DNA of 64,000 bases from Platanthera guangdongensis (Eukaryota > Streptophyta > Magnoliopsida > Asparagales > Orchidaceae): positions 146,337,010 to 146,401,009 of the forward strand of contig CM077167.1 in NCBI GenBank assembly GCA_039583875.1, written 5' to 3'. Shown piece by piece: positions 1 through 64,000 of the stretch. The translations under genes and the position numbers were made by a program. The notes beneath the pieces were generated by a model that was given only the letters and a program-made list of their open reading frames with translations, made no database searches and was not told the origin of the DNA. How positions within the stretch are numbered: the first letter of the stretch is position 1; every line of letters starts with the position of its first letter.

Positions 1-335
1 GTGCATGAAATCCATAGATATATCATCAAACTTCCATACTGTAATTGGTAATGACTTCAGGAAACCTCCAGGCTTTTGACCTTCAACTTTTACTAAGGCA
101 CAAGTTTGTCACTTTGCCACGTAAAGAGTTATGTCTTTCTTCAAACCCGGCCACCAGAACATCTTTTCATGTCCTTGTACATCTTTGTGCTCCCTGGGTG
201 AATTGAGTATTCATTAAGTGTGCATCATACATCAATTCCTCCCGTAGTTTACCCACATTCGCAACGCATAAATGACCATCTTTTATCAAAAGTTCGTCTT
301 CCATGGAGAATTGGGAATTTGACCCATCCACTACA
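1..335 (-). pseudogene. Element A integrase, N-terminal zinc-binding region and start of catalytic core
   Basis: The minus strand reads a linker with DELLIKDGHLCV, then an HHCC-type zinc-binding region: the segment AH...YSIHPGSTKMYKDMK, then FWWPGLKKDITLYVAK, and [15 protein letters not shown] just before the core begins with DDISMDF. The first Cys of the CxxC pair is lost: TGC/TGT has become TGA. A frameshift falls near 170, between YKDMK and FWWPG, and another near 200-215. In intact copies this protein inserts the retroelement cDNA into the genome. The catalytic DDE residues lie beyond the left edge. Confidence 0.8.
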
Positions 336-496
336 TAGAGTTTCATACTCTCATCGAGTTCCGTTGCTCGGCAAATCCTGTCTGCAAGGTCATATAGTAC
401 CTCTGTCCAGTTCAGACATGCATTTGCAGTAGAATTCTTGTCAACACAATAAATTTATAAGGCCTCCAACTCCTGGATCAGACGCTCATCATGCAT

Positions 497-948
497 CTAC
501 AACCAGCTTTCCCTTACCGGAGTCCGCCGACTCAAGGCATCTGCGACTACATTTCCCTTCCTGGGGGTATAGTGTATCTCGAAGTTGTAGTTCCCGAGGA
601 AATCCATCCACCCCTGTTGTCGCATATTCATATCCTTCTGATCTATTAAGTATTTCAGACTCTTATGGTCCATGAATATGTCAACTTTCATGCCATATAA
701 ATAATGACTCCACAGTTTAAGTGCAAAAAAATCATAACTTCCAACTCCAAGTCATGGACTGGATAATTTCGCTCATGCACTTTCAACTGGCATGAGCCAT
801 AAGCAATAACCTTTCCGAACTGAAGAAGAACGCAGCCTAAGCCGCTCCCTGAAGTAGCACTATAAATATCGTAGCGATCTATACCACTTGGAGAACTCAA
901 GATAGACGTCGTGGTCAAACGAATCTTTAGCTCCTCAAAAGATCGCAT
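497..948 (-). pseudogene. Element A RNase H domain
   Basis: Two overlapping frames carry the Ty3-type RNase H that degrades the RNA strand during reverse transcription. The upstream frame (948-688) has the C-terminal RT connection [14 protein letters not shown] and the strand [20 protein letters not shown]. The downstream frame (691-497) has VDIFMDHKSLKYL, a QQGWMDFLGNYNFEIHY stretch and ends VVADALSRR, the usual end of this domain. A frameshift at about 690-720, beside an A/T run, breaks them apart. The expected first Asp of YSDAS is replaced (YSATS), so a catalytic acid is missing as well. Confidence 0.85.
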
Positions 949-1245
949 GCACTCAGGCGTTCAAACAAACTTCTGATCTTTCCTCATCGGCATAGTGAGA
1001 GTTAAGGCTATCCACGAAAAGTTCACAGGTTTGGCACCTACCACCAACTTTATAGTGAAGTCAATCTCCCGCTGGGGTGGTAACCCAGGAAGATCCTTAG
1101 GAAACTTATCTACGTACGCCAACAGAATATGAACGTCACTAAAATTGGGCTTCGGCTCAATAGCATCCAACAGCGTGAAGAACAACTCTGCGCCCTTTCG
1201 AACAGCTTTGGCTACCTTGAGAGCAAACATCAATATCTTGCTCAA
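949..1245 (-). pseudogene. Element A reverse transcriptase remnant with the RT core deleted
   Basis: The frame begins with the pre-RT motif PKDLPGLPPQREIDFTI and VGAKPV. It then passes straight into FSWIALTLTMPMRKDQKFV, which belongs to the far C-terminal end of RT just before RNase H. Everything between, including the fingers and palm and the YxDD box (roughly 190 residues by family knowledge), is missing, and the join is in frame. A TGG-to-TGA change at 959-961 then stops the frame just before TPEC. The copy cannot encode a working RT. Confidence 0.8.
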
Positions 1246-1248
1246 TCC

Positions 1249-1647
1249 TCACATAATAACGAACTTAGTCTCTTGTTTGGTGTTCTGTCCTAGTGTGACT
1301 TCCTTAGAGTTGCAATCTATACAAGCACGCTGCTTCGCGAGACTGTCCATACCAAATATAACATTAAAGTCAGATATCGGCAGCACAGATGCCTCCAATC
1401 CAAAATACCAACTTCCAATCTGTACCTCAAGACAACAAGAATTATTCGCACGCATCATGCATCTGTTAGGTAACAACACCTTTACTTTATCTATCGACAT
1501 AATAGTAGGCACTCTGATCCGCGATACGAAGTCCTCAGATAGAAATGAATGAGAAGCACCTGTATCAAGCAGTGTCCTCGCCGGATGGTCCCGAATAAGA
1601 ATAAGGTCTATACTTATTAAGTTATACACATACAATTCATAAGGCAT
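1249..1647 (-). pseudogene. Element A retropepsin-like aspartic protease
   Basis: A 132-residue open frame contains the active-site motif LLDTGASHSFLS near residue 27 and a later FNVIFGMDSLAKQ segment, matching the Asp-protease region of plant Ty3/gypsy polyproteins (VILGMDWL-type). It would cut the Gag-Pol polyprotein. It lies between the gag remnant (upstream, higher coordinates) and the RT remnant. The catalytic DTGA is intact, but the frame is separated from both neighbours by stops. Confidence 0.85.
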
Positions 1648-1779
1648 AAACTATATAAAGCATGGAAACTATATACTACTCGTACCTGTGATGACATCAG
1701 CCTGTTTGATGGCCTCCTGTTGGCTAAGATTGTACACCCTTGGTTGAGCTAGAGCATATTGGGACGTAGTGGACTCCAC

Positions 1780-2760
1780 CGCCTTTCCATTTTCAACATA
1801 CGATGATCATGCATTTTTGTCCTTCTTTGGAAGCCCACTGGTACACTCATAGGAAAAATGCCCCGTCTTTCCACAAGTGTAACATGAGAGTGGGCCTCGC
1901 CCTGATGTTTCTCAAGAAGACTTGGACTTCTTGCCCAAAAATGCACTCGGGCTTTATCACAGCCAAGTCCCTCTTGCCCTCCACCCTCTTCATGTCTTTC
2001 TCTAACGAACGAGCCATATTCACCAACATTTGGAAACCTTGGTTCATCGGACCCGAGAGCAATAACCTCAGCTCATCTCGCAGTCCCTCGTAAAACCTTT
2101 TGGTCTTATGCACTTCGTCAGCAAAAGTAGACCCCACATAACGTCCCAACCTGGTAAACTCATGGAGGTAGTCATCCACACTACCCTCACCCTGAGTCAA
2201 CTGCTGAAACTCATTTTCCATGGAAATTCACTATGATGATCGCAGATGCTTTGCCAGGAACAGTCTCAAAAACTCCTCCATCGAGACCTCTAATAGTCTC
2301 ATTCCTGTGAAGTGGTGTAACTCCAACTCATCCCACCAAAGTTGAGCCTCTCCTTCCAACAGGAAAGTGATCAAGGTGACTTTCTGTCCCTCCTCTATCT
2401 CAATCGCCATCAATATCCTCTTGACGCACGAAAGCCAGTCCTCTATATGTGTTGGGGATCCTGCACCCGTAAACATAGACGGACTAAATCTCATAAAGTG
2501 CTTCAGTTGTCGTCCAGTCGCTCGCTTCTAAACCAAAGCCTCAGTAGGAACTTGCCGAGCAGCTATATGCTCGGCGACACCAACTTGTACTGGCACTATT
2601 GCAGGTCGCACTTGCCCAGTCAGATGTGCATTAATCATTGCAAACACTACTTCAGCAATTAAGCGTGCAGTTTCTGCAAAAGGAGGAGGTGTAAGCACAT
2701 CAGCTGGTGTCGCACTCTCAACAAAACATTGGGGTGCAGACTACCCCGCACCACTTCCAG
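1780..2760 (-). pseudogene. Element A gag (capsid and nucleocapsid)
   Basis: Three pieces form a gag. The first, upstream of 2494, is a Pro/Ala-rich N-terminus ending in an in-frame TAG near 2530. The second (2494-2231) is the retrotransposon gag core with FTGAGSPTHIEDWLSCVKRI and GEAQLWWDELE. The third (2221-1847) has FQQLTQGEGSVDDYLHEFTRL, then Lys/Arg-rich sequence. A CCHC zinc knuckle (CYTCGKTGHFSYEC) follows at about 1838-1882, one frame off the core, so a frameshift separates capsid from nucleocapsid. This protein packages element RNA. No intact start is seen. Confidence 0.85.
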
Positions 2761-2970
2761 TCACTTATACGTGTAAAATACATAATTTAGTGACTACTCA
2801 AAAGGCAAACAACAATCAATAGGAACACACAGGTTTCTCAAACATGTGTATTTTCATTTCTAAGTCGACATTCTTGAGTTCATTTTTGTTATAACGGTAA
2901 ACACAACACGTGCTCGCAACCCCTCAAAAGAATTTCAGCCATGAATTCATAGGAGGAAGACAAAGACTAG

Positions 2971-2979
2971 CTGATACCA
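2971..2979 (-). promoter_or_regulatory. Element A primer-binding site (initiator-Met tRNA type, partial)
   Basis: The minus strand reads TGGTATCAG, the first nine bases of the initiator-Met tRNA complement, and then departs from it. It sits between the gag leader and the end of the long LTR, so it marks the LTR/internal border at about 2980-2985. Bases 2761-2970 are leader without recognisable features. Confidence 0.65.
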
Positions 2980-3163
2980 AAATTATAGGACCTTCATCTG
3001 TCACATGAAATATAACAGAGGGTCCGGCCGGAGCCCCATGTCATATCCCACAGCCGGTCTGCAGAGTTATATGTTAATATCAAAACTACATGAATCCTAA
3101 CTCAGAGCATTGTAGCGGAAGCTTCAGGGGTTAACTATCAAACTCATGTACATAAAATATCCA

Positions 3164-3188
3164 ATATATATATATATATATATATATA
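3164..3188. repeat. (AT)n microsatellite
   Basis: An uninterrupted AT dinucleotide run of about 25 bp inside element A's LTR. It borders a block of GC-only sequence (3189-3243). Confidence 0.95.
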
Positions 3189-3416
3189 CCACCCCCGACA
3201 GGCTCCGCCCGCCCCCCCCCCCCCCGGCGGGCTCCGCCCACCCAACTTTTTTATAATTTAATATTTTTTATATAGTAATAATTTTTATAAAAAAAATCAT
3301 ATTAATAATAATTTATACAGTAATAATTTATTTTATATATTTTTTATATATTAATAATTTTTTTATAATATATTTTAATTTTATATTTTATATATTTTAA
3401 TTTTTATATAAAAAAA

Positions 3417-3688
3417 ATCGCCCGCACCCCCCCCCCCCCCCCCCCCGCGAATTCACGGAGCCGCCGGCGGCCTGACCGGCGGCCCCCAGCAGGTTCGTCG
3501 GGAGCAGGCGAACCTGCCGGCGGTGATCCGGTGGCGCTCCGGCGGGGCCACCGCCGGCGGTGGCCCCGCCACCGGATCACCGCCGGCAGGTTCGCCTGCT
3601 CCCGGCGAACCTGCTGGGGGCTGCCGGTCAGGCCGCCGGCGGCTCCGCCGCCGGCGGTGGGGGAGCCCGTGAAAAGGGGGGGCGATTT
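3417..3688. repeat. GC-rich fold-back (near-perfect inverted repeat) in element A's LTR
   Basis: The core arms (3458-3532 and 3571-3645) are reverse complements with only about two mismatches, flanking a perfect 30-bp palindrome at 3541-3570. An 8-base bulge (3533-3540) lies on the left arm only. Weaker symmetry continues outward: AAATCGCC-type ends at about 3417 and 3688, a C run at 3427-3446 and a G run near 3671-3678. Left of it (3246-3415) is almost pure A/T. It could form a very stable cruciform or RNA hairpin. It may be a small fold-back element or a local sequence amplification. No protein is encoded. Confidence 0.8.
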
Positions 3689-3880
3689 GGCTGATCGGGG
3701 CTGAGGAGAGAGAAAGAAAGCGTTTTTTTGGGTTTTTGTTTAATTGCGGACCTATATCATTAAGTGTAGCCGAGGATCCAGCGGCTTAGAAATAAGATAG
3801 TCAAATCTGACGGTTCATATAATTAGCCTATTTTTGAACTCATTTTTATTGGGAGACCACCATACTTGTTTTTAAAATAG

Positions 3881-3881
<1 letters not shown>

Positions 3882-3950
<69 letters not shown>
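3882..3950. repeat. (AT)n microsatellite, about 69 bp
   Basis: A pure AT dinucleotide run, long enough to be length-variable between individuals and hard to assemble. Confidence 0.95.
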
Positions 3951-3953
<3 letters not shown>

Positions 3954-4959
3954 GAATGTTTTATAGAAATACACCAAAGTCAAACTGGCCTTAAGGCCTT
4001 ACAACTGTTGCCTTTTACAAAAGTATTTTCATACATCGGCACGCAGGCCAGCCACATATGAAAATACTTAAAAGCCTTCGCTTGGCCTTCGATGGCCGGT
4101 ATAGCAACAAGGGCAGCAACCTACTATTTCCCGCACGGCTCTCCAGCACCTGCATAGGGACAATCCACCACAAGGGTGACAAACAAGGCAATGGTCAGCT
4201 TTCAGCAGACCAATTTATAACGACCCTAACCCATACCCGGGGCAGCGATATTCCTTCCCTGCAGGCATAGCATTAATACAATTGATATATCACAAGGAGG
4301 TGCACTTAAGCATCAATCAATATATCACAACGAATGTCTCTACGGCCAAACATTTCGTGCACTCAGGGCACATTCTCAGTGTACTGTACTTCTCTGGGTC
4401 CCACCACCATCCACAGTCCGGGACTTTATTATATACTTGAGCATTATAGTGTTTCTGGAATGGGGCCTAAGACTCTCACTATGCCGGCGCAAGCCAATTA
4501 TTTTAGGCAATCCAGCCCAAACGACATAATGCCGGTACAGTTCAACTATTTATAGTTGCCCAAATCGCCAAGTCAACATCGACGGTCCTAGCCATCATGG
4601 CGAACGACAAGATGCGGGTCAGCCTCCCCTTTCCCATTCGGCTCACTGGTCTTTCCTCGACTATCGTCCACCAAGTCCCTAGGAATAGAGCCTACAATCA
4701 ACACACAATGACACTTACGGCCATAGCTGGGCACCCAGGCTCACAGCTCACCTGTCAGCCCTTCAGTATTCACGAGACAGTCCCTGTAAGTCCAAAGCTA
4801 ACTGGAATCTATCTCCTGCAAAAGTCACTATCATCGGGCATTAGCGACAGAACTCTCATCTGTCTCCAGACTCAGCCATAACTGGAACATCTTTCCAGCC
4901 AACACTCTACAGAATCCTTTAGTGCTAGAAAACTGGTCTTTAACAGCAGTCACAGCTCA

Positions 4960-5845
4960 CCAAGAGCTATCGCCGGCGATACTCGCTATCGTCCAGCGAT
5001 ATCCAACAGTTATGCAAATTGTGGTATTTTCTGGGTATTTTCCTGGAGCTCACCCCCAGTACTTCCTACTACTCTCATTTCAAAGATACAACCCACAGAC
5101 CCCGTAATCTACTTGTAATTACTCGGAGTCTTCTCTGGCACGCAAAACAAAACATCACCAATCCAGACCAACCTGTCCAGATGGGCTTCACACACTATGC
5201 CTATTTCGTACTGCGATTTCCGGATCTATATGCAAAACCAAACCCAGTGATATTACCGTATCAACCCATCGGAATCTCCTTGATTCTCCACCTTTTTGTG
5301 GGGGATTCCATGCATATGCAAAAGGACTTCAATTATCCAAGAAGGAAGATCGTTACTCTTGTAGTTTTATTCGGAGCCATGAACGTTTTTTGTCTGATTG
5401 GAAAGGAGCACCTCGCTTTCCTCTCTACGGATCTAGCCTCGGTTCTTGCTTCCGACTACAGGATCTCCTTCACCAAGCTTTGCTAAGCTCAGCCTCAGCC
5501 TTCTTCCTTAGGTCTTTCTTCCAATAGAGCAATAGAAGATGAAGAGAGAGAGGGGGAGAAGTAAAATGAGACTTCTCTCGACCTCTTCTCTGGTTAAGTG
5601 GTCTCAGGATTAATCCCAGTCACAGACACATTTCATCAAAAGGAAGCAAAGGCCCCAATTTCAGCTAACAAGTCAAAACTAACTCTATCGCATGTCATAC
5701 TCGTTATCGCCTAGGCGATATCGTCGATAGCCCCTTTGACCCCAGTCAACCACCGCTCTTTGGCCGCTGTCCGGCCATCTGACACGTGTCAAACCACATG
5801 TGGCGGTATCGCCCAGTGATACCTACTATCGCCACGCGTTAGCTC
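4960..5845. repeat. Scattered TATCGCC/GGCGATA palindromes in element A's LTR
   Basis: Palindromic blocks built on the same core occur at about 4970 (ATCGCCGGCGAT), 5705-5720 (TATCGCCTAGGCGATA, a perfect 16-mer) and about 5808-5835. More copies lie in the detached LTR piece at 58992-59128. They fall in the U3 side of the LTR on the minus strand, so they may be regulatory. The rest of 3951-5700 shows no reliable coding or structural feature. Confidence 0.7.
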
Positions 5846-5847
5846 AC

Positions 5848-5852
5848 TCGAC
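5848..5852. other. Target-site duplication of element B, left copy (tcgac)
   Basis: The five bases tcgac directly before element B's 3' LTR are repeated at 58933-58937 after its 5' LTR. This is the proof that the two LTRs, 52 kb apart, belong to one insertion. Confidence 0.9.
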
Positions 5853-6823
5853 CGTTGAAATCGAAAAACGGTCTCTTGTGGAGTTCACCCTTGGGGAAGG
5901 GGTGATCGCGCGCCTACTTCGCTCCTGCAAGCAAAATAACAAAGGAAAACAAAGACAGGAACCGACCCAAGGGCTCGGCAGGGAGGGCTCACCACACACC
6001 CGGAAGACCTGAGAGCACTTCCCCTCCTTAGCCACAGGCCGAGCTAAGGCTACCTCAGAAAGAGCTATGAGATCAAGGAGCAAGTGAATCTAAGATGCGT
6101 GCCTTCTGAGGTGCCCCTTGGGTCCTATTTATAGGATTCTATAAACGGCCTGCAAATAGCCAACCTCTGCTGTTTTGAACAGCTATGTGCAGCCCAACTT
6201 GGTCTGCCAATAGCGTAGCTCCGTTGTTCCAGCAAGCTATTCGCACCCATGGGGAGGGCATCCTGGTAATTTCACCTCGGGCTTCTACTGGGCCCCATCC
6301 CATGGATATGGAGGTCAGCTCGCCACTACTCTCTCTCCCCGCGAGAGGCGGGTGCGACCTGGCTCCTGCGGCTCGCCTACTCTTCTTGGGCAAGCGCGAG
6401 CCGGGCCACCGCGACCCGCCAATACTTTGTCGAGCCAGACCGGCGGCCAGGTCGCGTATAGGGGAGCGGGCTAGAGGTCAGGCTTCCAATTGTAACCATG
6501 TGAGCCTCGGAGGAGGGCTCGCCAATCTGGACTCGTCGAACCAATCCCCGAATACCAGTTCGATGAATGCCGACCAAAAAGTTCTGTTCGATGAATGGCG
6601 ACCCAAACTCTGCTCGACGAATGGCGGCCCAAACTCTGCTCGACGAATTCTGAGCGAGCGAGAGGGGTGAAGGGGCCAACTCGTGTGGCTTGCCTGCCCG
6701 ACCTGGGCGGGAGCGAGCTGGCCTCCTGCCGCCTCCCCCTCGCATGTTATTCTGGTGCAGGCCGGGCAGCCTGGTCCGCTCTCCTGGCTTGGCGGACCTG
6801 CTTGGTGAACACAGGGTTGTACA
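5853..6823 (-). repeat. Element B 3' LTR (971 bp)
   Basis: It aligns end to end with 57961-58932. On the minus strand it runs from TGTACAACCC to TTTCAACG; the final CA is mutated to CG here but intact in the partner. A minus-strand TATA box lies at about 6126-6136 (complement of ctatttatagg). The weak ORFs across it on both strands are shadows. The adjoining internal bases (6824-6840, purine-rich on the minus strand) are a candidate polypurine tract. Confidence 0.9.
6555..6655. repeat. Short tandem repeats in element B's LTR
   Basis: Four imperfect copies of a roughly 27-bp unit, core ctgctcgacgaatggcgacc, lie near the U3 start of the LTR (minus strand). The 5' LTR carries the same block at about 58663-58760. 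Each unit centres on a TCGACGA motif. Confidence 0.8.
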
Positions 6824-6937
6824 CAATCCTCGCTCCTTTTGAGCTTGACTAAGCTCGGAAAGAATCATCCAACTCGCGTGTTCGGCGAATTCTGTCTGAT
6901 CTGTCATGGAATCTTCTGGTGGGTCCCACTACCTGGT

Positions 6938-6946
6938 TATAAATAC
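6938..6946 (+). promoter_or_regulatory. TATA box of antisense unit 1 in element B
   Basis: TATAAATAC lies about 65 bp before the plus-strand ATG at 7011, a normal plant promoter spacing. It is antisense to element B's own genes, so it would drive a separate transcript. Confidence 0.5.
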
Positions 6947-7010
6947 ACCACTAAGCCCTTGGATGAATCCTCACCTCATTTTGACTTCCCAAGTGTACTT
7001 TAGCTGCACC

Positions 7011-7913
7011 ATGTCAGTCAGCGAGGAGGTACGAGCCCGTCTGGCAGCTGCGAGCGAGAAGACTCGAGAAGAGGCCCTCGAGGTCGCCCCTTGGTTGGAG
7101 CGTGGGTCTCCGGCCCTCTCTTCAGGCCGGTAAAAGGAAAGATTGTTAGGCAGTCCCCGACGAATGACCTCCTGGGCTCCACCTCGGCAGCCGACACCGA
7201 GGTCGTCCCAGAGGTATGTGCTCCTCCCTCCTGGCTTGTTGCTTCATTTCTGACCTTTTCTCTCGTAGGTACTGCCGCGCAAAGATGAGGGCGGTGGGGG
7301 GAGGATCGCTCCCCTCCTCTGTCAATTGAGCGGATCTCCAGCCCCTCGGGCCTGGATCGTCCCCCCCCCCCCCCGAATACCCCCCGGTCGCCGATTCCTC
7401 TCGGGCTAGGGAAATCTCTTGAAGCCTTAGAGGGGGAACCCTTCCAAGGTCATCTGGGTTCTTCTCGACCGTCCACCGGTATGGAGAGCGTGCCGACCCC
7501 TGGTAAGCTCACCCTCGGCGCTTGTTTTGTTCTCGCCTCCCCCCAATGTGGAGGATGTTTCGGACTATTTGGGTGACCCGGAGGACGCAGTGGGAATGAA
7601 GAGTCAGGTGACACGATTGTTCCAGAAACATACTTTGTTGCTCCAGGAGATCGTCAAGAGAGTCGACCGGGACAAGGCCGAGACCAGGGCTCGGCTCGCG
7701 GCTCTGGAGGAGGCCCCATGTACAGCCGAAGGCGATGAGGTCACCTTTCCTGGCGTACACATCACGCGGGTCGAGGAGCAGCTTGAGAGTGTCACGGAAC
7801 AAGTTGGTCTGGCTCAACAGGAGTTGGTGGCGGTGCGCGATTACCACTATCCGCGCGTGCTGCCACAAACCGAAACGCAAAGGAGGGGCAGGTGGAAGTG
7901 GATCCAATACTAA
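7011..7913 (+). pseudogene. Antisense accessory unit 1 of element B (coiled-coil protein, intron-containing, broken)
   Basis: This plus-strand unit runs antisense between B's pol and 3' LTR. Exon 1 starts at 7011 (MSVSEEVRARLAAASEK), with a helix-forming charged N-terminus. A likely intron (7214-7268) has a GTATGT donor and a pyrimidine-rich TTTTCTCTCGTAG acceptor; a second candidate donor, GTAAG, lies at 7503. The last exon (about 7554-7913) encodes a 100-residue coiled-coil segment (LFQKHTLLLQEIVKRVDRDK and VEEQLESVTEQVGLAQQEL). Frameshifts fall in exon 1 (near 7090-7130) and at the C run 7362-7373. I do not recognise a catalytic domain. It may be the 5' or companion part of unit 2, since element C separates them. 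Function unknown. Confidence 0.5.
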
Positions 7914-8182
7914 CCCGCCTCCCCTGCCCCTTTGCTCGCGGCCTATTGTCGGGCCAGGCCATGTCTATGCTTCGGGGAATCTCGCTTTAGGGGGGATCTG
8001 TTATTTTTAGAAACTCTCTCTATGTCTGTAATAATCTGCGACTTTTCTCGCCCGTCCACGGGCCTGATTTCTGATTTCTGATTTCTGATGTGCTTGTTTT
8101 TATCGCGCTGTTGCTCGACCTTCTTTGAGGGGGGATATGGATGAGACCGCATCGTCCGCTCGCCGCTCTTTCGGGCGGGTGC
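7914..8182. other. Element B non-coding sequence up to the element C insertion
   Basis: No supported gene. This would be the 3' untranslated part of antisense unit 1; it contains a thrice-repeated TGATTTCTGATTTCTGAT stretch near 8070. It continues at 20219 after element C. Confidence 0.6.
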
Positions 8183-8187
8183 GAGAC
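8183..8187. other. Target-site duplication of element C, left copy (gagac)
   Basis: gagac precedes the 5' LTR of element C and recurs at 20214-20218 after its 3' LTR, fixing the exact insertion point in element B. Confidence 0.95.
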
Positions 8188-8367
8188 TGTTGGAATACCC
8201 TATTACTGATTTGGGCAAGGATCACTATGTCTCTTAGGAAACCTGTTTTGACCTCATTGTATAGATTTAAAGGTCAATTAGAATTGAGTCTAAGGGTTAG
8301 TACTTATGTTTGGAAGCTGCCCTCAAGACCAGGTTTTTCAGTTTTGGAGACCAATTCATTTCGTCAA

Positions 8368-8660
8368 GCTCAGTACGACGAATCGTCGAACTCCATTCGA
8401 CGATCGTTGAGCTCACTTTGACGGATCGTCGAACTCCATTCGACGATCTCTGAGCTCAACTTCAACAAGTCGTCGAACTCCATTCGACGATCTTTTAGCT
8501 CAGATCGACGATCTTGACTCCAGTTTGATTCTCTATCTCTGAGCTCAGTTCGACGATCTTTGAGCTCAGATCGACGATCTCTGTTTCTGTCTAAGTCCAA
8601 GTCTCTGAGCTCAGTTCAACGATAGTGGAGCTCAGTTCGACGTTTTCTCTGAAGAGTTCA
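8368..8660. repeat. Array of TCGTCGAAC/TTCGACGATC inverted motifs in element C's LTR U3
   Basis: Short inverted pairs (atcgtcgaactc..attcgacgatc) alternate with GAGCTC spacers about a dozen times, so the array reads alike on both strands. The open frame seen on its minus strand (8370-8600) is a by-product. The same motif recurs inside gag (11505-11690), before ORF3 (15152-15420) and in the 3' LTR (18839-19125). Confidence 0.9.
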
Positions 8661-9307
8661 ACGTTTTTCAAGTTTCAAATTTGGACAGCTGTGGAATTAT
8701 TGTCAGCATTGAATTCAGTGGTCTTGTAGCCGCTTTTCATTTAATCTGGAGCAAGTTTCAAGGAATTTTCAAGGAATGTTTTGTTGGACTTTCCTCTAGA
8801 AGACAAATGCATTTAAGGAAGTCATTTATTGACAGGCTAACGGCTATCTTGGACAGTGGATCATTTCTATTCAGAAAAAAGGAATAAAAGATCAGATTTT
8901 TCATTCCTGCTGTAGAAGAACAAGAAGTCAGAAACATATTCTCTGCAACAATAACTCTTACAACACAACAATCACACAAGAGAAAGAAAGAGAGTTGCAG
9001 ACATTCTCAGTCTCAAATTCATATAAGAACACACATCACAAAAGGAGATCAACCAACTGAAATTTTCAGATCTCTTTTGATTCAAGTGTTCAAAGGCCAT
9101 CATCATTCAAGACTCCAGACACCTCACATTTAAGTTGCTGCTGAAATCATCTATTGCTGGAGATCAAATCATTTGAAGGCCTATCACCCTACTGCAAAGC
9201 TTCACTTCCTGAACAACTCAAGATCTCAGGGGGAGCTTTGACAACATCCACTATCTTCTCTCTAACTGTTGACAGAGAAGATCATCTCTCTCCCTCTCTC
9301 TCTCTGC

Positions 9308-9314
9308 TATAAAG
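9308..9314 (+). promoter_or_regulatory. Candidate TATA box in element C 5' LTR
   Basis: TATAAAG follows a CT-rich tract about 1.12 kb into the LTR, leaving some 430 bp for R and U5. The 3' LTR has TGTAAAG at the same place (19781-19787). Confidence 0.5.
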
Positions 9315-9746
9315 GGTTTTTCAAACTCCCTTCAAAAGTTTGTGATTGGTTTCTGAGACCTTATCAAAACTCAGTGGTGGCAAGACACCTGATCAAAAAA
9401 TCTGGTTTGGTTTTTGAGCACCTTATCAAAAGCTCATTGGTGCCCAGGACACCTGATCAACTCATCCTGCAGTGGATTCCTACCTAGGGTGGTAGAAGAG
9501 TGGATGTGCCCAGGTTGATTGGGGAACCACTATAGCTCCTTGTGTCATCTGGTTGCTTGTCCTTCTTTTTATTTCTGGCTGTGATTTGTGGTTGTTTTTG
9601 TTTAGATAGTTGCTGTGTTTATTTAATTATTTGCTTCCCTGTTCACTTAGGAATACAACAACTGTTGTAAAAACTTTTTAGCAAGCACCATACTCTATTC
9701 ACCCCCCCCCCCCTAGAGTATATCAGATCTAACTTGCACTTTCAAT

Positions 9747-9764
9747 TGGTATCAGAGGGAGGTT
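9747..9764 (+). promoter_or_regulatory. Element C primer-binding site
   Basis: TGGTATCAGAG matches the initiator-Met tRNA complement for 11 bases, two bases after the LTR end, then reads GGAGG where the tRNA complement has CCAGG. Confidence 0.9.
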
Positions 9765-9847
9765 GGTTAAAAATACCACATCTCAGTGGTTGCACAGGCT
9801 AACACCTGAACCCAAAGATCTCTATAGTTAGATCTGCTAGTTTTGAT

Positions 9848-11894
9848 TTTGTTATTAAGATTATTTCTTCACAAAATAAGGCCCAAAACAAAGATTATGC
9901 TAGCACCAGACCTCCAGTGTGCAATCTATCTAAGTTTGCACTTTGGAAGGCAAGGATTAGGCTGTACATGAATTCTATTGATGAGGACATTTTCAATTCT
10001 GTTTTGACAGTGTGTCCAAGACCTCCAGAGAACACAAGTACAAGTGATGTTCCACCTCCATCAGGAACAGATACAGAGATAAAGAAATGGAAAGTTGCAG
10101 ATGCAAAAGCTATGAACATTCTAGCCCAGACCATGTCTGATGAGATATTCCAAAAGGTAGCTGAATGCAACTCAGTAAAGGAGATCTGGGATAAGCTATC
10201 TGAAATAGTCTCAGGATCAGCTGATGAGAGAAAAGATAGAAGATCTCACCTCATAACCCAATATGAGAACTTCAAGAAAGTAGAAGCTGAGTCAGTAGCA
10301 GAAATGTATAATAGACTCCGCCTAATAGTCAATGAACTGAAGACTTTGGACAAAGAGATCTCATTAACTGAGCTAAATGACAAAATCCTAATGTTCTTCC
10401 CAAGCACTTGGGACTCAAGGATCTGGCCAATCAAGGATGTCAGAAGTCTCAATGAGATCACAACAGAAGCTCTCTTGGGTAAGCTCAAATCTTATGAGCT
10501 GCTCATTAAGAATAGAGAAGAAGAGCAGAAGGCTGCCTCACCAGCCACAAGAAAGGAGAAATCAATAGCTTTCAAAGCCACTGAAGATCAGCCTGAAGAC
10601 AAGGTCACAGGCAATGATGAGCTGCTTAGTCTACTGGCCAAAAGATTTTACAAAATGGCCAGAAAGGACTTCGGGAAAAGATCATACAAAGAGCATGACA
10701 AGCCAAGGTATGATAAATCAAATAACAAAGAAATTATCTGTTTTGGTTGCAGGAAACCAGGCCACATTGTTCCTGACTGTCCAGAAAACAAAAACAAGGA
10801 CAGAAAGGATAAGAGAGAAAGAAGAAAAGACAAGGACTTCAAGAAGAATATCAATGGCAAACCCTCCTCCAGCAAGAACAAACATACAAGGAAGGGATTT
10901 GTTGCTGAAACTTGGAGTGAGACAGAAGAAGTATCAGAAACTTCTTCCAGCTCAAGTGATGATGAGGATGATGCTGAAGAGAAGGAATTCTGCATGATGG
11001 CTATCAATGCCTCACAACACAATTCTGATGCAGAAGAGTATGAATCTGAATCAGAGACTCAACCTGAAGAAGACAGGTAATAGACTCATTTGATTTTAAC
11101 TCTGAGGACTTTAAGTATGAGTTTAAAGCACTATGTTTAGACTTATTAAAATCTGAGAAGGAAATCATTTCTCTCAGAAATCAATTGTCTGAACACAGTA
11201 CCTTAAAGTCAGAAAACCTCAAACTCTCTGAGGAGTTGGAGTGCTTGTAGGGAGCAGATAGCTTCACTGAAAGGTGAGCAATCAGAGGCCAAGAATCTTG
11301 AAGAATCCCTTAATGGGAGAAGCATCAAGCTAATGGACATCACAAGCACAGTGAACTCTAGATTCAATAGTACACTGGGCTTGGGTGCTTCATCCAGCCA
11401 ACCTATAGTTCTAACAACCCCAATTAAATTTATCTCTTATAAAGGGAAGGGAGTTGTAGAGGTAGCTAGGAAAAATTCTGACTTACCCAAGAAAACCAAG
11501 GTTCAACAGAAATCGTCGAACGGAGCTAGACGATCGTCGAATGGAGATCAACGATCTCAGGAAAAATCGTCGAACTCAGGTCGACGATCTCTAAACCATG
11601 AACTCTGCCACAGTCGATCGTCGACCGGAGCTCGACGATCTGACCCAAGATCGTCGAACTCAGCTCCACGATCGTCGAGCAGAGATCAGAGCTTTGAAAA
11701 TTTTTTCAAGGGTAAATCAAAATCCAAACCTAGGGGTCCTTCATCCCAAAGCTTTAACCCTTATACTGGAATGGATAATACCTCCAAGGAGATATCATCC
11801 TGAAGGTTATAAGAGTCAACTAGGGATGTCATTTATTTCTGAATTTAAAGGTTATCAACCTAGGCCCAAGGTAAACTGGGTCAAAAATAAGTAA
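9848..11894 (+). pseudogene. Element C gag
   Basis: The main frame (open before 9917, stop at 11078-11080) carries the copia gag fold: FALWKARIRLYMNSIDEDI, the helix-rich MNILAQTMSDEIFQKV..VKEIWDKLSE and LITQYENFKKVEAESVAEMYNRL. A CCHC zinc knuckle (CFGCRKPGHIVPDC) is at about 10737-10778, followed by Lys-rich then acidic Ser/Glu sequence. No ATG is visible at the N-terminus. A frameshift near 11075 leads into a Leu-rich coiled coil (11090-11330), then 11333-11803, a basic segment with a Ser/Arg-rich tract (11510-11690). The last piece ends at a TAA (11892-11894) just before pol. It would form the particle and bind RNA. Confidence 0.85.
11505..11690 (+). repeat. LTR-type GATCGTCGA motif inside element C gag, encoding an SR-like tract
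   Basis: About ten copies of the motif that fills the LTR U3 (aatcgtcgaacggagctagacgatc and variants) lie in the coding frame. They are translated as repeated RRSSNG, RSSTG and SRD units rich in Ser and Arg. The other two frames and the minus strand also stay largely open here because the motif lacks stops. Confidence 0.85.
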
Positions 11895-11895
11895 A

Positions 11896-13106
11896 TTGCT
11901 TTATGTGCAGGTGAAGACCTATCCAACATCAAACCAGCAATGGTATTTGGATAGTGGGTGCTCCAAGCACATGACAGGAAGCAAGGACAACTTCACATCC
12001 TTTAAAGCCAAGCTTAGACCCAAAGTCATATTTGGTGATTCAAACTTTGGACTAACAAAAGGATATGGTGTAGTTCAGATTGGCACAGTCACATTCAAGA
12101 AAGTAGCCTATGTGGAAGGACTGAAGCACAACTTGATCAGCATCAGTCAGCTATGTGATGAAGGCTACCAGGTGACTTTCCGCAAATCCTTATGCAAGAT
12201 CAAATCAGAGGACAACACAACTGTGTTGACAGGTAAAAGGAAAGGTAACATCTACTTAGTAGACTTTCTTTCAACAGAAGTAGATATTTGCCTGTTTAAT
12301 TCTATTAGTAGACCTAATGAGCTATGACATAAGAGACTAGGGAATATAAACCTTAGAACAATTGCTAGGCTATCCAAGGACAACCTTGTTAGAGGACTAC
12401 CTTCTAGCCCCTACAAGAAGGAAGGACTCTGCAGGGCTTGTCAATTAGGCAAGCAAACCAAAAATAGTTTCAAGTCACTTAATAAGAGTGATTCACCTAG
12501 GATTTTGTATCTGTTACACATGGATCTTTTTGGACCCATTACAGTACAAAGCTTAGGAGGGAAATCTTACACTTTAGTTGTTGTAGATGACTTCTCCAGA
12601 TTCACATGGGTGTTCTTTCTGAGGAAGAAGTCTGATAACTTTAAGTGTTTGACAGAGTTTCTCAAATGCATACAGACTGAGTTCAATACTCACATTGCAC
12701 TGATCAGAAGTGATCATGGGACAGAGTTTGATTCTCTTCTTATGCAAGAGTTCTGTCAGAGTGAAGGGATCAGACACAGTTTCTCAACTCCTAGAACTTC
12801 TCAACAAAATGGGGTAGCTGAAAGGAAAAATAGAACCCTTATTGAATCTGCCACTACATTGTTGTCAGATGCTCACCTTCTTCTATCCTTTTGGGCAGAG
12901 GCAGTGAACACCTCCAACTATGTGCTGAACAGAAGTTTAATACATAAACTGAAGGGCAAGACTCCCTATGAATTACTCAAAGGGAAGAAACCTAAAGTGG
13001 ATTATTTTTAATTTTTTGGTTGTATCTGCTATATTCATAATAATGACAAGAAATATTTAGCAAAATTTCAAGCTAAAGCTGATGAAGGAGTGTTTCTGGA
13101 TACTCC
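11896..13106 (+). pseudogene. Element C pol, protease and integrase part
   Basis: The frame opens after the gag stop with the copia Asp-protease motif WYLDSGCSKHMTG, then the GLKHNLISISQLCDEG segment before integrase. TGG-to-TGA at 12325-12327 breaks the gag-pre-integrase motif (HKRLGN). The zinc-binding CRACQLGKQTK and integrase core follow: Asp of LLHMDLFGP, Asp of IRSDHGTEF, Glu of NGVAERKNRT, so all three catalytic acids are present. A TAA at 13009-13011 and a frameshift near 13100 (around FLDTP) interrupt the integrase C-terminus. It would process Gag-Pol and integrate cDNA. Confidence 0.9.
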
Positions 13107-15061
13107 ATGATCAGTAAGGCTTATAGGGTATATAATAAATCAACTCATAAAATTGAAGAATCTGTTCATATATCTTTTGATGAAACTAACATGTCTTTTA
13201 AGGAGAAGAATACTTCTACCATAGAACCTTTGCAGGTACATTCTCTTACTGAAGACTTGAACAGATTACAAATCATTCAAAAAGAGGAAAGCAGTGAAGA
13301 TGAAGAAGACATTCAACATCTTGAAGAGAAACTTCTTGAAGAGCCAGTTGTTGTACCACCAGAGGAAACAACAACACAGGTTGGTAAACAATCAACACCT
13401 CCTGTTGATTTAGTAACATCAAGAGACCATCCAATTTCTCAAGTAATTGGAGACATCTCAGCTGGTGTGCAAACCAGAAATCAGGTCAACCAAAACCTGA
13501 TGCACACTTGCTTCCTTTCTCAAATTGAACCTCAATCCATTCAAGATGCTGAGCAAGATCCACACTGGATCATTGCAATGCAAGAAGAGTTGCATCAATT
13601 TGAAAGGAACAAAGTTTGGGAACTAGTAGCAAGGCCTAAGGATCACTCCATTGTTGGAACAAAATGGGTGTTCAGAAATAAATTGGATGATCAAGGAGTA
13701 ATTGTAAGGAACAAGGCAAGGCTGGTTGCTCAAGGATACTCTCAAGAAGAAGGGATAGATTATGACCAGACTTTTGCACCAGTTGCAAGGTTGGAGGCCA
13801 TAAGAATCTTCTTAGCATATGCAGCACACAAAGGTTTCAAAGTATACTAGATGGATGTAAAGAGTGCTTTTCTAAATGGAGATATCAAAGAAGAAGTCTA
13901 TGTCAGACAACCTCCAGGTTTTATCTCTTCAACTCATCATGATTATGTTTTCAAGTTGCATAAAGCATTATATGGTCTAAAGCAAGCTCCTAGAGCATGG
14001 TATGAGACCCTAGCATGCTTTCTTCTGAAAAATGAGTTTATAAGGGGTAGTGTAGACCAAACTCTTTTTGTTAGAACCCATAAGTCCCATACCCTACTAG
14101 TACAAATCTATGTAGATGATATTATTTTTGGTTCTACTGATTCAAATTTGTGCAGAAGGTTCTCCAATCTAATGCATTCCAAATTTGAAATGAGTAGCAT
14201 GGGTGAGCTATCCTTCTTTCTAGGATTGCAAATCAAGCAACATGCTGAAGGCATATTTATTTCTCAAACCAAGTATGCAAAAGAATTGGTTAAGAAATTT
14301 GGTATGTCTAAAGCATCATGTATGAAAACACCTATGCCTACTAATGCTGTATTAGATGCTGATGAACATGGGAAACCTGTTGATCAGACAACATATAGAG
14401 CAATGATTGACTCCTTATTGTACCTTACAGCTATTAGACCTGACATAATGTTTGCTACATGCATATGTGCTAGATTCCAAGTGAGCCCTAGAGAGTCACA
14501 CTAACATTAGTAAAAAGGATTCTCAGGTATGTAAAAAGTTGTCCAAATCTAGGTCTCTGGTATCCAAAAGATTCAGCATTTGACTTAACTGGATTTTCTG
14601 ATGCTGATTATGCTGGATGCAGAATAGACAGGAAAAGCACCATTGTAACTTGTCAGTTTCTTGGTGACAGACTTGTCTCCTGGTTTTGCAAGAAACAAAC
14701 ATCTGTGTCAACTTCAACTGCTGAAGCTGAATATATGGCTGCAGGTAGTTGTTGTTCACAAATCTTGTGGATTCAAAAACAACTCCTAGACTATGGCTAC
14801 AACTTAAAGAAGTCAAAAATATTTTGTGATAATACCAGTGCTATTTCTATAGCTCAAAATCCAATCCTCCATAGTAGGACAAAACACATAAAAATTAGGC
14901 ATCACTTTCTAAGGGATAATGTTGAGAAAAATAAAATTGAACTTCAATATATCCCAACTGATTTGCAAATGGGAGATATTTTCACCAAACCCTTGGATGA
15001 AAAGAAACACACCTTCTTCCTGAATCAGTTAGGAATGTTAGATGGAGGAAGTCTAAAATAA
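13107..15061 (+). pseudogene. Element C pol, reverse transcriptase and RNase H part
   Basis: The frame starts with the linker after integrase ([19 protein letters not shown]), then an acidic stretch and the RT domain: [52 protein letters not shown]. An in-frame TAG at 13848-13850 replaces the Gln before [10 protein letters not shown]. The catalytic YVDD is intact (14109-14120). A frameshift near 14500 (ESH..LT) precedes RNase H, which has DADYAGCRIDRKST, STAEAEYMAAGSC and FCDNTSAIS, retaining its acidic residues. The natural stop is at 15059-15061. It would copy element RNA to DNA. Confidence 0.9.
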
Positions 15062-15151
15062 TATCCAAGATTTTACAACTCTAAAAATTGACCAAAACTA
15101 GGCAAACATTTTAATTTTTCTAGTGTATAAAGTGTTTCTGGTCTCTGAACT

Positions 15152-15420
15152 GCGCTCGACGATTTTCCCCCCGATCGTCGAACGGAGATCGACGCTTTCC
15201 GAAATCGTCGACCAGAGTTCAGCGCTTCTCAGATAGTGCTAAACTATCTCTCCAGGTCAGCGATCGTCAACGGCGCTCGACGGTTTTGTTTTCTGAACTA
15301 TCGTCGAACGGAGCTCGACGCTCTCCAATATTGTCGAACAGAGATCGACGCTATTGATGACCTTTCAGTTTCCTTTAGAAGCCCAATCGTCGAACAGAGT
15401 TCAACGATCTTTCCTTTTCT
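15152..15420. repeat. GATCGTCGA motif array upstream of element C ORF3
   Basis: About ten inverted motif pairs (cgatcgtcgaacggagatcgacg type) fill the gap between pol and ORF3. They match the motif in the LTR U3, and the array ends about 15 bp before a TATA box. Confidence 0.9.
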
Positions 15421-15434
15421 GCGTCGAACCCTAA

Positions 15435-15440
15435 TATAAA
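15435..15440 (+). promoter_or_regulatory. Candidate internal TATA box for element C ORF3
   Basis: TATAAA lies directly after the motif array and 115 bp before the ORF3 ATG at 15555. The arrangement array, TATA, ATG mirrors the one in elements D1 and D2. Confidence 0.55.
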
Positions 15441-15554
15441 ACTCTTTTTTCGGTCGTCGTTCTCCCTTGTGCTTCATACTTTCTGCAAAACTCTCTTTCC
15501 CTCCAAACTTCTCTACACTTGGTCGTTTGGTTGTTTATTGTTTTGCAGGAATCA

Positions 15555-18508
15555 ATGGCCGTCACAGTTGCAGTCCTGGCCGCCATGAAATTTGATGCGG
15601 GATTTGACATTGACATGGATTCGTTCAACAACAGTGATCAAAGTTTCCAAGATATTCTGAACCTTTCAAGGAACAAAAGCTAGTTACTATCATGACTACC
15701 AGGATCAAGTTAGCTGCCGATGAAATCAAGGAATGGGTATATACTGCCCACACTCAGGATCAGAATACAGCTGTTGGAACAATTTCAGGAACCCAGGTAT
15801 ATCTAACACCTGCTGCCCTGACAGAGATTTTTCAATTAAATTCTGGAGAAGACTCTGCTGAACTGTCTGGAGAAGAATTTTCTGATATGCTTAATAGAAT
15901 GGGTCATTCAGATGCAAACCCTAGCAAACTCCTAAAGAAAAATCTATCTGTGGAGTACAGATTTTTGGCTGATGTTGTAGGAAAGGTGTTATTGGCCAAA
16001 CACTCAGCCCATGATACCATCTCCAGGTATCAGCTATGTTTGATGGGTGCTCTTGTAGATAAAAAACAATTGAACTGGGGAGAAGTTTTCTTTGACTTGA
16101 TTAAGAAGAAGATCAACAAAACTTTTGTTAATTTTGGAAGAATATTAGGGTTGTTTCTTCAAAACAGATGCCCTGCCCTGCTAGTTTCAAATGGGATGCA
16201 CATCAATGCCTCCAAGAGGCTCACCTGTGCCCTGTTTGGCAAATGGGATAGGCAAATAGTGAAGCCCAGCAGGCCCTCTGCATCTACTACTTCAGGCACA
16301 AGGATTGCTGCAGTCACTTCCCCTCAAGTCTCTGCCCCTGCAGAAGACTTGCCTGTTTCTTCTCCTCCTCCTCCACCTCCTGTTTCATCTACACCAGTCA
16401 AATCCACCATTACAGTTTCCTCCACCATCATAATTTCAACCCCATCTCCAACTTCTATCCATTCTCCAACTCTTCCACTAACTGAAGAAGTCTTCCATCC
16501 TCTACATCAATACCCACATCTAGATATTGACTCATCATACCACATTCCATCCTTCAATCTTATAGATGATTCCTTTATGGATGATTCTCCCTCATCCCCA
16601 GCTGAGCCTCCATCTTCATCCACATCTTATCAACAACTACTACAAGATATCATTGCAGAACCATCTTTCACACCAGCCATTTCCATTCCATTATCTTCTA
16701 TTTCCACAATTCCCATCTCTCAACCTTCATTTCCACCATCCACCAGCTCTCCACCCACATCTCCAGCTGCTCCACCTTCAGTCCCTACCTCTGCTCAAGT
16801 CCCTCTTGAGCATGTAGATCTTCCAGCTTTAGCAGACAGACTCTATGAGCTGATAGCTCCCAGGCTATCACTCTTGTTGGAGACCTCCTTAGCTCCACTT
16901 CTCAAGTCAGTTGCAGACCTGTTTGCCAGGCTCTCCTCTCTCATTCCTCCTCAGGCAATCCCTTTATCTGGGTGTCTTGATCCAGTCCTGACTGAATCTA
17001 GGCAGGGGGAGATGCCTCATTAAGTGGAAAGATTTCCTGCTGCTGCTGTTACTTCAGTTCAAGCTCAAGCCTCAACATCTCAAGTTGCAGTTTTCTCAAT
17101 GGACCTCAGGTCACTATTATCAGATTTTGATTCTATTTATTTCAGCTGTCTTCCAGAGCACACTGTAGTCCAGCCATCTGAAGATCTCTCTAAGGCCATT
17201 GTGCCTATTTCAAGCTGTGACACCAGTATAATACATTCTTTTGTAAAGTCCCTTTTTGCTGCTGCTCCTTCAGTTTTTGTTGAAAGTACTGATATTGTTG
17301 ATATTGCTGTTAATTCTAATGTTCTAATATCTGAGGATATACATATGACAGAGGCATTTGACTTTGAGCCTACTGTTACTACTGATGTTATTTCTGTTAC
17401 TGAAACTGTTATATCTGAATCTGCTGCACCAGCTACTGCTGTATCTACTGCTGCTGCCATGACCTCTTCTGCCAGTGTTATTTCTACTTCTCTTCCTGCT
17501 GTTGCTGTTACTATTGCTGTCACTACTGTTACTTCTGCTCAATCTCAACAACAGATAGACTATCTCAAAAGGATTGATGCACTATATGATGATCAAAGCT
17601 CAGAAAGTGATCAGTATATGACTGATTCAGATGACTCCTCTACTACTATTGCAAGAAAAAGAAAAGCCAGAAGCAAAGCAATGAAAAGTGTTCCTCCAGC
17701 CAAAGTGAAAGACACAAATGATATTCCTTACTACATTCTGCATAACTATCCTATCACAGAACATTGGATACAATACTCCAAAAATCAACTGAAGGCTATG
17801 AAAAAGAAGAGGAAATATGACAAAGGATCAACCCAGTTCAATCATCCTCCTCCTCCTCCTCCTTCACCAGGTGCAGGTGCAAGTGGTAGTTCTGCATCTC
17901 AACCCTCTGCCAGATGCCAATCCTCTTATCAACCTCAAGGTAGATCCCAATACAGAGGAAGCCAATCTAGAGGCTATCAGTCAAGGAGAAGAAATTACAG
18001 AGGAAACCAAAGAGAATTTCAAGTCTATTCCAAAGGCTATTCCAGGCAACATCCATACTCAAGGGAAGGATAAGGTTCATCTGATACAACCTCTGGTCCA
18101 TTTCCTTACAAGCTGAAAGATCTAGTCTCCTCCAGAGCTCCTCCAGACAATCCCTCCAATAGATATGAGCCTCAAGTTCCTTTTGAGGATCCAGAAAACA
18201 ATCCTACTTCATGGACAGCTAGGATGAATGAGTTAGCTGCTTTGGATCAGATTAAGAAAGCTAGAGAACAAGACAAAGACACTTCCAATATAACCACCTT
18301 ATCAGATCAAAGGAAAAAGGAACTTGAAAGATATTCATCCAGCAAGTTTTTTGATTCAGAAAGTTACATGAAGATGCACCCTGAAGCTGTAGTGCCCAGG
18401 CCAAAGCAACAAACTTCTCTAGGTGCAGCTGATGACAGGAGATTTAAGAAAGAAGCTCTCAATCCAAATAGAGAAATAGTACTTATAAAGAGCAAAGAAA
18501 AAGAGTAA
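15555..18508 (+). pseudogene. Element C ORF3, accessory protein of SIRE-like elements
   Basis: It starts at ATG 15555 (MAVTVAVLAAMKFDAG), directly after a splice-acceptor-like TTGTTTTGCAG. About 42 codons on, a frameshift near 15680 moves to the frame 15692-18508, which runs 2.8 kb with only two in-frame stops (17021-17023, 18071-18073). The N-terminal 200 residues resemble the D-element ORF3: segments like VYLTPAALTEIFQL, FLADVVGKVLLAKHSAHD, FGRILGLFLQNRCP and INASKRL. A long Pro/Ser/Thr-rich middle follows, a basic ARKRKARSKAMK cluster, and a charged C-terminus (ELAALDQIKKAREQDKD, YMKMHPEAVVPRPKQQ). No signal peptide or membrane segment is seen, so an envelope role is not supported. Function unknown. 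Confidence 0.75.
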
Positions 18509-18658
18509 TTCTGTAAGGTGACAGTTATTTTAATTTCTGATCTATCTGAGATTATGTCTGTGATTCTGCAATGTCTTGTTTGTTATATTGTTGCTTTGTA
18601 TATGTTTTTAATTTTCCAATATCTGTAAATAATAATCCTAACCCAAATAGGGGGAGAT
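18509..18658 (+). other. Element C 3' untranslated region and polypurine tract
   Basis: An A/T-rich stretch without ORFs ends in AGGGGGAGAT directly before the 3' LTR, the purine tract that primes plus-strand DNA. The same AAATAGGGGGAGAT occurs before D1's 3' LTR. Confidence 0.85.
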
Positions 18659-20213
18659 TGTTGGAACACCCTATTACTGATTTGGGCAAGGATCACTATG
18701 TCTCTTACGAAACCCGTTTTGACCTCATTGTATAGATCTAAAGGTCAATTAGAATTGAGTCTAAGGGTTAGTACTTAGGTTTGGAAGCTGCCCTCAAGAC
18801 TAGGTTTTTCAGTTTTGGAGACCAAGTCATTTCATCGAGCTCAGTACGATGAATCGTCGAACTCCATTCGACGATCGTTGAGCTCACTTCGACGGATCGT
18901 CGAAGTCCATTCGACGATCTCTGAGCTCAACTTCAACAAGTCGTCGAACTCCTTTTGACGATCTTCGAGCTCAGATCGATGATCTTGACTCCAGTTTGAT
19001 TCTCTATCTCTGAGCTCAGTTCGACGATCTTTGAGCTCAGATCGACGATCTCTGTTTCTGTCTAAGTCCAAGTCTCTGAGCTCAGTTCAACGATAGTGGA
19101 GCTCAGTTCGACGTTTTCTCTGAAGAGTTCAACGTTTTTCAAGATTCAAATTTGGACAGCTGTGGAATTATTGTCAGCATTGAATTCAGAGATCTTGTAG
19201 CCGCTTTTCATTTAATCTGGAGCAAGTTTCAAGGAATTTTCAAGGAATATTTTGTTGGACTTTCCTCCATAAGACAAATGCATTTAAGGAAGTCATTTAT
19301 TGACAGGCTAACGGCTATCTTGGATAGTGGATCATTTCGATTCAGAAAAAAGGAATAAAAGATCAGATTTTTCATTCCTGCTGTAGAAGAACAAGAAGTC
19401 AGACACATATTCTCTGCAACAACAACTCTTACAACACAACAATCACACAAGAGAAAGAAAGAGAGTTGTAGACATTCTCAATCTCAAATTCATACAAGAA
19501 CACACATCACAAAAGGAGATCAACCAACTGAAATTTTCAGATCTCTTTTGATTCAAGTGTTCAAAGGCCATCATCATTCAAGACTCCATACACCTCACAT
19601 TTCAGTTGCTGCTGAAATCATCTATTGCTGGAGATCAAATCATTTGAAGGCCTATCACCCTACTGCAAAGCTTCACTTCCTGAACAACTCAAGATCTCAG
19701 GGGGAGCTTTGACAACATCCACTATCTTCTCTCTGACTGTTGACAGAGAAGATCATCTCTCTCCCTCTCTCTCTCTCTGCTGTAAAGGGTTTTTCAAACT
19801 CCCTTGAAAAGTTTGTGATTGGTTTCTAAGACCTTATCAAAACTCAGTGGTGGCAAGATACCTGATCAAAAAATCTGGTTTGGTTTTTGAGCACCTTATC
19901 AAAAGCTCATTGGTGCCCAGGACACCTGATCAACTCATCCTGCAGTGGATTCCTACCTAGGGTGGTAGAAGAGTGGATGCACCCAGGTTGATTGGGGAAC
20001 CACTATAGCTCCTTGTATCATCTGGTTGCTTGTCTTTCTTTTTGTTTCTGGCTGTGATTTGTGGTTGCTTTTGTTTAGATAGTTGTTGTGTTTATTTAAT
20101 TATTTGCTTCCCTGTTCACTTAGGAATACAACAACTGTTGTAAAAAGTTTTTAGCAAGCACCATACTCTATTCACCCCCCTCTAGAGTATATCAGATCTA
20201 ACTTGCACTTTCA
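18659..20213 (+). repeat. Element C 3' LTR (1555 bp)
   Basis: It aligns with 8188-9744 over its whole length with about 45 differences by eye. The U3 motif array is at 18839-19125. The C-tract is much shorter here (20176-20181). Confidence 0.95.
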
Positions 20214-20218
20214 GAGAC
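20214..20218. other. Target-site duplication of element C, right copy (gagac)
   Basis: Identical to 8183-8187; element B sequence resumes after it. Confidence 0.95.
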
Positions 20219-20485
20219 TATAGGATGGATTTGCCGAGCCCGCCAACCTGATCTTGGCGAGAGCGGGCTAGAAGCTCGCCGATTGGGAGTCTCACTAGCT
20301 CGCTCAGAGTTCTGGGAGGGTGTGGGCCGCAGCTCGCCCTCTTTTCGTGCGGATGTGGGTGGGCATGACCCTCTTTTGAACGGTCCCAGCGGCGTGATCG
20401 CGAGCCAGGAAGTCGAACCGTCGGGTCTGATTTTGCTATCCTCACTTTTCCCGCCGACGGAGGATTTTCCCGCTCTTTTTCCTCC

Positions 20486-20494
20486 TATAAATAA
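20486..20494 (+). promoter_or_regulatory. TATA box of antisense unit 2 in element B
   Basis: TATAAATAA lies about 130 bp before the plus-strand ATG at 20617. The leader between them is pyrimidine-rich (ctcttctcgcaccttgcaacctcctc) and has no upstream ATG. The stretch 20219-20485 is element B sequence without a recognised gene. Confidence 0.55.
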
Positions 20495-20928
20495 GCCCTG
20501 CCGGCCTTTATCCATTTACCACACTCAAGCCCTTTTCCTCTTCTCGCACCTTGCAACCTCCTCCTCGTGTGTGCCCTCCCCAGGTTTCTTCGCTCGCTCA
20601 GCAAACCTTCTGCGAGATGAGGGGCAGCAGCGGTGACGCGGACGAGTGGAGCAAGTGTGGTTGGACTTTTTCTGAGCATGACTTCCCTGGTGTCGTTATC
20701 TCTGAGAGCGAATACTTAGACGCCCTCAGTGACCACATCCCGCCCGGGTTCTCGATGAGGCGGCCCGAAGAAGGGGAGAAGATCAACGATCTCTCCGGGG
20801 ATGAGCTCGTCATTCCCCTGGCTCATTTTGAGGTGGACCTCCGGCTTCCTCTGTGGCCGGAAGTCCGTCAAGTGTTGAAGTACTTCGGGGTCATCATAGT
20901 CCAGATGACCCCGAACTCGGTGGCTGTC

Positions 20929-20933
20929 ATGGT
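20929..20933. other. Target-site duplication of solo LTR E, left copy (atggt)
   Basis: atggt precedes the LTR and recurs at 22627-22631. Removing the LTR and one copy restores an open frame in antisense unit 2. Confidence 0.95.
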
Positions 20934-22626
20934 TGTTGAATTTTCTCAAAGTGGTCAGCAAGGTAGCCTAAAGCAAAATTAATATTCTCAGAACTACCCA
21001 GTTCACACTTTTATCATGCGGAAACCCAAGGAGCAAGTTTAACACCAAACACAACTGGAAGCACAAGTAGGTCTTTTATTCATTCACACTTCTTTACAAG
21101 GCGAGGTATACGTAGCGAGACATGATTTCGCTAGTACAACAGCTACAAATAGAAAGAACAAACAAGCCTAGCGGTCAGCACTGGAGACCGTTGAGACCGC
21201 CTCGTCCGCCAAGGTCGCCCAAGCCGCCCAAGCTACAACTGCTACAGGACGAATAACACACAGAGTCTGCCGAGACCGCGAGGTCGCGCGGACACACTGT
21301 TATTCGCTGCCTGCTGAAGAACAGAGGTACAGACCGCCTACCCGCCTAAGACTGGCGGACAGGTTTTTGGAACTTGAACAAGCTGAAGTAGAAATCTAAC
21401 AAGCCGCAGAAGCGACCAGCTGCGACCGCAAAGATCGCACACTTCATTGCCCAAATCCTGGCTCCTTGAAGCAAGCCGCACGACCTGCACACAGCACACT
21501 GTCAGAACTACTCAACCCGCGTGGATAGAAAACTGCAGACCGCAACACTTGCCCAAGCCCAACTTACTGTTCACTCCGTTGTTGTAGATGTGCCAGGGGG
21601 GTTCTATTTATAGGCGAGGTGAGGAGTGTCATCACCACCCTAGTGGATAGAATCACCACCCCAGCCCGCGCGCTAGCAAAACCTCCGTCTGGTGAGTCCG
21701 CAAAGACTTAGCCGGATTCCAAGACAACCGCCAGGAGCACGGCACCGAGGTTCACTACTAGGCGGCCTGCACCAGACCGCCCACATTATACGGACAAGGT
21801 ACAGTCCGCACAGTCCGCACACATCATCATTTGGACAGCCACAACTCCTTCAGTGACAGTCCGCATATGCAAGAGGCAGTCCGAACAACACAAGAGCAAA
21901 GCCTCCATCCGCCACAAGTCCACGACCAAATGCAGTCCGCCCGGTCAACAACGGACTTGGCGGATACTGCGGATATACTAGACTTGTCACAGAATGAGAC
22001 CAAGTCCAGTAAATCAGCAAAGGCCTCGTGCAAGCTCGGCGGACAAGGCCCAGTCCGCCAAAACCCAAAGCAGATCACAAATACTCCTCCAGAGTTAAGT
22101 CAGAGTCCGCAAGCAGTCCTCGCACAACTGCCCCAACAAGCGGCCAACTGTCGGACTCCGGCATCAGTCCACGCAGTACTCCCCAACAGTTAGCACCTAC
22201 TGTACCACCAGAGTTCGGCAAGGGCCACAACCAAACGCCAAGGTCAATCCGCTACAGTGGACACCACGGACACGCCAGTCCGCAAGCCTCCCGCGGACAG
22301 GACACCCAATCCGCCGGTTAACACAAGCTTGCAACACAAGGCCACTGAACAGAGCACTGCCTACAGCCTGCAAACCTCTGTCTGCTCAGGCCGCTAATCA
22401 ATCAGCCAAGCCACCAAGACAGGCAACACCCATTTCGCAGACAGCAGTCCGCCCAGGCCGCGGACTCAGTCCGCACAGGACGCTCAGACCACAGGCTGCT
22501 CAATCAGCAAGCCACCAAGACAGCTACTACCCAGGCCGCAGTCAGCAGTCCGCCCAGGTCATGGACTCAATCCACACAGGCCGCCCAGCCTGCCCATCAC
22601 CCACTTCCACTTCACAAATTTTAACA
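20934..22626 (-). mobile_element. Element E: solo LTR of a Ty1/copia family (same family as element F)
   Basis: The 1693-bp sequence runs, on the minus strand, from TGTTAAAATTTGTGAAGTGG to GAGAAAATTCAACA and is flanked by the TSD atggt. Both ends match element F's LTR (59789-61440). No primer-binding site or internal region adjoins it, so the two LTRs of a full element recombined and left one. A minus-strand TATAAATAG lies at 21604-21612. The sequence is dense in the motif GTCCGC/GCGGAC (dozens of copies). ORFs across it are shadows. Confidence 0.95.
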
Positions 22627-22631
22627 ATGGT
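22627..22631. other. Target-site duplication of solo LTR E, right copy (atggt)
   Basis: Matches 20929-20933; element B's antisense unit 2 continues directly. Confidence 0.95.
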
Positions 22632-24195
22632 AGGGTCCTCCTGCTTTTTGCGGGAGGAGCGGGTCGAGTTCAATCTTGTGGTCTTCCGCAAATTGTTCTC
22701 CTTCCATGCGAACCGGGACGGGTCTGCCTACTTCTCCAGTGCCCACCTCAAGGTGCGGGAGACCGTCAACAAGAGCCACAACTAACTCAAGAAATTTATG
22801 TTCGTCAAGGGGGACTTCGGCAATGTCCCATTCTCGCCGGTGCAGCTCAGCGAGGCGAGTTATCGACCGCCCAGCCTGGGGGGCCATGAAGCCGACTTGT
22901 AAGGGTTCTTTGTTGGGAAGAACTTCGAGGCCGCGTACTTGCGCCGTAAACTAGATAACCTCACCGCAGTCCCACCTGGGGGAGGTTAGCTACTCGTCAT
23001 TACTCTGCTTTGTGTTTTTGTACCCTTGCTTCACCCTTTCTCTACTTGGCAGGCGAGCGGGACGTTCCCCTTCGCCCCCTTATGAGAGTACCCGGGTCAT
23101 GTCCAGCGGCATCGCCCGCGCTCAGGCCGCTGATGCCACTCAGCGTGACATCCCGGCGGTTCCCGCCAAGAAGCAGCCGGGCCGCGAACAGCCTACCCCT
23201 CCCCCGCCCAAGAAGGCGAAGACTACGGGGGAGGCATCTGCCGTGGGCCAAATGGTAAGGCCCCGGCGGATCAATCTGCTGAGGGTCTCGCCCTCTTGAC
23301 CGCCTCAACCAGCAAAACCCCTGGCAAGGCAGCGGGCACTTCCGGGCCGCCGGAAGGGGCGCGAGCTGCCGCGAAGCCGGTGCCGAGGGGGCACCACAAT
23401 TTCGGCTATGGAGAGAAGTACCTAGACGAGCTCGGCGCCCCGCTTTTGCTATGGGATAAGGAGTCAGCTAGAGCAGGACACCATAGGCGGGGAAGCCTAT
23501 AACTTCTCATTTTCCCTTTACTCGCGGGAGGACGCTTCCATTTACGACAAGGAGGCGACGCGGGTGTTGGTGCACGAAAGTGCGCGGGCTTAACTCCGTG
23601 GCATGGAGATGGCCCACATGGTTGGGCGGCGCTGCACCTAGTTGGAGAGGAACGCCACCTCTCTTAAGAAGTTGGCGGACGAGAAGGAGGAGGCCCATAA
23701 GCTCGCTCAGGGGGAGGCGGATCTCGAGAGGGAGCGGGTCAATGAGTCCGAGGCGACCCTCGCTCAGTACTTGGGAGGGGTGGTACATCTCTTAACCTGC
23801 ACTAACTTCTAGTTGTCATTTCCTTTCCCAAATCCATCCTTTAATCATCTCCCTTTTCGCAGGACGTGGCGACGGCCAGCCGAATGGGGGCCGAGATCAC
23901 CACCCTTAGTTAGGACAAGTTGGCGCTGGAGGCGCGAGTGCGTGAGCTGGAGGCTTCCCCCCCCCCCCCCCCCCCGCTAGCCAGCTGTAGCTGCCCACTG
24001 GAACACCATTCTGACTATGAGTTGGAGGTGTTGATGCAGAAGAATGCCGCTAGCGCTGCGAAGTATACGATGCAGATGCTGCGGCGTGCCGACCTCCCCA
24101 AGAGCGAGGGCGTGGGACTCTCGGCGAGCGAGGTGGTGTCGGCGCTGTTCCTTCCTGTGTCGGACCCTGGAGATAAGTCCTACCAGCGCCTCTAG

Positions 24196-24760
24196 GACTT
24201 CTCGCCCAGGATCTCGCGTCTCCCTCGTCCCTGCGACATTTTTGGTTATATGTATATCCGTACATTTTTGGTTGTTTGAAATGTAAGCGCGAGCCGCGCC
24301 ATGACTTTGCGATTTTTATATATTCCTGTTCTTATAAATGCTTCCTCACTCGCCTTATATGCATATTTGTTATTATTGCGCGATGTAAATTCTCCCTTTC
24401 CGTACTCGCGGTCGTTCCTCTTGAATTATGTCGACGAGGTCGCACGCCTATGGATTTGGCTTAGGAGTCATAGGAGACCCAAACAGTCATCCCGCTAGCG
24501 GCGACCTTCCTCTGCAGCCCGGCCCTGCTGCGGTGACTACTCGCTCGCTAGGAGAGGCGAGCCGGCTAGTCGCTCGCCTGAGCCATCGGATTTCTTGCGG
24601 GCTGACCCTCTTGCAATGCGGCATGGGTTCTCGCCCCCTTTTGGTTAACTTCGCCACTCCAATTACTCATCTTTTGGACATCTGGTTCCCCGACTTCTGA
24701 CACTGCTTTGCGCATCAAGACCTGCCTCGTTAGCTGGCGAGTAGCTGATGTTTTTCCCTG
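24196..24760. other. Element B non-coding spacer between antisense unit 2 and the tandem array
   Basis: No gene is supported. On the plus strand this would be the 3' untranslated region of antisense unit 2; it is T-rich around 24236-24370. Short ORFs here have no recognisable domain. Confidence 0.5.
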
Positions 24761-25032
24761 ATGAGTGACATACAGCCCTGCCAGCTAGGTGAGAGCCCGT
24801 CAGCGGGATCTACTGGAGGTCCGGGGTTGATACCATCGAGTGACTTCCAGCCCTGACAGCTAGGTGAGAGCCTGACAACGGGATCTACTCGAGATCTAAG
24901 GATGACACCGAGTGACTTCCAGCCCTGTCAGCTAGGTGAGAGCCTGACAGCGGGATCTGCTCGGGGTCCGGGATTGATACCATCCAGTGACTTCCAGCCC
25001 TGCCAGCTAGGTGAGAGTCTGACAGCGGGATC
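24761..25032. repeat. Element B dimeric tandem array, first part
   Basis: Units of about 72 and 75 bp alternate, sharing cttccagccctg(t/c)cagctaggtgagagcctgacagcgggatc and differing in the joining segment (ggtctaaggatgacaccgag versus ggtccggggttgataccatcgag). About four units are present. The array is interrupted by D1 at 25032 and continues at 38098 and 52174. Confidence 0.95.
25028..25032. other. Target-site duplication of element D1, left copy (ggatc)
   Basis: ggatc recurs at 38093-38097, directly after D1's 3' LTR. Confidence 0.95.
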
Positions 25033-25175
25033 TGTTGGGTACATTGGTCAAATGTACCTGATTTGAAGAAGCCTCACCTAACTCAATGATATACATCAGA
25101 ATGTATTTGATGTTTGTTTGAGTTACTTGTGCATGTTAGTTATACACTGGACTGAAGCTGAAAATTTCTAAGTCC

Positions 25176-26055
25176 ATGTGTCGACACCCAGAGGGAAAGT
25201 GTCGACACTTGAGAAAGCTTGTGTCGACACCCAGACAAGCAGTGTCGACACTTGGAGTCATTGTGTCGACACTTGGGAAGAAGAGTCGACACCAGTCAGA
25301 AAGTGTCGACACTTGGAGCTGTGTCGACACTCTGTGTAGAAGAATGCAGAAAAGCTGTGTCGACACTTGGCAGAAGTGTCGACACCTAGAAGAGCTGAGT
25401 CTACATCAGAAAGTGTCGACACTTGGAGTTGTGTCGACACTCAGCAAAATTCTGCAGAGACTAAGTACAAGTGTCGACACTCAACACAATGTGTCGACAC
25501 TCAATCAGCAGAGTCAAAATATGAAGAATGTGTCGACACTCAACACAATGTGTCGACACACACTCAAAGGAGTCAACACTTGAAGATTGTGTCGACACTC
25601 AGCACAATGTGTCGACACATAACCAGAAGACTCAACACTTGAAGAAAGTGTCGACACAAGGAGCTGTGTCGACACTTAGCAAAGAACAGAAAAGTTGTAA
25701 AATATTCTAAGTACAAGTGTCGACACTAAAGGAATGTGTCGACACTCAGCTGAAGAAACAAGATTGAAGACTTGTGTCGACACCAAGAAGCAGTGTCGAC
25801 ACTTGACAGTTTCAACACATGAAGATGTGTCGACACAAAGGAGATGTGTCGACACTTAGAAGAATACAGATAAAGAATGAAGTACAAGTACTTGTGTCGA
25901 CACTCAATTTCAGTGTCGACACATGCAGAAGAAACTGTGTCGAGACATACAAGGAATTGTGTCGACACCTTGTAGACTTGTGTCGACACTTACACAACAT
26001 GTGTCGACACTTGGTCTATAAGTGTCGACACTTAAGAACAGAAAGTCTCGACACT
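25176..26055. repeat. Array of the 10-bp palindrome GTGTCGACAC in D1's 5' LTR U3
   Basis: About 31 exact or nearly exact copies of GTGTCGACA(C) plus several one-base variants (GTGTCGAGAC, GTCTCGACAC) occur in 880 bp, spaced roughly 15-45 bp apart by unrelated AG-rich sequence. The palindrome contains no stop in any frame, which opens spurious ORFs on both strands. The last copy lies about 130 bp before the TATA box. The same array is at 36165-37045. Confidence 0.98.
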
Positions 26056-26187
26056 AACTGACAGTTAGAGAATTTCAAGAAGTGACTGGTTGACATGACA
26101 GCTGCCGATCCAGCCGGTCTACATCAACTGTTAGAGAAGTCAGAAGTCTGTTATGAACCGGACCAGCCGGTTACCATGAAGGAAGCC

Positions 26188-26196
26188 TATAAATAG
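26188..26196 (+). promoter_or_regulatory. D1 5' LTR TATA box
   Basis: TATAAATAG follows the palindrome array; the transcript would start about 30 bp further on. The copy in the 3' LTR is at 37177-37185. Confidence 0.75.
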
Positions 26197-26649
26197 GCCC
26201 CCCATAGTTTACAGAAAAAATAGATAGAAGGTTGTTCATTATCATTACATGTTGAGAGAATAACTGAAGTGGTTGATCAGATTAAATCAAGAAGTGATAC
26301 ATAGAGGATCAACACAAGAAGATCAGGCAGTCCAACTGCAGATCTAAGTAGTTGGAGAGAGAGAGCTCCAACCAAGGATTCAGTCTTTGGAACTAAGGCT
26401 GAGAAGAACAATTCAGAGTCATCTGGATTTCAAGAAGCAGAGATCAAGGATCAACTGCAGTAGATTCAGACTAATTCAGTTCTACTCAAGAAGCTTTGAA
26501 GAAAGCTAAGTCAGTTTGGATCAAGCTGAGTTCTTCCAAGAACTCTTCAAGAAACTCTCAACTCCTCTCATCCTTTCTGAGTTGTAGAGTTAGCATTTGT
26601 AATTTCTATTTTAAACTTGTAAGATCCATTGGATCTGAGTGATTGTAAG

Positions 26650-26820
26650 CCTATTTTATAAAGGCTGAGGGTAGGGCTTGGTGCCTGAGTGTAGGAGTTG
26701 AAGAACTCTGAGTGTAGGCCTTTAATTGGCTGAGTGTAAGCCTTGATTGGCTGAGTGTAGGCCTGGGTGGCTGAGTGTAGGCCTTTTGGCTGAGTGTAAG
26801 GCTTTGGGCCTGAGGTAGGA
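26650..26820 (+). repeat. Short GGCTGAGTGTAGGCC repeats in D1 LTR R/U5
   Basis: About seven imperfect copies, 15-27 bp apart, downstream of the TATA box and thus in the RNA leader. D2 has the reverse-complement version at about 39095-39240 and 50275-50410. Confidence 0.85.
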
Positions 26821-27105
26821 ACCTTGTTGGGTTCTGAGCTAGTGGAGAAGTTTGGCCGAATCTAGTACACTGCTAGATAGGCGAAGAGGGAAAGTGGATG
26901 TACCCAAAGATTGGGGAACCACTATAAAATTAGTGTGTCTTCTGTGCTGTGCTGTGCTGTGAATTGAATGCTTAATTTCTGTATTTGCTGTTAGCTGTAG
27001 TAATCAGTGAAAAACTGTTGTGCTGCCAAACAAAAGTCTAAAAAGGTTTAGGTCACCTATTCACCCCCCCCCCCCTCTAGGTGTTTAGGTACCATATCTT
27101 TCAAG

Positions 27106-27123
27106 TGGTATCAGAGGGAGGTT
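27106..27123 (+). promoter_or_regulatory. D1 primer-binding site
   Basis: TGGTATCAGAG matches the initiator-Met tRNA complement, followed by GGAGGTT where D2 has CCAGGTT. It starts two bases after the LTR end. Confidence 0.9.
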
Positions 27124-27217
27124 CCTCAAAATCAGGACTAACTGTCTGAGGAGATCCAGGTTTGGCAGATTCAGTATAAGTCAGGAAACAGGAAACAGTT
27201 TCAAGAAAATCAAGAAC

Positions 27218-28741
27218 ATGGGTTCTTCAGAGAATCATAAGGAGTTGGGTTCAATGAAACTACCTATATGCAGAAAAGAGATCTTTGGGATCTGGAAAGA
27301 GAGGGTTAGGCTTTTTATGGAAGCCTCTGACCCTAGGATATACATCACAGTCAAAGAAGGGCCATATGTGCCCATGAAGATTTCAGTATTGGATGCAAAT
27401 CAGAGGACTCCAAAGGATTTCTCTGAAATGACCAAGGATGAGATTGTCCTAGCAACCATGGACAAAAGAGCACAGAATATAATAGTTAGTGCAATTGATG
27501 ATGCCACCTTCCAGAACCTTATTCACTGTAAAACTGCAAAAGAAATGTGGGACACCCTCATTGTCTATATGGAAGGTTCTGAAGAAGTAAGGCAAGATAG
27601 GAAGTCCTTGCTTAATCAAGAATATGAGAGCTTTAGGCAAGGAAGAGGAGATAGCATCACTGAATGCTACAAGAAATTTTATAGAATTGTAAATGAACTC
27701 ATGTCATATGGAAGAGAGTTCACAAACTATGAGTTGAATGATAAATTCTTAAGGTCCCTCACCAAAGACTGGGACACCAAGATCTGTGCCATCAGAGAAA
27801 TGGCAAAGTTGGGAGAAATTCCTCCTCCCACACTTTTTGGCAAGTTGTTATCTTATGAGATGCAATTGTCAGTGAGAAAAGAAGAAGAAAAGTCAACAAG
27901 GACTGAATACAGAGAAAAGACTGTTGCCTTTAAGTCAGATGTACCCAGAAAGAGCAGGACCAAGTCATCAACTCCTCCTCCTGAGGTAGTTGAATCAGAA
28001 TCTGAAGAGTCAGAAAGTACAAAATCTACAAGCAGTGAAAGTGATGAAGACTTTGCTGCATTCACCAGACATTTTCAGAAGTTCCTTAAGAAGAAACAGT
28101 GGAGGTCTAGACCTTCATCTTCCAAAGGGAAAGAGGTTCAGTATCAGGAAAAGAAGCCTTCAAAGAAGGACAAGAAAAGGACCAAGACTAGTAAGGCAAC
28201 TGGATCCAAGATAATTTGTTACTGCTGCAATAGACAGGGCCATGTTATTGCAGACTGTCCTGAAAGAAGGAAAGAATCCAGTGACAAAAAGAAAACACAC
28301 TTCAAAGGAAAGAAGGAGAAGTCCTTTGTTGCAAAGAATGAGAAGACTCTTTCAGATATGTCTTCTTCAGACACTGAGACAGATGCTGAAGCCTATATTG
28401 GGCTATTTGCTGAGGAAGAAGAAGAGTTTATGCAGATCATGGAATCTATCTATGAGCAAGAAGACTGTCAAAGCCAAGGACTGATGGCTTTGACTGAAAG
28501 TACCAAAAACCTGGAGCAGCCAGGACCCAGTCAGGTACAAGGTTTAACTCAAAGTTCTGATTCCAGTTCTAGTTCAGAGTCAGATTATTCTTCATCAAGT
28601 GATGAGAATATATCTGAGTCTGAGGGAGATATTCATCAACTCCTAGATGAATATCAAGTACTATTGCAAGCCTATAAGAAAAGCAAGACCCTAGCCAAAA
28701 ATTTGGCCAAGGAAATTGCTGATCTCAAGCAGCTGCAATAG
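27218..28741 (+). pseudogene. D1 gag, main frame
   Basis: 507 codons from the ATG at 27218 (MGSSENHKELGSMKLP). The N-terminal half has the copia gag fold: YICR-type KEIFGIWKERVRLFMEA, AKEMWDTLIVYMEGSEEV, QEYESFRQGRGDSITECYKKF. The first zinc knuckle (CYCCNRQGHVIADC) is near residues 340-355, after a Lys-rich, Ser/Glu-rich region. A Ser/Asp-rich acidic tail and coiled coil (VLLQAYKKSKTLAKNLAKEIADLK) follow. By comparison with D2, one G is missing near 28731, so translation stops at 28741 instead of running into the second knuckle. It forms the virus-like particle. Confidence 0.9.
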
Positions 28742-29256
28742 ATTATGAGAAGAATTATGATCAAAAACTGAATGAAGTGGCCAGGCTGAAACACATTACT
28801 GTGATTCAGATGGGTACTATTACATTTAAGAATGATCAAATTAAGAAACTGGAGATTAATCTTCAGAAGGAGAAAGAGCTAGCAGCTAGGTTTTCAAAAC
28901 CTAAATCAGTGCTACCCTTGATTGATGATTTTGTTCATCATAAAGGAAAGACTGGACTGGGTTTTGTTAATCCAGCTAGGACTGTTCAGGATCAGTCCAA
29001 GTCCAAGGGCAAAGCCCCAACATTCAACAAGACTGCTGTAGTTAAGACAGCTAAGTCAGAACCTAAGCAAAGGTACAACAAATTTGAATGTTGGTGCTGT
29101 GGCAAGGTTGGCCACTTTGCTTTGGATTGTTGGCACAATGCCAGTGCCAAGTTGTGTAGCAAGTTACCTGTTGGAAAGACAGCAGGTAGCTATGTCAAAT
29201 TGCAAACTAACAATCACCAAGGACCCAAGTTTACTTTGGGTTCTAAGGTTCATTAA
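28742..29256 (+). pseudogene. D1 gag C-terminal part with a second zinc knuckle
   Basis: This continues gag one frame over: a coiled coil (KLNEVARLKHITVIQMGTI) and Lys-rich stretch, then a second CCHC knuckle (CWCCGKVGHFALDC) at about 29092-29133. It ends in TAA (29254-29256) just seven bases before pol in the same frame. The gag stop is kept in D2 as well, so it is a real family feature. Confidence 0.85.
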
Positions 29257-29262
29257 TTTGTT

Positions 29263-30430
29263 TTGCAGGAAAATCCAAGTGGCCATACCCCTACATGGTA
29301 CTTGGATAGTGGATGTTCCAGACACATGACTGGAACTAGGGGACTACTGAAGGACTACATCCCAATCAAAAATGGTCCAAAGGTGACCTTTGGTGGTTCT
29401 GAAAAAGGAATCATCAAAGGGTTTGGTAACATTTCTTCTAACCTTGTTACCATTACTCAAGTGGCTTATGTTAAAGGGTTGAAACACAACCTCATTAGTA
29501 TAAGTCAATTAAGTGATGTAGGGTATGACATCTCATTTGTTAAAAATGGTTGTCATATCAAGAGGTCAAGTGATCAAAAGATCATTTTGACAGGTTATAG
29601 GAAGAGAAATGTCTATTGTTTAGACATTATGGTTGAGAACAATAGTTCTCCAGTTTGTCTTGTAGCTGATGAGACAGTCTCTCAATGTGTCAAGTGGCAC
29701 AAGAGGCTTGCTCATCTTAATTACAAGACTATTGGCAAACTCTTTAGTAAAGAGTTAGTGAGGAATGGTCCTCAAGTTAAGTGTGTCAAAGATGGCATTT
29801 GCTCAGCTTGTCAAAAGGGCAAGCAGACTAAATCCACCTTTAGAAGCATTGACAACAAGGATGCTGTGAGGTGTTTATACCTCTTGCATATGGATCTATT
29901 TGGTCCAATGCCAGTTCACAGCTTAGGTAGGAAGGTCTACACCTTTGTAGTTGTTGATGACTACTCAAGGTTTTCCTGGGTGTTCTTCTTAAAGCAGAAA
30001 TCTGAAACACCTAGTGTCTTCCACAGTTTTGTTAAGGGCAAATTCAGAATGAATTGAACTGTACAGTGGTCAAAATTAGAAGTGACCATGGTACAGAGTT
30101 TCAATCTGAAAGCATGACAAAGCTGTGTGAAACTATGGGATATTTCAAGAATTCTCTTCACCTAGAACACCTCAGCAAAATGGCATTGCTGAAAGGAAAA
30201 ATAGGACCTTGATAGAGGCTGGTAGAACCCTATTAAGTGATTCATCACTGCCAGAATATTTCTGGGCTGAAGCAGTTAACACTGCATGCCATGTGATAAA
30301 TAGGGCTACCATCACTAAAAGGTTAAACAAGACCCCCTATGAAGTAGTGAAAGGCAGGAAACCAAATCTATCCTATTTAGGATCTTTGGTTGTAAATGCT
30401 TCATACTTAACAATGGGAAGTCTTACTTAA
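29263..30430 (+). pseudogene. D1 pol, protease and integrase
   Basis: It opens in frame after the gag stop with the protease motif WYLDSGCSRHMTG. Pre-integrase KWHKRLAHLNYKTIG, zinc-binding CSACQKGKQTK and integrase core (LLHMDLFGP, VVVDDYSRF) follow. Against D2, a two-base insertion near 30034 ends the frame at 30057; a one-base loss near 30131 and another near 30380 shift it again. Catalytic Asp (RSDHGTEF) and Glu (NGIAERKNRT) codons are present but in different frames. All breaks are small indels; no nonsense substitution was seen. Confidence 0.9.
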
Positions 30431-32429
30431 CTAAGTTTGCTGCCAAGTCCCAAGAGGGAGTGTTTGTTGGGTACAGCAATAATAGTAAGGCTTATAGAGT
30501 CTACAACTTGACTACACAAGTTGTAGAGGAATCTGTGCATGTAGTTTTTGATGAGTCACAACTAATTAACAATGAGTTGTCTAGTAGTGTGTGCAGCCCC
30601 TCAGGTCTTATTAAGAAGATGGACAAGCTAACCATAGAAGATGTACCTGCTGCAAGACAGCAAGTAGAAGAAGATGGCTTATGTCCAGGGGAGAACTACA
30701 TGTACCAGGAGCTGAAGAAGTTCAAGGAACTCAGCATGATGAAGATGCTGAAGAAGTACAACCAGAAGTAAGGATGCCTCCAGCCAACAGGCATCTAAGA
30801 GATCATCCAGTGGAGCTGATCATTGGAGATCCAAGACAAGGTGTTCAGACAAGGAGCAGAAATCAGAATGCTGCAGTATATTCAAGTTTTCTGTCTCAAA
30901 TAGAACCAAAGAAATTTGAAGAAGCAATACAAGATCCACAGTGGACTGAAGCTATGCAGGAAGAGCTAAACCAGTTCAAGAGGTGCAAGGTTTGGGACTT
31001 AGTTCCTAAGCCTAAAGATCACAATGTGATAGGAACAAAGTGGATCTACAGAAACAAGTTAGATGAACAAGGAGTCATCATTAAGAATAAGGCAAGACTG
31101 GTTGCAAAAGGATATAGGCAAGAAGAAGGTATTGATTTTGATCAAACCTTTGCTCCAGTAGCCAGACTGGAAGCCATCAGGATGTTCTTGGCCTATGCAA
31201 CCTACCAAGGATTCAAAGTATACCAAATGGATGTGAAGTCAGCATTCCTTAATGGTAATTTAAAAGAAGAAGTATATGTGGAGCAGCCTTCAGGTTTTGT
31301 TGATCCTACTCTTCCACATTATGTCTATAGACTTAGGAAAGCATTGTATGGGTTAAAGCAAGCTCCTAGAGCTTGGTATGAAACCCTATCTAGTTTCCTC
31401 ATTGAGAACAAGTTCACAAGGGGGAAAATAGATAAGACTCTATTCCTTAGGGAATCTAGAGGCAAAGTAATACTTGTCCAAATATATGTAGATGACATTA
31501 TATTTGGGTCTACTGAAAGTAGCCTTTGCAAAAAGTTTGCAAAGCTTATGCAAAGTCAATTTGAAATGAGTAGTATGGGAGAACTGAAGTTTTTCTTGGG
31601 TCTCCAAGTTAAACAGACTGAAAGTGGCTTGTCCATATGTCAGTCAAAGTTCACCCTAGAACTCATAAGGAAATATGGTATGGATTCCTCCAGTACCATG
31701 AAGACTCCTATGGGGTCAAGTATGTCTCTAAGCAAGGATGATGCAGGGAAACCTGTGGATGAAACCTTGTATAGAGGGATAGTTGGCTCCCTACTATACT
31801 TGACTGCAAGTAGGCCTGACATTATGTATGCTACATGTGTTTGTGCCAGGTATCAAGCCTGCCCCAAAGAATCTCACTTGACTGCAGTCAAGAGAATCTT
31901 GAGATATCTAAAGGGCACACCTTATCTAGGCCTCTGGTACCCTAGGAATGGAGATTTTGATCTAACAGGCTATTCAGATGCAGACTTTGCAGGATGCAAA
32001 GAAGATAGAAAGAGCACAACTGGATCCTGTCAATTCCTAGGTGGAAGACTCATTTCATGGAGTAGTAAGAAGCAAACCAGTGTGGCCATCTCCACAGCTG
32101 AGTCAGAATATGTAGCTGCAGGAAGTTGCTGTGCTCAACTTCTGTGGATTCAACATCAGCTAGAAGACTATGGATGTCAGGTAAGTAGAACTCCACTTTA
32201 TTGTGATTCTACAAGTGCTATTTCCATAGCTAATAACCCTGTATCACATAGTAGAACTAAACATATTGAGATAAAATATCACTTTCTTAGGGAGCATGTA
32301 GAAAGAAATGATATTGCACTTGAATATGTTAAAACAGATAATCAGATAGCTGATATGTTTACTAAGCCCTTAGAAGAAGCTAAGTTTAATAAGTTCAAAA
32401 TTGAACTAGGTATGATAAACTTAGACTAA
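30431..32429 (+). pseudogene. D1 pol, integrase C-terminus, reverse transcriptase and RNase H
   Basis: A first frame (to 30771) carries [31 protein letters not shown]. One G is missing from a G-run near 30690 compared with D2, moving to the frame that runs intact to 32429. That frame has RT ([61 protein letters not shown] at 31485-31496, [15 protein letters not shown]) and RNase H ([38 protein letters not shown], then [11 protein letters not shown]). All catalytic acids are kept, so RT-RNase H may still be translatable. Confidence 0.93.
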
Positions 32430-32460
32430 GTATACAGAACAAAAATTGGCTAAGTAAAAA

Positions 32461-32800
32461 GGTGTCGACACATAGACAAGTCTATGTCGACACAGAATAG
32501 TAAGTGTCGACACTTCAGGAAAATGGTGTCGACACATCTAGGAAGTTAGTGTCGACACTTCAGAATGTTAGTGTCGACACATGTCGAGTAGGTGTCGACA
32601 CATCCAAACAAGTGTCGACACTTAAGTTTTACTCAGAAATTTTCTAAGTAAAGTCTCGACACATGTCGAGTATAGTGGTGTCGACACTTAACCAAGTGTC
32701 GACACATAAAATCTGTTGACTAAATTTGTGTCGACACATGAGTGTCGAGACATTATAAGTCAGTGTCGACACTTATTGACAGTGTCGACACATCATTAGA
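32461..32800. repeat. GTGTCGACAC array upstream of D1 ORF3
   Basis: At least 12 exact palindromes plus variants fill the gap between the pol stop and ORF3. The motif equals that in the LTR U3, though spacer sequences differ. Two more half-copies follow the TATA box (32862, 32898). Confidence 0.97.
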
Positions 32801-32836
32801 AATTCATCCCGCCTGTTCGTCTTCAAACAAGAAAGG

Positions 32837-32845
32837 TATAAATAG
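32837..32845 (+). promoter_or_regulatory. Candidate internal TATA box for D1 ORF3
   Basis: TATAAATAG lies 37 bp after the palindrome array and 106 bp before the ATG at 32943. It is the same nine bases as in the LTR TATA box and is conserved in D2. Confidence 0.65.
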
Positions 32846-32942
32846 GGTTCTGTCTTTGATTGTCGACACGCTTTCAAAGTTTCGAGACCTAAACTCTTGT
32901 GTCGACATTTCTCTCATCTCAAGACTAATTCTCAAAACCCTA

Positions 32943-34904
32943 ATGGCTCCCAAGCTGGAAGAGAACGTAAACGAAGGCTATGAGCTTGTGCGAGGCGCAT
33001 TTGACGACAGCGACCAAGAAATCAAATCAGTAATAACCCTAATTGCCAATTCAGGGTTGGAGTTCTTTGTTTCAGAACCAACGAAAATATGGAAGAAGGA
33101 AGTCATTGAATTCCTTTCTGGCGCGTCTGTAGATGACTCAGGCTACAGGATTAAGTCAAGGGTGCATGGCACCAAGGTCAAGATTTCACCCAAGTCTTTA
33201 AGAAAGGTACTTCAGCTACCTAAAGTTCAAGATGAAGAGGAAGTAACTGCTTCTAAGACCAGGGAAGCTCTTACTTGGTGTGGACTGGATCCAAAGATGA
33301 AGGTGGGATCAGTCTTTAACAGAAAAGGTATGAATAATCAAGGCAAGTTCTTGTCAGAAATAGTGGGCAAGGTAATACTAAGCAAGCCAGGAGGACATGA
33401 CAGGGTGTCTGCCTCCATGTTTGAAGTCATGACCAGAATCATCTTCCATCTGAAAACAGACTGGTCAATGGTGGTTTATGAAAAAGTGAAGGAAAGCCTG
33501 AAGAAGCCCAATCTGGGCAGGATACTAAGTCTCTACCTGGCTGGATCAATTCCAGAGGTAATGAGCACTGCTGCAGGAACTAAGATCAATCATATGAGGA
33601 AGATGGACTCAAGAATATTCTCTAGATGGGAAAGGGTGCTGGTGTCAAAGGAATTGACCACCCCTAAAAAGCAAGCTTCTAAGAAAGACTCTCCTCCCAG
33701 GAAGAAGAGGAAGACTGCTGCTGTGCCTCAAGAGTCCTCCAGCAGCTCAGGCAGTGAAGAACATGTGGTCTTCACTCCTGAAAGTCCAGTTGATGTGGCT
33801 GCAGAGAAGACACCTGCTCCTCAGGAGGCAGCTGACATCCAGGGGGAGCTTCCAGGTGTAGCAGAACCATCTACACTGGAGAGTGAACAAGCCACCCTCC
33901 TCATTCAAGAGGTACTTGTTGATCTTAATACTTTGAACTTTTCTATAATAAATTCTGATTTGTCTGATGATCATCAGCAAAATCAGCCAGCAACTCTAGA
34001 ACCAGATGTTGTTCTCCAAGACACATCTGTTGTAGCTGATGAAACCAGAACATCTCCTGCACAGTCTCCAGCAGAATATACAATGGAAGATCTCTTTTTG
34101 AACTTAGATCAAGAAGATTTTGATATGGAAAAGAATGCAGCTGATGCAGTAAAGGATGCTGCTGCTGAGGGGGAGAATTTGGATATTCAAGAAGAGCCTA
34201 TAAGGCTAGATACTGAGAAGGCACAAGATGTGCATACTGAAAAACAATCCAGCCCTAAGGATAGGGTGGATATAGCCAGTACATCAGACTCTGAAGATGA
34301 TGAAGCTGAGCAAGCTCAGAAAAAGAAGTTCTTTGTTTTCAAAAGAAGAAGCCAGAGCTATAAGAAGGCTCTCCAAACAGTTGCTCAACATTCCTTAGTT
34401 CAACAAGCTCCATCCACTGATTACAGTGCTCTACTGCTTGCCATGCAAATCAAGATGGATGAACAAAGGAAAGCTTTAGAAACTTATGTTGATGAAGGGC
34501 ACAAAGCTCTACAATCTGATCTGGGACAGGAAATCAAGTCAATAAGGTTTGAAATGAACCTTAATAAAAAGGAGATGACTGATTGTTTTACTAAGGGTGC
34601 TCATGCAGTGGTCTATCTAGCTAAACATCAAGAAACAATTAAAGAGAAAGTAGAAGATATAGCAGTAAAACAAGGCTATGTGCTGGAGAATCAGTTGAGG
34701 ATGAATGATAATTTGACTGCATCTCACAATGCAATAGTCACTGAACTCAAGAATAAGTCAGATGAACCTTCAACTTCCTCTGCTGCTGCCAAAGCTGATT
34801 TTGATAAACTCTTTCAAGCAGAGATTGCTGCTGTAAAGACTGCCATTAAAGACTCACAGAAGGTCATTTCAGAACAGCTTACAAAGCTTAGACCTTTCTT
34901 TTAA
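32943..34904 (+). pseudogene. D1 ORF3 accessory protein, N-terminal and central part
   Basis: The ATG at 32943 (MAPKLEENVNEGYELV) is chosen because sequence before it is only the motif array. A globular N-terminus of about 230 residues follows: EPTKIWKKEVIEFLSGASV, SPKSLRKVLQLP, GKFLSEIVGKVILSKPGGHD, LGRILSLYLAGSIPEV and INHMRKMD. It resembles the 'putative plant transposon protein' region of SIRE-type accessory ORFs. Then comes a basic cluster PPRKKRKTAAV (about residue 252), like a nuclear localisation signal. A long acidic Ser/Glu-rich stretch follows, a second basic patch (KKKFFVFKRRSQSYKKALQ) and an extended coiled coil. A one-base T insertion near 34901 ends the frame. No membrane segment is seen. 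Function unknown. Confidence 0.85.
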
Positions 34905-35724
34905 AGAGGGCATAAGGTATTTGGATGGCCAAATCAGATTCCAGAAAGATGATGTGAGAGATCATGTGGCCCAAGAAGTCATAAAGGGGGAGAGAGTGTT
35001 AGTCAAGGCCAGTTCTGAACATGCAAAATGGATATCAAATTCCATCAGGGCTACACTGGGCTATCCTCCCCTTTGTGATGATGACAATGTAGCTGACTCT
35101 GGCATTCAAGGCACATATCTTGGAGGTGAGCAACAAGCAGTGGCTGATGTAATCTATCCACCTCCAGACTTTGACATGATTCATGCAGATATAAGCACAA
35201 TGTATAGTCCACCTGCTGGCAAGCCTAATATTATTCTGGAAAAGGTTGTTCAACCTATCACAGCTGCAATGCAAGAGGCTTTGGACAAAGAAGAAGAAAC
35301 TAGGCTGTCAAAGAAGAAGTTTAGGGAAATTGCTGAGCAAAAGCCAGATTTTGAACAGTGGAGCCCTACTTCTAGGAACATAATTCTTACAGCCTGGAAA
35401 GCAGCCAAGGACAATGCCCATGAAAGGAACAAGTGGTTCTCAGAGGCTGAATGGAGAAAGCATGAGAGTAGGCAGGAAGCAATTGTCCAATATAGAAGGA
35501 AGGCTAAGTTAGGAAAGCTACCTCCAACAGCTGTGGAGCCTAGCAAGTACTTTCCTAAGCCCTATCATTATTTTGAAAGACAAAAGATCAAGGCTGAAGA
35601 ACAGAAGAAGAAGGACTCTAAAGGGAAGAAGACTGCTGAAGCTGAGCCTGCTGCTGCTGCTGCTGTGAAAGCTCAAGTTAAAGCTGGAAAAGGCATTGTT
35701 ATTAAAGAACCTGATCAGCACTAG
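34905..35724 (+). pseudogene. D1 ORF3, C-terminal part after a frameshift
   Basis: It continues ORF3 one frame over: GQIRFQKDDVRDHVAQEVIKG, ASSEHAKWISNSIRATLGYP, then a charged helix-rich region (EEETRLSKKKFREIAEQKPDFEQW, KWFSEAEWRKHESRQEAIV), a PKPYHYFERQKIKA motif and a Lys/Ala-rich tail. The stop is TAG at 35722-35724. D2 has the same sequence split at a different point, so both copies are broken independently. Confidence 0.85.
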
Positions 35725-36021
35725 ATTAGGAATTAACTTGATGCTTGTTGTAATTTGTTGAGTGAAAAACATTGTAATACTTCATTGAAAATGTATAAGG
35801 AACATTATTGGAACAGTATATGATAAATATAGTATGAATGTTCTGAAATATGTGTGTTTCTTAATTGTTCTGCAATGTTTAATAAGTATACATGTGTGCT
35901 TTATTACATGTTCAAGTTTACCCTGTTGTCATTTATATGTTTTACATCATTTTGTAATTTTTAATTATGAGTGGTGTATATCATTGACTAAGGGTTATGA
36001 CTTCTCCAAATAGGGGGAGAT
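35725..36021 (+). other. D1 3' untranslated region and polypurine tract
   Basis: A/T-rich without ORFs; it ends AAATAGGGGGAGAT (36008-36021) against the 3' LTR, the plus-strand primer. Confidence 0.9.
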
Positions 36022-38092
36022 TGTTGGGTACATTGGTCAAATGTACCTGATTTGAAGAAGCCTCACCTAACTCAATGATATACATCAGAATGTATTTGAT
36101 GTTTGTTTGAGTTACTTGTGCAGGTTAGTTATACACTGGACTGAAGCTGAAAATTTCTAAGTCCATGTGTCGACACCCAGAGGGAAAGTGTCGACACTTG
36201 AGAAAGCTTGTGTCGACACCCAGACAAGCAGTGTCGACACTTGGAGTCATTGTGTCGACACCTGGGAAGAAGAGTCGACACCAGTCAGAAAGTGTCGACA
36301 CTTGGAGCTGTGTCGACACTCTGTGTAGAAGAATGCAGAAAAGCTGTGTCGACACTTGGCAGAAGTGTCGACACCTAGAAGAGCTGAGTCTACATCAGAA
36401 AGTGTCGACACTTGGAGTTGTGTCGACACTCAGCAAAATTCTGCAGAGACTAAGTACAAGTGTCGACACTCAACACAATGTGTCGACACTCAATCAGCAG
36501 AGTCAAAATATGAAGAATGTGTCGACACTCAACACAATGTGTCGACACACACTCAAAGGAGTCAACACTTGAAGATTGTGTCGACACTCAGCACAATGTG
36601 TCGACACATAACCAGAAGACTCAACACTTGAAGAAAGTGTCGACACAAGGAGCTGTGTCGACACTTAGCAAAGAACAGAAAAGTTGTAAAATATTCTAAG
36701 TACAAGTGTCGACACTAAAGGAATGTGTCGACACTCAGCTGAAGAAACAAGATTGAAGACTTGTGTCGACACCAAGAAGCAGTGTCGACACTTGACAGTT
36801 TCAACACATGAAGATGTGTCGACACAAAGGAGATGTGTCGACACTTAGAAGAATACAGATAAAGAATGAAGTGCAAGTACTTGTGTCGACACTAAATTTC
36901 AGTGTCGACACATGCAGAAGAAACTGTGTCGAGACATACAAGGAATTGTGTCGACACCTTGTAGACTTGTGTCGACACTTACACAACATGTGTCGACACT
37001 TGGTCTATAAGTGTCGACACTTAAGAACAGAAAGTCTCGACACTAACTGACAGTTAGAGAATTTCAAGAAGTGACTGGTTGACATGACAGCTGCCGATCC
37101 AGCCGGTCTACATCAACTGTCAGAGAAGTCAGAAGTCTGTTATGAACCGGACCAGCCGGTTACCATGAAGGAAGCCTATAAATAGGCCCCCATAGTTTAC
37201 AGAAAAAATAGATAGAAGGTTGTTCATTATCATTACATGTTGAGAGAATAACTGAAGTGGTTGATCAGATTAAATCAAGAAGTGATACATAGAGGATCAA
37301 CACAAGAAGATCAGGCAGTCCAACTGCAGATCTAAGTAGTTGGAGAGAGAGAGCTCCAACCAAGGATTCAGTCTTTGGAACTAAGGCTGAGAAGAACAAT
37401 TCAGAGTCATCTGGATTTCAAGAAGCAGAGATCAAGGATCAACTGCAGTAGATTCAGACTAATTCAGTTCTACTCAAGAAGCTTTGAAGAAAGCTAAGTC
37501 AGTTTGGATCAAGCTGAGTTCTTCCAAGAACTCTTCAAGAAACTCTCAACTCCTCTCATCCTTTCTGAGTTGTAGAGTTAGCATTTGTAATTTCTATTTT
37601 AAACTTGTAAGATCCATTGGATCTGAGTGATTGTAAGCCTATTTTATAAAGGCTGAGGGTAGGGCTTGGTGCCTGAGTGTAGGAGTTGAAGAACTCTGAG
37701 TGTAGGCCTTTAATTGGCTGAGTGTAAGCCTTGATTGGCTGAGTGTAGGCCTGGGTGGCTGAGTGTAGGCCTTTTGGCTGAGTGTAAGGCTTTGGGCCTG
37801 AGGTAGGAACCTTGTTGGGTTCTGAGCTAGTGGAGAAGTTTGGCCGAATCTAGTACACTGCTAGATAGGCGAAGAGGGAAAGTGGATGTACCCAAAGATT
37901 GGGGAACCACTATAAAATTAGTGTGTCTTCTGTGCTGTGCTGTGCTGTGAATTGAATGCTTAATTTCTGTATTTGCTGTTAGCTGTAGTAATCAGTGAAA
38001 AATTGTTGTGCTGCCAAACAAAAGTCTAAAAAGGTTTAGGTCACCTATTCACCCCCCCCCCCCCTCTAGGTGTTTAGGTACCATATCTTTCA
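36022..38092 (+). repeat. Element D1 3' LTR (2071 bp)
   Basis: Nearly identical to 25033-27103. The GTGTCGACAC array is at 36165-37045 and the TATA box at 37177-37185. Differences include gtgcaggtta for gtgcatgtta near 36122 and one C fewer near 37189. Confidence 0.98.
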
Positions 38093-38097
38093 GGATC
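38093..38097. other. Target-site duplication of element D1, right copy (ggatc)
   Basis: Identical to 25028-25032. Confidence 0.95.
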
Positions 38098-38788
38098 TAC
38101 TCGAGGTCCAAGGATGACACCGAGTGACTTCCAGCCCTGTCAGCTAGGTGAGAGCCTGACAGTGGGATCTGCTCGGGGTCCGGGGTTGACACCATCGAGT
38201 TACTTCCAGCCCTGCCAGCTTGGTGAGAGCCGGACAGCGGGATCTGCTCGAGGTATAAGGATGACACCGAGTGACTTCCAGCCCTGTCAGCTAGGTGAGA
38301 GCCTGACAGCGGGATCTACTCGGGGTCCGGGGTTGATACCATCGAGTGACTTCCAGCCCTGCCAGCTTGGTGAGAGCATAACAGCGGGATCTGCTCAAGG
38401 TCTAAGGATGACATCGAGTGACTTCCAGCCCTGTCAGCTAGGTGAGAGCCTGACAGCGGGATCTGTTTGGGGTCCGGGGTTGATACCATCGAGTGACGTC
38501 CAGCCCTGCCATCTAGTGAGAGCCTAACAGTGGGATCTGCTCGAGGTCTAAGGATGACACCGAGTGACTTCCAGCCCTATAAGCTAGGTGAGAGCCTGAC
38601 AGCTGGATCTGCTCAGGGTCCGGGGTTGACACCATCGAGTGACTTCCAGCCTTGCCAGCTAGGTGAGAGCCTGACAGCGAGATCTGCTCGAGGTCTAAGG
38701 ATGACACTGAGTGACTTCTAGCCCTGTCATCTAGGTGAGAGCCTGACAGCGGGATCTGCTCGGGGTCCGGGGTTGATACCATTGAGTG
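38098..38788. repeat. Element B dimeric tandem array, second part
   Basis: Nine to ten units of 72/75 bp alternate between D1 and D2. Because both unit lengths are multiples of three and lack stops, long ORFs open on both strands (for example 38114-38527 plus); these are not considered genes. Confidence 0.95.
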
Positions 38789-38793
38789 ACTTC
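38789..38793. other. Target-site duplication of element D2, left copy (acttc)
   Basis: acttc recurs at 52169-52173 after D2's 5' LTR. Confidence 0.95.
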
Positions 38794-40989
38794 TGAAAGA
38801 TATGGTACCTAAACACCTAGAGGGGGGGGGGGGTGAATAGGTGACCTAATCCTTTACTAACTTTGTTGGCAGCCAAACAGTTATATCACAGATTTCTAAC
38901 TAGTTTATTACAGCAATCAGCAATAATCAAACAAACACAGATCATCCACAGCACAAACACAGCACAGCACACAGTGTTTTATAGTGGTTCCCCAAGATAT
39001 GGGTACATCCACTTTCCCCCTTCGCCTATCTAGCAGTGTACTAGATTCGGCCTAACTTCTCCACTGTCTCAGAACCCAAATTGGTTCCTACCTCAGGCCC
39101 AAAGCCTTACACTCAGCTTTATCCCAAAGCCTACACTCAGCCAATCAAGGCCTACACTCAGCCAATCCAAGGCCTACACTCAGCCAACAAGGCCTACACT
39201 CAGAGATCACAATCTCCTACACTCAGGCAAACAAGCCCTATCCTCAGCCTTTATAGATATAGGCTTACAATCACTCAGATCCAATGGATCCTACAAGTTA
39301 TAAAAGTAATACAGATAATAACTCTACAACTCAGAATTAAAGGAGGGGAGTTGAGAGATTCTTGATGAGTTCTTGGAAGAACTCAGCTGGATTCACCCTG
39401 ACTTAGCTTTCTTCAAAGCTTCTTGAGTAGAACTGAATAAGGCTGAATCATCTGCAGTTGTTCCTTGACCTCTACTACTTAAGATCCAGAATTGATTCTG
39501 AATCCTTCTTCTCAGCCTAGTTCTAGAGGCTGATTTCTTGGAAGGAGCCCTCTCTCTCCAACTTCTTAGATCTGAAGTTGGACTGCCAGATCTTCTTGTG
39601 TTGATACTCAGTATACCACTTTTATGATTACTTCAACAATAATCTGAACTCTGTTAACAATTTGATCAACAACCTCAACAACTTCACAATCACCCTTTCT
39701 GTAAACTGTAGGTGCCTACTTATAGGCATTCTTCATGATAACCGGCTGGTCCGGTCCATAACTGACTTCTGACATCTCTGACAGGTGCTGTAGACCGGCT
39801 GGATCGGCAGCTGTCATGTCAACCAGTCACTTCTTGAAAATCTCTAACTGTTTATAAGTGTCGAGACTTTCTGTCTTTAAGTGTCGACACTTATAGTCCA
39901 AGTGTCGACACATGATGTATAAGTGTCGACACAAGTCTACAAGGTGTCGACACAATTCCTTGTATGTCTCGACACAGATTCTTCTGCATGTGTCGACACT
40001 GAAATTGAGTGTCGACACAAGTACTTGTTCTTCTAGCTTTAGCTGAATTCTTCTAAGTGTCGACACATCTCCTTTGTGTCGACACAACTTCTTGTGTTGA
40101 ATCTGTCTAGTGTCGACACTGCTTCTTGGTGTCGACACATAGTCTTCTATGTTGAATCTTGCTGAGTGTCGACACAGCTCCTTGTGTCGACACACCTTCT
40201 TGTTGTTGAGACTTCAGCTGAGTGTCGACACATTTCCATAGTGTCGACACTTGTACTTAGAATAATTTGTAGTTCTTTCTGTTCTTTGCTAAGTGTCGAC
40301 ACAGCTCCTTGTGTCGACACTTTCTTCAAGTGTTGAGTCTTTAGCTGTGTGTCGACACATTGTTCTGGGTGTCGACACATACTTCAAATGTTGACTCTTC
40401 TGTTGAGTGTCGACACATTGTGTTGAGTGTCGACACATTCTTCAAGTGCTGACTCTTCTGCTTAGTGTCGACACATTGTGTTGAGTGTCGACACTTACTT
40501 CAAGTGCTGACTCTTCTGCATAGTGTCGACACATTGTGTTGAGTGTCGACACTTGTACTTAGACTCTGCAGACTTTTGCTGAGTGTCGACACAGCTCCAA
40601 GTGTCGACACTTTCTGGTGTAGACACAGCTTCACTGAGTGTCGACACAGCTCCTTGTGTCGACACTTTCTGTCTGCACTTTTCTTCACTGGGTGTCGACA
40701 CAGCTCCAAGTGTCGACACTTTCTATCTGGTGTCGACTCTGCATCCCAGGTGTCGACACAATGACTCCAAGTGTCGACACTGCTTGACTGGGTGTCGACA
40801 CAAGCTTGCTCAAGTGTCAACACATTCCCTCTGGGTGTCGACACATGGACTTAAAAACTTTTAGCTTCAGTCCAGTACTTTCTTAACCTGCACAAGTAAC
40901 TCAAACATACATCAAATACATTATGATGTATATCATTGAGTTGGGTGAGGCTTCTTCAAATCAGGTACATTTGACCAATGTACCCAACA
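38794..40989 (-). repeat. Element D2 3' LTR (2196 bp)
   Basis: On the minus strand it starts TGTTGGGTACA at 40989 and ends ATATCTTTCA at 38794. The palindrome array lies at about 39860-40845. The TATA box is mutated to TATAAGTAG (39716-39724), while the 5' LTR keeps TATAAATAG. The purine tract is just outside (40990-41001). Confidence 0.97.
39860..40845. repeat. GTGTCGACAC array in D2's 3' LTR
   Basis: More than 30 copies, same palindrome as in D1, with some decay (GTGTCAACAC at about 40815, GTGTAGACAC at about 40617). ORFs on both strands here are by-products. Confidence 0.97.
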
Positions 40990-41287
40990 ATCTTCCCCTA
41001 TTTGGAGAAGTCATAACCCTTAGTCAATGATATAAACCATTCATAATTAAAAATTACAAAATGATGTAAAGCAGATTATAATCAGCAGGGTTAACATGAA
41101 CATGTAAAACTTCACACATATACACATTCAACATTGCAGAATGAACAAGGAATAGACACATACTCAGAACAATCATGAAAATATATTTATTATAAATTGT
41201 TCTAACATTTTTCTAATACATCTTTAATGATTTACAAAAATGTTTCTCATACAAAAGATTACAACAATCTTCAAATTAATTCCTAAT
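40990..41287 (-). other. D2 3' untranslated region and polypurine tract
   Basis: Non-coding A/T-rich sequence; the minus strand ends AATAGGGGAAGAT against the 3' LTR. Confidence 0.85.
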
Positions 41288-41734
41288 CTATTTCTGATCA
41301 GGTTCTTTGATAACAATTCCTTTGCCAGCTTGGACTTTAGCCTTGACAGCAGCAGTAGCAGTAAGCTCCCCATCAGCAGGCTTCTTGCCTTTTAGATCTT
41401 TCTTGTCTGCCTTGATCTTTTGTCTCTCAAAATAATGATAGGGCTTAGGAAAGTACTTGTTAGGCTCCACAGCTGTAGGAGGTAGCTTTCCCATCTTAGC
41501 CTTCCTTCTGTGCTGAACAATGGCTTCTTGCCTGATCTCATGCTTCCTCCATTCTGCTTCAGAGAACCACTTGTTTCTATCAGTAGTGTTGTCTTTAGCA
41601 GCTTTCCAGGCAGTAAGAAATATGTTTCTAGAGGTAGGACTCCATTGTTCAAAGTCTGGCTTTAGTTCAGCTTGTTCCCTAAACCTCTTCTTTGACAACC
41701 TTGCCTCTTCTTCTTTGTCTAAGGCCTCTTGCAT
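41288..41734 (-). pseudogene. D2 ORF3, C-terminal part after a frameshift
   Basis: 148 codons equivalent to the end of D1 ORF3: EEEARLSKKRFREQAELKPDFEQW, KWFSEAEWRKHEIRQEAIV, PKPYHYFERQKIKA and a Lys/Ala-rich tail ending EPDQK. It is separated from the main ORF3 frame by a one-base loss near 41790-41800 compared with D1. Confidence 0.85.
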
Positions 41735-41763
41735 AGCTGCTGATATAGGTTGAACAACCTTTT

Positions 41764-44121
41764 CTAAATAGACATTGTCCTTGCCCTCAGATGGCTATAC
41801 ATTGTGCTCACCTCTGCTTGAATCATTTCAAAATTTGGAGGTGGATAAATGACTTGAGCTACTTCTTGTGGCTCACCTCCAAAATATGCAGGGTTCAGTC
41901 CAGATTCAGCAACTTCATTGTCATCACACAGAGGAGGGTATCCAAGTGTAGCCCTGATTGAATTTGATATCCATTTTGCATGCTCAGAACTTGCCTTGAC
42001 TAACACTCTCTCCCCCTTTATGACTTCTTGGGCAACATGATCTCTTACATTATCCTTCTGGAATCGGATTTGACCATCCAAGTACCTGATTCCATCTTTA
42101 AAGTAAGGTCTAAGCTTTGTAAGTTGTTCAGAGATTGCTTTCTGGGAATCTTGTATTGCAGTTTTGACAGCAGTAATCTCAGCTTGGAATATTTTATCAA
42201 AGTCAGCCTTTGCAGCAGCAGATGTAGAAGGTTCAGCAATCTTATTCTTCATTTCTGTGAGTAAAGCATTATGTGACTCAGTTAGATTATCATTCATTCT
42301 TAACTGATTCTCCAGCACATAAACTTGCTTTAATGCTATATCATCTACCTGAGTCTTGATCTTCTCCTGATGAGTGGCCAAATAGACTACTGCATTCCCA
42401 CCCTTGTGGAAGCAGTCAGTCATTTCTTTCTTGTTCAGGTTCATCTCAAACCTTATTGATTTTATATCTTGAGCTAAATCAAATTGTAAAGACTTTTGTC
42501 CTTCATCAATATACTTCTCTATGGCTCTCCTGTGCTCATCCAGCTTGATTTGCATGGCTACCATTAAGGCACTGTAATCAGGTGAAGGAGCTTGTGTGAC
42601 TAAGGATTGTTGAGCAACAGTTTGTAGAGCCTTCTTGTAGCTCTGACTTCTTCTTTTGAATACAAACAATTTCTTCTTCTTGGCCCTAGCACTTTCCTCA
42701 TCTTCAGAGGCAGAGGTGCTGGCAATATCAACTCTAGTCTTAGGGCTCCCAGGCCTCTCAGTTTGCACAGCAGGTGCTTGCTCAGTTTCCAGCCTAATAG
42801 GCTCTTCCAGAACTTCCATGTGCTCCCCCTCAGCAGCAGCACTCTTATCTTCAGCAGCAGCAACCTTGTCCATGTCAAAATCCTCTTGATCTAAATTCAA
42901 AAACAAATCTTCCATTGTATATTCATGAGGGGATGGAGCTGGAGATAGTCTTTGCTCTTCAACCACTGACTCAGGTACCACTCCTTGTTCAGCAGATTTG
43001 TCTTCTAAAACAACATCTGGAACTTGTTTGTCTAGCTGAGTTTGCTGATGGACATCAGACAAATTAGCATCTTCTATAATATAGTCTAAAGATTTTAAGT
43101 CAATGAGTACCTCTTGGATAATGATGGTGGCTTGCTCACTTTCTAGAGTAGATGGTTCTTCTACTACTGGAAGCTCCCCCTGGCTGTGATCCCTATGGAT
43201 GGGGCTTGCTTGAGGCAGCTCCCCCTGGATCTCAGCTACATCTTGAGGAGCCGGAGTCTTTACCACTGTCTCTTCCTCCTGATCATCAGGTGTGAACACC
43301 ACCTGTTCTTCACTTTCAGAACTGTTGGAGGACTCTTGTGCCACAGCAGCAGTTTTTCTCTTCTTCCTGGGAGGAGTGATTTTCTCAGTAACTTGCTTCT
43401 CAGGGGTAGGCATATCCTTTGACAGCACCCTTTCCCACATAGACAAGATCCTCATATCCATTTTTCTCATATGATTGATCTTGCTTCCAGCAGTAGTGCT
43501 CATTACCTCTGGTATTGTACCAGCCAGGTAGAGACTTATAATTCTGCCCAGATTGGGCTTCTTCAGACGTTCCTTGATCTTTTCATAGATTACCATTGAC
43601 CAATCTGTTCTTATGGTGAGGATAATTCTTGTCATGATATTGAACATTGAGGCTGACACCCTGTCATGCCCTCCAGGCTTACTGAGAATGACCTTGCCCA
43701 CTATTTCAGACAGGAATTTTCCTTGACTGTTCATGCCTTTCCTGTTAAAGACAGAACCTATCTTCAGCTTTGGATCAAGTCCACACCAGGTAAGAGCTTC
43801 CCTGGTCTTGGATGTAGAAACTTCTTCTTCATCTGTAGTCTTAGGTAGCTGGAGTACCTTCCTCAGACTTTTTGGTGAGACCTTGACTTTGGATCCATGC
43901 ACTCTGGATTTAATCCTATATCCAGAGTCATCAACTGCAGCTCCAGTAAGGAATTCAAGAACTTCCTTCTTCCAAATCTTGGTTGGTTCTGAAACCAAAT
44001 ATTCTAGTCCAGAATCGCTGACTAGGGTTACCACCGATTGAATTTCTTGATCTCCATCATCGAACGCGCCACGCACAAGTTCATAGCCTTCGTTAATGTT
44101 CTCCTCGAGTTTGGGAGCCAT
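41764..44121 (-). pseudogene. D2 ORF3 accessory protein, main part
   Basis: From the ATG at 44121 (MAPKLEENINEGYELV) the frame is open for about 785 codons, longer than D1's. It keeps the N-terminal globular region (SEPTKIWKKEVLEFLTGAAV, FLSEIVGKVILSKPGGHD, GRIISLYLAGTIPEV), the NLS-like PPRKKRKTAAV, the acidic middle, FVFKRRSQSYKKALQ, the coiled coil, and the GQIRFQKDNVRDHVAQEV segment that is out of frame in D1. The frame is open further upstream to 44385 only because the motif array lacks stops. The ORF ends at a frameshift near 41795. No membrane segment or signal peptide is seen. Function unknown; its conservation in two copies suggests it was under selection when they moved. Confidence 0.88.
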
Positions 44122-44218
44122 TAGGGTTTGGAGAATTAGTCTTGAGAAAAGAGAAATGTCGACACAATAGTTGTGGTCTCGAAACTTTGAAAGCGTGTCG
44201 ACAATCAGAGACAGAACC

Positions 44219-44227
44219 CTATTTATA
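44219..44227 (-). promoter_or_regulatory. Candidate internal TATA box for D2 ORF3
   Basis: The minus strand reads TATAAATAG 98 bp before the ORF3 ATG, in the same place as in D1. Confidence 0.65.
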
Positions 44228-44269
44228 CCTTTCTGATTTTGAAGGTGAACAGGCGGGACAGCTAGCTTA

Positions 44270-44598
44270 ACATGTGTCGACACTGACTTATAATGTCTCG
44301 ACACACATGTGTCGACACAAGTTTTGTCAACAGATATTATGTGTCGACACTTGGTTATGTGTCTACACAACATAACTCGACACATTGTCGAGACTTTACT
44401 TAGAAAAATTCTGAGTAAAACCTAAGTGTCGACACCATATTGGATGTGTCGACACCTACTTGTCATGTGTCGACACCTACTTGTCATGTGTCGACACTAA
44501 CATTCTGAAGTGTCGACACCACATTCCTAGATATGTCGACACGTTTTTCCTGAAGTGTCGACACCACTATTCTGTGTCGACATAGACTTGTCTATGTG
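44270..44598. repeat. GTGTCGACAC array upstream of D2 ORF3
   Basis: About ten exact palindromes plus variants lie between the pol stop and the TATA box, with partly different spacing from D1 (a 23-bp unit is duplicated near 44448-44490). Confidence 0.97.
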
Positions 44599-44639
44599 TC
44601 GACACTTTTTTACTTAGCCAATTTTCTTATTCTGTAAAC

Positions 44640-46178
44640 TTAGTCTAAGTTTATCATACCTAGTTCAATTTTGAATCTATTGAACTTAGCTTCTTCTAGT
44701 GGCTTAGTAAACATATCAGCTACTTGTTCATCTATTTTAACATATTCAAGTGAAATATCTTCTCTTTCTACATGTTCTCTAAGAAAGTGATATTTAATCT
44801 CAATATGTTTTGTTCTACTATGTGATACAGGGTTTTTAGCTATTGAAATAGCACTTGTAGAATCACAGTAAAGTGGAGTTCTACTTACCTGAAATCCATA
44901 GTCTTCTAGCTGATGTTGAATCCACAGAAGTTGAGCACAGCAACTTCCTGCAGCCACATATTCTGACTCAGCTGTGGAGATAGCCACACTAGTCTGCTTT
45001 TTGCTGCTCCATGAAATTAGTCTCCCACCTAGGAATTGACAGGTTCCAGTAGTACTTTTTCTATCCTCTTTGCATCCTGCAAAGTCTGCATCTGAATAAC
45101 CTGTTAGATTAAAGTCTCCATTCCTAGGGTACCAGAGGCCTAGATAGGGAGTGCCCTTTAGATATCTCAGAATTCTCTTGACTGTAGTCAAGTGAGACTC
45201 TTTAGGGCAGGCTTGATACCTGGCACAAACACATGTAGCATACATGATGTCTGGTCTACTAGCAGTCAAGTACAATAGGGAGCCAACTATCCCTCTATAC
45301 AAGGTTTCATCCACAGGTTTCCCTGCATCATCCTTGCTTAGAGACATACTTGACCCCATAGGAGTCTTCATGGTGCTGGATGAATCCATACCATACTTCC
45401 TGATGAGTTCTAGGGTGAACTTGGACTGACAAATGGACAAACCACTTTCAGTCTGTTTAACTTGGAGACCCAATAAAAACTTTAGCTCTCCCATACTACT
45501 CATTTCAAACTGACCTTGCATAAGTTTTGCAAACTTTTTGCAAAGGCTGCTTTTAGTAGACCCAAATATAATGTCATCTACATATATTTGGACAAGTATG
45601 ACTTTGCCTCTAGATTCCCTAAGGAATAGAGTCTTATCTATTTTCCCCCTTGAGAACTTGTTCTCAATGAGAAAACTAGATAGGGTTTCATACCAAGCTC
45701 TAGGAGCTTGCTTTAACCCATATAAAGCTTTCCTAAGTCTATAGACATAATGAGGTTGAGTTGGATCAACAAAACCTGAAGGCTGCTCCACATAGACTTC
45801 TTCTTTAAGATTACCATTTAAGAATGCTGACTTGACATCCATCTGGTAAACCTTGAATTCTTGATAGGTTGCATAGGCCAAGAACATCCTTATGGCCTCC
45901 AGTCTGGCTACTGGGGCAAAGGTTTGATCAAAATCAATACCTTCTTCTTGCCTATATCCTTTTGCAACCAGTCTTGCTTTATTCTTTATGATGACCCCTT
46001 GTTCATCCATCTTATTTCTGTAGATCCACTTAGTTCCTATTACATTGTGGTCTTTAGGCTTTGGAACCAGCTCCCAAACCTTGCACCTTTTGAACTGATT
46101 AAGCTCTTCTTGCATAGTTTCAGTCCATTGTGGATCTTGTATTGCTTCTTCAAATCTTTTAGGTTCAACTTGAGACAA
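44640..46178 (-). CDS. D2 reverse transcriptase and RNase H (intact domain frame)
   Basis: 512 uninterrupted codons cover the whole RT and RNase H part of Ty1/copia pol: [54 protein letters not shown], catalytic YVDD (45573-45584), [16 protein letters not shown], RNase H acids in [20 protein letters not shown] and YCDSTSAIS, and the C-terminal [11 protein letters not shown]. Residues before about 46178 continue in frame to a TAA near 46220. It would be made as part of Gag-Pol, so the upstream stops prevent full-length production. Confidence 0.9.
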
Positions 46179-46430
46179 AAAGCTGGAATAAATTGCAGCA
46201 TTCTGATATCTGCTCCTTGTTTAAACTCCTTGTCTTGGATCTCCAATGATCAGCTCTACTGGATGATCTCTAAGATGCCTGTGGGCTGGAGGCATCCTCA
46301 CTTCAGGTTGAACCACTTCAGCATCTGCATCATGCTGTATACCTTGGATTTCTTCAGCAGCTGGCACATGTAGTTCTCCCCCTGGACAGCAGCTACTCTC
46401 CTCTCCTTGCTGTCTTGCAGCAGGCACTTC
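46179..46430 (-). pseudogene. D2 pol linker between integrase and RT, two stops
   Basis: A Pro/Glu/Gln-rich linker ([40 protein letters not shown]). D1 has sense codons where D2 has TAA at 46428-46430 (GAA in D1) and near 46220 (CAG in D1). Apart from these substitutions it joins integrase and RT in one frame. Confidence 0.85.
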
Positions 46431-47807
46431 TTATATAGTCAGCTTGTCCATTATCTTTGTCAAACCTGTGGGGCTGCATACATTGCTAGACAACTCATTA
46501 TTAATAAGTTTAGTCTCATCAAAAACTACATGCACTGATTCTTCTACAACTTGTGTAGTCAAGTTGTAGACTCTATAAGCCTTACTATTATTGCTGTACC
46601 CAACAAAAACTCCCTCTTGGGACTTGGCAGCAAACTTAGTTATGTAAGACTTCCCATTGTTAAGTATGTAGCATTTACAACCAAAGATCCTAAAGTAGGA
46701 TAGATTTGGTTTCCTGCCTTTCACAACTTCATAGGGGGTCTTGTTTAGCCCTTTAGTGATGGTAGCCCTATTTATAACATGGCATGCAGTGTTAACTGCT
46801 TCAGCCCAAAAATACTCAGGCAGTGATGTATCACTTAGTAGGGTTCTACCAGCCTCTATCAAGGTCCTATTTTTCCTTTCAGTAATGCCATTTTGCTGAG
46901 GTGTTCTAGGTGAAGAGAATTCTTGAAATATCCCAAAGTCTTCACATAGTTTTGTCATGCTTTCAGATTGAAACTCAGTACCATGGTCACTTCTAATTTT
47001 GACCACAGTACTATTAAGTTCATTCTGAATTTGCTTAACAAAGCTATAGAAGACACTAGGTGTTTCAGATTTCTGCCTTAAGAAGAACACCCAGGAATAC
47101 CTTGAGTAGTCATCTACAACTACAAGGGTATAGACCTTCCTACCTAAGCTGTGAACTGGCATTGGACCAAAGAGATCCAAATGCAAGAGGTACAAACACC
47201 TCACAGCATCTTTGTTGTCTATGCTTTTAAAGGTGGATTTAGTCTGCTTGCCCTTTTGACATGCTGAGCAAATACCATCTTTGACACACTTAACTTGAGG
47301 ACCATTCCTCACTAACTCTTTACTAAAGAGTTTGCTAATTGTCTTGTAGTTAAGATGGGCTAGCCTCTTGTGCCATTTGACACAATGAGAGACTGTCTCA
47401 TCAGCTACAAGACAAACTGGAGAACCATTGTTCTCAATCATAATGTCTAGACAGTAGACATTCCTCTTTTTATATCCTGTCAAAATGATCTCTTGATCAC
47501 TTGACCTCTTGATATGACAACCATTTTTAACAAATGAGATGTCATACCCTACATCACTCAACTGACTTATACTTATTAGGTTGTGTTTCAACCCTTTAAC
47601 ATAAGCCACTTGAGTAATGGTAACAAGGTTTGAAGAAATGTTACCAAACCCTTTGATGATTCCTTTTTCAGAACCACCAAAGGTCACTTTAGGACCATTT
47701 TTGATTGGAATGTAGTCCTTCAGTAGTCCCCTTGTTCCAGTCATATGTCTGGAACATCCACTGTCCAAGTACCATGTAGGGGTATGGCCACTTGGACTCA
47801 CCTGCAA
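46431..47807 (-). pseudogene. D2 pol, protease and integrase (open frame)
   Basis: 458 open codons: protease WYLDSGCSRHMTG, GLKHNLISISQLSDVG, KWHKRLAHLNYKTISK, zinc-binding CSACQKGKQTK, and integrase with all three acids (LLHLDLFGP, KIRSDHGTEFQSE, NGITERKNRTLIEAGR). The C-terminal [24 protein letters not shown] follows. This region is broken three times in D1 but is continuous here. It starts in frame nine bases after the gag TAA. Confidence 0.9.
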
Positions 47808-47813
47808 AACATA

Positions 47814-48587
47814 TTAATGGACCTTAGAACCCAAAGCAATCTTGGGTCTTTGGTACTTGTTAGTCTGTAACTTGACAAAGCTACCTACTGGCTTTCCACC
47901 AGGTAGCTTGCTACTCACCTTGGCACTGGCATTGTGCCAACAGTCCATTGCAAAATGGCCAATCTTGCCACAGCACCAGCATTCAAACTTGTTGTACCTT
48001 TGCTTAGGTACAACCTTTGCTGTCTTGACTACAGCAGGCTTGTTGAATGTTGTGGCTTTGCCCTTGGACTTAAACTTGGACTGCTCAGTCCCTGTAGGTC
48101 TAACAAAACCCAGTCCACCCTTGCCTTTATGATGAACAAATTCATCAATTAAAGGCAGCACTGATTTAGGTTTTGAAAACCTTGCAACAAGCTCTCTCTC
48201 TTTCTGAAGATTGATCTCCAGTCTCTTAATTTGATCATTCTTATAAGTGATAGTTCCCATCTGAATCACAGTAATGTGTTTCAGCCTGGCTACCTCATTT
48301 AGTTTTTGATCAAATTCCTTCTCAAAGTCTGTTGCAACAGCCTTGAGATCAGCAATCTCCTTTGCCTGACTTTTAGCTAGGGTCTTGCTTTTCTTATAGG
48401 CTTGCAACAGTACCTTATATTCATCTATAAGCTGATGAATATCTTCCTCAGACTCAGATATATTCTCATCACTTGATGAAGAAGAATCTGATTCTGAACT
48501 AGAACAAGAAACTGAATTTAAACTTGAACTTTGTACCTGACTGGGTCCTGGCTGCTCTAGGATTTTGGTACTCTCACTCAATGCCAT
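47814..48587 (-). pseudogene. D2 gag, C-terminal part with second zinc knuckle
   Basis: 257 codons: Ser/Asp-rich acidic region, coiled coil (VLLQAYKKSKTLAKSQAKEIADLKAV, FDQKLNEVARLKHITVIQM), then a CCHC knuckle (CWCCGKIGHFAMDC) and the family-conserved TAA at 47814-47816. It is continuous with the main gag frame except for a TAG near 48600. Confidence 0.85.
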
Positions 48588-49856
48588 CAGTCCTTGGCAC
48601 TAGCAGTCTTCATGTTCATAAATTGACTCTAAGATCTGCATAAATTCTTCTTCTTCTTCTTCAGCAAATAGCCCTATGTAGGCTTCAGCATCAGTATCAG
48701 TGTCTGAAGAAGAAATATCTGAAAGTGTCTTCTCATTCTTGGCAACAAAAGACTTCCCTTTCTTCCCTTTGAAGTGAGTCTTTTTCCTGTCACTGCATTC
48801 TTTTCTTTTCTCAGGACAATCTGCAATAACATGACCCTATCTATTGCAGCAGTAGCACACAATCTTTGATCCAGTTGCCTTGCTTGTCTTTGTCTTTTTC
48901 CTGTCCTTCTTTGAAGGCTTTTTCTCCTGATACAAGACTTCTTTTCCCTTGTAAGTAGATGGTCTGGACCTCCACTGTTTCTTCTTCAGGAATTTCTGAA
49001 AGTGTCTAGTGAAGGCAGCAAAGTCTTCATCACTCTCACTGCTTGTAGACTTTGTACTGACAGACTCTTCTGACTCAGATTCAACTACCTCTGGAGATGG
49101 AGTTGATGACTTAGTCCTGCATTTTCTGGGAACTTCTGTCGTGAAAGCAACAGTCATTTCCTTGTGCTTAGTCCTACTAGATTTCTCCTCCTCTTTCCTC
49201 ACTGTCAGCTGCATCTCATATGACAATAACTTACCAAACAGTGTAGGAGGAGGAATTTCTCCCAACTTTGCCATTTCTCTTATGACACAGATCTTGATGT
49301 CCCAATCTTTGGTTATGGACCTTAGGAATTTGTCATTCAGTTCATAGTTGCTGAACTCTCTTCCATAAGACATGAGTTCATTAACTATTCTATAGAACTT
49401 CTTGTAGCATTCAGTGATGCTATCACCCTTTCCTTGCCTAAAGCTTTCATACTCCTGATTAAGCAAGGACTTCCTATCTTGCCTAACTTCTTCAGAACCT
49501 TTCATATAGATAATGAGAGTATCCCACATCTCTTTTGTTGTTTTACAGTGAATTAAGTTCTGGAAGGTGGCATCATCAATGGCACTCACTATTATGTTTT
49601 GTGCCCTCTTGTCCATAGTGGCCAGGACAATTTCATCTTTAGTCATCTCAGAGAAATCCTTTGGAGTTCTCTGGTTTGCATCCAATACTGAAATCTTCAT
49701 TGGCACATAAGGCCCTTCCTTAACTGTAATGTAGATTCTAGGGTCAGAGGCTTCCATAAATAGCCTTACCCTCTCTTTCCAGATCTCAAAGATCTCCTTT
49801 CTGCATATGGGTAATTTCATGGAACCCAATTCCTTGTGATTCTCATAAGAACCCAT
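48588..49856 (-). pseudogene. D2 gag, capsid and first zinc knuckle
   Basis: It begins at ATG 49856 (MGSYENHKELGSMKLP) and is open for 339 codons through the copia gag fold (KEIFEIWKERVRLFMEA, TKEMWDTLIIYMKGSEEV). A TAG at 48834-48836 replaces the Gln inside the first knuckle (CYCCNR.GHVIADC). A second TAG near 48600 lies where D1 has a Gln codon. No frameshift relative to the rest of gag. Confidence 0.9.
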
Positions 49857-49954
49857 GTTTCTTGATGTTCTTGATTTTCTTGAAACTGTGTAATACCTTA
49901 CTCTGAATCTGCCAAACAGGATCTCCTCAGACTGTTAGTCCTTGTTTTGAGGAA

Positions 49955-49970
49955 CCTGGCTCTGATACCA
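49955..49970 (-). promoter_or_regulatory. D2 primer-binding site
   Basis: The minus strand reads TGGTATCAGAGCCAGG, a full match to the initiator-Met tRNA 3' end, two bases after the 5' LTR. Confidence 0.95.
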
Positions 49971-49972
49971 CT

Positions 49973-52168
49973 TGAAAGATATGGTACCTAAACACCTAGA
50001 GGGGGGGGGGGGGGTGAATAGGTGACCTAATCCTTTACTAACTTTGTTGGCAGCCAAACAGTTATATCACAGATTTCTAACTAGTTTATTACAACAATCA
50101 GCAATAATCAAACAAACACAGATCATCCACAGCACAAACACAGCACAGCACACAGTGTTTTATAGTGGTTCCCCAAGATATGGGTACATCTACTTTCCCC
50201 CTTCGCCTATCTAGCAGTGTACTAGATTCGGCCTAACTTCTCCACTGTCTCAGAACCCAAATTGGTTCCTACCTCAGGCCCAAAGCCTTACACTCAGCTT
50301 TATCCCAAAGCCTACACTCAGCCAATCAAGGCCTACACTCAGCCAATCCAAGGCCTACACTCAGCCAACAAGGCCTACACTCAGAGATCACAATCTCCTA
50401 CACTCAGGCAAACAAGCCCTATCCTCAGCCTTTATAGATATAGGCTTACAATCACTCAGATCCAATGGATCCTACAAGTTATAAAAGTAATACAGATAAT
50501 AACTCTACAACTCAGAATTAAAGGAGGGGAGTTGAGAGATTCTTGATGAGTTCTTGGAAGAACTCAGCTGGATTCACCCTGACTTAGCTTTCTTCAAAGC
50601 TTCTTGAGTAGAACTGAATAAGGCTGAATCCTCTGCAGTTGTTCCTTGACCTCTGCTACTTAAGATCCAGAATTGATTCTGAATCCTTCTTCTCAGCCTA
50701 GTTCCAGAGGCTGATTTCTTGGAAGGAGCCCTCTCTCTCCAACTTCTTAGATCTGCAGTTGGACTGCCAGATCTTCTTGTGTTGATACTCAGTATACCAC
50801 TTTTATGATTACTTCAACAATAATCTGAACTCTGTTAACAATTTGATCAACAACCTCAACAACTTCACAATCACCCTTTCTGTAAACTGTAGGTGCCTAT
50901 TTATAGGCATTCTTCATGATAACCGGCTGGTCCGGTCCATAACTGACTTCTGACATCTCTGACAGGTGTTGTAGACCGGCTGGATCGGCAGCTGTCATGT
51001 CAACCAGTCACTTCTTGAAAATCTCTAACTGTTTATAAGTGTCGAGACTTTTTGTCTTTAAGTATCGACACTTATAGTCCAAGTGTCAACACATGATGTA
51101 TAAGTGTCGACACAAGTCTACAAGGTGTCGACACAATTCCTTGTATGTCTCGACACAGATTCTTCTGTATGTGTCGACACTGAAATTGAGTGTCGACACA
51201 AGTACTTGTTCTTCTAGTTTTAGTTGAATTCTTCTAAGTGTCGACACATCTCCTTTGTGTCGACACAACTTCTTGTGTTGAATCTGTCTAGTGTCGACAC
51301 TGCTTCTTGGTGTCGACACAGTCTTCTATGTTGAATCTTGCTGAGTGTCGACACAGCTCCTTGTGTCGACACACCTTCTTGTTGTTGAGACTTCAGCTGA
51401 GTGTCGACACATTTCCATAGTGTCGACACTTGTACTTAGAATAATTTGTAGTTCTTTTTGTTCTTTGCTAAGTGTCGACACAGCTCCTTGTGTCGACACT
51501 TTCTTCAAGTGTTGAGTCTTTAGCTGTGTGTCGACACATTGTTCTGGGTGTCGACACATACTTCAAATGTTGACTCTTCTGTTGAGTGTCGACACATTGT
51601 GTTGAGTGTCGACACATTCTTCAAGTGCTGACTCTTCTGCTTAGTGTCGACACATTGTGTTGAGTGTCGACACTTACTTCAAGTGCTGACTCTTCTGCAT
51701 AGTGTCGACACATTGTGTTGAGTGTCGACACTTGTACATAGACTCTGCAGACTTTTGCTGAGTGTCGACACAGCTCCAAGTGTCGACACTTTCTGGTGTA
51801 CACACAGCTTCACTGAGTGTCGACACAGCTCCTTGTGTCGACACTTTCTGTCTGCACTTTTCTTCACTGGGTGTCGACACAGCTCCAAGTGTCGACACTT
51901 TCTGTCTGGTGTCGACTCTGCATCCCAGGTGTCGACACAATGACTCCAAGTGTCGACACTGCTTGACTGGGTGTCGACACAAGCTTGCTCAAGTGTCGAC
52001 ACATTCCCTCTGGGTGTCGACACATGGACTTAAAAACTTTTAGCTTCAGTCCAGTACTTTCTTAACCTGCACAAGTAACTCAAACATACATTAAATACAT
52101 TATGATGTATATCATTAAGTTGGGTGAGGCTTCTTCAAATCAGGTACATTTGACAAATGTACCCAACA
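49973..52168 (-). repeat. Element D2 5' LTR (2196 bp)
   Basis: Homologous to 38794-40989 over its full length. The palindrome array is at about 51040-52025, an intact minus-strand TATAAATAG at 50897-50905, short CTACACTCAGCC repeats at 50275-50410 and the G-run (C-run on the minus strand) at 50001-50013. Confidence 0.97.
51040..52025. repeat. GTGTCGACAC array in D2's 5' LTR U3
   Basis: More than 30 copies over about 985 bp, upstream of the LTR TATA box on the minus strand. A few copies are lost by point change (GTATCGACAC near 51062). Confidence 0.97.
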
Positions 52169-52374
52169 ACTTCCAGCCCTGCCAGCTAGGTGAGAGCCTG
52201 ACAGCGGGATCTGCTCGGGGTCCTGGGTTGACACCATCGAGTGACTTCCAGCCCTGCCAGCTAGGTGAGAGCCTGATAGCGGGATCTGCTCGAGGTCTAA
52301 GGATGACACTGAGTGACTTCCAGCCCTGTCAGCTAGGTGAAAGCCTGACAGCGGGATCTGCTCGGGGTCCGGGT
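52169..52374. repeat. Element B dimeric tandem array, third part (with D2's right TSD acttc at 52169-52173)
   Basis: About three further 72/75-bp units. The first five bases duplicate 38789-38793. The array ends at 52374, and about 85 bp of unremarkable element B sequence separate it from the end of pol. Confidence 0.95.
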
Positions 52375-52459
52375 ACATTTCATCTTTTCATACAAACTAT
52401 GGCGAAAGGAGTGGCACGTCAAGGAATCTCATTAAAAATCAAAGTATCACTTACATGTT

Positions 52460-53789
52460 TTAAGGAAAAAAGCGCTTCAAGTCGTCACCACTCCAGGTGA
52501 GACTTAGGGTCTCGCCCTCCACATTCTGGAGTTGATACCCTCCCGACCTCAGTGTTTGCTTTACAATGAATGGTCCCTCCCAGCTAGGGTTGAGCTTCCC
52601 CACGGTTGCCGACCTTCCCGCTGCATCCACTTTATTTGGTACCAAGTCCCCTTCCGCAAACTGTTTGACTCTGACGTATTTGTCAAAGTATTTGTCCATC
52701 CTCCTCTTCACCTCTTCCTATCGGATGGCGGAAAGGTCACACAGCTCCTCCACCATGTCAAAAGAGAGTCGCAGCTCTTCCTCATTCTCGATTTGCCATT
52801 CTTCCCGGCCTTCCCCTGATGCGACAACTCGAGGCGTTTGAACTTCGAACTCCACGAGGAGCACTGCCTCGCACCCATGGGAGAGCTTGAAGGGGGTCTC
52901 TCCTGTAGCTGTGTTGGGGGTGGTCCTCAGGGCCCAGAGAACCACGGGAAGCTGCTCCACCCAGCTCCCCTTCAGATTTTCCCCTTTCTTCTTTATGAGG
53001 TTGACAATGATCTTGTTCGCGGCCTCCACCTGCCCGTTGCTCCTGGGGTGGTGGACCGAGGCAAACCTGAGGTCAATCCTAAGATGCTCGCAGAAACTGG
53101 TAAACTTCGCGCTGGCGAACTGGGGCCCATTGTCTGTGATAATTGCCTGGGGCAACCCTTGGTGGCAGATGATCTCCCCCCAAACGAAGTTCCTGATGAC
53201 CTGGGAAGTCACCTTGGCCAGCGCCTTCACCTCCAACCACTTGGAGAAATAATCGATCATCACCAGTAGCAACCTTCTCTGCCCACTGGCCTAGGGGAAC
53301 GGTCCAACCAAATCCATCCCCCAAATGGCAAAGGGCCAGGGGGCTGTGATACTTTTGTGTCGCTGAGCCGGCTGTAGCTGGAGGGGAGCAAACAGCTGGC
53401 ATTTGTGGCATCTTATTGCGAACTCCGTCGTATCGCGGCCCAGGGTGGGCCAGAAATACCCTTTCTTGACGATCCTTCCTTCCAGGGTCCGACTCCCGGA
53501 GTGACTCCCGCACTCCCCGGAGTGGACTTCCTCCAAGATTCTTTGCACTTCCCCCTCAGCCATGCAACGAGCCAACATCCCCGAGAGAGTCTTCCTGTAC
53601 AACTGCCCATCCTGGAGGAGGTAGTACGCCGACTTGTACCTGAGCTTCTTCTTGTCCACCCCCTCCGGATAATCTCCCGTAGAAAGGAAAGTGGTGACTG
53701 AGTCCATCCACGAGGATTGCCGATCTATCTCCATGAGCTCTCCCTCTTCGATGGAAGGGCGGAATAGGTCGGTGATGGTACACCCCACC
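52460..53789 (-). pseudogene. Element B integrase
   Basis: Starting in the frame shared with the archaeal-type RNase H, it has YYLLQDGQLYRKTLSG, the HHCC zinc finger (HSGECGSHSGSRTL...RCHKCQLF) and WGMDLVGPFP. A stop near 53288-53290 follows. The core continues at 53272 with VMIDYFSKWLEV, ITDNGPQFAS and HHPRSNGQVEAANK, so the D, D, E triad is present. After a stop near 52717 comes the C-terminal RVKQFAEGDLV..GKLNPSWEGPF fold, ending at 52460. No chromodomain is seen, as expected for a Tat-type element. Confidence 0.92.
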
Positions 53790-54658
53790 CGAGGACCATG
53801 CTTCGCTAGTTGATCGACCTGCTCATTCTCCTCCCGGGGCACGTGCTGGATGGAAAAAATTTGGAATGTGCTGATTACCCCCTTTACTTTGGCTAAGTAT
53901 AGTCGCAGGGTAGGCTCGCTCGCCTCGAACTCCTCATTGATCTGTGAAGCTACCACCATGGAGTCAGTAAGGACCTCCACGTCCAACACCCCCATCTCCC
54001 TGGCCAGGCACAGCCCTGCTATCACGGCCTCATACTCGGCCTGATTGTTAGTGATGGGAAAGTGCACCACCACCGTCTACTCAATTCTAGTCCCGTGGGG
54101 GCTCTCCAAGATCACCCTAACTCCTAGGGAATGCCTTCCCGAGGCGCCATCTACCTTTACCTTCCAAGGAGTCGGATGAGTGAGCTCTTCCTCCGCCACC
54201 TCAATCACATAATCGGCCAAGAAGTCGGCCATCGCTTGAGCTTTGATCGAGAGGCGGGGGACGAAGGAGATGTTGAATTCACTCAACTCCACTGACCACT
54301 TGGCCAGCCTGATATAATGCTCCACCCCCTCAAAGATGTTGCGGAGGGGATGGTCAGTCACTACTCGGATTGAGTGTGCCTGGAAGTAGGGCCGCAGCCT
54401 TCGGGCTGATACTATCAGGGCGAAGGCCAGCTTCTCCAAAATTCGATACCGGAGCTCGGCCTTCCTCAGGACCCGGCTCACATAATATATAGGGAGCTGC
54501 TTCTTCCCCTCCTCACGAACTAGGACAGAGCTCAAGGCCTCCGTCCCGACCCCGAGATACAAAAACAGGTCTTCCCCCTCGTTGGCCCTTGGAGCAACGG
54601 TGTCCGAATCAACGACATCTTGAGGGCCTGGAATGCCTCCGCGCACTCCTTGGTCCAC
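53790..54658 (-). pseudogene. Element B RNase H plus second, archaeal-type RNase H
   Basis: The first RNase H has YLGVGTEALSSVLVREE, LPIYYVSRVLRKAELRY and the RT-linked tail VTDHPLRNIFEGVEHYIRLAKW. It is followed directly by a second domain: WKVKVDGASGRHSLGVRVIL, NNQAEYEAVIAGLCLA, VEVLTDSMVVASQI and HVPREENEQVDQLAK. This carries the acids of an archaeal/plant-type RNase H. An in-frame stop (about 54074-54076) splits the second domain, and a frameshift near 54610 precedes the first. A second RNase H is characteristic of Tat-lineage elements. Confidence 0.85.
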
Positions 54659-55335
54659 TCGAATTTTTGACCCCCCCCCCCCCCCTCAGTGTTTTGAAGA
54701 AGGGCGAGCACTTCTCCCCAGCCCGTGAGAGGAACCTACTTAGCCCTGCCAGCTTCCCCGTCAGCTGCTGCACCTCCTCAGTATTTTGCGGCGACCCCAG
54801 CTCCATGATAGCCTTGACCTTATCAGGATTCGGCTCGACCCCTACAGGGGTGAGGAGGTTCCCCAAGAACTTTCCCATATTAGCCTCGAAGACACACTTC
54901 AGGGGTTCAACCGCATCTTGTACCTGCACAGGGTAGCAAAGGTCTCCTCTAAGTCCTGGAGGTGAGAGTCCATATCCTGACTCTTGATCATGAGATCATC
55001 CACGTACACCTCCAGGTTCATCCCCTTCTGTTCTTTGAAGACCCAATCCATCATCTTCTGGTAGGTCGTCTATGCGTTCTTCAGCCCAAAGGGCATCATT
55101 TTATTGCAGTAGCATCCATCCTACGTGATGAACGAGACATCTTTGATGTCCAGGGGTGCATCCTGATTTGATGATAACCTGAAAATGTATCTAAAAAACT
55201 CATTACAGAAAAACCAACGACTGATTCAACCAGCGCGTCGATCCGAGGCAAGGGATAACGGTCCTTAGGACAAGATTTATTAAGCAAGGAGAAGTCGATA
55301 CACATACGCCACCAGCCGTCTCCCTTTTTAACCAT
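54609..55335 (-). pseudogene. Element B reverse transcriptase
   Basis: The frame 55335-55096 has GWWRMCIDFSLLNKSCPKDRYPLPRID and FLDTFSGYHQIRMHP. A frameshift in the region 55140-55170 and stops (TAG near 55068, another near 54907-54910) follow. The YVDD box is intact at 54996-55007. The C-terminal part (54929-54609) has FLGNLLTPVGVEPNPDKVKAIMEL and LTGKLAGLSRFLSRAGEK. A C-run at 54667-54684 sits just before the RNase H frame. Not functional as it stands. Confidence 0.88.
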
Positions 55336-55350
55336 GACTACATTGGAGAC

Positions 55351-56282
55351 CTAGCCTGGGTATTGGATCTCGGACACGAAGCCGGCCTTGAGAGGTTTTG
55401 CCACCTCCTCTCTGATGGGCTCTGCCAGCTTGTCCGCGGTGGACCTCTTCTTTTGTTGGACGGGGCGTGTTCCCGGGTCCAAGTTGAGGCGGTGGCACGC
55501 CACATCTGCATCAACCCCCGGCATCTCTGCGGCGCTCCATGCGAAGATATCCACGTTCTTTTGGATGCACTCCAGCATCCTGCCCTGGGCCTTCTGGGTC
55601 AGCCCTTCACTGACGCGGACCTTCTCCACCCTTCCTTCTCGGGTGAGTACCTCCAGCTCCACCACCTCTTCCGCAGCCTCCAACCTTGACTGCTCTCCCC
55701 ATTCCTCAACATCCCTCTCCTCTGGGATGAGGACCTCCGCCTCCACCTCTTTTTCCACGGCCATCGCCGCAGCCAACTCCTCCTGATCTCCTCCTGTCAC
55801 CTCAACCTCGGTGCAGCTCTTCTCTTCCAGCTCCTCCCTGCCAACTTCCTGCTCTGCCTCCTCCATCCTCCGCTCTATCTCCTCGGCTCCCTCCTGCCAA
55901 GAGATGGAGCTCACGGCGGTGACGTAGCACTCTCGCGCCATCTTGGGGTCTCCCCTGACCCTGACCTGAATCCCCTCGGCACTGAACTTCAAATACTGAT
56001 GGAACGATGAGGGGACACGGCGGAAGGCACTGATGAGGGGCCTCCCGAAGATGGCATTGTAGCTGTTGGGGGCGTCCACGATTACTAACCTGCAGTTCCT
56101 GGACTACCCCCCCCCCCCCCCTGGGTAACATAGAGTCCTACACCTCCTTCGACCTCCTTGCTCTCCCCCGAAAATCCGAACAAAGGCCCATCCGATGCCA
56201 ACACCCTCTTCGCCTCCACCTTCATCGCGTCAAACGCCTTCTTAAAGACGACGTTGACGGAGCTTCCGTTGTCGACGAGGAT
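55351..56282 (-). pseudogene. Element B protease and pre-RT linker
   Basis: The protease active site reads ILVDNGSSVNVVF (Asp-Asn-Gly-Ser in place of Asp-Thr-Gly) just after a TAG near 56284. Frame breaks occur at the C-run 56106-56121. From 56079 the frame DAPNSYNAIFGRPLISAFRRV, GDPKMARECYV is typical of Tat-type elements, followed by a long Glu-rich linker, then CHRLNLDPGTRPVQQKKR, the segment that enters RT. Homopolymer C-runs here may be real or assembly noise. Confidence 0.85.
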
Positions 56283-57855
56283 CTAGGAAACGGTAAATTT
56301 TTTGATGGCTGTCTGGATGACCAGTGCATCACAAAAAGGATCCTCGTGATCCGTCATATCTCTCCTTAAGAAGGTGATCCTCTCTTCCGGGGGCGGGGTT
56401 TGGGATGTGGAGCCAACGGTCTGGTGATTCATGGTGTGGAGGATCGCCTTCCGGGAAGCCTCAACCCCCCCCCCCGGTGGATCACTCTGATCCCTTCTCG
56501 GGTCCCGACATCCAACCGGTCTTCGCAACGGTCCTCTGCCCGAGGCAGGACCTCCTCGATCCTCACTTCCTGTCACCCCTGTTGTTGCTACTGCTGCTCT
56601 CTATTTCCCCTCATTTCGAGGAACTCCGGGCATGTGGCTGTGGCGTGCCCTTCCTCCTGTTGGAAGTCGCAGTAGGGCAACTCCACCCTAATCTCTCTCC
56701 TCCTCCTCCTTGCTACTCTCCTCCTCTCCCCTATGGCTACGGCCATAGTCTCCTCTTGATCGGGGATTCGAGGCCTCTGGGCCTGCCTCCAGCCCGGGGG
56801 GTGGAATTGATCATGCCCCACCCCCCCCGGTGGTGGTCCCTTCCTTGGTACCCTCTCTGTGGTCCCTGCCCTTGCCACTCGGGCCTCCAGCCCAGCCGAC
56901 GGTCAAGCTCCTGACGCCCCCACCTAGGCTGCTGCTGCCCCTAGAGCTGCCTCTGCTCCCTCTGTCGGGGCTCGCCTCTCCTCTCATCATGTCCCCTTCC
57001 TCCCTTGGCTCCTTCTCTTCCTCTGTGACCCACCTGGCCAGCTTCCGGGAGAACTCCGGATTTGATGCCTCCCTTTCAACTTCTCTCACCGCCCTCTCCA
57101 TCAGCTCCTCGTAGGAGAGGGGGGAATCCTCTTCAACTCCATCCTGAAGAAACCCTGTTGTAGGCCCAGGGGGAAAGTCATCATCAAACTATAGCCCGGC
57201 ATCTCCTGGACCTGGGTGACCTCCTCCTGGAACCAGTCCACGTAGCTCCCCAGCGTCTCATTCACTCCCTACTTTATGTGGAACAGGGACTCCGACTCCT
57301 TCTTCCTCCTCTTCGAGGTAGTGAATCTCAGTATGAACCCCCAGCGTAGGTCCTCGAAGTAGTAGATGGAGCTGGCCGACAGCTGGTGAAACCACTCTCT
57401 CGCCATCTCCTTGAGGGTGATGGCGAAGAGTCGGCACTTGAACCCATACGACATCTACCGGATTGAGACCACGTCCTCAAACCACTGGACGTGTTGGATT
57501 GAGTCTCCCCTCCCGGTATAGTAGGACATCTCGGGTTCCCTGAGCCCCTCTGGAACTGGAGCTGAAGAGACCAACTCGCTGAAGGGGCTGCGTCCCCCTA
57601 CTGGGCGAGCTGGCGCGTCTCGCGGGCTTAGCCCGCCGAGCCAAACTCTTCCTGCCGAGCCGGGGAAGTGCTCGCACCCCCGGCCCTCCTCGGACACTTC
57701 CTTCCCAGCTTGCCTGTCGGGGGCGTCCTCACCCAGAGAGGGGCGGCTGCGATCTGTATTGCCGGAGTCGAGCACTCGGCCCGCGTACCGAGTGCAAACA
57801 TGACGAGACCTAGTACCTTGTTCCTGAAATCTTCAAACATCCCCACCGTGGCCAA
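56283..57855 (-). pseudogene. Element B gag
   Basis: It starts near 57855 (MATVGMFEDFRNKVLG). The frame 57775-57455 leads to the gag core, with an in-frame TAG near 57453-57457: LFAITLKEMAREWFHQLSASSI..FEDLRWGFILRF (57454-57269), another TAG, then GSYVDWFQEEVTQVQ. A Tat-type zinc finger YCDFQQEEGHATATC lies near 56625-56690; the second Cys/His position of the usual CX2(C/H) is not conserved. Several frameshifts. A Gly/Arg/Glu-rich spacer lies between the two. Confidence 0.85.
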
Positions 57856-57941
57856 AGGTGGGGGGGCGACGAGTTCGTCCTGTCAGTTCCCTGTCCTCCT
57901 GTCATCGAGCTCGCTGAAGCTTTTTTGTGCTGACCACGCTC

Positions 57942-57960
57942 CACGCTCACCGCACCAAAA
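57942..57960 (-). promoter_or_regulatory. Element B candidate primer-binding site
   Basis: Directly after the 5' LTR the minus strand reads TTTTGGTGCGGTGAGCG. It is not the initiator-Met type used by the other elements; I cannot name the tRNA with confidence. Confidence 0.4.
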
Positions 57961-58932
57961 TGTTGAAACCGAAAAACGATCTCTTGTGGAGTTCACCCTT
58001 GGGGAATGGGTGATCGCGCGCCTACTTCCCTCCTGCAAGCAAAATAACAAAGGAAAACAAAGACAACAACCGACCCAAGGGCTCGGCGGGGAGGACCCAC
58101 CACACACCCGGAAGACCTGAGAGCACTTCCCCTCCTTAGCCACAGGCCGAGCTAAGGCTACCTCAGAAAGAGCTAGGAGATCAAGGAGCAAGTGAATCTA
58201 AGATGCGTGTCTTCTGAGGTGCCCCTTGGGTCCTATTTATAGAATTCTGTAAATGACCTGCAAATAGCCAACTTCCGTTGTTTTGAACGGCTATGTGCAG
58301 CCCAACTTGGTCTGCCAATAGCGTAGCTCCGCTATTCCAACAAGCTATTCGCACTCATGGGGAGGGCATCCTGGTAATTTCACCTCGGGGCTTCTACTGG
58401 GCCCCATCACAGGGAAATGGAGGCCAGCTCTCCACTACTCTCTCTCCCCGCGAGAGGCGGGTGCGACCTGGCTCCTGCGGCTCGCCTACTCTTCTTGGGC
58501 GAGCGCGAGCCGGGCCACCGCGGCCCGCCAATCCTCTGCCGAGGCGGACCGGCGGCCATGTCGCGTATAGGGGAGCGGGCTGGCGGCCAGGCTTCCAACT
58601 GTAACCATGGGAGCCTGGGAGGAGGGCTCGCCAATCTGGACTCATCGAACCCATCCCTGAATACCAGTTCGATGAATGCCGACCGAAAAGCTCTGTTCGA
58701 CGAATGGCGACCCAAGCTCTGCTCGACGAATGGCGACCCAAACTCTGCTTGACGAATTCTGAGCGAGCGAGAGGGGTGAAGGGGCCAACTCGCATGGCTT
58801 GCCCGCCCAACCTGGGCGGGAGCGAGCTGGCCTCCTGCCGCCTGCCCCTCGCATGTTATTCTGGTGCAGGCCGGGCATCCTGGTCCGCTCGCCTTGCTTG
58901 GCGGACCCGCTCGGCGAACACGGGGTTGTACA
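57961..58932 (-). repeat. Element B 5' LTR (972 bp)
   Basis: On the minus strand it runs TGTACAACCCCG to GGTTTCAACA. It aligns with 5853-6823 with roughly 75 differences by eye. The minus-strand TATA box is at about 58230-58241 and the short tandem repeats at 58663-58760. Confidence 0.92.
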
Positions 58933-59158
58933 TCGACGATTCGTCGAAAGCGTGGAATGCGTTGAGTCTACTAAACGATTCGTTGAAAGCGTTGAGTTCG
59001 TTGAGTGGTATCGCCGCGTGATACCCACTATCACCACGCGATAGTCCCTTACTCAACGATTCTTCGAGTTTACTCAACACTTGAAAGCGTCGAGTGCGTT
59101 GAGTACTATCGCTATTGATAGCGATAGTAAGTTCTGTTTTCATTTTTGGGGTGTTACA
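58933..59158 (-). repeat. Element A 5' LTR, detached first part (begins with element B's right TSD)
   Basis: The sequence begins with the second copy of tcgac (58933-58937) and ends, read on the minus strand, with the LTR start TGTAACACCCCAAAAATG at 59158. It repeats motifs of the main LTR fragment (tatcgccgcgtgatacccactatc; CTATCGCTATTGATAGCGATAG at 59107-59128). The next bases, taact (59159-59163), should be element A's own TSD; its partner would be off the left edge. Confidence 0.8.
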
Positions 59159-59783
59159 TAACTCTTGTGGCAAAGAAACTCAAGACAATAAATTTTGAGT
59201 AGTTGATGTAAATTTCACCTTTTTTTTTTGAGCTTGCGGTCTGGTTTGTTTTTGTTAACCGCTCGAGCTATATAGATGTAAATTTTTTTTGAATATCAAA
59301 GAAAAGTACAAGTTTTACCTCGTTCCTTCTTCTTACTGCTTACTTGTAAGGATATGATTACTATAGATAATGCTGACTTGTGCTGTCTATATTGTTCTGT
59401 TCGCAAAAAGTATAATTTTGTGCAATGATATGTTTACGACAATGGGTGCATGAACTGCTCAACAACAGAAGATATGTGAAAAGAGTCTTTGCAGAATGTC
59501 TTGAAAGTGTATATTTTAAGCACTTGTCTAGCCGACCCGATCACGCGATTAATTCATAACACATTGAATAATAATCTCAATATGGAGCAAGCAATCCTCT
59601 GAAGTTTTAACTGTAAAATTACCACAATGTCAGAAGATAGTATGATTTAGCTAAGTGGTTAATCGTAATTGAGCCATGAGAATTTTAGGAGATAAATTCA
59701 AATCATGGTTGTAACCGGATTTTCCACAATATAATATCAATGCTGAATCAACTGTCGGATAAAGAAACCAAAATTTTAATACT
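59159..59783. other. Unannotated sequence between elements A and F
   Basis: A/T-rich, 0.6 kb, with stops in all frames. I see no gene, LTR end or known repeat. It may be the original host DNA or a very old element. Confidence 0.6.
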
Positions 59784-59788
59784 GTTAA
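59784..59788. other. Presumed target-site duplication of element F, left copy (gttaa)
   Basis: The five bases before the LTR; the right copy would be beyond the window. Confidence 0.5.
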
Positions 59789-61440
59789 TGTTAAAATTTG
59801 TGAAGTGGAAGTAATTGACGGGACAGGCCGGGCGGCCTGAGCGGACAGCGTCGGCGGACTGGGCGGACTGCTGTTATGCGGCCTGGTGGAAGGTCTAGTG
59901 GAAGCTGGCTGTTTTTCTAAGCGGGTTGTGCATACTATGACCGCGGCTTGGGCGGTCTGTTATCTGCGGATAGGGCGATGACTGGTTTAGCCAAGGAGCG
60001 GCCTGAGCGGATACAGGTTCGCGGTCTGGTGTACGTTGCTCAGTGGCCGTGTTGCAAGCTTGTGCTTACCGGCGGATTGTTTGCTATCCGCGGGAGGCTT
60101 GCGGACTGGCGTGTTCGCGATGTTCGCTGTTGCGGACTGGCCTTAGAGTTTGGCTGAGGTCTTGCCGAGCTCTGGTAGTACAGTACTGCTGTTGCTGTGG
60201 CGGACTGGTGTGTGGAGTCCGGCAGATGGTCATTGCGTTGGGCAGGCGTGTAAGTAGCTTGCGGACTGCTTTGCTTTGGCAGGATTTGGCGGTCTATGTT
60301 GCTTGATTGTTTGGCGGACGGATTTATGTCCGCCGAACTCGCGTTAGGCTTTTTGGTGTTTCTGGACTTGGTCACACTCTGTGACAAGAACAGGGTGTCG
60401 GCAGTATCCGCCAAGCCCGTTGTTGACAGGGCGGACTGCCTTTGGTCGTGGGCTTGTGGCGGATGGAGGCGTTGCTGTGGTGATATGCGGACTGCCTCTT
60501 GGTGTGCGGACAGTCACTGAAGGGGGATGCTGTCCTGCGGTGTTTGGAGGCTTTGCGGGCTGATGCCTTGTCAGCATAGCCTGGGCGGACTCTTGAGGGT
60601 TCGCCCAAAGGTGTCTTGCTCCTAGCGGGTTGATCCTTGGAACCGGCTAAGTTCTTGCGGACCCAGCGGACGGTGGTTTTGCTAGCGCGCGGGCTAGGGC
60701 GGTGTCTCTATCTCTAGGGCGGTGACCACACTCCTCACCTCGCCTATAAATAGGACCCCCCGGCACGTATACAGTAACTGAGTGAACAGTAAGTGGGGCT
60801 TTGGCAAATTGCTGCGGCCTGCGTTTTTCTGTCCGCGCGGGTTGAGTATAGCTGACGGTTTGATGTGTGCAGGTCGCGCGGTTAGCTTCAAGGAGCCAGG
60901 AGTTTGTCTTTGACTTCAGTCAGTGCTTGGAAGTGTGCGGACTCTGCGGTCTCAGCAGGTCGCTTTGCGGCTTGTCAGTTCTCTGCTTCAACGTTTGCAA
61001 GTTCCAATAACCTGTCCGCCAGGCACAGGCGGGTAGGCGGTCTGTTCATCAGTTCATCAGCAGTAGGCGAATAACGGTGTGTCCGCGCGGCCTCGCGGCT
61101 TCGGCGGACTCCATGTCTATTCGGCGGATTGCACCTTCAGCTCGGGCGGGTTCGGCGGACTTGGCGATTTCGGCGGTCTCGGCGGTCTCCAGTGCTGTCC
61201 GCCCGACTTGGTTTTTGTGCTTTCTGTTGTAGCTTGTATACTTGCGAAATCAAGTCTCGCTATGTATACCTCGCCTTGTAAAGAAGATTAATGAATATAA
61301 GATCTGCTTGTTTTTCCATGTGCTATGTGTGTTGAGCTTGCTCCCTGGGTTTCCGCTAGATCAAAGTGTGAATTGGGTAGTGCCGAAGATATTAATTTAG
61401 TTTTGGGCTATTTTGCTGACCACTTTGAGAAAATTTAACA
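59789..61440 (+). repeat. Element F 5' LTR (1652 bp)
   Basis: It runs TGTTAAAATTTGTG to GAGAAAATTTAACA, with matching ends to solo LTR E. Much of it (59820-61210) is dense in GCGGAC/GCGGTC motifs. TATAAATAG lies at 60745-60753. Short ORFs across it are shadows. Confidence 0.93.
60745..60753 (+). promoter_or_regulatory. Element F LTR TATA box
   Basis: TATAAATAG in a CTCGCCTATAAATAG context that is also present in solo LTR E (minus strand, 21604-21612). Confidence 0.7.
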
Positions 61441-61458
61441 TGGTATCAGAGGGAGGTT
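61441..61458 (+). promoter_or_regulatory. Element F primer-binding site
   Basis: TGGTATCAGAG follows the LTR with no gap, then GGAGGTT as in C and D1. A non-coding leader runs to 61607. Confidence 0.9.
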
Positions 61459-61607
61459 AAGTTGCTTGAGAGGTCTTCAACCAGTGTTGTTACTCTGTGC
61501 TTGAGTGGTGATCAACCTGTGTTTGTGCTCTGTTCTTCTAAAGGCTTAACCAAGCGGTTGTTGCACTGGAAGGGAGCTATGCAAGAGGTCTTGGTATTGA
61601 ACTCTTA

Positions 61608-62450
61608 ATGCCGACTAACTTCAAGAAGTGGAAGTCATGCATGAAGAGTTATCTTCTTGGTGAGGAACTATGGGAAGTCGTCGGTGGTGACGACAGAAAG
61701 GAAGTTACTGCTGCGTTTGGTACTGCTGAGCAGGTTATGCTCTGGAGAAAAACAAATGCTAAGGCGGAGTTTATTCTCAAGAGGGCCGTGTCACCAAAAC
61801 TGTTTGATCACATCATTGGATGTGAGTCGGCTGTTGATATTTGGACAACCATTGATGAGTTGTTCAATAGGAAGAATGTGGCGCGACTTCAGTTCCGGGA
61901 GAATGAGTTGGCCAGGAGAACTCAAGGAGACCTTACCGTCTCTTAGTACTTCCTGAAGATGAAGAGCTTGTGTGCTGAGTTGTCGGCACTTGATTCTGAT
62001 GAGCCTATCTCTGAGGCTAAGTTGAAAAGGCACATAATCCGCGGCTTGCGGAAGGAGTATGTTGCCTCTGTGACATCTGTTCAAGGTTGGGCTACTCAGC
62101 CGTCTCTGTTGGAGCTTGAGAACCTGCTTGCCTCACAGGAGAGCTTGGAAAGGCAGATGGCTGGAGTTAATATCAATCAGGAAGGCAGTGAAGCTCTCTT
62201 CTCAGGCAAGAAGAAGAATGGATGGGAAGGGAAGAAGAAGAAGCAGGTCGCTGGTGAGAAGGAGCCTTCAACTTCATATCAGTCGGAGAGGAGCAATGAT
62301 CCTAAGGACTGGAAGAAGAACTTGAAGTGCTATCGGTGTCACCAGCAAGGGCACTTCAAGCGGGACTGCAAGGTCAAGCTGCAGCCTAGGCATGCTGCAG
62401 GAAAGGAGGAAGCTTGCTCGAGGAGTGAGGAAGCAGAATAGGGCGGAGCT
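61608..62450 (+). pseudogene. Element F gag
   Basis: It starts at ATG 61608 (MPTNFKKWKSCMKSYL), with the copia gag fold (TTIDELFNRKNVARLQFRENEL). An in-frame TAG (61944-61946) replaces a probable Gln before YFLKMKSLCAELSAL. It continues with LERQMAGVNI, a Lys-rich stretch and a CCHC knuckle (CYRCHQQGHFKRDC, 62329-62370). A second TAG is at 62439-62441. No frameshift. Confidence 0.88.
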
Positions 62451-64000
62451 TTCATGACGGGCACTTGTGTCCGTGCCTTGTCTGCTGAGGACTTCAACGG
62501 CGAGTGGATCGTGGACTCCTGGTGTGGTCATCACCTCACCGGAGACAAGTCGAAGTTCTCCTCCATGCAAGCATACTCAGGTAATGAAGTTATTATCACT
62601 GCTGATAATACTGTTTATGCAGTAGAGAAAGAGTGAGTTGTGTCTTTGGGTAGTGATCAGGGGCCACTCACATTAAGAAATGTGTATCATGTACCGGGCA
62701 TGAAGAAGAACCTCTTCTCGGTGACCAATGCGGTAGATGATGGGTATCACGTTCTGTTTGGGCCAACAGACGTGAGGTTTCTTTGCAACGTATCAGCAGT
62801 TAAGGCTGATGTTGATCATATAGGGAGGAGGGTCAAGAACTTATTTGTTCTTGCTACTAATGCTTATGTTGATCGTATGAGAGCCAACGATAACGCTGCT
62901 ATCTGGCATGAGAGGCTGGGGCATGTAGGCATGGACAAGCTGAAGGCTATGGCTAATTGAATTTTGGTGAGTGGTCTGCCTAAGTTATCCTTCTTTGGTG
63001 ACGGACATGTTTGCGCGGGATGTCAATACGGTAAGACACATCGCCTTCCGTTTGATAAATCACAAACAAGGAGCAAGCAACCATTGGAGTGCATTCATGG
63101 CGACCTGATGGGACCAACGGTCACTGCCAGCCTTGGTGGAAGCAGATACATGCTTGTCTTGATTGATGACTACTTAAGGTATACTTGGGTTTATTTCTTG
63201 AAGGAGAAGTCAGAAGCTTTCTGTTTGTCTATGGAGTTCAAGGAGTTGGTGGAAGGCCGTCTTGGCTTGCGGATCAAGAAGCTTAGAACTGACAACGGTG
63301 GTGAGTTTATCTCCTCCGAGTTTTCTAACTTCTGCAGGAAGCACGAGATCCAACAAGAGCTCACTTGTGCTCACACTCCACAACAAAATGGAGTAGCGGA
63401 GCGGAAGATCCGTCATCTGACGGAGACTTGCAAATGCTGGCTTCATGCGAAAGACATCCCAAGGTCCTTTGGGGCGGAGGGGATATCTTGTGCCTCTTAT
63501 GTCATCAACAGGATGCCGCTCAGCCCGATCAATATGAATACTCATATTGAGTTGTTGCTAAAGGAGAAGCCAAGTGTGGGACACCTTCGGGTGTTCGGTT
63601 CAACTTGCTATGTGCATGTCCTGGATGCTTCACGGACTAAGCTGGATGCAAAGGCAAGGAAGCTTGTCTTTGTTGGCTATGATGAGCGGAAGAAGGGATG
63701 GAAATGCATGGATCCTGTGACGAAGAAGTTCATTGTATCAAGAGACGTTGTCTTTGACGAGCTGACATCGTATGGAGGTGGCTCGGTTGAGCTAACCGGT
63801 AGCAAGGTTGATGAAGAACCCTTGGTGGTTGCTAAAGGCCTGGAAGAGGAGCTTGCTGTTTCACCAGCAGCTCCTGTTGCTTCTAACTCCGAGGCTGAGC
63901 CTTCTGGCTCAGGAAGCAGGGGGAGCACTGCTCAAAGAATGCCCCAGGTAGGAGTTGAGCCCGAAGAAGCAACGGAAGCAGTAAGCAAGGAGTCGACCCT
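62451..64000 (+). pseudogene. Element F pol, protease and integrase (truncated by the window)
   Basis: Same frame as gag. The protease motif reads EWIVDSWCGHHLTGD, so the catalytic DSG is changed to DSW. TGA at 62634-62636 and 62958-62960 interrupt. Then VPGMKKNLFSVTNAVDDGYHV, the pre-integrase HERLGHVGMDKLKAMAN, the zinc-binding CAGCQYGKTHRLPF, and integrase with HGDLMGP, LRTDNGGEFISSE and NGVAERKIRHL, keeping all three acids. The integrase C-terminus (GHLRVFGSTCYVHV, KLVFVGYDERKKGWKCMDP) and an acidic Ser-rich linker run open to the window end. Confidence 0.9.

Follow-up and report, generated by a model that had tools for sequence, protein, structure and literature searches.

A candidate internal promoter with LTR-type palindromes upstream of the accessory ORF3 of a Sirevirus in Platanthera guangdongensis

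How does an LTR retrotransposon express an accessory gene that lies downstream of pol? This question is raised by D1, an element in a 64,000-nucleotide stretch of the genome of the orchid Platanthera guangdongensis (contig CM077167.1; hereafter the window), in which a third open reading frame (ORF3) is separated from pol by a palindrome-rich linker. The expression and function of the ENV-like gene of Sireviruses are treated as unsettled in the literature available to us. Palindromic repeats have been reported in 13 of 21 Sireviruses, where they are located in the LTR before the TATA box (Bousios et al. 2010, PMC2829016). Nine of these 13, those with an ENV gene, also have repeats upstream of ENV (77 of 79 linker copies), and six other ENV-containing elements are without the boxes. 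The same source describes CpG islands both in the LTR and at ENV, where they lie upstream of its 5' domain or inside it. It takes the ENV-upstream repeats as favouring an internal promoter, not conclusively identified, and credits this hypothesis to Peterson-Burch and Voytas (2002). MASiVEdb (2012, PMC3414828) also includes an internal promoter among the mechanisms of ENV-like gene expression. The initial annotation of the locus had held that no motif-array promoter of this kind was described for SIRE-type elements, which is contradicted by the arrays and the internal-promoter view of PMC2829016. A later identification of a Sirevirus internal promoter was not found in our literature search, which was mostly judged by title or abstract opening and covered few subscription papers. 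No paper on plant retrotransposons was found, judged by title, among the listed matches to the letters GTGTCGACAC in print.

Three Sireviruses and their surroundings

D1 occupies positions 25033-38092 on the plus strand and is bordered by the target site duplication GGATC (25028-25032 and 38093-38097). Its LTRs of 2071 bp (5' LTR 25033-27103, 3' LTR 36022-38092) are 99.6% identical. Gag-pol spans 27218-32429 (5212 nt), with the RT-RNaseH part at 30681-32429 (RVT_2 match; stop codon 32427-32429), and is followed by ORF3 at 32943-34904 (653 aa to the stop). A second copy on the minus strand, C2, spans 38794-52168 (LTRs 98.8% identical), with gag-pol at 44643-49856 (5214 nt) and an ORF3 of 785 aa at 41764-44121. 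A third element, E3 (8188-20213, LTRs 96.6% identical), belongs to another family.

Judged by their polypurine tract, primer binding site (PBS), C-runs and copia-type domains, all three are Sireviruses (Ty1/copia). The polypurine tract AGGGGGAG with the AT/TG junction at the 3' LTR is exact in D1 (36012-36019, plus strand) and E3 (18649), and C2 reads AGGGGAAG instead. The Sirevirus PBS TATCAGAGC follows the 5' LTR of C2; D1 and E3 have TATCAGAGG, one base off. In each of the three, C-runs corresponding to the polyC integrase signal lie close to the LTR ends, and the copia-type gag/RT domains PF14223 and PF07727 are present.

D1 and C2 are inserted in opposite orientation, apparently in one 75/147-bp tandem array, of which pieces flank them at 24763-25033, 38093-38793 and 52169-52370; the target duplications at the two insertions are GGATC and ACTTC, respectively. 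The ORF3 frame of D1 stops earlier than that of C2 and of the related protein P0001, and a separate ORF in another frame then follows (34904-35724). The element nest is enclosed by an outer LTR-like pair (5854-6823 and 57962-58932, 93.4% identical), which looks like Ty3/gypsy-type and bears CTCGACGAAT-type repeats similar to the motif of E3. Ty3/gypsy-type RNase H and integrase pieces are found on the minus strand near 53.3-54.7 kb, within this outer pair.

The linker between pol and ORF3

The linker of D1 comprises the 513 nt from the pol stop (ending at 32429) to the ORF3 ATG at 32943 (32430-32942). It contains 12 exact copies of GTGTCGACAC, all at 32462-32791, five with one mismatch and one with two; the 12 exact and three of the one-mismatch sites lie upstream of a candidate internal TATA box, and the other three sites fall in the predicted leader. 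This TATA box, TATAAATAG, is located on the plus strand at 32837-32845, 106 nt upstream of the ATG. When the linker was shuffled 500 times with its dinucleotides preserved, TATAAATA turned up in 0.8% of the trials. The predicted leader (32868-32942) carries motif-like sites and no ATG. In the U3 of the 5' LTR, 31 exact copies of GTGTCGACAC (25178-26031) precede TATAAATAG at 26188-26196 on the plus strand; the 3' LTR has the same array, with TATAAATAG at 37177-37185. The initial annotation had described at least 12 palindromes between pol and ORF3, a TATA box at this position and distance, and the same order of elements in the U3, and all three descriptions agree with our counts. Exact GTGTCGACAC occurs 151 times in the window, every time inside D1 or C2, with 0 expected from 100 shuffles. 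D1, whose LTR and linker have 31 and 12 exact copies, corresponds to the definition of a Sirevirus RM array (a palindrome with at least eight copies, in the LTR and upstream of ENV), and its motif lacks the CGG-CCG core of Sirevirus RM.

The initial annotation regarded the linker as a second copy of the regulatory unit of the LTR. This goes too far: when the motifs are masked, linker and LTR have only two 14-nt scraps in common (E 0.72), and the lack of homology beyond the motifs rules out an LTR unit copied into the linker. Sites are spaced by 18-23 in 7 of 11 linker steps, and for much of the LTR by 18-22 and 34-51 in turn. The last exact palindrome is followed by the TATA box after 45 nt in the linker versus 156 nt in the LTR. 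RYCGAC matches the D1 linker 30 times, the D1 U3 64 times and the E3 linker only 4 times, with no match in D1 gag-pol or D1 ORF3. GTCGAC fits RYCGAC, a barley CBF site in the PLACE database. A host CBF-type factor at GTCGAC is a candidate, as a lead only, because the enrichment follows from the palindrome itself.

C2 offers a comparison within the window. It is 86.6% identical to D1 across an 8.7-kb match reaching from the 5' LTR into ORF3, and 81.6% across the following 2.9 kb. The whole C2 linker holds 10 exact, six one-mismatch and two two-mismatch palindromes (array 44274-44605), and TATAAATAG at 44219-44227 on the minus strand again lies 106 nt before the ORF3 ATG. Within the linker, the palindromes are identical between D1 and C2 at 137 of 140 bases (97.9%), the spacers at 173 of 208 (83.2%; Fisher p 5e-6). 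These are ungapped bases; since D1 and C2 each lack one array unit present in the other, gap columns (10 in motifs, 34 in spacers) were left out of the count. Other masks over 32430-32836 gave p values of 1e-7 to 1e-8, and the LTR arrays show the same contrast (p 5e-13 or lower). The block around the TATA box (32827-32868) is identical at 39 of 42 positions and the rest of the leader at 68 of 74, both above the third codon positions of ORF3 (60%); the stretch before the TATA block is identical at 21 of 29, with 4 gap columns. Since four of the five changed codons in the leader alter the residue, the leader is not conserved as protein, and its conservation seems to act on the DNA. The initial annotation had asked whether array and TATA box are kept in further copies while spacers drift, which is what C2, the one further copy in the window, displays; the absence of the TATA box from other copies, which it named as counter-evidence, is not borne out, as C2 keeps TATAAATAG at the same 106 nt.

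Part of this identity reflects regional history. ORF3 has a dS of 1.02 and a dN of 0.14 between D1 and C2 (dN/dS 0.14, some windows being saturated), RT-RNaseH a dS of 0.34 and a dN of 0.02. Linker spacers diverge about as much as the silent sites of pol or less, and pol is less diverged than ORF3, so the excess of linker and leader identity over ORF3 silent sites is partly regional. The contrast between motifs and spacers within the linker is independent of that history. As a separate observation from the compared interval 30681-34904, the roughly threefold silent divergence of ORF3 over RT-RNaseH hints at recombination between element lineages.

A further line of evidence comes from Platanthera protein models. 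In P0004, an automatic gene model of Platanthera zijinensis, an RT fragment is fused with ORF3. The segment at the junction reads GINRSRTYSVDTLTRFSRLKPCVD...MAPK, compared with GINRVLSLIVDTLSKFRDLNSCVD...MAPK when D1 is translated from the TATA box onwards. In the P0004 pattern GINR...VDTL...CVD...MAPK, GINR stands at the place of the TATA box and corresponds to GGTATAAATAGG in D1, and VDT and CVD correspond to motif-like leader sites. The two translations agree in 13 of 24 residues, a result equalled by 0 of 100000 shuffles, and the distances to the ATG (111 nt in P0004 versus 108 nt in D1) are one codon apart. P0006 has SVD 15 residues before the ORF3 start, the same distance as CVD in D1. 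P0004 is thus compatible with the same TATA box and leader, its underlying DNA being reconstructed from protein letters only.

E3 shows a comparable layout with a motif of its own. Half-sites of TCGTCGAAC, at up to one mismatch, number 12 in its 5' LTR (8373-8643), 9 in its 3' LTR and 8 in its linker (15154-15429), where 200 shuffles gave a mean of 0.34 and a maximum of 3. The linker array is followed by a candidate internal TATAAAA (15435-15441, plus strand) 120 nt before the ORF3 ATG at 15555. At up to one mismatch, the E3 motif is absent from the LTRs and linkers of D1 and C2, and GTGTCGACAC is absent from E3. As the motif is shared between LTR and linker within E3 and within D1/C2 but not across them, the linker motif follows the LTR motif in each family. 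The E3 LTRs have no TATAWAW on the strand of the element, and LTR and linker of E3 are not built alike in this respect. The match between LTR and linker is also less exclusive in E3 than in D1, because the motif forms a third cluster inside the gag/pol coding region (11513-11690, 8 sites at up to one mismatch) and has 12 sites in the outer LTR pair (6.5-6.9 and 58.6-58.9 kb).

CpG dinucleotides are distributed very unevenly. D1 gag-pol has 0 in 5212 nt and C2 gag-pol 1 in 5214 nt; TpG and CpA are over-represented there, and GpC is at a normal level. In the 513 nt of the D1 linker there are 23, which gives an observed/expected (o/e) ratio of 1.13 (1.20 for the array alone; islands were assessed by this ratio), and the LTR array has a ratio of 0.79. 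In D1 ORF3, all nine CpGs fall in the first 183 nt, and the 1114 nt after ORF3 have none; in C2, 8 of 11 lie within about the first 106 nt of ORF3, and in E3, 5 of 5 within about the first 165 nt, counted from 15556. CpGs of the D1 LTR lie within the array and up to the TATA box, with only 2 in the 907 nt downstream of it, a pattern unlike that downstream of the TATA box in the linker. On our reading, either CpGs have long been methylated everywhere but in the surroundings of the arrays and of the ORF3 start, or CpG is under selection in these places. As the D1 LTRs are 99.6% identical and gag-pol is nevertheless CpG-free, the depletion probably predates the insertion of D1. What this adds to the published CpG islands is the sharpness of the contrast.

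How ORF3 may be expressed

Taken together, an array of palindromes and, behind it, a TATA box at 106 nt from the ATG make it probable, on our reading of the DNA, that ORF3 of D1 has a Pol II promoter in the linker. A putative factor, encoded by the host or the element, would bind the palindromes, and the TATA box would set a start near 32868, as suggested by the distance from the TATA box and a CA step. The resulting RNA would carry an ATG-free leader of about 75 nt ahead of ORF3, and the ORF3 protein would be made from this linker-started RNA. Because identical sites also precede the TATA box of the LTR, the same trans-acting factor could act there as well and place genomic RNA and ORF3 mRNA under one switch. 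The proposal of the initial annotation that ORF3 is transcribed separately from an internal promoter is thus backed by the conservation in C2, by P0004, by the layout of E3 and by the CpGs over the ORF3 start; the transcription itself we infer. Counting against it are the missing TATAWAW in the E3 LTRs, the less exclusive distribution of the E3 motif, and the scarcity of CpG downstream of the LTR TATA box.

ORF3 could instead be translated from a subgenomic mRNA that starts in the LTR and is spliced, with the palindromes as enhancer or chromatin elements and the TATA box incidental, which we consider unlikely. Directly before the ORF3 ATG lie CT-rich stretches with a terminal AG in D1 (TTTCTCTCATCTCAAG), C2 (TTTCTCTTTTCTCAAG) and E3 (TTTATTGTTTTGCAG), as suits an acceptor and, judged from the sequence letters, most strongly so in E3. 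The acceptor of D1 and C2, however, would end in AAG, a rare splice acceptor triplet. Splicing would also leave the TATA box unneeded, yet it persists in C2, at an unchanged distance, and by protein letters in P0004 too, and CpG retention spans both the linker and the ORF3 start. From the literature, splicing draws support from BAGY2 and Athila, for whose env-like genes an acceptor has been predicted (PMC2829016). A 2020 review (PMC7264820) has env-like genes transcribed from the LTR promoter, which counts against an internal promoter.

We regard it as quite improbable that host silencing or repeat slippage mainly accounts for the arrays, as its target or by-product, with palindromes that fold as RNA and attract small RNAs but have no promoter role. 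The linker RNA is indeed much more stably folded than its own shuffles (z -11.2), one array unit of D1 is missing from C2 and one of C2 from D1, and the LTR palindromes of maize Sireviruses are hotspots of small-RNA mapping (PMC5311732). Relics of slippage should nevertheless decay like the spacers, whereas the motifs are conserved over them; the sites retain CpG where gag-pol has none; and the conservation of TATA box and leader would be left without an explanation.

Either of two further routes, SIRE1-like read-through at the end of pol or a longer N-terminus encoded by the linker, is extremely improbable. In their favour, D1 has pol and ORF3 in one frame, the ORF3 frame is free of stops between 32742 and the ATG, and that of C2 is likewise open upstream. 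Against them, seven further in-frame stops block the way from pol in D1 and rule out simple read-through of one stop, pol and ORF3 are in different frames in C2 and E3, and the leader changes between D1 and C2 mostly alter amino acids, which disfavours a coding N-terminus.

The ORF3 protein and comparable systems

The product of D1 ORF3 has a weak match to PF20167 (25 bits, under the 45-bit cut-off), and no Pfam match to DUF1985 or DUF287 was listed for ORF3 at a maximum E-value of 5, in a search whose filters discard most matches beyond about 0.1. Each protein search scored its best candidates, roughly 8000 in number; within these, all 6 hits of D1 ORF3 and all 8 hits of its profile were Platanthera proteins, as were 16 of the 17 hits of E3 ORF3; none of 540 pattern matches in viral contigs was a relative. 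The D1 and E3 types of ORF3 are distantly homologous (hhalign probability 98.6). Against solved structures, the ORF3 profile gave four matches with E-values of 0.09-0.13, to antiviral reverse transcriptases and diadenosine tetraphosphate hydrolase. The highest 19-residue hydropathy is 1.26 in D1 ORF3 and 1.25 in C2 ORF3, both below 1.6; the second ORF of E3 (17024-18073) reaches 1.71, a borderline stretch. D1 ORF3 contains an NLS-like RKKRK, a weak indication, as the pattern tested turns up in about 15% of shuffles. KKRK is also present in C2, P0001, P0003 and P0005, and was found neither in P0004 nor in the first E3 ORF. Given the lack of a hydropathy peak above 1.6 and the NLS-like stretch, 'envelope' is a doubtful name for D1 ORF3.

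By analogy with other systems, ORF3 itself might bind the palindromes, as a nuclear activator or anti-silencer instead of an envelope, which would keep the arrays free of methylation and switch on genomic RNA, a scheme to which we give little credence. The internal promoter would make ORF3, which would bind the identical sites in both promoters as in a two-promoter switch of the foamy virus type, with motif and protein co-evolving in each family like VANDAL arrays and VANC. Such a role is compatible with motifs that each family shares between its LTR and linker but not with the other family, and also with the NLS-like stretch, the hydropathy below 1.6, the CpGs of D1, mostly around arrays, TATA boxes and ORF3 start, and the dN/dS of 0.14. 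The presence of the E3 motif in the outer gypsy-like LTR pair counts against it.

VANDALs are DNA transposons that encode a transposase. They resemble D1 in combining fast-changing noncoding motif arrays with a fast-changing accessory protein, the anti-silencing factor VANC, and differ in that binding has been shown for VANC (PMC5735166, PMC10398659) and in that no DUF1985 match was listed for ORF3. In foamy viruses, as proposed for D1, an LTR and an internal promoter share one activator, Tas, and the internal promoter drives a regulatory gene, which we liken to ORF3; their two promoters are little related and the activator is viral, whereas the sites in D1 are identical and the factor is putative (PMC7390438). 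Maize Grande has an accessory gene with its own promoter between pol and the 3' LTR, gene23, whose product is nuclear, a further likeness (Gomez-Orte 2013, via PMC7264820 and PMC11963269). Unlike D1, Grande is of Ty3/gypsy type and the gene is antisense, and the accessible text of PMC7264820 does not mention a palindrome array shared with the LTR. The closest counterparts are the Sirevirus RM arrays of PMC2829016, which likewise comprise high-copy LTR palindromes before the TATA box, more of them between pol and the ENV-like gene, CpG islands, and a motif that differs between families. D1 differs from them in that GTGTCGACAC lacks the CGG-CCG core, which only Tnd-1 lacks in the published table, and in copy number, with 31 exact copies in each LTR and 12 between pol and ORF3.

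The TATA box and leader kept behind the array, the conservation of motifs over spacers, and the matching of LTR and linker motifs in two families are the additions of the window to the published pattern. A conserved TATA box behind LTR-type sites yields a precise predicted start site, a candidate promoter fragment and a defined DNA probe for the controlling factor. The CpG pattern suggests that, in the propagating lineage, both promoters are unmethylated or their CpGs are under selection, and this retention bears on how Sirevirus-type elements evade silencing.
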